Shown here one piece after another: positions 1 through 30,941 of a stretch of 30,941 nt of DNA. A program made the translations under genes and the position numbers. This DNA is from a virus, in IMG/VR virus record IMGVR_UViG_3300009124_000062, positions 1 to 30,941 of that record; one strand, written 5' to 3'. The notes beneath the pieces are model-generated. The model was given only the letters and a program-made list of their open reading frames with translations, was not told the DNA's origin and did not search any database. How positions within the stretch are numbered: position 1 is the stretch's first letter; the number at the start of each line of letters is the position of its first letter.

Positions 1-3000
1 CTCTATATCGGTAACCGTAAGATCAACGCTATTACAGGCGAAGAGACGTTCCTTGAGAGAGCAGAACTACTATCATCTGATGATGATGGTGAGGACGTTG
101 GTGGTCTTGTCACTACCTTCGAACTGCCTGTTGCTTTTGAGCAGGAAATTACAGTTGATGGTAATGCTCTATTCAACAATCCAGTAACAATTAACGTTGA
201 TGAAGATGAACCAAACGCCTTCACTGTTGTTTCTAATGTTGATTCTTTTGCTGGCGGCGACGTTACTCTAGACAGTGCTTCTTGGAATAGAAGTACAATT
301 GCTTCCGAAGGTAATGTAGTTATTCATCAGAACCAAGTATTCTCTGCTATCTTTAGATTAAATCCAAGAGGTAATACAGCTCTTGCTGGTCAGGATTATA
401 GCATCAGAACTCACGTTGGTGCTTCTCCATATAATCCAACTAACGCCACTCCAAATCAAACAAATAGCAATTTAGGTATTGCTGTTTCTTATGGTAATGC
501 TGCTCCTACTGCTGGTGATATTCTTCTCAAGGGTTCTGAAGTTGGCAAGACTGGATCATTGGGTTGGATTTTTGCTAACTTCTACACGCCAATCACTGCC
601 ACTATTGATAATATCATGGCAAGAGGTGGTAATATAGTTAGATTTAACATGGCGTCTGGTCAATCTACTTCTAATCTTGTTGTTGGTCAGACAGTTATCA
701 AGATTGAAGGAGTTGGCGATACTACCGAGGGATTGAGATTTATCAGTATTAATGGTCTTAGAACTGTTTATGCTAAAGATTCGTCATGGTTTGAAGTTCT
801 ATCGCCAATTAATGTCACTACAGCTTCTTCTGACAGTCAAGGTGGCACTGCTATAGGAAATATTGGTAATACTGTAGTAATTTCTAGTGGCGAGAACAAG
901 TGGAAAGAAGTTGGTGTTTTAGGTGCTGAGGCACTTAGAACAAATACCGAAGTTAATGGTCAATATGCTCTTGGTATTAACACTCTTGCCAGAACAGCAC
1001 ACAGTGATTATACAGAAGGATTTGTTTCTGCTGCCACAACTCCAAGAGCAAATCTTGACGTTGTTGGTAATGCTTTCATTAGCGGCAGAACATTAACTTC
1101 CACAAATTACGATGTTCACTCTACTTTAGCTGATAGAACATTCAATGATGTTAATAATGCTTTACTAGTAGGTGGAGATTCTACTGCTCCTGATGATGAG
1201 GCAACTCTCCGTGTTGCTACAAGTAACGGTCTACAGGCAGATGGTAACGCCAGAATTCACTCTGGTGGTCGTTTAGGTCTCAATGTCGAAGAAACTGACA
1301 TGAACCACACCTTGACGGTTGTTGGTGATATGAGATTGACCGAAAATGCTCTATTTGAAGAGAATTTGGCAGTCAATGGTGGTTCTTTAACAAGTACAAG
1401 TTCTTCGTTCTCACTGCTTTCAGGTAATGTAACTCAACTATCATTTGCTAGTGACGCTACTACAATTAACTTTGCTAACGCTCTAGGCAGTAGTGATACA
1501 CAGACATTCAATCTTTCTACGAATGCTGGTACTCAAACAATTAACATTGGTACGTTTGCTCTTACTAGTGAACTTAATATCCACACTGGAACTTCTGGTA
1601 TTCAATCTAAAGTTAATATTGGTACTATCCAAAATAACTCAAATGATAGCACCAGATATTCAGTTCTTCAGTTTGGTGGTGTATTCAACAAAGAATCTAA
1701 CTCTCTAGATACTGGTTCTGTATTCAAGATTAGAAACAGATTCTTCCAGGTTGATGGTGATACAACCTTTGGTACTGGATTTACTACTGGTTCTGGACAA
1801 GTCAATTTACAAGCTAACACAGAAAGGGTGAACATGTTCACCTTGACTACAAGTAAGGTTTACTTTGGTACTTCTGCTTCTAGATTGTACATTGGTGCTG
1901 ATGGTGGATTTACCCAGATTAACAACAGTTTGACTGTTAAGGCAGCAACTAGAATGGAGGGTGATGTAACACTCTCTGGCGGTCTAAACTCTGGTGAGTT
2001 CGAAGTAACTAGAGGTTCATTCTCTACTACTGCTTCTGCTCATGATCAGGGAGATATTGATGATGCTAACATTGACCTCTTCACTAGACAAGATCTAGAC
2101 AGAGCGATTGCCACCGATGGTAATCAACCATGGGGTGATGCTACTAACTATAAAGTCGGAACTCCTGTCGATGAATACTATCTAACCTTCGATCTTCCTA
2201 GCACAACTATCAACTTTGCTGTTGGTGCTTATGTCTTGATCGACCGTTCTAGACTTGCTATTGAAGATCCAACTAGATTTAGTGCTACTGGTGCTTCTGC
2301 TGGTAATCAACTTGTTAACTGTACTGATGTTACTTGGGTCAACCAATTAACTGGTGACATTACTGATAACTACGTTGAAATTCAAACAAATGGAGCAACA
2401 TTTACTGATGGTACTAAAGTTGCTCAGATTTCTTCAATCACAGGCACTACTATTACTCTCAATAAGTCATTTGGTACTTTACCTACTACGAGTCTCTCAC
2501 TAATTGGTGGTGAATCTACACAAGGAGATGCTCCAATTGGTGAACAGTACAGCGAACTAGTTCAGATTCTAGAACTAACAAACCTGAACGCCATTGGTAC
2601 TGATTCTCCACTTCAGATCAAGGTCAGAAGAGGTATGAACCAGCGTACTGAAGATGGTGATCTTATTACAGGAACCCCTGCTGATCAACCTGCTGGCACT
2701 CCAAATAGTGGTTACAAGTTTGTTAGAGCTGACCACCCTGCTAACACTCCTCTTATTAGATATAACCTTGCTGAAGATGTTAGCTATATTGAAGATGTTA
2801 ATGGTTTGCCAGCAGCAACCAGCGGCACTAGTGCTGATGTTAACACTGGTGACTTCTCTGGATCTATTGGTATTGGTGACATCCTAAGATTCAGCGACAC
2901 TGAACTTGCTATCATTACTGACATCAATACAACTTCACCTCAGAAGTTTGTAATTACTGATGGTAATGATACAACCCCTGTAGTTCAGTTTGAAGTTGAT

Positions 3001-4053
3001 TCAACTAATGGCGATACGGTTATCACTGGTAACCTTGAAGTTAATAAGTCGATCACACTTGAAGGATCTACGGCAAATGATTCACAGAAACTAATCATTA
3101 CTAATGGTTCTGGAACTACTACATTCTCGGTTGATTCTGCTGATGGTGATATCTGTTCACGTGGCGATCTCTGGATTGGTGGTCCTAATTGTGACCGCCT
3201 AAGAGTTGATGGTGACACTGGAGATACCATTTTACGTGGTGGTGACTTCCTCATCAGTGGTGATGTTACAAGTAATCAAAAACTGTTTGTTAACAATAGC
3301 AGCGGTAACTTAACTCTTGCTGGTGTTGTTAACATCCAAGGTTCAGCAATGAACAACTTTGATGGTAGCATCAAACTGAATGGTGGTCAATTCCAGGTCA
3401 ATACAATTGATGATTCTCCTGAATGGCAAGCATCTACTTCATATGCTGATGGAGATACTGTCTATTACAGCACGAATATATACACTGTGAATACTGATGG
3501 AACTTCTGGTTCTACTCCTCCAACTCACAGCACTGGTAGTCAAACTATTAACGGTATTTCATATACCTTCCTTAAGTTACGTCAACCAGAAGAACTCTTT
3601 GAGGTTGAAAGCGACGGTTCTATGAACTTCGCTGGTCAAGAAGGATTCTTTACACCTAAGGGTGCTAGAAAGTGGGAGTTTGTTGGTGCTGGTACTCAAC
3701 TACATCAAGCAGAAAGCAATGTCAATTACTTCGTTGCCCCTTCTGCTGATATGACTATTAAGTTACCATCCGAACCAGGAGTTGGTGATGTAATTAGAAT
3801 TGTTGATGTTGGTGGTAATCTAACGTACAACATCTCTCTAAGAATGAGAGCTCCTGACAACGTTGCTATTCAAGGTGATAATACAAATGGCAATTCACCT
3901 AATCTATCTTCCACCGACTATGATGGTGGTGAATTGGTTGTACAAACACCTCATGCTGCCTTTGGTCTGATTTATCTTGGCAGCACGAATTTCGATGGAA
4001 CATCTACTGGTGCTCCATCCTCAGCACTCGGTTGGTGGTTAATGGAGATCTAA
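1..4053 (+). CDS. Virion structural / tail-fibre-like protein, 5' end outside the window
   Basis: The reading frame is open from base 1 to the TAA at 4051-4053, so this is the C-terminal 1350 residues of a larger protein. An apparent start at 559 is only an internal TTG. The sequence is rich in Gly, Ser, Thr, Asn and Asp, with many short beta-strand units of the type VxGNLxVN and FSVDSADGD, which suit a trimeric beta-structured fibre shaft. A module at about 3421-3600 (W-x-A-x-T-S-Y-x-D-G-D-T-V-Y-Y, then TPPTHSTGSQ) resembles carbohydrate-binding ChtBD3-type modules and recurs in the next gene. The protein ends in GWWLMEI. The collar-domain gene starts 7 bases downstream. I infer a role in the tail fibre or baseplate periphery. 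The exact T4 equivalent cannot be named from sequence alone. Confidence 0.85.
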   Translation, partial: LYIGNRKINAITGEETFLERAELLSSDDDGEDVGGLVTTFELPVAFEQEITVDGNALFNNPVTINVDEDEPNAFTVVSNVDSFAGGDVTLDSASWNRSTIASEGNVVIHQNQVFSAIFRLNPRGNTALAGQDYSIRTHVGASPYNPTNATPNQTNSNLGIAVSYGNAAPTAGDILLKGSEVGKTGSLGWIFANFYTPITATIDNIMARGGNIVRFNMASGQSTSNLVVGQTVIKIEGVGDTTEGLRFISINGLRTVYAKDSSWFEVLSPINVTTASSDSQGGTAIGNIGNTVVISSGENKWKEVGVLGAEALRTNTEVNGQYALGINTLARTAHSDYTEGFVSAATTPRANLDVVGNAFISGRTLTSTNYDVHSTLADRTFNDVNNALLVGGDSTAPDDEATLRVATSNGLQADGNARIHSGGRLGLNVEETDMNHTLTVVGDMRLTENALFEENLAVNGGSLTSTSSSFSLLSGNVTQLSFASDATTINFANALGSSDTQTFNLSTNAGTQTINIGTFALTSELNIHTGTSGIQSKVNIGTIQNNSNDSTRYSVLQFGGVFNKESNSLDTGSVFKIRNRFFQVDGDTTFGTGFTTGSGQVNLQANTERVNMFTLTTSKVYFGTSASRLYIGADGGFTQINNSLTVKAATRMEGDVTLSGGLNSGEFEVTRGSFSTTASAHDQGDIDDANIDLFTRQDLDRAIATDGNQPWGDATNYKVGTPVDEYYLTFDLPSTTINFAVGAYVLIDRSRLAIEDPTRFSATGASAGNQLVNCTDVTWVNQLTGDITDNYVEIQTNGATFTDGTKVAQISSITGTTITLNKSFGTLPTTSLSLIGGESTQGDAPIGEQYSELVQILELTNLNAIGTDSPLQIKVRRGMNQRTEDGDLITGTPADQPAGTPNSGYKFVRADHPANTPLIRYNLAEDVSYIEDVNGLPAATSGTSADVNTGDFSGSIGIGDILRFSDTELAIITDINTTSPQKFVITDGNDTTPVVQFEVDSTNGDTVITGNLEVNKSITLEGSTANDSQKLIITNGSGTTTFSVDSADGDICSRGDLWIGGPNCDRLRVDGDTGDTILRGGDFLISGDVTSNQKLFVNNSSGNLTLAGVVNIQGSAMNNFDGSIKLNGGQFQVNTIDDSPEWQASTSYADGDTVYYSTNIYTVNTDGTSGSTPPTHSTGSQTINGISYTFLKLRQPEELFEVESDGSMNFAGQEGFFTPKGARKWEFVGAGTQLHQAESNVNYFVAPSADMTIKLPSEPGVGDVIRIVDVGGNLTYNISLRMRAPDNVAIQGDNTNGNSPNLSSTDYDGGELVVQTPHAAFGLIYLGSTNFDGTSTGAPSSALGWWLMEI

Positions 4054-4060
4054 TCTAAAA

Positions 4061-5980
4061 ATGCCAGGATACGCCGTAACAAGAACACAAAGAGCCCTCC
4101 CTATTGGTTCAATGCAACCATGGGGAGGAGACCTATCAGACATTCCAGCAGGATGGTTGTTGTGTAATAATCAAGAACTAAATGCTGGTGATTATCCACT
4201 TCTAGCACGTGTACTTAGAGACACCTATGGTGGAACAAGTTTTCAAGGAACATTTCCAAATTACACTGGAACGTTCCGTTTACCTCCAATGAATGATAAA
4301 GCAGCTGCCGATATTTCTACAGGATACTTTGGATTATATTCTGGTAGTAATGTTGATGCTTGGAGTGCTGGTGCTACGGTTTATGATGGAGATATTATTG
4401 TCTCTAGTGGTAAGTATTATTTGGTTCAACTTACTGATTCTACTGCCGCTTCAGGTACTCTAGGTACAACTGCCCCCACTCACACATCAGGAACTCAATC
4501 TAATTCTACTAGTGTAAATTTAAAAGCAGAAACTATTGTTGCTGGTGCTGTTCCTTCTCCAATTGATAATCCCGCTGCTTTAAATATTGTCAGGAATTAT
4601 ATTGGTGATTCTATTGGTGGATTTGAACCAGGAGATTTAGGTCCTCCAAACGTACAAAATGCTCTAACAGATATTAGTTTAAAATACGTTCCAGATCCTA
4701 ACGGTACTATTGTAGCAGTTTCTTCTGCTGGAACTGCTCCTAGTGTATCTTCTGCTAAAGTTTATACAGTTTCTGGTGATGATGTTGAACCCACTACCAA
4801 TTCAAATAGTGGAGATAGTGTTACTGGAACAGGCGCTGCTTTCTTAGTAGTAATTAACACTGATGGATCTTATTCTGTGGCAACAAAACAAAAAGGATCT
4901 GGATATGAAATTGGTGATCAATTAAAGATTGAAGGTGATGTCTTTAGTGCTGATGGTGGTGTAGCATCGACAAATGATTTGACAATCACTATCAATCAGG
5001 TTGGTGATTCTTATTTTGAGGGTACTATTACTGGGCAGAGTATTATTAAAGGGTTTGGTATTAAAGATGTTTATATTATTCCTAGAAAACTAGGAAGATT
5101 CCACATGGCACAGCACTTCCATGAAGGATTGTATAATACTCTTAATTATAATGATGCCAGTGATCGTCCAGGAAACGGTGCTTGTGTATTTGCTACCCCT
5201 GATTTTACATTTGCGGATTTTGCTTCTAGACGTAACCCATGTCCACCAGAACAACCTCTTGGTATTGGATGTCCAATTGATGTTCCTTTAGAACTAATTT
5301 GTAGTGCTAACCCAGGTGTTTATATTGGAAGTAATAAAACCCAAATTACCAATATGCAAACATCTCCATTTACTGCTGGTGTTGGTAGATATGCTATTGC
5401 TATTGCTGGTGGTGGATTGCCTTTGAAAGGATATATTCCTGCTGGTACAGCACAAGCTGGTCATGGTGTTGGAAAATCGTGGTTTGATGCTGGTACTGTT
5501 AAGAATTTAAGAGATGCTGCTAATCAGACATCTATATCACAGACTGCTAATAAAACAGGATCCGCTGGACAAAAATTAGCATGGTTAAAACAAGAAGGTG
5601 AATTCTTCCCTGGATTTACAGTTCCTTTCTCCGATTCTTCTCAAGCAGTTGCTACACCAAACGTTCTGAAAAAAATCGATAACAATGATCCTGGTGGTGT
5701 TGATCACGGACCATTTCCAGTGTTGTTCAACCATGCCGCTACTGACTTTTTAAATGATACAGTTCAAAATACTTTTGGAAGTGTTGATATTATCGAATCC
5801 CACGATCATGATGGATCATTCTCAGTTCAATATGATGGAACTAACATTGATGTATCTGAACAGATACAGGTGAAAGCACAACCTGTAGTTACTCCAGATA
5901 ATATTCCTAACGCTTTACAAATCAGATTTACTACTAGAGTGGCATCACTCACAATGACCAATCTCATCAGGGCTTACTAA
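4061..5980 (+). CDS. Tail collar-domain protein (short-tail-fibre gp12-like)
   Basis: 639 residues. The N-terminus (about 16-95) matches the phage tail collar pattern: PIGSMQPWGGD, then PAGWLLCNNQELNAGDYPLL, then GTFRLPPMND. The collar domain is seen in T4 gp12 and many receptor-binding fibres. An insertion at about residues 100-152 (AWSAGATVYDGD, then TTAPTHTSGTQ) resembles the ChtBD3-like module of the upstream protein. Two HxH motifs occur, HFH at 352-354 and HDH at 581-583; paired His residues bind metal in T4 gp12 and gp37. The C-terminus NLIRAY resembles the WLIKAY end of the 2002-residue fibre downstream. The next gene starts directly after the stop. A fibre bound to the baseplate and contacting the host surface is the most likely role; the receptor is unknown. 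Confidence 0.85.
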   Translation: MPGYAVTRTQRALPIGSMQPWGGDLSDIPAGWLLCNNQELNAGDYPLLARVLRDTYGGTSFQGTFPNYTGTFRLPPMNDKAAADISTGYFGLYSGSNVDAWSAGATVYDGDIIVSSGKYYLVQLTDSTAASGTLGTTAPTHTSGTQSNSTSVNLKAETIVAGAVPSPIDNPAALNIVRNYIGDSIGGFEPGDLGPPNVQNALTDISLKYVPDPNGTIVAVSSAGTAPSVSSAKVYTVSGDDVEPTTNSNSGDSVTGTGAAFLVVINTDGSYSVATKQKGSGYEIGDQLKIEGDVFSADGGVASTNDLTITINQVGDSYFEGTITGQSIIKGFGIKDVYIIPRKLGRFHMAQHFHEGLYNTLNYNDASDRPGNGACVFATPDFTFADFASRRNPCPPEQPLGIGCPIDVPLELICSANPGVYIGSNKTQITNMQTSPFTAGVGRYAIAIAGGGLPLKGYIPAGTAQAGHGVGKSWFDAGTVKNLRDAANQTSISQTANKTGSAGQKLAWLKQEGEFFPGFTVPFSDSSQAVATPNVLKKIDNNDPGGVDHGPFPVLFNHAATDFLNDTVQNTFGSVDIIESHDHDGSFSVQYDGTNIDVSEQIQVKAQPVVTPDNIPNALQIRFTTRVASLTMTNLIRAY

Positions 5981-6892
5981 ATGGCACGCTATTACGTTAA
6001 CGAAAAAGCTAGGTTTGGTGGTGTCGCTGGTACTATCATTCCTTTTCCACAACAATTGCCAGCAGGAAATACTCCTGATACTGGTAACTGGAGGAAATAT
6101 TTGCCAGCAGGATTTTTAAGATGTGATGGTTCTGTACTTAGTTCTTCTGAGTATCCTGTTTTAGCAGAAATTTTGGGGACAGGGGACAATTGTAAATTCA
6201 AAAAAGATGGGCAAGATCTTGCTGCTAACGAATTTGCTTTACCTGATTTAGGATCTAAGTATATTTCTGGATCTGCTTCTTCTGGTACATTTTTAAATTC
6301 TAAAATTGAAAATACTGACTCATCTCAAGGATATAGAGTAGGTGCTGAGGTTGATATTTCTTCCTTAGTTGGAGACACTCAAACAATTACATATGGAGGA
6401 AATTTTGAGTTAGTTCCTTTTACGCCAAAAAGCTTTATTGGTAATCCTCAGTTTAAAACTATTTCTTCTGATGGAAATACATTGAATGCTTTCCTTAGTG
6501 ATCAAGCATTCCAAGCACATGGTCATGATGCTACTATTGGCGTTTTTAGTTATCTTGGTAACTGGTCTGACTCTCTTTTTGTTAGTAACGACGGTGCTGC
6601 TTTAGGTGGTAATGATGCTCAAAACGAGGGATCTAATAATCTAGTTCAGGTTCAACAACCAACAGGATCTTCTGCTGTTGTTTCTCACTCACACCAAGTC
6701 GTATTTCCTAGTAGTTCTGATATTGCTGACGCTAATGAAATGACCTATCAGCTATTAGAACCTACTGTTGGTGAAATTGAAATCGATCCTTTAGGACTAG
6801 AAACTACAGTTACTATCACTACAGAAAATATTTACAAGTTGGATGAAGCAACTCCTCCATATATCCTAGTAGAATACATTATCAAGTTCTGA
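5981..6892 (+). CDS. Second tail collar-domain protein
   Basis: 303 residues, starting at the base after the preceding stop. Residues 17-95 hold a collar domain: GTIIPFPQQLPAG, then PAGFLRCDGSVLSSSEYPVL, then NEFALPDLGSKYISG. Two HxH motifs, HGH at 180-182 and HSH at 236-238, fit the metal-coordinating pairs known from T4-like fibre tips. The C-terminus ILVEYIIKF is a typical fibre end. The protein is about half the length of its collar neighbour and lacks the inserted carbohydrate-binding-like module. It may be a second short fibre, or a subunit sharing the fibre with the neighbour. Family assignment is strong; position in the virion is inferred. Confidence 0.82.
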   Translation: MARYYVNEKARFGGVAGTIIPFPQQLPAGNTPDTGNWRKYLPAGFLRCDGSVLSSSEYPVLAEILGTGDNCKFKKDGQDLAANEFALPDLGSKYISGSASSGTFLNSKIENTDSSQGYRVGAEVDISSLVGDTQTITYGGNFELVPFTPKSFIGNPQFKTISSDGNTLNAFLSDQAFQAHGHDATIGVFSYLGNWSDSLFVSNDGAALGGNDAQNEGSNNLVQVQQPTGSSAVVSHSHQVVFPSSSDIADANEMTYQLLEPTVGEIEIDPLGLETTVTITTENIYKLDEATPPYILVEYIIKF

Positions 6893-6893
6893 C

Positions 6894-8450
6894 ATGGCAG
6901 CAAAAGTAGTTTGTATATCTGTAGTTGACGAAGCGGATACTTCCACTCATCTTAATAATAGAAATAGTGATTTTAATAATTTTAGAAACACATATCCAAA
7001 TAGAGAGATATGGTTATTAAATCCACAACCATCGTATACTAGTCAACTAGGTATTCCTAACAATTGGAATAGTGATCCTTTAGCATTTGGTCCTATTACT
7101 GTTAGTAGATTGGATTCTAGATATGGAACGTCAACTGTTCCACCAACTTCTGATTGGTTTGAAATTACTGGATTAGATGATGCTGAATCTGGTACAGTTG
7201 TATCGTTAGCAGTTGATACTTCGGGATCAACTAGATTGCCAGACGTTCAAGATTCCTACGATCAATTTATTGCTGATTGTAATGCTGCTGGGTTTGTATT
7301 AGTTGTTAATACTACATTTTCTAACGAACGATGGATTCCTCCTCATAATGTATCTGTTCCACCAAACACTTCTATTAGTGTATCTCCATCAACTATTTTA
7401 AGAAATGGTAGTGGAGCAACACTCTCTTGGACATCTGCTGGTGATATTACTGATATAGCTGTTACTGGTGTTACAAATCCTGGTCTTTCTGGTAGTGTCA
7501 CAGTTAATCCACAAAATACCACAACATATGATATTACTGCCGAAGGTCCTGCTGGAGATTCGGGTGATAGTGTTACTTTAACAGTTGTAGGACCACCTAA
7601 TATTTCTTCTTTTACTGCTTCTCCTAATCCACAAACTAGCGGCACAGATGGCATTCCTAATTATAACACTACATTGAGTTGGTCGGCGTCATCTGATCTA
7701 ACTGTTACCAGTGCCACAATCAGTTCTGGTACTTATTCTGCTTCTGTTCCAAATCCAAGTGCTAGTGGATCTTTTCAGGTAACTAATTTACCTCAATCTG
7801 TAGCTGGTAGTGGTGGAGCTAGTAGAACATATACATTGACGTTATGTCACTCGTTGGCATGTTCTACAGAAACAGTAACTGTAGAGGTTACTAACGATAA
7901 TACACCATCTAATACCTGGACTACAGAATTTACTGGGTTGGAACCAAATACATCATATTCTAAAAATCTTGGAACTTTAGCTGGTATTGATATGATAACT
8001 AAAGTATCGTGCCCCACATCGGGTGTCTTTTTTGCTAATGGTGCCAATGGATCTTACGCTAATCCACAGTATTTTAGTAATGGTCAAAACGTTTATATGA
8101 AAATGACGACGTTGCCATTTAATTCTGACCTTAGTAATTTACCAGCAGATCAAACATTTGGTAAACCAAATCCCAAAACAGTTAGCGTTACTATTGGTAA
8201 TTTAATGTCGTTTAATGTTACTTTTACTACTAGACCACCTAACATTGGAGAAACATTTAATTTTGATGGGGCATCTGGTGAATATCCTTATGAAGATATT
8301 GATTTAATTACTAATACTCCTAGTGAATATGCTGTAACTCAAACTCTAAATATGGATGATATTGATGTTGACGTTGAGATAAGAACTGATGATCCAAGCG
8401 TTGAAATTAAGATTAACAATGAACCGTGGCAAAATATTCAGGAGATTTAA
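6894..8450 (+). CDS. Adhesin-like virion protein: MIDAS-like N-terminus, Ig-like domains, shared C-terminal module
   Basis: 518 residues. Residues 101-140 contain a hydrophobic strand followed by VDTSGS (107-112), the DxSxS pattern of von Willebrand A metal-ion-dependent adhesion sites. The surrounding vWA fold is not complete by eye. Residues about 157-232 form an Ig/PKD-like domain (SPSTILRNGSGATLSW, then PQNTTTYDITAEGPAG). From about 238 to the end it is paralogous to the genes at 8451 and 10092: PNPQTSG, NYNTTLSW, GLEPNT, YPYEDIDLI, TQTLNMDDI, then IKINNEPW. The gene sits among collar-domain fibre genes with 1-base or zero-base gaps, which points to a late structural role. Host-surface binding is inferred from domain type. 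Confidence 0.78.
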   Translation: MAAKVVCISVVDEADTSTHLNNRNSDFNNFRNTYPNREIWLLNPQPSYTSQLGIPNNWNSDPLAFGPITVSRLDSRYGTSTVPPTSDWFEITGLDDAESGTVVSLAVDTSGSTRLPDVQDSYDQFIADCNAAGFVLVVNTTFSNERWIPPHNVSVPPNTSISVSPSTILRNGSGATLSWTSAGDITDIAVTGVTNPGLSGSVTVNPQNTTTYDITAEGPAGDSGDSVTLTVVGPPNISSFTASPNPQTSGTDGIPNYNTTLSWSASSDLTVTSATISSGTYSASVPNPSASGSFQVTNLPQSVAGSGGASRTYTLTLCHSLACSTETVTVEVTNDNTPSNTWTTEFTGLEPNTSYSKNLGTLAGIDMITKVSCPTSGVFFANGANGSYANPQYFSNGQNVYMKMTTLPFNSDLSNLPADQTFGKPNPKTVSVTIGNLMSFNVTFTTRPPNIGETFNFDGASGEYPYEDIDLITNTPSEYAVTQTLNMDDIDVDVEIRTDDPSVEIKINNEPWQNIQEI

Positions 8451-9596
8451 ATGCCTACAGTAACATTTAACACATATAGAGATGCTGGAGACCAAAACTA
8501 CATATGCTTTTCTGGTAGTTGTGTAGGTCCTAATACTGGAACATCCTTTGTAGATAAACCTGCTGGCAGTACTAATGGTTATAGTACACAAGGTAGTGGA
8601 CCAGGATCAGTTGCTTATAGAATTGATAGTGGCACACGAATTGGTCTTGACGATAGACAAGGTGAGGGTGCTGATGGTGACTATAATGATCTTATTGTAG
8701 ACATTACTTCTGGTAATGCTCAGTTTCGTTCTGGTGGATTGTATGTTTATTATGATCCTCCTGTAATTAGTGGGTTTTCTGCTGCTCCTAACCCACAAAC
8801 TAGTGGTACAGATGGTGTTCCAAATTATAATACTACATTATCATGGGGATATCAAAATGCTACTTCATTAACTTTAACTAGCAGTGCTGGTGAGTCATGG
8901 AATGTGTTGGGTACAACATCTCGTAATATTACCAATCTCCCTCAATCTACTGGTAATGGAGCAAGTAGGTCATATACACTAACAGCAAATAATCCTGATC
9001 GCCCAGCTGTTAGTGAGACAATTACAGTTGATGTATACAACGATAGAAATCCTTCTAATTCTTGGACTACATCTTTCACTGGATTGGAACCGAACACCCA
9101 ATACACTAGAAATTTGGGTACATTATCTGGAATTGATATGATAATTAAAGTTGAAAGTTCTTCTAGCGGCGTATTTTTCTCTAATAGTTCTAGTGGTGGT
9201 TTTGCTAATCCGAAGTATTTTACTAATGGTCAAACTGTTTATGTAAGGACAACTTCTCTGCCTTTTAACACAGATACTAGTGGATTATCTTCTTCTGCTA
9301 CTAATGGAAAAACGAATACTAAAACATTTTCTGTTAGTGTTGGGGGACTATCTGCTTTCAATGTCTCATATACTACTAGAGCGCCAGTCATTAAAGAAAA
9401 CTTTAACTATGACGGAGAAGCAGGAACTTATCCTTATGAAGATATTGATTTGATTTCTAATACTCCGACTGAATATGGATTGACACAAACCCTAAATATG
9501 GATGATATTGAAATTGATATGGAAATTAAAGGTGATAAACCAGATTTACAGATCAAGATAAATAATGGTAGTTGGAAAAACATTAGACAAATTTAA
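8451..9596 (+). CDS. Adhesin-like virion protein: DUF4114-like N-terminus, shared C-terminal module
   Basis: 381 residues, starting at the base after the previous stop. The N-terminal ~100 residues differ from the paralogs. They contain GLDDRQGEGADGDYNDLIVD (65-84), which fits the acidic (G/R)DxDYND signature of DUF4114, a domain found in secreted and surface proteins and thought to bind calcium. From about residue 108 to the end the protein parallels its two paralogs: AAPNPQTSG, NYNTTLSW, GLEPNTQY, FANPKYFTNGQTVY, YPYEDIDLI, LNMDDIEIDMEIKGD and IKINNGSW. The last 45 bases include a sequence resembling a T4 late promoter (9557-9564). Likely a fibre-tip or decorative adhesin; the ligand is unknown. 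Confidence 0.78.
   Translation: MPTVTFNTYRDAGDQNYICFSGSCVGPNTGTSFVDKPAGSTNGYSTQGSGPGSVAYRIDSGTRIGLDDRQGEGADGDYNDLIVDITSGNAQFRSGGLYVYYDPPVISGFSAAPNPQTSGTDGVPNYNTTLSWGYQNATSLTLTSSAGESWNVLGTTSRNITNLPQSTGNGASRSYTLTANNPDRPAVSETITVDVYNDRNPSNSWTTSFTGLEPNTQYTRNLGTLSGIDMIIKVESSSSGVFFSNSSSGGFANPKYFTNGQTVYVRTTSLPFNTDTSGLSSSATNGKTNTKTFSVSVGGLSAFNVSYTTRAPVIKENFNYDGEAGTYPYEDIDLISNTPTEYGLTQTLNMDDIEIDMEIKGDKPDLQIKINNGSWKNIRQI
9557..9564 (+). promoter_or_regulatory. Candidate T4-type late promoter (GATAAATA)
   Basis: GATAAATA matches the T4 late -10 element TATAAATA at seven of eight positions. It lies inside the end of the preceding CDS, 36 bases before the ATG at 9601, a normal late-promoter distance. The same octamer occurs at the equivalent place in the paralog at 11741. 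It encodes part of the conserved IKINNG motif, so a coding explanation is also possible. Confidence 0.4.
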
Positions 9597-9600
9597 CATT

Positions 9601-9918
9601 ATGGACGAAAAATATATCGGATTTTCTCAAGATGAAATTAGAGAAGATTTTAGAAAATTGATGGTGGCATCATCATCTCAAACTGTTCTATATGCTTTGT
9701 TTTTTGCTGAGGTTAGAAAAGATAGACGGTTGTTAGATAAATTATTCGAACAAGTAAGATATGTCACTGAGAAATATCAGATGACACCATATAGTGTTAT
9801 CAAGGACTTTGATAATGGTCTTGAAAATAATTATACTGTAGATCCCCAACTGGTTTCTGACATTTACGAAGAAGCATTAGCAGAACTTGAAGCAGAGATG
9901 GGAGAAAACAATGCCTGA
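9601..9918 (+). CDS. Hypothetical protein, 105 aa, in tail-fibre cluster
   Basis: I chose ATG 9601 rather than the in-frame ATG at 9565, which would overlap the upstream adhesin by 32 bases. The start lies 4 bases after the previous stop. The protein is charged and predicted mostly helical (RKLMVASSSQTVLYALFFAE, then KLFEQVRYVTEKYQ, then an acidic tail EEALAELEAEMGE). It has no signal peptide or membrane segment. I do not recognise the family. Its position between two fibre paralogs, its small size and its helical content would suit an assembly factor or chaperone, but this is inference. It overlaps the zinc-ribbon gene by 8 bases. Confidence 0.7.
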   Translation: MDEKYIGFSQDEIREDFRKLMVASSSQTVLYALFFAEVRKDRRLLDKLFEQVRYVTEKYQMTPYSVIKDFDNGLENNYTVDPQLVSDIYEEALAELEAEMGENNA

Positions 9919-10087
9919 ATTTCCAAGATCTTTAGAAGTAGTCAAACAAGAAGCAAAAGAAAAAATGAAAATCTGCTTACAATGTGAGGAGATGAATAGA
10001 GCTATTAAAACATGTAAGCAATGTAATTGTTTTCTTCCTGCTAAAGTTCTTGTGCCTGGATTACATTGCCCTCTAAACAAGTGGTGA
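9911..10087 (+). CDS. Small zinc-ribbon-like protein, 58 aa
   Basis: Residues 22-40 contain ICLQCEEMNRAIKTCKQCNC, with C22, C25, C35, C38 and C40. These are followed by FLPAK and CPLNKW (C53). The CxxC-x9-CxxCxC arrangement and the final CP-x-x-KW recur in small phage zinc-binding proteins, so a structural zinc site is likely. ATG 9911 was chosen over the in-frame ATG at 9887 because it gives a short 8-base overlap with the previous gene. It lies between two fibre genes and 4 bases before the glycine-rich adhesin gene, suggesting co-expression with tail components. Its molecular role is unknown. Confidence 0.72.
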   Translation: MPEFPRSLEVVKQEAKEKMKICLQCEEMNRAIKTCKQCNCFLPAKVLVPGLHCPLNKW

Positions 10088-10091
10088 AAAG

Positions 10092-11780
10092 ATGTCATCA
10101 ACTCCTGTATCAAATACATATACATCTGCTGAAAACGTTAACATTCCAGATAATCATGTCAATCTAACTATTACAGTTAATGGTGCTAGAGGTGGACAGG
10201 GTTATGGGGGTGGATCTAGTAGAGCTGGTGGTGATGGTAGAAATGGTACATTTCAATATCTTTCTTCTTATAATTTCACTGCTAGATCTTTAGTTCTAGC
10301 TCCTGGTGATAATGGTGATAATGGTGGTGGATATGGTGGTGGATCTGGCGGAGATGGTCCACATGACGGAGGAAATGGTGGACCTGGGCAATGGTCATAT
10401 CAGCAAGGATATAACTGTGATCAAGGTAAAGGATATGCTAGAGATTGTGGTGGCAGTTGTGGATGTTGTAGTAACTGGTATTGTGGTGGTAGTCAGGGGA
10501 ATGGGGATCCCTGTTGTGGTGGAGCACAAGGAACACCAAACGAATGTTTTTGCTGTTATGAACCAAAAACTTGTTACAACACAATTTATGTAAATAGTGG
10601 TGGTGGTGGCGGTGGTGGATCATCTAGTGCTGTTTATGATACCACTGCTGGTGCCTATGTTGCTATTTCTGGTGGTGGAGGTGGAGGTGCTAGATCTCAG
10701 GGTACTGGAGCAGCTGCCGCTGATTGGACTTCTGTTAATGGAAATTTTTCTGGTAGCTCTGGTAGTAATGGTGGAAATGGTGGTCAGGCTGGTGGAACTG
10801 GTGGAGGAGGTGGTGGTGCTCCTGGCAATAGTTACAATAACGCTGCTGGATCAAAATACAACACACAACTAGTATCTTTATCTTCTTCTTCTCTAGGCAA
10901 TACTCCAAGTATTGTTGTATCTTACGATTTACTTGTCCCTGAAGTAGGAATTAGTGCAAGTCCTAATCCACAAACTAGTGGATTAGATGGAGTACCAAAT
11001 TACAATACTACTATATCTCTTTCTCTTCAAAATTGGCAGTATGCTGTCCTTACAGGTAATGGTATAAATCAAACTTACTATCCTGGCGATACTTTATCAT
11101 ATACTGATAATAATCTACCACAATCTGTGGTAGGTAGTAATTCTCCTGCCACAGTTACATATACTGTAACGGCATATGCTGGATCTACAAGTGTAACTGA
11201 CACTTTGACTGTAGAAGTTACTAATGATGAAGATCCTTCAACCACGAATTGGACTACTACATTTAGCAATTTAGAAAAAGAGACAGAATATTCGAAAAAC
11301 ATCGGTCAAATTGCTGGTGTTGATATGGTTATTGAAGTTTCGTGTGAAGACAATGCAGTTTTCTTTGCTAATGGCGAAAATGGATCTTATTCCAATCCAC
11401 AATACTTTACCAATGGTCAAAACATTTATTTGAAAACAACAACTTTACCATACAACACTGACATATCTGGATTGTCTAGTAATGCTACATACGGCAAAAC
11501 AAACACTAAAACTATGGATGTTGTGATTGGAACTGATACTATCGCTGTTAATTTTGTTACTAGAGCTCCAGTTATCAAAGAAACGTTTGATTACGATGGA
11601 CAACCAACTGAGTATCCTTATGAAGATATAGACCTAATTACTAATACCCCAGCATCATCTCTTGTGACACAAACTTTAAACATGGATGATATTGAAATTG
11701 ATATGGAGATTAAAGGTGACAACCCAGATTTAGAGATCAAGATAAATAATGGTAGTTGGCAAAGCATTAGAGAAATTTAA
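10092..11780 (+). CDS. Glycine-rich, cysteine-cluster adhesin-like virion protein with shared C-terminal module
   Basis: 562 residues. Residues about 30-250 are very glycine-rich (GARGGQGYGGGSSRAGG, then long GGG runs at 170-176, 194-199 and 237-242). This resembles phage glycine-rich domains such as those of T4-like gp38 adhesins, in which polyglycine-II helices form the receptor-binding tip. Within this part, residues 109-161 hold 12 cysteines (for example CGCC, CC and CFCC), unusual for a virion protein made in the cytoplasm. From about 286 to the end it is paralogous to the two upstream adhesins (PNPQTSG, NYNTTISL, YPYEDIDLI, LNMDDIEIDMEIKGD, IKINNGSW). A tip adhesin is inferred. Disulfide or metal bonding of the cysteines is possible but not shown. 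Confidence 0.78.
   Translation: MSSTPVSNTYTSAENVNIPDNHVNLTITVNGARGGQGYGGGSSRAGGDGRNGTFQYLSSYNFTARSLVLAPGDNGDNGGGYGGGSGGDGPHDGGNGGPGQWSYQQGYNCDQGKGYARDCGGSCGCCSNWYCGGSQGNGDPCCGGAQGTPNECFCCYEPKTCYNTIYVNSGGGGGGGSSSAVYDTTAGAYVAISGGGGGGARSQGTGAAAADWTSVNGNFSGSSGSNGGNGGQAGGTGGGGGGAPGNSYNNAAGSKYNTQLVSLSSSSLGNTPSIVVSYDLLVPEVGISASPNPQTSGLDGVPNYNTTISLSLQNWQYAVLTGNGINQTYYPGDTLSYTDNNLPQSVVGSNSPATVTYTVTAYAGSTSVTDTLTVEVTNDEDPSTTNWTTTFSNLEKETEYSKNIGQIAGVDMVIEVSCEDNAVFFANGENGSYSNPQYFTNGQNIYLKTTTLPYNTDISGLSSNATYGKTNTKTMDVVIGTDTIAVNFVTRAPVIKETFDYDGQPTEYPYEDIDLITNTPASSLVTQTLNMDDIEIDMEIKGDNPDLEIKINNGSWQSIREI
11741..11748 (+). promoter_or_regulatory. Candidate T4-type late promoter (GATAAATA)
   Basis: GATAAATA, the same octamer as at 9557, lies 33 bases before the ATG at 11782. 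It sits within the IKINNG codons of the adhesin paralog. The first paralog reads GATTAACA at this point and is followed immediately by the next gene. Confidence 0.4.
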
Positions 11781-11781
11781 C

Positions 11782-11994
11782 ATGGCAAGTAGTAGAACAA
11801 AAACTGGGTTATGGAGAGTTTTCGTGCTTGTAAAGTCACAGCAAATTGGTGTGCTTGAAGAGTTTACAACTACTTACAATGATGAAGTTGTCAACGTAGA
11901 AGGAATTGATAGATATATCAATCCAGGTGATGATCTCTCTGGTGAAGATGAGATTGTACAACTTATTGCTAACACATATTTTGGTACGTTATGA
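11782..11994 (+). CDS. Hypothetical protein, 70 aa, in tail-fibre cluster
   Basis: ATG 11782 directly follows the upstream stop; the earlier in-frame ATG at 11749 would overlap the adhesin. The protein begins MASSRTKTGLWRVFVLVK and has an acidic C-terminal half (INPGDDLSGEDEIVQLIANT). It looks like a small mixed alpha/beta protein without membrane or export signals. I do not recognise the family. It overlaps the following gene by an ATGA junction, so the two are probably translated together. Its place just upstream of the giant fibre suggests a late, structure-related role, which is inference only. Confidence 0.65.
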   Translation: MASSRTKTGLWRVFVLVKSQQIGVLEEFTTTYNDEVVNVEGIDRYINPGDDLSGEDEIVQLIANTYFGTL

Positions 11995-12179
11995 GCGAAG
12001 TATTTCCTATTTTATATGGCATGGAACCAGATGATATGTATAAATCTGGTAGATTTACTCCTGACATTAATGAGCGACAAGAAATTACAGCAGATAAACC
12101 CATTCAAGTTAGGATCAATGGTGGTCCCTGGGTAAACGTTAGACCTAGTGACCTAAATAAATCTGAGGATAATACCTGA
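11991..12179 (+). CDS. Hypothetical protein, 62 aa, ending like the adhesin C-terminal motif
   Basis: It starts within an ATGA overlap with the previous stop. Residues 36-51 (KPIQVRINGGPWVNVR) resemble the final IKINNGSWKNIR of the three upstream adhesin paralogs, so this may be a stand-alone relic or short relative of that C-terminal strand motif. The rest is polar (MSEVFPILYGMEPDDMYKSG). No known family is recognised. Ten bases separate it from the giant fibre gene, and a late-promoter-like element lies within its last codons. Confidence 0.62.
   Translation: MSEVFPILYGMEPDDMYKSGRFTPDINERQEITADKPIQVRINGGPWVNVRPSDLNKSEDNT
12152..12159 (+). promoter_or_regulatory. Candidate late promoter (CCTAAATA)
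   Basis: CCTAAATA matches T4 TATAAATA at six of eight positions and ends 30 bases before ATG 12190 of the 2002-residue fibre gene. It is within the preceding CDS. Confidence 0.4.
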
Positions 12180-12189
12180 AGTATAGTCA

Positions 12190-15100
12190 ATGCCATATAG
12201 TAGCAATCCTGTGTACGTTAGCCCTGGGGATAACGTACAGGTAAGATATCCAACACCAGATACATGGAATACGCAGGTTACTGTAAATCTTCGTATTGGT
12301 ACGGGACAGGATCCTGATGGTATTACTTTTGGTACAAAAATTCCTGATGCTACGCCATCTGGATTTACTTTTACGGATCAGCAAGGATATTTAAATGCTT
12401 ATGATGGCAATAGTAGCAATACTTTAACTGGTGGTAGAACAACTTTTCAAAGAAACACTACATATTATTCTAATTTAATTGAGATGTCGGGGTTTGAAGT
12501 CCCCATTGACGGTGCTATTTCTGCTAGATCTAACGGTCCTAAGAATAATAATACATCCAATACAACAGCACAGTTTAGGATCTTTAGAAATGGATCTTTT
12601 GATTCCTGGAGAACTACTATTAGTGGCAATCTTGCTGCAGGTACAGGTGGTATTCAACCAGGAGATAAAATTCAGTTAAGAGTAACTACTCCTGATTGGT
12701 ATATTACTTGGACTAGAGTTACATTTAGTGTAAATGAAACCACTACTGGTGGTGGTCTTGGTTCCGAATATACTGCTGCTGGTGTAACATCTTCTGCTAT
12801 CTTAACAGGAACGTGGGATATTTCTACTAGACCACAGGATCAATCGATTCCTGCTAGTGAAATTAACTTCACTGATCGTGTTGACATGGTTCCATACAGC
12901 GAAGGTGGACCACAATATTATTACCATCGTGTTGACATTACAAATATTGATACCGACGCTGTATTAAGAGTATCAACTACTGGTGTAGCAAGAGTAGTCA
13001 AGGTAGAAGGTGGTGGAAATGCTGCTGCTCCTACTAGTGGATATTCTACATCTTTAACAGGTGTTGTTCTTGGTGATGATGTATTTGTTAGGATGCCTAA
13101 TGGTACTAATTATACAGAAAAAGAAAGCGGATCAATAACAGTATTTGCTCAAGGTGGGGAGACCTACACTAGAGGTAGTAATTCTTACGAGAACGTAGAT
13201 GATGGCACAACATATGGATCTGGTACTTATGCTGTGTCACAAACTCTTGGTAGTGTAAGTGATAACTGGCAAATCTGGACAGAAGTAGATAGATATCCAG
13301 ATGCTATTGCAGCAACACCCATTTTTACATACGGTATTAAGACAGAAATTAACGTTGTAGGTGGAGTATCACAAACAGGTTCTGGATTTAACTACACTGG
13401 TACATTTAGTACTACTGGTGGATCTGGTAGTGGAATGAAGATTAAACTTCTTCCTGGTGGATCAAGTGGTACTTCATTCTCAACAATTAGTTCTGATAAT
13501 GGATATACTACAGCTTTCATTTCAGATCCTGGATATGGATATGCTGCCGATGATGTAATTACAATTGTTTCTCCTGGTGGTAGCAATGCCCAGATCAAAC
13601 TTTTAGAATATGAAAAGATTACAATCTCTAAAACCGTTAATGCCACATGTGAACCTGGATTTATGTACTTTGCTGACATGCCAGTGTCAGGTCTTGGTAC
13701 AGAATATACAGACGGTGCTTATGATAACCTAGAATCTCCTTATACTAATCTACAGAATACAACTCTCGGTTCTTCCTCATCTTCTGTACAAAGTATTAAC
13801 GAAGATTTGAATGGTCAATCTGTAAAGATTGAAGCTATTATTGATGGAACTGGTGGTCAGATTAGAAAAAATAATACAGGAACTTGGGGCAGTCAAGTTA
13901 TTGTTGAGAATGGCGACACGATCAATTTAAAGGTTAACTCAAATAGTACATTTGGTGGTACATCTACTGCTAAGGTTAGAATTATTGGTCCTACAGCAGG
14001 TAATCCAACTTTAGGTAACCCAACTGGTGGTCCTTCTCCTGCTTCTAAAGCAGAAAAGCAAACCACAATGACTCTTACTACTAGATCTAGAAGAGTTATT
14101 CCTTATCCTTTCCACGCTGAACCTGTTTTTCTTTCTAATCCTAATCAACAACACATTGCTGAAGTTGCTATCGAAGGTCTAGATGTACAAACAAATGCCA
14201 GTATTACTGCTGGTTCGGGCGATCTGAGTACAAATGGATCAAACTGGTCTAGTAATATTACAATTCAACCAACTGACACTACATTATATGTTAGAACTAA
14301 TGCTTCTGCTTCTAGCGGAGGATTACAACAGTTAACGTATAAAATTTATAGAGACGGTCAGGAAGCATTCGATACATTTAGAATTTATACTCGACTATTT
14401 AATGCTTTAGGAAACTTTGGGGCATTACAAGCAGATGGTGAGGGTCGTACCAGTTATGCTACATTAGAATTGCCTTATTATGCTACAGAAGATTTTTATG
14501 TAACACTAGTTGGTGCTGGTGGTGGTAGAGGTGGTGATGATGCTCCTAACTCTCAAGGTGCTGGAGGTGGATCTGGTAATTTCCTCAGATTAAGAGTACA
14601 AAGAGATGATTTCCCCGATCAAACTGGATTCCCTGGTGTTCCTGACGGTAGAGTTAGAGCATATGCTCCCGATAAAGGAATAGACGGTCAAAGTTATATT
14701 CAAGGAGCTGGCGGAGGTGCTGGTGGATTTGGATATGCTTATGGTGGTTCTGGTGGTAATTCTGGTAATGGAGATAAATCTGGTGCTGGTGGTGGCGGTG
14801 GTGGTGCCGCTGCTATTACAATGTGGGATGGAACTTTAATTGCCATGGTTGGTGGCGGCGGAGGCGGCGCTGGTGCTGGTAACGATACTGAAGTGCCACG
14901 TTCTGATGCTTTTGGTAACTGGGATGGATATGGTTCTCTACAAACAGTAACCACTAACATTAACTTGGGTGGCGATGATGCTTCTGATGCTACAGGTCAA
15001 GGTGCTGGTCCTGGTGGCGGCGGTGGTGGATATGATGGAACTGCTGGATCATTACTTACTCAGAAATTAGACGCTAATGGTAATGTTATTCAAACTACCG

Positions 15101-18100
15101 ACTTAGATGCTACTGGTGGTATAGGTGGTGGTGCTTATTATGATAGTACAAATACCACTATTCTTGCTGGTAGTACATTGGCAGGTCTTGGTGCCCCTCC
15201 TGGACAATTTGGTAGAGTTATTATCGAGTATGCCCCTCAAGATGTTACTCCAGATGATTTTGATTTTGATCAGGTAGATGGTATTGGCGTTAATACTCAG
15301 GTTGTTTCTTCCAGAGCACTGATTACTGGCATTACGGGTAAAGTACCAATTCAATTATCTTCTCCTGGATTTACTGCTACTGCTAGAGTTTGTAGTGCTG
15401 ATACTGATGCTTCTTGTGGTGCTTGGGGCGCTACTAATATTGGCAATAACGAGTATATCCAATTAAGAGCAACAACGGGAACTTCATATAATACTCAATA
15501 TGAAGTACAAGTTGAAGTTGGTGAAACAGCATCTACATGGACTATTAACACTGGTCCACCGCCAGATACTACACCAAACTTCTTCCAATTTACAGATGCT
15601 GAAGATGCTCCTTTGAGCACTCTAACTACTAGTGAGATTGTTACTATTAGTGGTATTAATGTTCCTGTACAAGTTACTGCTAGTGGTGGAGCAGAAATTA
15701 AAATCTATAATTCTGACAACACAGTAGATTTAGATTGGACATCTGGTTCAACACCAAATAATATCGAGAACAATCAGAAACTACGCATTAGAGTCACATC
15801 TTCTGCTGATTATAGTGATGATGTTGATGTTATTGTGACAGTTGGTACTGGATCTAATTCCGAAGATACCTGGACAGTTACAACCTTGGCGGAAGTTGAC
15901 ACTCAACCAGAGGGATTTAGTTTCTTGGATGTTAGTAACGCTAACCCCAATACAACATACACAAGTAATGTAAATGTTATTGAAGGATTGGGTGGTCCTA
16001 CTTATTTCCAAGTAGATTATGGTGATAATGATCAATCCGATTCATCAACTCCAGCACTACCCATTATTCTCCTTGATGGCGTCGAACAACTTAATGCTTC
16101 TGGTGATCCACTAACTTATATTCAAGTAGAGAATAATGATCAGATCTCATTGAAATACACCACTACTGGTGTACTTGGAGAACCCAGAGAGTTTATCACT
16201 AGAACTGGTGGTACATACAATACAACATCTCAAGAAGTGGAAGGATCTACTGCTTATCCAGTGTATGAGACTGACTGGAAAGTAACTACTGCTGGATCAT
16301 TTGTATCTAACCCAGCAGCATTTACCTTCCAAACAGTTCTAGCATCTGGAGCTGGTGTTGACACTAACTCAGTCGAAGTTCCTTCTATCTCTGGATTGGG
16401 ACAAGTCACTCCAGTTGTTACTACAAATGGATTAAAAGTTTCTATTAATGGTGGTGCTTTTAATCCATCTTCTGGACAATATACAGTAACTAATGGTAAC
16501 ACTATCCAAGTACAGTTAGAATCTTCCGAAATTCCTGGATTTACTAGAACTGGATCTATTACTATTGGTAACTATACGACATCATTTACGGTACAAACTC
16601 CTGCTGCTGTACAAGATCCCATTAAGAGTCAGTGGTATAGTTCCATTCAACCAGTTAAATATCTTGTTGCTGGTGCTAATGCTGGAAGTCAGATCCGTTT
16701 TGATACTAAGTTTGATGGTCTTCCTATTGGTTCTATGATCCCTGTGTTCCAAGATGGAACACAAAGTGATAACTGGGGAGATCTAGATGGTGATTTTACT
16801 TCTAGATTCCCTGGTATGCTTTACTGTGATGGTAGTTATGTAGAACCAGAAGATTATCCTATGCTGTTTGCTGTACTACAGTACAGATATGGAGCTGAAG
16901 CAGTAACTGGAGAAACATTTAGTACCACATTATATGATATTAATGGTAATATCCTCAAGGAAGATGGCGACGCTAAGATTTTGATGAGGTTACCTGACCT
17001 CAGAAATAGATATCTTAAGGGAACTGGTGTTATTGATGGTACACAGTTGTCATCACCTGCTTTAGCACCTACATACCAACCAACTAAACTTCCTGGAGCT
17101 CCTGGTGATCAATCTCCTGGAGCATTTGGTGGTATGTGGTATGTTGATACCATTGGAGATCCTGGAGTTGGTGAACTTGAACAAGTACAAACACCTGCCG
17201 AAGGTTTACCAGCAAATGAATCTGATTACTTTGGTATTGCTCAGGTACAAACCACTGGTTATACTGATGTCAGTGGTAATGTTGAGTTCTTGGTATCTGG
17301 ATCATGTACAGCTGAGGTAAGCCTTAAGAAACAAAAAGTTTATGATGTTCCACTACACTTCCACGAACTTGTTACTGGTCAGAAAGACCAAGGAGCATTC
17401 AAAGGTCGTATTAACTGGGGTAGTGATGGTGGATTTAGATCTCCTGCTGCTAGTGCTAGTGAGACATTTGTTGGTAAATTGAGCACAACATATGAATATG
17501 AGAAACAATATAGTTTTAACCAATGGGGATACTTGACTAGAACTGACGTTACAGTTCCTGATAATAATCTACCACCATCTGCTTATTGCCCTGGTAATGA
17601 TACTGAATGGTGGGATGGCACTACAGAAGATTGGTCAGATCCATCTGGTTTTCAAGGTATTTCTGATATTGGTAATCCATCAGATCCTTTATTAGTACAA
17701 TCGGGCGATATGTCTCCTGGTGGTTCCTCTTATACTGAAATTAATAATTATATCGATGTTGCTGGTTCTCCATGGGTAGGTAATGGATCATCTGACTTTA
17801 ATGGTGTCACTGGCGCTTATAAACAGTTTACTAGTGTTGATATTCCAGAAAGACAAGCTACTATTAAAGGATATAATCCACCTAGCAAGTTGTTCCACAC
17901 ACATTATCTTTCTCTAACAGCACCATTTGATGATGATGGTGAAATGTATAGTCACGGTAACTTTGATACTTATGGAAATAAGAGTGCTGGATTAAATACG
18001 AACGCTAGCACACATGGTCTTGAATCTGTTGATGTAGAATTCAGTGCTATTGCTGATCTTGGTGTCCAGGTTCTTCCTGGTACATTTACATTATCTCAGT

Positions 18101-18198
18101 CAAAACAACTCATTCCAACACCATCACTAACACCTCAAGATGAAGTGGCATTGATGTCTCCATACACTTGGACCAAGTGGTTGATCAAGGCATACTAA
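12190..18198 (+). CDS. Giant multidomain tail fibre with Ig-like repeats, glycine-rich domain and collar domain
   Basis: 2002 residues, the largest gene here. The N-terminal ~740 residues hold several divergent beta-sandwich units (for example EMSGFEVPIDGAI, then QPGDKIQLRVTTPDW). A glycine-rich domain spans about 773-1005 (LVGAGGGRGGDD, GAGGGAGGFGYAYGG), like phage Gly_rich domains. About 1016-1475 contains four tandem Ig-like repeats of roughly 100-135 residues, each with an F-x-F start, an N-x-I/T-I/L-x-V/L strand and most ending TWTVTT-like. A collar domain follows at about 1505-1615 (IGSMIPVFQDG, GMLYCDGSYVEPEDYPMLFA, MRLPDLRNRYLKG). HFH 1723-1725 and HTH 1903-1905 are candidate metal sites. 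It ends WLIKAY. Probably a long tail fibre or side fibre that contacts the host; the order of domains suggests a distal C-terminus. Confidence 0.85.
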   Translation: MPYSSNPVYVSPGDNVQVRYPTPDTWNTQVTVNLRIGTGQDPDGITFGTKIPDATPSGFTFTDQQGYLNAYDGNSSNTLTGGRTTFQRNTTYYSNLIEMSGFEVPIDGAISARSNGPKNNNTSNTTAQFRIFRNGSFDSWRTTISGNLAAGTGGIQPGDKIQLRVTTPDWYITWTRVTFSVNETTTGGGLGSEYTAAGVTSSAILTGTWDISTRPQDQSIPASEINFTDRVDMVPYSEGGPQYYYHRVDITNIDTDAVLRVSTTGVARVVKVEGGGNAAAPTSGYSTSLTGVVLGDDVFVRMPNGTNYTEKESGSITVFAQGGETYTRGSNSYENVDDGTTYGSGTYAVSQTLGSVSDNWQIWTEVDRYPDAIAATPIFTYGIKTEINVVGGVSQTGSGFNYTGTFSTTGGSGSGMKIKLLPGGSSGTSFSTISSDNGYTTAFISDPGYGYAADDVITIVSPGGSNAQIKLLEYEKITISKTVNATCEPGFMYFADMPVSGLGTEYTDGAYDNLESPYTNLQNTTLGSSSSSVQSINEDLNGQSVKIEAIIDGTGGQIRKNNTGTWGSQVIVENGDTINLKVNSNSTFGGTSTAKVRIIGPTAGNPTLGNPTGGPSPASKAEKQTTMTLTTRSRRVIPYPFHAEPVFLSNPNQQHIAEVAIEGLDVQTNASITAGSGDLSTNGSNWSSNITIQPTDTTLYVRTNASASSGGLQQLTYKIYRDGQEAFDTFRIYTRLFNALGNFGALQADGEGRTSYATLELPYYATEDFYVTLVGAGGGRGGDDAPNSQGAGGGSGNFLRLRVQRDDFPDQTGFPGVPDGRVRAYAPDKGIDGQSYIQGAGGGAGGFGYAYGGSGGNSGNGDKSGAGGGGGGAAAITMWDGTLIAMVGGGGGGAGAGNDTEVPRSDAFGNWDGYGSLQTVTTNINLGGDDASDATGQGAGPGGGGGGYDGTAGSLLTQKLDANGNVIQTTDLDATGGIGGGAYYDSTNTTILAGSTLAGLGAPPGQFGRVIIEYAPQDVTPDDFDFDQVDGIGVNTQVVSSRALITGITGKVPIQLSSPGFTATARVCSADTDASCGAWGATNIGNNEYIQLRATTGTSYNTQYEVQVEVGETASTWTINTGPPPDTTPNFFQFTDAEDAPLSTLTTSEIVTISGINVPVQVTASGGAEIKIYNSDNTVDLDWTSGSTPNNIENNQKLRIRVTSSADYSDDVDVIVTVGTGSNSEDTWTVTTLAEVDTQPEGFSFLDVSNANPNTTYTSNVNVIEGLGGPTYFQVDYGDNDQSDSSTPALPIILLDGVEQLNASGDPLTYIQVENNDQISLKYTTTGVLGEPREFITRTGGTYNTTSQEVEGSTAYPVYETDWKVTTAGSFVSNPAAFTFQTVLASGAGVDTNSVEVPSISGLGQVTPVVTTNGLKVSINGGAFNPSSGQYTVTNGNTIQVQLESSEIPGFTRTGSITIGNYTTSFTVQTPAAVQDPIKSQWYSSIQPVKYLVAGANAGSQIRFDTKFDGLPIGSMIPVFQDGTQSDNWGDLDGDFTSRFPGMLYCDGSYVEPEDYPMLFAVLQYRYGAEAVTGETFSTTLYDINGNILKEDGDAKILMRLPDLRNRYLKGTGVIDGTQLSSPALAPTYQPTKLPGAPGDQSPGAFGGMWYVDTIGDPGVGELEQVQTPAEGLPANESDYFGIAQVQTTGYTDVSGNVEFLVSGSCTAEVSLKKQKVYDVPLHFHELVTGQKDQGAFKGRINWGSDGGFRSPAASASETFVGKLSTTYEYEKQYSFNQWGYLTRTDVTVPDNNLPPSAYCPGNDTEWWDGTTEDWSDPSGFQGISDIGNPSDPLLVQSGDMSPGGSSYTEINNYIDVAGSPWVGNGSSDFNGVTGAYKQFTSVDIPERQATIKGYNPPSKLFHTHYLSLTAPFDDDGEMYSHGNFDTYGNKSAGLNTNASTHGLESVDVEFSAIADLGVQVLPGTFTLSQSKQLIPTPSLTPQDEVALMSPYTWTKWLIKAY
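15250..16611 (+). repeat. Tandem Ig-like repeat array within the giant fibre
   Basis: Four consecutive units begin near 15250, 15565, 15900 and 16300. Each has a DxxP or SNPAxF-x-F opening, a V-x-I-x-G-L/I strand, an (E/T)-N-x-(Q/T)-(I/L)-x-(L/V)-(R/K/Q) strand and a closing W-x-(I/V)-x-T segment (QTP in the last). Units are divergent protein repeats, not identical DNA repeats. Boundaries are by eye. Confidence 0.6.
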
Positions 18199-18201
18199 AT
18201 A
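18194..18201 (+). promoter_or_regulatory. Candidate late promoter (ACTAAATA)
   Basis: ACTAAATA spans the stop codon of the giant fibre and ends 21 bases before ATG 18223. It matches T4 TATAAATA at six of eight positions and resembles the CTAAATA core of the element at 12152. Confidence 0.4.
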
Positions 18202-18222
18202 GTAAAAAGAATTCTGACAGAA

Positions 18223-19161
18223 ATGGCGTTCAATCCAGACGATTTTCAATTTGAATCTATTGCTCCTCCAGAGGAACATAAACCTATTCTGGAGTGGAAT
18301 GCTCTCGCTAGATTTATTGTTCTAAGAACAAGAGGACAAAATAATGAGTGGGAGTATTTTGCCGCTAAGTTAGATCCTGCTGTTAATTCTAATCTCTTGA
18401 CACATTGTCCAGATGAGTGGTCTAATGATAATGATAGAATTATCAATTTTGCCATTTATGAGGATGGTGAGTATATTTTAGAAAAAGAAAAGCAAAAGTT
18501 TGATTTTGTTACTAAAAAGTCAAAGTGGGTCAGATATGAGTATAAAAATCTTCAACTAGATGAAGTAAAAGAACTATTTGAAGTTCTTAAGGCAGCTATT
18601 GAAGTCAATAAATTAGATCAAGAAGTAATTAGAACCAGAGAAATTGCTGATCTTGCCACATCAAGTGAATATATTGTTGGTATTGATGAACAAACCAAAC
18701 AAACCAAACAAACTTTATTGAACAAGAGTGATTGGTCACAGTTAGCAGATGCTCAGGAAACATATACTGGAGAAATTGCTAACTGGACTACATACAGAGC
18801 ATATCTTAGAGATAATGTTAAATCATCGGAAAATTTTGATGATGTTCTAGATTATCTTGTTTGGGATGCTGAGTTTGAATGGCCTATTGATCCTGTTGCT
18901 TACCATAAACTAGATCCAGATGGTAATGCTGAGTATCTCAGTGTACCAGAACATTTCAGTAAAACGGTTACTGGCACTGGTAAATTTGCTAGTGAAGCAT
19001 TGTATGGCAACATTCAAGCTGCTGCTATTACTATGAAGTCGAGATTGAGGAATGGTGGTATACCAGTCACACAAAGAATTTGGGAAAAAGTACAACAATA
19101 CAATTTAAATGATGGTTTAGCAGGTGCTAACCTAGATAACTTAACTATTGTGGAGGAGTGA
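18223..19161 (+). CDS. Putative tail-fibre assembly chaperone
   Basis: 312 residues. Residues 167-196 contain NKSDWSQLADAQ, a short spacer, then ANWTTYRAYLRD. This SDWxQLxDA...W..YR..LRD signature is typical of phage tail-assembly chaperone domains, which are usually encoded directly downstream of the fibre they help fold. The N-terminal ~150 residues are acidic and mixed alpha/beta (FIVLRTRGQNNEWEYFAAKL); the C-terminal ~100 residues are unassigned. It is longer than typical chaperones (about 100-200 residues). It lies 24 bases after the 2002-residue collar fibre, which fits the role. A structural role cannot be excluded. Confidence 0.65.
   Translation: MAFNPDDFQFESIAPPEEHKPILEWNALARFIVLRTRGQNNEWEYFAAKLDPAVNSNLLTHCPDEWSNDNDRIINFAIYEDGEYILEKEKQKFDFVTKKSKWVRYEYKNLQLDEVKELFEVLKAAIEVNKLDQEVIRTREIADLATSSEYIVGIDEQTKQTKQTLLNKSDWSQLADAQETYTGEIANWTTYRAYLRDNVKSSENFDDVLDYLVWDAEFEWPIDPVAYHKLDPDGNAEYLSVPEHFSKTVTGTGKFASEALYGNIQAAAITMKSRLRNGGIPVTQRIWEKVQQYNLNDGLAGANLDNLTIVEE
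19151..19157 (+). promoter_or_regulatory. Strong Shine-Dalgarno sequence (TGGAGGA)
   Basis: GGAGGAG lies at 19152-19158, four bases before ATG 19163. It fixes that start in preference to the in-frame ATG at 19148, which lies upstream of the site. Most other genes in this window show weak or no Shine-Dalgarno sequence. Confidence 0.65.
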
Positions 19162-19162
19162 C

Positions 19163-19543
19163 ATGTTTGTATCTTGTAAAAACTTTATGCAGTGGATTCA
19201 GAACTACACTGAAGCACTACAAACCACTGTTGTACTACTAAGAACTGTTGGTCCTGATGGTGTAGATGATGCTACCAAAGCAAATCAAATCTACTCAGCA
19301 TATTATCTGAACATGCAGTCAGAAAATCCTGCTATCTTTGACAAATTGTTGTATAACGAATTCACATTTGTGGAGTTTAGCGATGAAGAATCAGCACAAG
19401 ACTTCTGTAGAGATAACTTCCCAAACGTTAAACCAGACGATACTGATTATTTCATTCAATACGTTATTTTTACTAATGGATTGTATGCTGGAGGAAACGA
19501 TGGCATGAATGGACTGAGAGAACCAGAACCACAGACACTTTGA
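19163..19543 (+). CDS. Hypothetical protein, 126 aa, last gene of the late block
   Basis: The start at 19163 is set by the GGAGGAG site just upstream and leaves one base after the previous stop. The protein begins MFVSCKNFMQWIQNYTEAL and is acidic and probably helical in its first half, with an aromatic-rich middle (NEFTFVEFSDEESAQDFCRD) and a polar tail. It has no export signal or membrane segment. I do not recognise the family. It is co-oriented with the tail-fibre chaperone candidate and followed by a strong terminator, so it likely belongs to the same late transcript. A virion or assembly role is inferred only from position. Confidence 0.68.
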   Translation: MFVSCKNFMQWIQNYTEALQTTVVLLRTVGPDGVDDATKANQIYSAYYLNMQSENPAIFDKLLYNEFTFVEFSDEESAQDFCRDNFPNVKPDDTDYFIQYVIFTNGLYAGGNDGMNGLREPEPQTL

Positions 19544-19554
19544 TAGGTGTCACA

Positions 19555-19577
19555 GGGGGCTTGACGCCCCCTTTTTT
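19555..19577 (+). terminator. Rho-independent terminator closing the late fibre block
   Basis: GGGGGC (19555-19560), loop TTGAC, GCCCCC (19566-19571) and six T (19572-19577). The stem is perfect and the run of T follows directly. The next ORF's first ATG is at 19578, touching the T-run. Confidence 0.85.
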
Positions 19578-19589
19578 ATGGGTTACAGT
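19561..19589 (+). promoter_or_regulatory. Possible sigma-70-like promoter overlapping the terminator
   Basis: TTGACG (19561-19566, partly the hairpin loop) is followed 17 bases later by TACAGT (19584-19589). This matches the -35 at five and the -10 at four of six positions. It could start the ParB-like gene's transcript near 19596, which would favour the ATG at 19614. Speculative. Confidence 0.25.
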
Positions 19590-20651
19590 ATGACTGTTCA
19601 ACTCAAAGCACTAATGACCGCCACTGTTGCCCCTGAATTTGTTGACTACATCTGTGAGTATTTTGATGAAAAACTCATGGATCCTGATAATTGGACTCGT
19701 CCTGTTAATGATAAAGCTATCGATGGGATTGATATTGTAAAGAAAGAATATGGTCTTTGGAAAGATGTTGTTAAACAAAACAACATTGGCAGGTTTCTTG
19801 GTACTAATCAAGAAAAAGTTACGATGATTGCTGATGACATGGAGCAGAATGGTATTGATTGTGGGGAACCTCCAGTCTATATTGATATTGAAACCAAAGA
19901 CATTCTCACTGGTGGCCACCGTCATGACGCCTGTGCTCGACTGAAGATCCCTGGTTACATGTTTGTATATGTCAAATGTGTTGATGAATGGGCACGGAAA
20001 CGCTTTGCTAAAGCACTCAATAACGAACGTGTGTTTCATGCTACGCTCAACAATCGAGACGAGGTGATCGAGCACATCAAATTTGGTATTAGCAAAGGAC
20101 AACTTAAGTGTGAGCAAGATATTGTTGATGAAGTTCATATGATTGCTAACAACTCCCTTGGCAAAACTGCTATGGGTACTATTGTCAAGGAAATGGTGAG
20201 TTTTATTGTCAGTAATGGTAACTCACAATTTAAGACCGAACGTTATTGTTCTCATAATGACAATACGTATCAAGACTTTGTTGCTCGTTCTACTGACACT
20301 TATAAGACTGATGTACTTCAGAAGCATGATCACAACCATTACATTAACATGACTAACTGGGGATCACGTACTAATCCTCTAATCTCTCATGCTGCTAGGG
20401 TTTCTGCTACTAGTTGGCTCAACATCCAAGCATCTGTAGGTACTCCTACCCGAGTAGAATCTTTAGAAGTAAAACGTTCAAAAGTTCACACTGTCGTGCT
20501 TCCCCAATTAGCTGAAGATCTTGACAAACTTGCCATCTACAAGGTTGTCAATGGATGTTATCCTTGGGAGCATAAGAATTGTCAACATGCTTTTCTTGCC
20601 CAAGATTTTCATCAGGAAGATGTTGTAGCTGGACAATTTATTCGTGAGTGA
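19590..20651 (+). CDS. ParB/sulfiredoxin-fold domain protein
   Basis: 353 residues from ATG 19590; ATGs at 19578 and 19614 are alternatives and no good ribosome-binding site separates them. Residues about 94-128 read PPVYIDIETKDILTGGHRHD, then ACARLKIPGYMFVYV. This fits the ParB N-terminal (ParB/Srx) fold, where a G-x-x-R box binds nucleotide in ParB-type CTPases. The C-terminal two thirds are unassigned, with several His/Asn-rich stretches (HDHNHYINMTN). Phage ParB-like proteins are found as nucleases, regulators or modification partners. The gene precedes a helicase, HNH nuclease and methylase cluster, so a DNA-processing role is likely, but the specific activity is unknown. Confidence 0.68.
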   Translation: MTVQLKALMTATVAPEFVDYICEYFDEKLMDPDNWTRPVNDKAIDGIDIVKKEYGLWKDVVKQNNIGRFLGTNQEKVTMIADDMEQNGIDCGEPPVYIDIETKDILTGGHRHDACARLKIPGYMFVYVKCVDEWARKRFAKALNNERVFHATLNNRDEVIEHIKFGISKGQLKCEQDIVDEVHMIANNSLGKTAMGTIVKEMVSFIVSNGNSQFKTERYCSHNDNTYQDFVARSTDTYKTDVLQKHDHNHYINMTNWGSRTNPLISHAARVSATSWLNIQASVGTPTRVESLEVKRSKVHTVVLPQLAEDLDKLAIYKVVNGCYPWEHKNCQHAFLAQDFHQEDVVAGQFIRE

Positions 20652-20672
20652 CACTTGAATAACTGACACAGA

Positions 20673-20693
20673 CCGCCCACCACGGGCGGTTTT
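20673..20693 (+). terminator. Rho-independent terminator after the ParB-like gene
   Basis: CCGCCC (20673-20678), loop ACCAC, GGGCGG (20684-20689) and four T. The flanking A and T can extend the stem by one pair. It lies 21 bases after the stop at 20651. Confidence 0.78.
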
Positions 20694-20694
20694 C

Positions 20695-20703
20695 TGCTAT
20701 AAT
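20695..20703 (+). promoter_or_regulatory. Extended -10 promoter (TGCTATAAT) for the helicase operon
   Basis: A perfect TATAAT (20698-20703) with an upstream TGn forms an extended -10 element, which can work without a -35 box. No good -35 is visible because that position falls in the terminator stem. It lies 25 bases before ATG 20729 and would serve the helicase, HNH and methylase genes. Confidence 0.55.
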
Positions 20704-20728
20704 TACAAGGTAGTCAGCAAGGCAGTCG

Positions 20729-21976
20729 ATGCTCACCCTTCGTCCTCACCAGCAGCGTGCTCTTGCTGCTCTTGAGAACAACACTCACGGTCAAGTCATT
20801 GTCCCCACTGGTGGTGGCAAGACTATCATCATGATCAAGGATGCTCAGCGTCGTCTGACTGCTGCTGCTACGCCACAGACTATTGTAGTGGTCGCCCCAC
20901 GTATTCTGCTGGCAAACCAACTCTGTGATGAGTTCTGGTCTGCTTTCAATGGTGATGTTGATGCTGAGTTCTTCCACGTTCACAGTGGTGAGACTTCTTT
21001 CGGCAGCAGCACCAAAGTCCAGAAGATTCAATGTCACGATGCTGTCTGTAAGACTGCTGGTCTTCACCAAGTTATCTTCACCACTTACAATTCGCTCCGT
21101 CGTGTTGTAGAAGCAGGCATTGACATTGACTGTATCTATTACGATGAAGCACACAACTCTGTCCGTCGTGACTTCTTTGAGTCTGTGCTCAATGTTGATG
21201 CTAAGTCTTACTATTTCTTCACTGCCACTCCTAAGCACACTCGTTCTCCTTATGGTCGTGGCATGAACAACAGCATGGTTTACGGTCCTATTCTTGAGAC
21301 TGTTCCTGCTCCTGAGCTTGTCAACAACGGCAGCATTCTTGCTCCTGAGGTTGTGTCCTACGAGGTTGACTTCGAACGAGTCAAGGGTAAGTTCTCTTAC
21401 GAATCTGACAAGGACACTCTCACCAACCTGATCGAAGACATTGATGCTGATGGTAACAAGATCCTGATTGCTGCTCCTAGCAGTAAGATCATGTTCAACC
21501 TGCTCACTAAGACTAGTGTGCTTGACTTCTTTCATGACAAAGGTTACGATGTACTTCACATCACCAGCAAGTATGGTGCTTATGTGAACAAGACCAAGGT
21601 CAACCGTGAGCAGTTCTTCGACACCTTTAATGCTTGGGGCAAAGATCCTAATCGTAAGTTTGTGATCTTCCACTACAGCATTCTGTCTGAAGGCATCAAC
21701 GTCCACGGTCTAACACACTGTGTGTTCCTTCGTCAACTGGATGTCATCCAAATGGCACAGACTGTCGGTCGTGTCATCCGTCTTAACAAAGACGACGCTG
21801 CTGACATTGCTTGTGGTAAGATTACCCCAGGCAAGTTCGAGATGTACCGTAAGTCCACTGGCAAGGTTATCGTTCCTGTCTTCAAAAACTACGGTGGTCC
21901 TACCATCAAACGTCTTCAAAACCTTGTCGATACTATCTTCGTCAAGGGTCTCCCCGCTGTTTCTGTCACTGTCTAA
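20729..21976 (+). CDS. SF2 DNA/RNA helicase (DEAH type)
   Basis: 415 residues. Superfamily 2 motifs are in order: an LRPHQQRAL Q-like start (4-12), Walker A PTGGGKT (26-32), Ia VVAPRILLANQ (54-64), Ib TTYNSL (118-123), II DEAH (139-142), III TATP (165-168), SEGINV near 321, and VI QTVGRVIR (344-351). The order resembles UvsW and the helicase subunits of type I/III restriction enzymes. T4 UvsW is about 500 residues, so this is shorter, with no obvious nuclease or accessory domain. The gene uses noticeably more C-ending codons than the fibre genes. It overlaps the HNH gene by one base (TAATG). Likely roles are branch migration, replication-fork processing or work with the neighbouring nuclease. 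Whether it is the phage UvsW or an additional helicase is undecided. Confidence 0.85.
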   Translation: MLTLRPHQQRALAALENNTHGQVIVPTGGGKTIIMIKDAQRRLTAAATPQTIVVVAPRILLANQLCDEFWSAFNGDVDAEFFHVHSGETSFGSSTKVQKIQCHDAVCKTAGLHQVIFTTYNSLRRVVEAGIDIDCIYYDEAHNSVRRDFFESVLNVDAKSYYFFTATPKHTRSPYGRGMNNSMVYGPILETVPAPELVNNGSILAPEVVSYEVDFERVKGKFSYESDKDTLTNLIEDIDADGNKILIAAPSSKIMFNLLTKTSVLDFFHDKGYDVLHITSKYGAYVNKTKVNREQFFDTFNAWGKDPNRKFVIFHYSILSEGINVHGLTHCVFLRQLDVIQMAQTVGRVIRLNKDDAADIACGKITPGKFEMYRKSTGKVIVPVFKNYGGPTIKRLQNLVDTIFVKGLPAVSVTV

Positions 21977-22950
21977 TGGTAAATCAAACACGTGTCATCG
22001 GTAATCAGATCCTTAACTGGGAACAGTGTCAGGGTCTGATTAAGAACAAGCAGAACCTACTTATGGGTCGTCAAGCAATACATGATGCTGTTATCGTTGC
22101 CGATATTCCTTGGGAACAGGCAACAGATTATTACTACGCTTTATCTACTCCTGATCGTGCTATGGTTCGTAAGTCTGGGCAACAAGCTCAGACTGGTTGG
22201 TGGGATCCAGAGACACAATCTCTCACTAGAAATCCTACACATGCCCGTGGTATTCTAATCTGCCAGATGTATCTGAATCAGGCTGGAAAGTGTGCTTATA
22301 CTCACACTGGTCCTTACAACATTCTGGACTTCCAAGTGGAGCACATTGAACCAGGAGCAGGTGATCATCCTGACAATTGGTTCCTGGTAGTGTACAACGT
22401 CAATGAGAATCGTAAGCAGTCTCGTATGACAGATTTTATCCGACGTTGGGAGGTTCGTGCTGCTAACGGTGAAGAAGAGTTTAAGAAGTGGTATTCTGAC
22501 ATGAAAGCAGCAGCAAAGAAGGGTCACCGTGCTAAGGTGAGCATTCTGTCAATGAATGAAGATGAACTGAGAGATTATCTCTTCGAGTGTCCTCTAAAGT
22601 ATGAGAAATACATGTGGAGGAACATTGGTATGTCATCTCTCAGTCCTTCACGTTTGGGGAAAGATGGTGTACCTCGTAATGGCGGCAGTTGGGGAAACTA
22701 CAAACCAGTTATGAATACTATTCTCCGTGAGTATCTTTTCGGTGATAAAGAACTGGCAAGTCAGATCTTCCGTACTGTACGTATTGGTTGTGCTAAGTAT
22801 GTCGCTGGTGAGATCAACAATACTGATTATATTAGTATTATGTGTGAGTGTATTGAGTTGTCAAATCACCAGTGTCCAAGGTATAATAGAGAAAAGTTTA
22901 CCACCTTTGTCCTTAAGAACACTTATTCATGGCCCCATCTCAAAAAGTAA
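21976..22950 (+). CDS. HNH-family endonuclease
   Basis: 324 residues, starting in a TAATG overlap with the helicase stop. The HNH core lies at about 95-150: ICQMYLNQAGKCAYTHTG, then VEHIEPGAGDHPDNWFLV, then NVNENRKQS. The catalytic pair E122-H123, the D133-N134 and the later N residues fit a beta-beta-alpha metal finger, although only one clear Cys (C106) is in the core, so zinc knuckles are partial. The remaining ~170 residues probably bind DNA. It could be a free-standing homing nuclease, but the exact overlap with the helicase and with the methylase argues for a functional partner in a cluster. The substrate is unknown. Confidence 0.78.
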   Translation: MVNQTRVIGNQILNWEQCQGLIKNKQNLLMGRQAIHDAVIVADIPWEQATDYYYALSTPDRAMVRKSGQQAQTGWWDPETQSLTRNPTHARGILICQMYLNQAGKCAYTHTGPYNILDFQVEHIEPGAGDHPDNWFLVVYNVNENRKQSRMTDFIRRWEVRAANGEEEFKKWYSDMKAAAKKGHRAKVSILSMNEDELRDYLFECPLKYEKYMWRNIGMSSLSPSRLGKDGVPRNGGSWGNYKPVMNTILREYLFGDKELASQIFRTVRIGCAKYVAGEINNTDYISIMCECIELSNHQCPRYNREKFTTFVLKNTYSWPHLKK

Positions 22951-23771
22951 CCAACCATTCTCTCTACCGCTATGCTGGTGGAAAGAATCGTATGAAGAAG
23001 GATCTTATCAAGATTATTCGTGATGTCAACCCTGGCATCGAATATCTTGTGTCGCCCTTCTGGGGTGGTGCTAGCACTGAAATGCTGATCGCCAGTGAGG
23101 GAGTCAAGGTCCAAGGTTATGACGTGTTCCGCCCTCTGGCTGACTTCTGGGAGATTGTGTGTGGTGAGGGTGGTGCTGCCATCCTGGCAGACGCTGCTGA
23201 GCAGCACTATCCCTTAATTGATAGCGATCACTACAAATCCTTCCTCCCAGGGTTGGATAGTGAGGACAAGTGGGAGCGAGCACTGTCATTTTACATTGCA
23301 ATCAAGGGTTCGTACTCAGGTAAGATCGGATGTTCTACCGTTCGTAGTAGAGCAGAGTTCAGATTGGTGGGAATTGATAAACTTAGGAATTTTCATGCTC
23401 CGAACGTGTCGTTCTGCCATGGGTCGTGCTTCGACACGATCCCAGCACACGAAAATGACTTTTTATACCTGGACCCACCATATTATGAGACCGTGAGCCA
23501 TTACTATGGCAAAGATGGTGCTCTTCACAAGTCATTTGATCACGAGAGGTTCTGTGATACCTTGAAGCAACATAAAGGTGGGTTCGTGATGTCCTATGAC
23601 AACAGTGATGCTGTTCGATCACTGTATCACGGGTGGACTGAGTTTAGATATCTAACATTCCCATACCAAATGTCTGGTACTAAACGCTATGATAAAACTG
23701 AACTGGTTATTGTTAAATACCCAGAGAAGGTAAAACCTAAAGTTGGAGCGTTGGAGGCATTTATGGTATGA
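22929..23771 (+). CDS. dam: Dam-type (D12 class) DNA adenine-N6 methyltransferase
   Basis: 280 residues, close to the usual Dam length. Motifs of the D12 class are visible: RYAGGKNRM (14-22, motif X), PFWGGAS (43-49, motif I), GYDVFRPL (63-70) and the catalytic LDPPYY (181-186, motif IV). The reaction is S-adenosylmethionine-dependent methylation of adenine in DNA. The recognition site cannot be read from sequence; GATC is only the family's commonest case. ATG 22929 overlaps the HNH gene by 22 bases, and the stop overlaps the next gene by ATGA. It could protect phage DNA from host nucleases or mark it against the neighbouring HNH enzyme; both are inference. Confidence 0.85.
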   Translation: MAPSQKVTNHSLYRYAGGKNRMKKDLIKIIRDVNPGIEYLVSPFWGGASTEMLIASEGVKVQGYDVFRPLADFWEIVCGEGGAAILADAAEQHYPLIDSDHYKSFLPGLDSEDKWERALSFYIAIKGSYSGKIGCSTVRSRAEFRLVGIDKLRNFHAPNVSFCHGSCFDTIPAHENDFLYLDPPYYETVSHYYGKDGALHKSFDHERFCDTLKQHKGGFVMSYDNSDAVRSLYHGWTEFRYLTFPYQMSGTKRYDKTELVIVKYPEKVKPKVGALEAFMV

Positions 23772-24007
23772 GTTTATACTACACATCACTAATTTGTGTC
23801 TTTGCCATTGTACTGGCACTAATGGTGATTGACCCAAATATTGGTGTGTTTATTGATCTACAAGTCAGAAATCTATTTGTACAAATAAAGAGAACATATT
23901 ATTTGATTACTATTGGCACGGTTGTTAAAATTAATAATTGGAAGCTAAGACGTGAAATTGAAAAGATGAGACGAGAGTATGATTTCCCAGACGACACAGA
24001 TCAGTGA
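23768..24007 (+). CDS. Small membrane protein, 79 aa
   Basis: It starts in an ATGA overlap with the methylase stop. Residues about 4-22 (YYTSLICVFAIVLALMVI) form a convincing membrane segment, with a second weaker hydrophobic stretch near 38-52 (QIKRTYYLITIGTVVKI). The C-terminus is highly charged (KLRREIEKMRREYDF), probably cytoplasmic and helical. It is not recognised as a known family. It may be an inner-membrane protein with a cytoplasmic coiled-coil tail. Its end overlaps the oxygenase gene by 29 bases. Confidence 0.65.
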   Translation: MSLYYTSLICVFAIVLALMVIDPNIGVFIDLQVRNLFVQIKRTYYLITIGTVVKINNWKLRREIEKMRREYDFPDDTDQ

Positions 24008-24536
24008 TTATATTGTAAAGTATAAACTAATGGATGCTGATGATTCTATTGATATTATCACATACCTAGAGAAATATTGTAAATGGAAACCACATGAGTG
24101 GTACAACCACGGTAATGATCACAGAGAATCTTTCAACGACTTTGTGGTTACTGATAATGAATCTCTGTCTAAACAGTTTCAACCATTGTTACAACAGGGA
24201 TTAGTTGAATATGCTAACACCAAAATGGGTAAATTCCCTCAGGCTTTTTTTAATACACACGTTAGATTTAACAAATACAGTGTGGGTGAGAGTATAGAGG
24301 AACATGTGGATCATATTCACTCTATTTTCAACTCAAGACCTTCTGGTATTCCTGTTTTAAGTATGGTAGGATGCCTCAATGATGACTATGAGGGTGGTGT
24401 ATTTCACTTATGTGAAGAACCCATTGACATCAAAGCAGGGGAGTATATTATATTCCCATCGTTGTTCATCTATCCACATTATGTAACACCAGTTACCAAA
24501 GGAACCCGATACTCATGGGTATCGTGGGCATGTTAA
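23979..24536 (+). CDS. 2OG-Fe(II) oxygenase (prolyl-4-hydroxylase-like)
   Basis: 185 residues. The double-stranded beta-helix signature is present: H109-V-D111 (EEHVDHIHS), then the strand SMVGCLNDDYEGGVFHL, KAGEYIIFPS, the distal H167 (YPHYVTPV) and the 2OG-binding R177 (KGTRYSWVSW). The family couples 2-oxoglutarate decarboxylation to hydroxylation of a protein or small-molecule substrate. T4-like cyanophages commonly encode several, with unknown substrates. ATG 23979 is chosen because ISDYIVKYKLMDADD matches the usual N-terminal strand and helix; ATG 24030 would remove it. The start overlaps the membrane-protein gene by 29 bases. A second member lies at 28143. Confidence 0.82.
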   Translation: MISQTTQISDYIVKYKLMDADDSIDIITYLEKYCKWKPHEWYNHGNDHRESFNDFVVTDNESLSKQFQPLLQQGLVEYANTKMGKFPQAFFNTHVRFNKYSVGESIEEHVDHIHSIFNSRPSGIPVLSMVGCLNDDYEGGVFHLCEEPIDIKAGEYIIFPSLFIYPHYVTPVTKGTRYSWVSWAC

Positions 24537-24551
24537 TTTGCTTTTACTACT

Positions 24552-24821
24552 ATGACTATTGAAGGACGACCAGAAATTAAAGTGTCAGATGATTACTGGC
24601 AAAATGAATATGCCAAGCAACGTAAAGATAGGATGCAAGATGCTATCGATGATTATCTTCAAGATGAGAGGGTATCAGCACGTCAAACCTATGAAGAGAT
24701 GCTGTGTGGCGTTCATGATGTAATCAAATATCATAAAGAGAATCTTAAGAAAGCTGAAGAACTGAGGGATCTGATGCTAGGATACCGTCCAGTTGACCTA
24801 AATCCTCCAGAGAGATATTAA
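24552..24821 (+). CDS. Hypothetical protein, 89 aa, helical and charged
   Basis: The protein is strongly charged and predicted almost entirely helical: EYAKQRKDRMQDAIDDYLQD, then HDVIKYHKENLKKAEELRDL, ending in a proline-rich tail (YRPVDLNPPERY). Coiled-coil formation is plausible over residues 18-75. It has no export signal, membrane segment or metal-binding motif. It lies 15 bases after the oxygenase and 4 bases before the next gene. I do not recognise the family, and its function is unknown. Confidence 0.65.
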   Translation: MTIEGRPEIKVSDDYWQNEYAKQRKDRMQDAIDDYLQDERVSARQTYEEMLCGVHDVIKYHKENLKKAEELRDLMLGYRPVDLNPPERY

Positions 24822-24825
24822 GCAG

Positions 24826-25023
24826 ATGTTCGAATTTGAGTCACTGTCACATGAAGTGAAGGAAGCACTAGCAGAAGATTGTGAAGACTTTCTTCTTCAC
24901 AGACATATTCCTCTTCATTCACACTCTTATGATAACATTATTATTCAAGCCCTACGTGAAGGGTATCAAATGACTGGTTTCGATCGTGGACCTTATTCTA
25001 GTATAAAAAATGAAAAGTGTTGA
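24826..25023 (+). CDS. Hypothetical protein, 65 aa
   Basis: Residues 1-24 form an acidic helix (SHEVKEALAEDCEDFLLH). A His-rich segment (RHIPLHSHSYDN) and a helix IIIQALREGYQMTG follow. It has no transmembrane segment. It starts 4 bases after the previous stop and overlaps the next small gene by 14 bases. No family recognised. Confidence 0.6.
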   Translation: MFEFESLSHEVKEALAEDCEDFLLHRHIPLHSHSYDNIIIQALREGYQMTGFDRGPYSSIKNEKC

Positions 25024-25189
25024 CATTAGTTTAAATGAGCGGGAGCTAAAGTTTCTCATTGATTTGATGTGGGGTGCTCCTATTGCCACTGTTAAAAATA
25101 CAGCAGAACGCCATGGTATCAAAGACAATGATCTAGAAGGATACCTGGCAAAGTGCCTTGGTTACATGTACCTTGAGTCCGATTCCTGA
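25010..25189 (+). CDS. Hypothetical protein, 59 aa
   Basis: ATG 25010 opens 59 codons: MKSVDISLNERELKFLIDLM, then a Trp/Gly linker, then a KNTAERHGIKDNDLEGYLAK helix and CLGYMYLESDS. The alternation of a short strand with LxxxELxxLxxLM helices looks like a small helical domain of the kind common in T4-like phages. It overlaps the upstream gene by 14 bases and is followed 18 bases later by the next. Codon composition matches its neighbours. Function unknown. Confidence 0.6.
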   Translation: MKSVDISLNERELKFLIDLMWGAPIATVKNTAERHGIKDNDLEGYLAKCLGYMYLESDS

Positions 25190-25207
25190 ACTGTCCACCC
25201 AACTGCC

Positions 25208-25414
25208 ATGCCGAAGTACGATGCCCTATACTTTAAAAGTCAACGACAGGGAATCATGATCACTGACGACGCCATCGACCTCCAACTCCGCCGTACCATT
25301 CTCAAGTCCATTGAAGAGATGGACATTGAGATGCTCAAGCGTATTGCTTACGAGTGCCGCTGTGAAGAGATGGGCATCTATCCCGACAGCACTTACCTTG
25401 GATTTAATGATTGA
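25208..25414 (+). CDS. Hypothetical protein, 68 aa
   Basis: It starts MPKYDALYFKSQRQGIMITD and continues with a predicted helix (AIDLQLRRTILKSIEEMDIE, then MLKRIAYECRCEEMG). It is richer in G and C than its neighbours, with C-ending codons (GCC, GAC, TAC, CTC). Two cysteines (CRC) are too few for a zinc site alone. Its stop overlaps the next gene's start by 8 bases. No family recognised. Confidence 0.58.
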   Translation: MPKYDALYFKSQRQGIMITDDAIDLQLRRTILKSIEEMDIEMLKRIAYECRCEEMGIYPDSTYLGFND

Positions 25415-25703
25415 GTTACCCAGTGATTTTCCCCATGAACCACCAACAGGATACAACTACGAGGCAGTTTGTCACAAAAGTAATGTTATTGCAATTTGGC
25501 TTGTATCTACTCGTAGGTGGGTGTACAATGGTGGCGATGAATCTCGTACTATCTGGGGATTCTACAACACAAAGAAACGACAGTACCACTCTCCAATCAA
25601 CTCTACAAAAGTAGGTGATGTTGTTGATGTGAGTAAAACTAGAGCATACACTGCTATGCTTATTCTTAAACCAATGAGACCATCAATTTTGTCTTTTTGT
25701 TAA
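25407..25703 (+). CDS. Hypothetical protein, 98 aa
   Basis: The ATG at 25407 gives an 8-base overlap with the upstream gene; a longer in-frame extension from 25311 would lie wholly inside that gene and is rejected. Sequence features are aromatic beta-strands (AIWLVSTRRWVYNGGDES, TIWGFYNTKKRQYHSP) and a KVGDVVDVSKTRAYTAMLIL segment, suggesting a small beta-rich fold. It has no export or membrane signal. It is the last gene before an AT-rich gap with a perfect inverted repeat and promoter-like sequence. Function unknown. Confidence 0.62.
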   Translation: MIELPSDFPHEPPTGYNYEAVCHKSNVIAIWLVSTRRWVYNGGDESRTIWGFYNTKKRQYHSPINSTKVGDVVDVSKTRAYTAMLILKPMRPSILSFC

Positions 25704-25728
25704 CATATTAATGTAACACCAAAAACTT

Positions 25729-25748
25729 ACTATACTAAGTAGTATAGT
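25729..25748. promoter_or_regulatory. Inverted repeat with -10-like TATACT (possible operator or promoter)
   Basis: ACTATAC (25729-25735) and GTATAGT (25742-25748) are perfect inverted repeats around a 6-base TAAGTA spacer. TATACT at 25731-25736 resembles a -10 box and lies 30 bases before ATG 25767. No convincing -35 is seen. The palindrome could be an operator for a dimeric regulator. Confidence 0.35.
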
Positions 25749-25766
25749 TGTATTTCAGATAACAAC

Positions 25767-25910
25767 ATGACTGATATAGAAAAATCCATGGTTGATGAGA
25801 TGAAAGCACTCATCAAAGATCAAAACGAAAAGATTCGTGACCAAGATGACTACATTAAAGAACTACAACAAGAAATGTCAGACATGACCAACAGAGAGTA
25901 TGATTGTTAA
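25767..25910 (+). CDS. Small coiled-coil protein, 47 aa
   Basis: ATG 25767 gives 47 residues, almost entirely charged and helical: EKSMVDEMKALIKDQNEKIR, then DQDDYIKELQQEMSDMTNRE. Hydrophobic residues at heptad spacing (M, M, L, I, I, I, L, M, M) suggest a coiled coil. It is the first gene after the inverted repeat and promoter-like sequence. No family recognised. Confidence 0.58.
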   Translation: MTDIEKSMVDEMKALIKDQNEKIRDQDDYIKELQQEMSDMTNREYDC

Positions 25911-25934
25911 TGTTCACCCTATTTGAGATTCATC

Positions 25935-26177
25935 ATGGTTGCTCCGATGCCTGGCACAGTACAATCAAAGGAAGATGTAGAGATGTATCCAGTAGGCACG
26001 GAAGTAAGATACAAAGATCACCATGGTTGGGTCAAATTTTGTGACCCAGAGTCAGGTACATGTAGTATCTGTATTAGAACATTCCCTGAAGATCCAGCAC
26101 GTAATGTGTGCTTGATCGTATACAAACATGACTTAGAGCATGTTATCCCTATCGTTGGCAACCACTCCCGAGGCTGA
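25935..26177 (+). CDS. Small SH3-like beta-barrel protein, 80 aa
   Basis: ATG 25935 starts an 80-residue protein with a compact beta pattern: VGTEVRYKDHHGWVKFCD, then TCSICIRTF, ARNVCLIVY and HDLEHVI. The order GTxVRY...GxVxF, C/V-x-I-C/V-I, VCLLVY is typical of small phage proteins with an SH3-like fold, though I cannot name the family. A TTG extension to 25923 and an ATG at 25947 are alternative starts. It lies 2 bases before the next gene. The function is unknown; a nucleic-acid or protein adaptor is conceivable. Confidence 0.62.
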   Translation: MVAPMPGTVQSKEDVEMYPVGTEVRYKDHHGWVKFCDPESGTCSICIRTFPEDPARNVCLIVYKHDLEHVIPIVGNHSRG

Positions 26178-26179
26178 TT

Positions 26180-26335
26180 ATGAAGTACGCTGTTGTGTAC
26201 ATGAAACCAAAGAAGAAGAAACTTGTTATGGAACAGGCAGTGTTCTATAATCTCGATGATGCTTCCATGTGGGAGCAGCACATCAACAAAACCCAACACC
26301 TCAAGACAGAAATTATTCCAGTATTTGAATCATGA
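26180..26335 (+). CDS. Hypothetical protein, 51 aa
   Basis: 51 residues: MKYAVVYMKPKKKKLVMEQA, then VFYNLDDASMWEQHINKTQH and a strand TEIIPVFES. A strand-helix-strand pattern with a Lys cluster gives a small basic protein. It starts 2 bases after the previous stop and ends in an ATGA overlap with the next. No family recognised. Confidence 0.6.
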   Translation: MKYAVVYMKPKKKKLVMEQAVFYNLDDASMWEQHINKTQHLKTEIIPVFES

Positions 26336-26460
26336 ATGAATTTGAAGGCGACATCTTTAATGACTACGAGCTCCGTGAGAGCATTATTCGTGAGATGAGT
26401 GAACAAGAATTGTGGGAGACGCCTGAGACCCTACCAGAAGACCTGCTAGCAGACTTCTGA
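26332..26460 (+). CDS. Very acidic small protein, 42 aa
   Basis: 42 residues with about 14 acidic side chains: MNEFEGDIFNDYELRESIIR, then EMSEQELWETPETLPEDLLA, DF. It starts in an ATGA overlap and would be expressed with the preceding basic protein. Small, highly acidic phage proteins can mimic DNA, but at 42 residues that is only a possibility. Confidence 0.52.
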   Translation: MNEFEGDIFNDYELRESIIREMSEQELWETPETLPEDLLADF

Positions 26461-26488
26461 GGCAACCACCTTACGAAGTGTCACACGA

Positions 26489-26513
26489 CCCCTGGGAGCG
26501 GCGCTCCTGGGGG
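26489..26513 (+). terminator. GC-rich hairpin, probable terminator
   Basis: CCCCTGGGAGC (26489-26499), loop GGC, GCTCCTGGGGG (26503-26513): 11 pairs including two G-U. The T-run is weak (TTAT). It lies 28 bases after the stop at 26460. Confidence 0.55.
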
Positions 26514-26514
26514 T

Positions 26515-26520
26515 TATACT
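26515..26520 (+). promoter_or_regulatory. -10-like TATACT directly after the hairpin
   Basis: TATACT matches the -10 consensus at five of six positions and lies 26 bases before the TTG start at 26547. No -35 is visible because that position falls in the hairpin. Confidence 0.3.
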
Positions 26521-26546
26521 ATATTCATACCAAACGAGGCAACCCC

Positions 26547-26783
26547 TTGAAGATCCAACAGTCCGCTGTTACCGTCGATTTCTTCCCTGTCGGCACTGGC
26601 AAACGCTTTGTCCAACGTGTTGTCTGGCACCCTGGTGCTGAGACCGAGATGACTTCCTTCCGTACCGTAACCCGCTCCGAGGCAATGTATGATGCTAACC
26701 AACGTATTAACAACGGTGGCACTCTTATCGACTTTAACCTTAATGAGTACAGTGGTAAAGATTACTCCCCACTATTCTGCTGA
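26547..26783 (+). CDS. Hypothetical protein, 78 aa, likely TTG start
   Basis: The frame is open from GTG 26478, but that start would put the terminator hairpin in the coding region, and no ATG occurs before residue 31. TTG 26547 is preceded by GAGG (26536-26539) at a good distance, so it is the preferred start. The protein KIQQSAVTVDFFPVGTGKRF, VQRVVWHPGAETEMTSFRTV, SEAMYDANQRINNGGTLIDF looks like a small alpha/beta fold. It is G+C-rich relative to the fibre genes. No family recognised; function unknown. Confidence 0.6.
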   Translation: MKIQQSAVTVDFFPVGTGKRFVQRVVWHPGAETEMTSFRTVTRSEAMYDANQRINNGGTLIDFNLNEYSGKDYSPLFC

Positions 26784-26825
26784 TAGTGTATGTTCTTTCC
26801 TTCCACAACCACACCCTGATTGTAA

Positions 26826-26969
26826 ATGATTACTCAAGAAGATCGTGATTTCGTCAACATGCTCTTTGATAATATGATTAAGCATGTTGACATGGACATG
26901 GTTGATCTCCATGATGACGACACCGCTGGCATCGAGGCAGTCCAGCTGCCACTTCTAGAACTGTCATGA
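26826..26969 (+). CDS. Hypothetical acidic protein, 47 aa
   Basis: 47 residues, Met- and Asp-rich: MITQEDRDFVNMLFDNMIKH, then VDMDMVDLHDDDTAGIEAVQ and LPLLELS. A single amphipathic helix followed by an acidic linker is likely. Its end overlaps an in-frame ATG at 26966 of the next ORF by ATGA. No family recognised. Confidence 0.52.
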   Translation: MITQEDRDFVNMLFDNMIKHVDMDMVDLHDDDTAGIEAVQLPLLELS

Positions 26970-26998
26970 TCTCCCTCCCAAACCCCACCGTTTCACCC

Positions 26999-27004
26999 TA
27001 TACT
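26999..27004 (+). promoter_or_regulatory. -10-like TATACT
   Basis: TATACT lies 21 bases before ATG 27026. It matches the -10 consensus at five of six positions, without a recognisable -35. It is the third TATACT in this accessory region placed just ahead of a gene. Confidence 0.25.
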
Positions 27005-27025
27005 GACTTCAGTTCAGACAACGAC

Positions 27026-27397
27026 ATGACCACCGCCACTGCCACCCGCCAAGAGTTCTCCGACTTCTGTGCTCAACGTGATGCTCAGAACACCATTCAA
27101 CTGAATGTCACTAAGTATGGTCTGATGCTCTGTGATGCTCTCACTCAAGATGCTCCTAATGGTTATGGGTTCTACCTGGACTCCATGGGTCGTAAGTATC
27201 ACCGTATCTTCATGACCATTGACGGCAAGCGTAGCAGCATCCACGCTTTCATCGACAAGAAAACTGGTGAGGTCTACAAACCTGCTAGTTTCAAAGCACC
27301 TGCTAAGCACGTTCGCTTCAATCTGCTTGTGATCACCGAACGTGAGTGGTTGCTTCAACATGCTGACTGGGCTGGTGGTTACCTCTACAAGCGTTGA
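27026..27397 (+). CDS. Conserved-looking phage hypothetical protein, 123 aa
   Basis: Start choice is uncertain. ATG 27026 (MTTATATRQEFSDF) follows a TATACT element; ATG 26966 would add 20 residues and overlap the previous gene by ATGA. The C-terminal half, HAFIDKKTGEVYKPASFKAP, AKHVRFNLL, is a recognisable cyanophage motif (VDKKTGEVYKPAS.KAPA..VRYNL). Preceding strands are GYGFYLDSMGRKYHRIFMTI. The protein looks like a small beta-rich cytoplasmic protein. The family has no assigned function that I know of. Codons are G+C-rich compared with the fibre genes. Confidence 0.68.
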   Translation: MTTATATRQEFSDFCAQRDAQNTIQLNVTKYGLMLCDALTQDAPNGYGFYLDSMGRKYHRIFMTIDGKRSSIHAFIDKKTGEVYKPASFKAPAKHVRFNLLVITEREWLLQHADWAGGYLYKR

Positions 27398-27422
27398 CAT
27401 CCGTCACAAACTCTGCTAAATT
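27394..27422 (+). promoter_or_regulatory. Sigma-70-like promoter (TTGACA, 17 bases, TAAATT)
   Basis: A perfect -35 TTGACA (27394-27399) is separated by 17 bases from TAAATT (27417-27422), a four-of-six match to the -10 consensus. Both fall in the gap between the stop at 27397 and ATG 27451. It is the best host-type promoter in the accessory region. Confidence 0.55.
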
Positions 27423-27450
27423 ATTAAGTAGTTCATTTTCCTTCCCTCCC

Positions 27451-27675
27451 ATGTTTTACGTTGTCGCTGACGGCACTGCTTATGTCATGGATCACGCTAA
27501 CGACACTCCTTATGGTTGTGATGTTCGTGTTGATGGTAGCATCGATTTCGATTCTGCTTTTGACTTTGATCCCCGTATGGATGAGGAAGACCTGGAGTAC
27601 ACTGCTCACATTCTTCATCACCTCAAGCAAATTGCCCAACTCACTGAAGAACACTCCAAGGTATTTGTCAAATGA
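27451..27675 (+). CDS. Hypothetical acidic protein, 74 aa
   Basis: The in-frame TTG at 27394 is part of the promoter and is rejected; ATG 27451 is the start. A beta-rich first half (MFYVVADGTAYVMDHANDTP, GCDVRVDGSIDFDSAF) is followed by a helix (EEDLEYTAHILHHLKQIAQL). Acidic overall, no export signal. It ends in an ATGA overlap with the following gene. No family recognised. Confidence 0.63.
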   Translation: MFYVVADGTAYVMDHANDTPYGCDVRVDGSIDFDSAFDFDPRMDEEDLEYTAHILHHLKQIAQLTEEHSKVFVK

Positions 27676-27899
27676 AGAAGTTTACTCACATTTCTGATCT
27701 CTTTGCTCCCATTGATTATGATGCCACACCAGTACGTGTTTGCCCACGTGCTGACCTTGAACCAGAGCAAGTAAATAAGTTCTGGAGATACCACGGTCGC
27801 TTCCCAAATGACTTCGCCCGTGCTATCATGGAGATCCTGCCCAAGGGTAAGACCTTCGTGCAATATGACCACCTCGCCAACTCACTCGTAATCAAATGA
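27672..27899 (+). CDS. Hypothetical protein, 75 aa
   Basis: ATGA overlaps join it to both neighbours, so the three genes from 27451 to 28120 form one translational unit. Visible features are a proline-spaced N-terminus (HISDLFAPIDYDATPVRV), a helix EPEQVNKFWRYHGRFPNDFA and a final strand LANSLVIK. One Cys only. No family recognised; function unknown. Confidence 0.62.
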   Translation: MKKFTHISDLFAPIDYDATPVRVCPRADLEPEQVNKFWRYHGRFPNDFARAIMEILPKGKTFVQYDHLANSLVIK

Positions 27900-28120
27900 A
27901 TCCCCTTCAACAAGAGCAACAATCTGTCTCCAAGCAAGTTGATGCCATCATGGCAAATCGTAATCGTCGCTTCAAGTTCCTTATGAACAAAGGACGTATG
28001 GAAGATGCCATTGCTGTTGGTGAAGAGTTCATGGAGTGGATGCTCCTTGATCAAGAAGATTGTGACGAAGAAATTCTGTATTATAAGGAGGGAGAACTTG
28101 AGGAATCTGTGGACCGCTAA
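27896..28120 (+). CDS. Hypothetical helical protein, 74 aa
   Basis: Starts in an ATGA overlap. Almost wholly helical: LQQEQQSVSKQVDAIMANRN, RRFKFLMNKGRMEDAIAVGE, EFMEWMLLDQEDCDEEILYY, ending in an acidic tail. The KGRMEDAIAVGEEF segment resembles a TPR-like helix pair, but one repeat is not enough to assign the family. Function unknown. Confidence 0.62.
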   Translation: MNPLQQEQQSVSKQVDAIMANRNRRFKFLMNKGRMEDAIAVGEEFMEWMLLDQEDCDEEILYYKEGELEESVDR

Positions 28121-28142
28121 TGCTATTGAATCCAGAGGATCG

Positions 28143-28775
28143 ATGAACATAAAACCCTTTGCTCCTATGGCAAAGGGTTCTTCTATCGTACAATGGGAGA
28201 CTAATCTTCCTGATTTCCTTTGTGATGAGATCACTAGTTATTACATGAATAACGGTGAACCAAGAGATGGCACAGCAAAGGGTGATACTAAAGAAAAAGC
28301 AGCACGTAAAGTAGAAGCACGTTGGTCACTTCCATATGACTGGGTGCCTTCTTTCTTGGCTAACTATGTCAATCTAGCAAATGAATCATTCTTTCAATAT
28401 GATCTAAGAGCATTATCATATACTGAGTGTCATCACCTCAAATACACACCAGGACATTATTATGATTGGCATTCAGATTCTTCTCCTGAACAAACTACAT
28501 TACTTGCCCCACCATCGTGGAACGAAATACATCGAGATATTACAGAGTATGTGAGGAAGATCTCTTTCACGCTACAATTATCCGATGAAGATGAGTACAC
28601 TGGTGGTGATGTTCAATTGATTGATGATTGTCATGGTAGAGTGCTGGTTACTGTACCAAAGAAGAAAGGTTCTCTTGTTTTGTTTGATTCTCGTATCAGA
28701 CATCGTGTTAAACCTGTCAAAACTGGTACTAGATACTGTTTAGTAGGATGGGCATTAGGACCTAAATGGAAGTAA
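28143..28775 (+). CDS. 2OG-Fe(II) oxygenase (prolyl-4-hydroxylase-like)
   Basis: 210 residues. The Fe(II) triad is H110-S-D112 (YDWHSDSS) and H187 (RIRHRVKPV), and the 2OG-binding residue is R197 (TGTRYCLVGW). Core strands include YVRKISFTLQLSDEDEYTGG and KKKGSLVLFD. It belongs to the P4H-like double-stranded beta-helix group found repeatedly in cyanophages and resembles the enzyme at 23979 in its C-terminal half (TPVTKGTRYSW versus KPVKTGTRYCL). The substrate is unknown. AGAGG at 28134-28138 supports ATG 28143. A perfect 10-bp hairpin covers codons 4-13, so ATG 28167 is a possible alternative start. Confidence 0.82.
   Translation: MNIKPFAPMAKGSSIVQWETNLPDFLCDEITSYYMNNGEPRDGTAKGDTKEKAARKVEARWSLPYDWVPSFLANYVNLANESFFQYDLRALSYTECHHLKYTPGHYYDWHSDSSPEQTTLLAPPSWNEIHRDITEYVRKISFTLQLSDEDEYTGGDVQLIDDCHGRVLVTVPKKKGSLVLFDSRIRHRVKPVKTGTRYCLVGWALGPKWK
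28153..28179 (+). promoter_or_regulatory. Perfect 10-bp hairpin over the start of the oxygenase gene
   Basis: AACCCTTTGC (28153-28162), loop TCCTATG, GCAAAGGGTT (28170-28179), preceded by two further A and followed by CTTCT. It could act as a terminator, an RNA-processing site or a translational control element. The ATG 28167 lies in the loop. Confidence 0.5.
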
Positions 28776-28927
28776 ACATTGAATTAGGTGAAGATCTACA
28801 GCTAGAGTACGAGTCATGGTTAGCGGTGAAAGAATCGTTAGGCATCGAGCGTACCATCAACAATTTCCTCTATTACACACACAATTATGGTACGTTCGCT
28901 AATCCCCGTATTCCTGACGATAGCTAG
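28766..28927 (+). CDS. Hypothetical protein, 53 aa
   Basis: ATG 28766 overlaps the oxygenase stop by 10 bases, and its last 41 bases overlap the signal-peptide codons of the next gene in another frame. The sequence MEVNIELGEDLQLEYESWLA, VKESLGIERTINNFLYYTHN is acidic and helical. Coding is supported by its placement, filling the gap between two sure genes. No family recognised. Confidence 0.55.
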   Translation: MEVNIELGEDLQLEYESWLAVKESLGIERTINNFLYYTHNYGTFANPRIPDDS

Positions 28928-29567
28928 TCTAGGAGTATCAAACTTTGCTCTCGCTAATGAGGACAAGATCACTAAAGGTTTCTATTCTTATGATGCCATG
29001 GGTTGTATGCTCATGCGTGAGTGTACAAAAGATGTGAAGGAAGTGTTCAGTATGTTAGACATCTCATCTAACTATGAGAACATTGAAGCATTCACACTAG
29101 TGACAGCAGAGTTCAACAACATGCTCTCATCACTGAATGATGTGGGTGTGAAAGTATATCTTGCTGATGAGAGATACTTCCCTGCTGGTCACCGTGGTGT
29201 CTACCATACTGTGAGCAATGCTTTCTTCTTGAATAAAGCATACATGGGCAATCCTGGTGCTTTGATGACAGTAATGAGGCATGAGGGATGGCACGCAGCA
29301 CAAGATTGTATGGCAGGTAGCATCAAGAATAGTATGATTGCTATTATCATGCCAGAGGAAGATGTGCCTATGTTGTGGAGAACAATGGTAGAGCGTACCT
29401 ATCCAGCGGCAGCAGTGCCATGGGAGGCAGAGGCAACGTGGGCAGGAAAGACCGCTGGAATGACCCAGAAGGCGCTTCAGGCGTGTGCTGAGGGTAGCAT
29501 GTGGGAGACCTATGAGCCAACCCCGCTCACCCGTCAATGGTTAGAGGAGGAGGGATTCATAAAGTAA
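28887..29567 (+). CDS. Exported zinc-metallopeptidase-like protein (HExxH)
   Basis: 226 residues. The N-terminus MVRSLIPVFLTIASLGVSNF, ALA is a typical signal peptide with cleavage expected after A23. The mature part carries HEGWH (132-136), the HExxH zinc motif with catalytic Glu133, in a helix preceded by NPGALMTVMR. VPWEAEATWAGK (178-189), with E182 46 residues later, could supply the third zinc ligand, a gluzincin-like spacing. Cysteines at 40, 46, 141 and 200 suit disulfides outside the cytoplasm. The likely site of action is the periplasm or cell wall, so roles in lysis, envelope modification or superinfection exclusion are possible. The start overlaps the previous gene by 41 bases, but the signal peptide fixes it. 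Confidence 0.7.
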   Translation: MVRSLIPVFLTIASLGVSNFALANEDKITKGFYSYDAMGCMLMRECTKDVKEVFSMLDISSNYENIEAFTLVTAEFNNMLSSLNDVGVKVYLADERYFPAGHRGVYHTVSNAFFLNKAYMGNPGALMTVMRHEGWHAAQDCMAGSIKNSMIAIIMPEEDVPMLWRTMVERTYPAAAVPWEAEATWAGKTAGMTQKALQACAEGSMWETYEPTPLTRQWLEEEGFIK

Positions 29568-29896
29568 TGTACTACGATACTATTCGTTGTTCCTATGATC
29601 TAGGACCTGGATTCTGGAATAGGAATCTACATACCAAAGAACTATCACAGTCCTGTGGATGCTACTGGATTAGTCCAGCAGGTGAATTGTATGAAGTTGA
29701 TTACACAGGCACCCAAGAGTTCGTAGACAATGATAGAATGCCATACAGATCTAACGGTCAGCATGGTAGAGTAACACCAGTGGACATTACAACCACAATT
29801 AAAGTAACACCTGCTAAGTGGGATGCTCATTATGCTAAGTGTCCCACATGTTGGGTCACACTATTCCACGGCAAAATAGTAGAATTCACGTCATGA
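29567..29896 (+). CDS. Hypothetical protein, 109 aa
   Basis: It starts in a TAATG overlap with the metallopeptidase stop; an in-frame ATG at 29537 would overlap more and is less likely. Aromatic- and Cys-containing sequence: MYYDTIRCSYDLGPGFWNRN, ELSQSCGCYWISPAGELYEV, then DITTTIKVTPAKWDAHYAKC, PTCWVTLFHG. Cys pairs (SCGC and CPTC) could bind zinc, but only four well-placed residues exist. The pattern of paired strands suggests a small beta-fold. It has no signal peptide. Co-translation with the exported peptidase is likely. Function unknown. Confidence 0.65.
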   Translation: MYYDTIRCSYDLGPGFWNRNLHTKELSQSCGCYWISPAGELYEVDYTGTQEFVDNDRMPYRSNGQHGRVTPVDITTTIKVTPAKWDAHYAKCPTCWVTLFHGKIVEFTS

Positions 29897-30189
29897 TCAA
29901 AGTAACTCAAGAAAATGAAACAACCTTCACGATCGAGTGGGACGAAAAAGACCCAGGCGAAAGCATCTTCAACTCGTTCACGGAGCAAGACTTCATCGAC
30001 CTCCTCCAATACTACTGTGAGCAAGAACTCTCGAAGCTCGAGTACTCAGAAAGCTCTAGCAAAAAATCTAGAGAAACTAACGACAAAATCGAAGAACTCA
30101 CGGAGCACTTCTTCGAAGACCCGTACCTCCAAGCAACAAACGAAGAAACCTACGGTATCTACCACCAAGAAAACAACGAAGCGCCGTAA
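29893..30189 (+). CDS. Acidic hypothetical protein, 98 aa, overprinted by the next gene
   Basis: ATGA overlap with the previous stop fixes ATG 29893. The N-terminal half (MIKVTQENETTFTIEWDEKD, FTEQDFIDLLQYYCEQELSK) is a credible strand-helix domain of a kind common in cyanophage small proteins. The C-terminal half is very acidic and polar. From 29915 to 30189 a second long frame (+1) is also open and encodes a basic protein, so each base here may code twice. Loss of one protein would be expected to disturb the other. Function unknown. Confidence 0.62.
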   Translation: MIKVTQENETTFTIEWDEKDPGESIFNSFTEQDFIDLLQYYCEQELSKLEYSESSSKKSRETNDKIEELTEHFFEDPYLQATNEETYGIYHQENNEAP

Positions 30190-30382
30190 GGATGCGGAAG
30201 TTTCCGTAACTAACTCACGGAAGATAGAATTGTTTCCGTATGTGGAGACATTCCCATACTTCTTAGAAGACAAAACAGAGAACAAAAAATGTTGGTTTAC
30301 CTGCTATGATCATGCGAGAAAGTACATCGAACGATACAACCCCAGTTACAAGTTATACTGTTACACTGGAGGAGGAAAGTGA
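29915..30382 (+). CDS. Basic Ser/Thr/Lys-rich protein with C-terminal domain, overlapping the acidic gene
   Basis: 155 residues. Residues 1-95 are low-complexity and strongly basic (KKTQAKASSTRSRSKTSSTS, then TKSKNSRSTSSKTRTSKQQ, TKKTTKRRKD), like histone-tail or H1-like sequences. Residues about 100-155 (RKIELFPYVETFPYFLEDKT, CWFTCYDHARKYIERYNPSY) look like a folded domain. No other ATG exists in frame, and without this gene bases 30190-30305 would be empty. It overlaps the acidic gene by 275 bases and the AbrB-like gene by 77. Nucleic-acid binding is a reasonable inference from charge; no family is recognised. Confidence 0.55.
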   Translation: MKQPSRSSGTKKTQAKASSTRSRSKTSSTSSNTTVSKNSRSSSTQKALAKNLEKLTTKSKNSRSTSSKTRTSKQQTKKPTVSTTKKTTKRRKDAEVSVTNSRKIELFPYVETFPYFLEDKTENKKCWFTCYDHARKYIERYNPSYKLYCYTGGGK

Positions 30383-30503
30383 TGATCTAGTCCTGCCTAT
30401 TCCTGAAGATATTCTTAAGGAGTTGGGGTGGGAAGAGGATGATGAACTAGAATGGGATATAAATGAAGATAACAACTCAATCATTCTGAGGAAAGTACAA
30501 TGA
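30306..30503 (+). CDS. AbrB/SpoVT-like small protein, 65 aa
   Basis: Residues about 16-65 read SYTVTLEEESDDLVLPIPED, ILKELGWEEDDELEWDINED, then SIILRK. This is the pattern of the AbrB (swapped-hairpin) DNA-binding fold: V-x-L-P, ILxELGW-x-x-x-D-x-L-x-W and a final IxLRK strand. Such proteins are transcription factors or antitoxin-like subunits. This member is unusually acidic, so DNA binding is not certain. ATG 30306 or 30312 may be used; both overlap the previous gene. It overlaps the next gene by ATGA. Confidence 0.65.
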   Translation: MIMRESTSNDTTPVTSYTVTLEEESDDLVLPIPEDILKELGWEEDDELEWDINEDNNSIILRKVQ

Positions 30504-30670
30504 CCGATGCCGAGAAGTGGAACAGGGGACTGGATCTGTTCATCGAGAGCGTACACAAACCTGATTCCGCGCTCAGGCAGTGTGCTCACAACCAGGAATG
30601 TTATCATGAGCTCATGTGGGTACGTGAGAATGTGCTACAATACCTGAAGACACTACGATGGCAAGAATGA
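30500..30670 (+). CDS. Hypothetical protein, 56 aa
   Basis: ATGA overlap with the AbrB-like gene. Sequence MTDAEKWNRGLDLFIESVHK, PDSALRQCAHNQECYHELMW, VRENVLQYLKTLRWQE is helical and amphipathic, with two Cys. Its last 13 bases overlap the next gene. No family recognised. Confidence 0.58.
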   Translation: MTDAEKWNRGLDLFIESVHKPDSALRQCAHNQECYHELMWVRENVLQYLKTLRWQE

Positions 30671-30879
30671 AAACTATGTGGGAGCGTTACTTACGGTGGT
30701 CTGATCGTATTAACGCTCCTTTTTATCGTCACAAGCATAGATTACTACTCTATGTTGCCTTATCACAAACTGTTATCGTGACGGTAGGACTACTCAATCT
30801 ATTCAGACCGCAAGCATCTGTTACATCAATCTGTCAACAACAATACAACGGAACAACCATTTGCTATTGCCAACGATGA
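30658..30879 (+). CDS. Small membrane protein, 73 aa
   Basis: A basic N-terminus (MARMKTMWERYLRWSDRINA, PFYRHKHR) precedes one membrane segment at about residues 29-49 (LLLYVALSQTVIVTVGLLNL), followed by a short tail with two Cys (C59, C69). By the positive-inside rule the N-terminus is cytoplasmic and the Cys-containing tail is outside. ATG 30667 would give an exact ATGA overlap and is an alternative start. The end overlaps the next gene by ATGA. No family recognised. Confidence 0.62.
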   Translation: MARMKTMWERYLRWSDRINAPFYRHKHRLLLYVALSQTVIVTVGLLNLFRPQASVTSICQQQYNGTTICYCQR

Positions 30880-30941
30880 AAGAGTTTGATTATGAACTGG
30901 ATTACAAACAACTTGACTTCACAGATCCAGACACTCGTAGA
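30876..30941 (+). CDS. N-terminus of a DUF4385-like protein, cut by the window end
   Basis: Only 22 codons are present: MKEFDYELDYKQLDFTDPDT, RR. The FDYxxDYxxLDF opening is how DUF4385 proteins begin, a family found in cyanophages and bacteria without an assigned function. It starts in an ATGA overlap with the membrane-protein gene. The assignment rests on a short segment and could be wrong. Confidence 0.5.
   Translation, partial: MKEFDYELDYKQLDFTDPDTRR

What the first reader, a model, noticed from the sequence alone, without database searches (positions are those of the whole stretch)
6894..11780. Three-gene modular adhesin family with swapped N-terminal domains
Genes at 6894, 8451 and 10092 share a C-terminal half of about 275 residues in the same motif order (PNPQTSG, NYNTT, GLEPNT or related, YPYEDIDLI, LNMDDI, IKINN). 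Each carries a different N-terminal domain: MIDAS-like plus Ig, DUF4114-like, or glycine/Cys-rich. DNA identity is visibly high near the end (CCTTATGAAGATAT, AAATATGGATGATATTGA), so recombination between copies could exchange heads. This looks like a set of alternative or co-displayed receptor-binding heads on a common anchor.
Basis: partly seen in the sequence, partly recalled or inferred. Interest (0 to 1): 0.75.

Follow-up and report, generated by a model that had tools for sequence, protein, structure and literature searches.

The report
Swappable-head adhesin cassette in cyanophage tails
This stretch of a marine cyanobacterial virus carries a row of tail-protein genes that share one stalk and attachment end but have interchangeable tips; related viruses carry other tips, swapped by recombination inside the shared end, which probably lets them change or widen what they stick to on host cells.

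Summary
Confirmed and widened. The three genes share a ~273-residue C-terminal half (57-60% identity) with unrelated N-terminal heads. This is not special to the window: between a collar gene and a large collar/short-tail-fibre gene, many T4-like cyanophages (Kyanoviridae) carry 1-6 such genes (S-PM2 3, S-CAM3 6). N-terminal heads fall into at least 22-27 clusters in about 70 distinct orders.

Head exchange is shown. The closest relatives carry a fourth gene, and the window's third gene is an exact joint of their genes 3 and 4 (258/268 then 0/19 informative sites match gene 3). Natural isolates >90% identical on both sides differ by a whole head, with joints at gene starts and inside the shared C-terminus. 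Some phages fuse 2-4 head-stalk units into one protein. The terminal ~60 residues occur only in cassette genes of the complete genomes tested, plus a headless 62-residue gene (window 11991-12179).

AlphaFold gives head, two beta-sandwiches, a disordered linker and a terminal hairpin. One head family is a SUEL lectin; another has an invariant MIDAS-like DxSGS. Receptor binding and baseplate docking are inferred, not shown. No sign of phase switching was found, so co-display is favoured. New variant of modular receptor-binding proteins.

The parts
5981..6892 (+). Tail collar protein (303 aa) at the upstream border of the cassette
   Evidence: Pfam Collar E 1e-8, phrog_4714 E 2e-60; same neighbour in S-PM2, S-CAM3, Syn1 and others
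6894..8450 (+). Cassette gene 1 (w1, 518 aa): alpha/beta head with MIDAS-like D108-x-S-G-S (about 7215-7229), Ig-like domain, shared stalk, terminal module
8451..9596 (+). Cassette gene 2 (w2, 381 aa): DUF4114-like beta-sandwich head (aa 1-103), Ig-like domain (104-200), second beta-sandwich (205-312), disordered linker (315-355), terminal hairpin (358-381)
   Evidence: AlphaFold mean pLDDT 87.6
9565..9918 (+). Small ORF (117 aa; more likely start ATG 9601) between cassette genes, conserved in L008/L009
9887..10087 (+). Small Cys-rich ORF (66 aa; more likely start ATG 9911), phrog_13558
   Evidence: E 6e-12, conserved in L008/L009
10092..11780 (+). Cassette gene 3 (w3, 562 aa): Gly/Cys-rich head (aa 1-285), shared stalk, terminal module matching a fourth gene of relatives
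11667..11679 (+). Recombination joint in w3: upstream matches L008 gene 3, downstream matches L008 gene 4
   Evidence: MaxChi 181, permutation p 0.001, 258/268 left vs 0/19 right
9490..9596 (+). 3' end of w2 resembling w3/L008 gene 4 (92-93%) rather than L008 gene 2 (77-80%): probable conversion tract, direction unresolved
11749..11994 (+). Small ORF (81 aa; more likely start ATG 11782) downstream of the cassette, conserved in the clade
11991..12179 (+). Headless stand-alone copy of the terminal module (62 aa)
   Evidence: alignment A9; profile hits to orthologues E 1e-8 to 1e-10
12190..18198 (+). Large tail-fibre-type protein (2002 aa) at the downstream border, in the position annotated as collar/short tail fibre in relatives; weak stalk-like repeats

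Best explanation
This is a modular tail-adhesin cassette of T4-like cyanophages. Each gene encodes one unit: a variable N-terminal head, a beta-sandwich stalk (Ig-like plus a second sandwich), a flexible linker and a conserved ~60-residue terminal module. The terminal module most likely docks the unit onto a common site on the baseplate or short-tail-fibre apparatus encoded on either side, so several different heads are displayed together on one virion (inferred). Heads bind host surface glycans or other receptors (inferred; one head family is a lectin). During co-infection, homologous recombination inside the repeated stalk/terminal-module DNA, with the other joint at the gene start, replaces, adds or deletes heads while keeping the docking end (the replacements and joints are shown by comparison; co-infection is inferred).
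For: Shared C-terminus and different heads. Same architecture at the same locus in isolates and metagenomic relatives, with 2-6 genes sharing C-termini in 59 loci. At least 22-27 head clusters and ~70 distinct orders. The stalk nearest to a given stalk carries a different head, or is a paralogue in the same genome, in 56 of 138 cases. Window joint. Head replacement between natural near-identical phages: S-RIM44 isolates, joint 260 nt from gene end; ACG-2014j isolates, 205 nt; L069/L079, L027/L197, L026/L197, L106/L164. Terminal module only in cassette genes of complete genomes and as a headless gene. Natural fusions with 2-4 units. SUEL lectin head E 3.6e-11, above cut-off. MIDAS-like residues invariant in 37 of 37 homologues. 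Adhesin-like Ig/sandwich structure.
Against: No virion proteomics or binding assay was available. PHROG places the homologues under 'head and packaging' (a generic 'virion structural protein' label). In an S-PM2 co-evolution experiment, mutations were reported in flanking genes d218, d219, d220 and d224, but the main text names none in cassette genes d221-d223 (PMC9910659). Internal terminal modules in fused proteins are not obviously explained by a strictly C-terminal anchor.
Confidence: 0.75

Rival explanations
1. The units are capsid- or neck-displayed Hoc-like decorations rather than tail adhesins, giving weak general stickiness.
For: Ig-like chain; some structural matches are named outer capsid proteins; PHROG category 'head and packaging'.
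Against: The locus is sandwiched between collar/short-tail-fibre genes in the relatives examined, and the matches to outer capsid proteins are those expected for any Ig chain.
Confidence: 0.12
2. Alternative display: only one head is made or mounted at a time, by phase variation or site-specific switching.
For: Several interchangeable heads on one anchor, as in invertible tail-fibre systems (background knowledge; for the shared anchor).
Against: All genes are intact, on one strand and w1/w2 abut (w1 ends 8450, w2 starts 8451); the only inverted repeat found is one 27-nt, 74% pair inside w3; natural multi-head fusions.
Confidence: 0.05
3. The shared halves are ordinary ancient duplicates that diverge without exchange; head differences between phages reflect vertical loss.
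For: Most stalks (82 of 138) are nearest to a stalk with the same head in another phage.
Against: Sharp joints with >90% flanks on both sides and unrelated heads between them; w3 is a clear gene 3/gene 4 recombinant.
Confidence: 0.02
4. Heads do not bind host receptors but other phage parts, environmental particles or competing phages.
For: No binding data; the Gly-rich heads have no assigned ligand.
Against: A bona fide lectin domain among the heads, and exchange dynamics typical of receptor-binding proteins.
Confidence: 0.08

Closest known systems
T-even phage gp37/gp38 adhesin locus (conserved motifs as recombination points that swap adhesin specificity; Tetart et al. 1998, from my own knowledge; its title is cited by papers found)
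   Same: Conserved repeated motifs act as joints for swapping receptor-binding parts in a T4-like phage; Gly-rich binding heads occur.
   Different: There a single adhesin at the fibre tip is exchanged; here 1-6 tandem genes, variable part N-terminal, shared stalk and terminal module C-terminal, and natural fusions.
Ackermannviridae branched tail-spike complex (PMC11414711)
   Same: A cluster of several receptor-binding genes on shared docking parts, with exchange, deletion and recombination between neighbours.
   Different: There conserved N-terminal domains dock and C-terminal parts bind; here polarity is reversed, the modules are beta-sandwich chains, and a headless docking-module gene is present.
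Cyanophage 'virion structural proteins' T4-GC 737-739 (S-PM2 d221-d223) and PHROGs 29022/2155/9770
   Same: Direct homologues at the same locus.
   Different: Annotated only as virion structural or hypothetical proteins; the head/stalk/terminal-module organisation and head exchange were not described in any text I could search.
T4 Hoc
   Same: Chain of Ig-like domains displayed on a virion.
   Different: Single gene, capsid-bound, no exchangeable heads (background knowledge).

Membership tests
Kyanoviridae cassette (S-PM2 d221-d223 type) | Located between a collar gene and a large collar/short-tail-fibre gene | tested here: met
Kyanoviridae cassette (S-PM2 d221-d223 type) | C-terminal stalk plus terminal module shared among tandem genes | tested here: met
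T-even gp38 adhesin | Sequence or family match to gp38 | tested here: not met
   No Pfam/PHROG match of window cassette proteins to gp38
T-even gp38 adhesin | Recombination between conserved motifs swaps the binding part | tested here: met
   Swapping of heads at conserved motifs: (works like, not a member; that heads bind is inferred)
Ackermannviridae TSP complex | Conserved N-terminal docking domains, variable C-terminal binding part | tested here: not met
   Polarity is reversed
Ackermannviridae TSP complex | Several receptor-binding proteins on one virion | not testable with these tools
   needs virion proteomics
Phage tail collar / gp12 short tail fibre (PF07484) | Collar domain | tested here: not met
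   Present in the upstream flanking genes, absent from cassette genes
T4 Hoc-like capsid decoration | Binds the capsid | not testable with these tools
   only Ig-like folds seen
Invertible tail-fibre system | Inverted repeats and invertase around switchable segments | tested here: not met
   One weak 27-nt pair inside w3 only; no invertase noticed among the window ORFs scanned; the rest of the genome is not held
Von Willebrand A domain (w1 head) | MIDAS DxSxS with further acidic ligands in a vWA fold | tested here: inconclusive
   DxSGS, D12, E13, D61 and E145 invariant in 37 homologues; alpha/beta model, but no Pfam match and the fold search returned only Ig-type hits in its top 50
DUF4114 (w2 head) | Pfam match above cut-off | tested here: inconclusive
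   18.8 bits vs cut-off 27; homologues to E 8e-5

The most novel reading that the evidence does not exclude
T4-like cyanophages carry a general plug-in system for tail adhesins: any head fused to the stalk and ~60-residue terminal module is mounted on a common docking site. Each virion then displays a mixed set of 1-6 heads, and host range evolves by shuffling heads from a shared pool. The headless 62-residue protein acts as a cap or competitor of the docking site.
Probability: 0.4. Interest if true: 0.85.

Novelty: new variant of a known kind. Interest (0 to 1): 0.7.

Why it matters
The receptor-binding proteins of marine T4-like cyanophages are largely unknown; a review notes that several T4 tail-fibre proteins have no recognised counterpart (PMC2984593). 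This locus supplies concrete candidates, a modular grammar (head, stalk, terminal module), and natural isolates that differ at this locus by a single head. The question of what sets host range in these abundant ocean viruses can then be tested directly.

Tried and rejected
Nucleotide search of the cassette in phage records found nothing. Pfam scan of the cassette proteins gave only sub-threshold hits. PDB sequence searches with the w1 head and the w2 profile gave only chance-level or weak Ig/T-cell-receptor hits. The structural search with the whole w1 model was dominated by Ig chains, so the MIDAS head fold stays unconfirmed. Phase variation was considered and rejected. Promoter/terminator scans gave counts at or below shuffled sequence. 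A first head clustering on full heads over-merged because linkers are shared; it was redone on the first 110 residues. The larger clustering is single-linkage, puts the lectin heads in the DUF4114 cluster, and joins HF9 to HF1, so its 27 clusters are approximate.

Full report
What is there. The window is a 30.9-kb virus fragment with the gene order of the tail-fibre region of T4-like cyanophages: a very large tail gene, a collar/short-tail-fibre gene, a 303-aa collar gene, a cassette, small ORFs, a 2002-aa collar-type fibre gene and a tail-assembly chaperone. The same order is annotated in S-PM2, Sf-FR1, S-CAM1, ACG-2014e, S-RIM32, Syn1, S-CAM3, S-RIM44 and others.

The observation. The three cassette genes share about 273 C-terminal residues at 57-60% identity. 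Their heads are unrelated. The shared part is visible as direct DNA repeats, longest a 226-nt repeat at 70-81% over the 3' ends.

Generality. I collected the locus from further phage isolates and metagenomic contigs, first with the C-terminal alignment and then with the neighbouring collar protein. In 59 loci, two to six tandem genes share C-termini within one genome: 3 in S-PM2, 6 in S-CAM3, 4 in L008, L047 and L051. A few phages have only one gene there (S-H9-1, S-RSM4). N-terminal heads fall into 22 clusters in the first set and about 27 in the enlarged set of 460 N-termini. They occur in 70 distinct orders, and the same head is found at different positions; for example MIDAS>HF2>Gly in Syn1 and Gly>HF2>MIDAS in S-RIM32. 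Clustering is single-linkage, truncated contigs are included among the orders, and several loci come from the same contig, so these numbers are approximate.

Exchange. L008/L009, the closest relatives (89-94% protein identity), have four cassette genes where the window has three. Window gene 3 follows their gene 3 at 88-100% DNA identity (mostly 92-98%) until the last ~100 nt, then follows their gene 4, and the DNA downstream of it is the DNA downstream of gene 4 (96% vs 25%). Informative sites: 258/268 match gene 3 to the left of the joint and 0/19 to the right (MaxChi 181, permutation p 0.001). Whether the window lost gene 4 or the relatives gained it is not resolved. The end of window gene 2 shows a second tract of the same kind.

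Between natural phages with near-identical flanks, whole heads are replaced. S-RIM44 isolates Sn_08_0709 and ES_42_0910 (96% and 98% flanks) differ in gene 1 up to 260 nt before its end (their gene 0 also differs, at 85%), and ACG-2014j US23 and US103 (91-92% flanks) up to 205 nt before the end. L069/L079, L027/L197, L026/L197 and L106/L164 (flanks 84-92%) show the left joint at the gene boundary and the right joint inside the shared C-terminus. Across 138 stalks, 82 are closest to a stalk with the same head in another phage, 32 to one with a different head in another phage, and 24 to a paralogue in the same genome.

Anatomy. The AlphaFold model of gene 2 (mean pLDDT 87.6) shows a beta-sandwich head (1-103), an Ig-like domain (104-200), a second sandwich (205-312), a disordered linker and a terminal hairpin. 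Structure matches are Ig/cadherin/adhesin stalks and cyanophage virion proteins, with low whole-chain TM-scores as expected of a flexible multi-domain chain. The gene 1 model is weaker (72.5), with an alpha/beta head carrying an invariant D-x-S-G-S and further invariant acidic residues in 37 homologues, a MIDAS-like signature; the vWA fold itself is not confirmed. Another head family is a SUEL galactose/rhamnose lectin well above the Pfam cut-off, and 14 of 70 head representatives match a Gly-rich domain.

Terminal module. The last ~60 residues are conserved far beyond the window. In six complete genomes a profile of it matches only cassette genes: 3 in S-PM2, 6 in S-CAM3, 3 in Syn1, 3 copies in 2 genes of ACG-2014e, 3 copies in ACG-2014j, and in Sf-FR1 only the small headless gene. 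About 40 loci, the window included, carry it also as a headless 58-71-aa gene after the cassette. In several phages 2-4 complete units are fused into one protein (up to 2259 aa), and the MIDAS-like and DUF4114-like heads occur internally there.

Mechanism. Shown: modular units, head replacement, joints in the shared end, restriction of the terminal module to the cassette in the genomes tested. Inferred: the terminal module docks the unit to the tail tip, heads bind host surface molecules, and several heads are co-displayed. The inference rests on locus, lectin and MIDAS-like heads, the absence of a switching device, and fusions that tie heads together. In an S-PM2 co-evolution experiment the genes on both sides of the cassette mutated (PMC9910659), which fits an adsorption role for the region; the main text names no mutation in the three cassette genes, which does not help the claim.

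Known or new. Swapping of adhesin parts by recombination is known for T-even phages, and multi-protein docking sets are known for Ackermannviridae (PMC11414711). This system differs in polarity, in the number of tandem units, in natural fusions and in the headless docking-module gene. I found no description of it in the open-access library searched; subscription papers, including the S-PM2 virion proteomics paper, were not readable.

Noticed in passing
window 28887-29564: 226-aa protein with a signal-peptide-like N-terminus and an HEGWH (HExxH, zinc-peptidase-like) motif; no Pfam match.
   Followed up: no
window 10092-10946: The w3 head holds a dense Cys-rich stretch (many CC and CxC in ~60 residues) inside the Gly-rich region; similar Cys-rich inserts occur in heads of L036 and L045.
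   Followed up: no
window 9887-10087 and 9565-9918: Two small conserved ORFs sit between cassette genes 2 and 3; L016 has an 80-aa ORF in a similar place. Possible assembly helpers.
   Followed up: no
window 20729-23771: Helicase (ResIII/DEAD, 20729-21976) and D12-class adenine DNA methyltransferase (22929-23771) downstream.
   Followed up: partly
window 23979-24536 and 28005-28775: Two 2OG-Fe(II) oxygenase genes; in isolates such genes lie directly after the large fibre gene.
   Followed up: partly
L051:10896-11240 (also L046, L047): SUEL D-galactoside/L-rhamnose lectin domain as the head of a cassette protein (L046 and L047 by head clustering).
   Followed up: partly
L174:3748-10527: Single 2259-aa protein with four stalk/terminal-module copies.
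   Followed up: partly
L015:7801-9047 vs L016:2922-4121: Gene 1 of the cassette is broken into two ORFs in L015 but reads as one in its near-identical relative L016.
   Followed up: no
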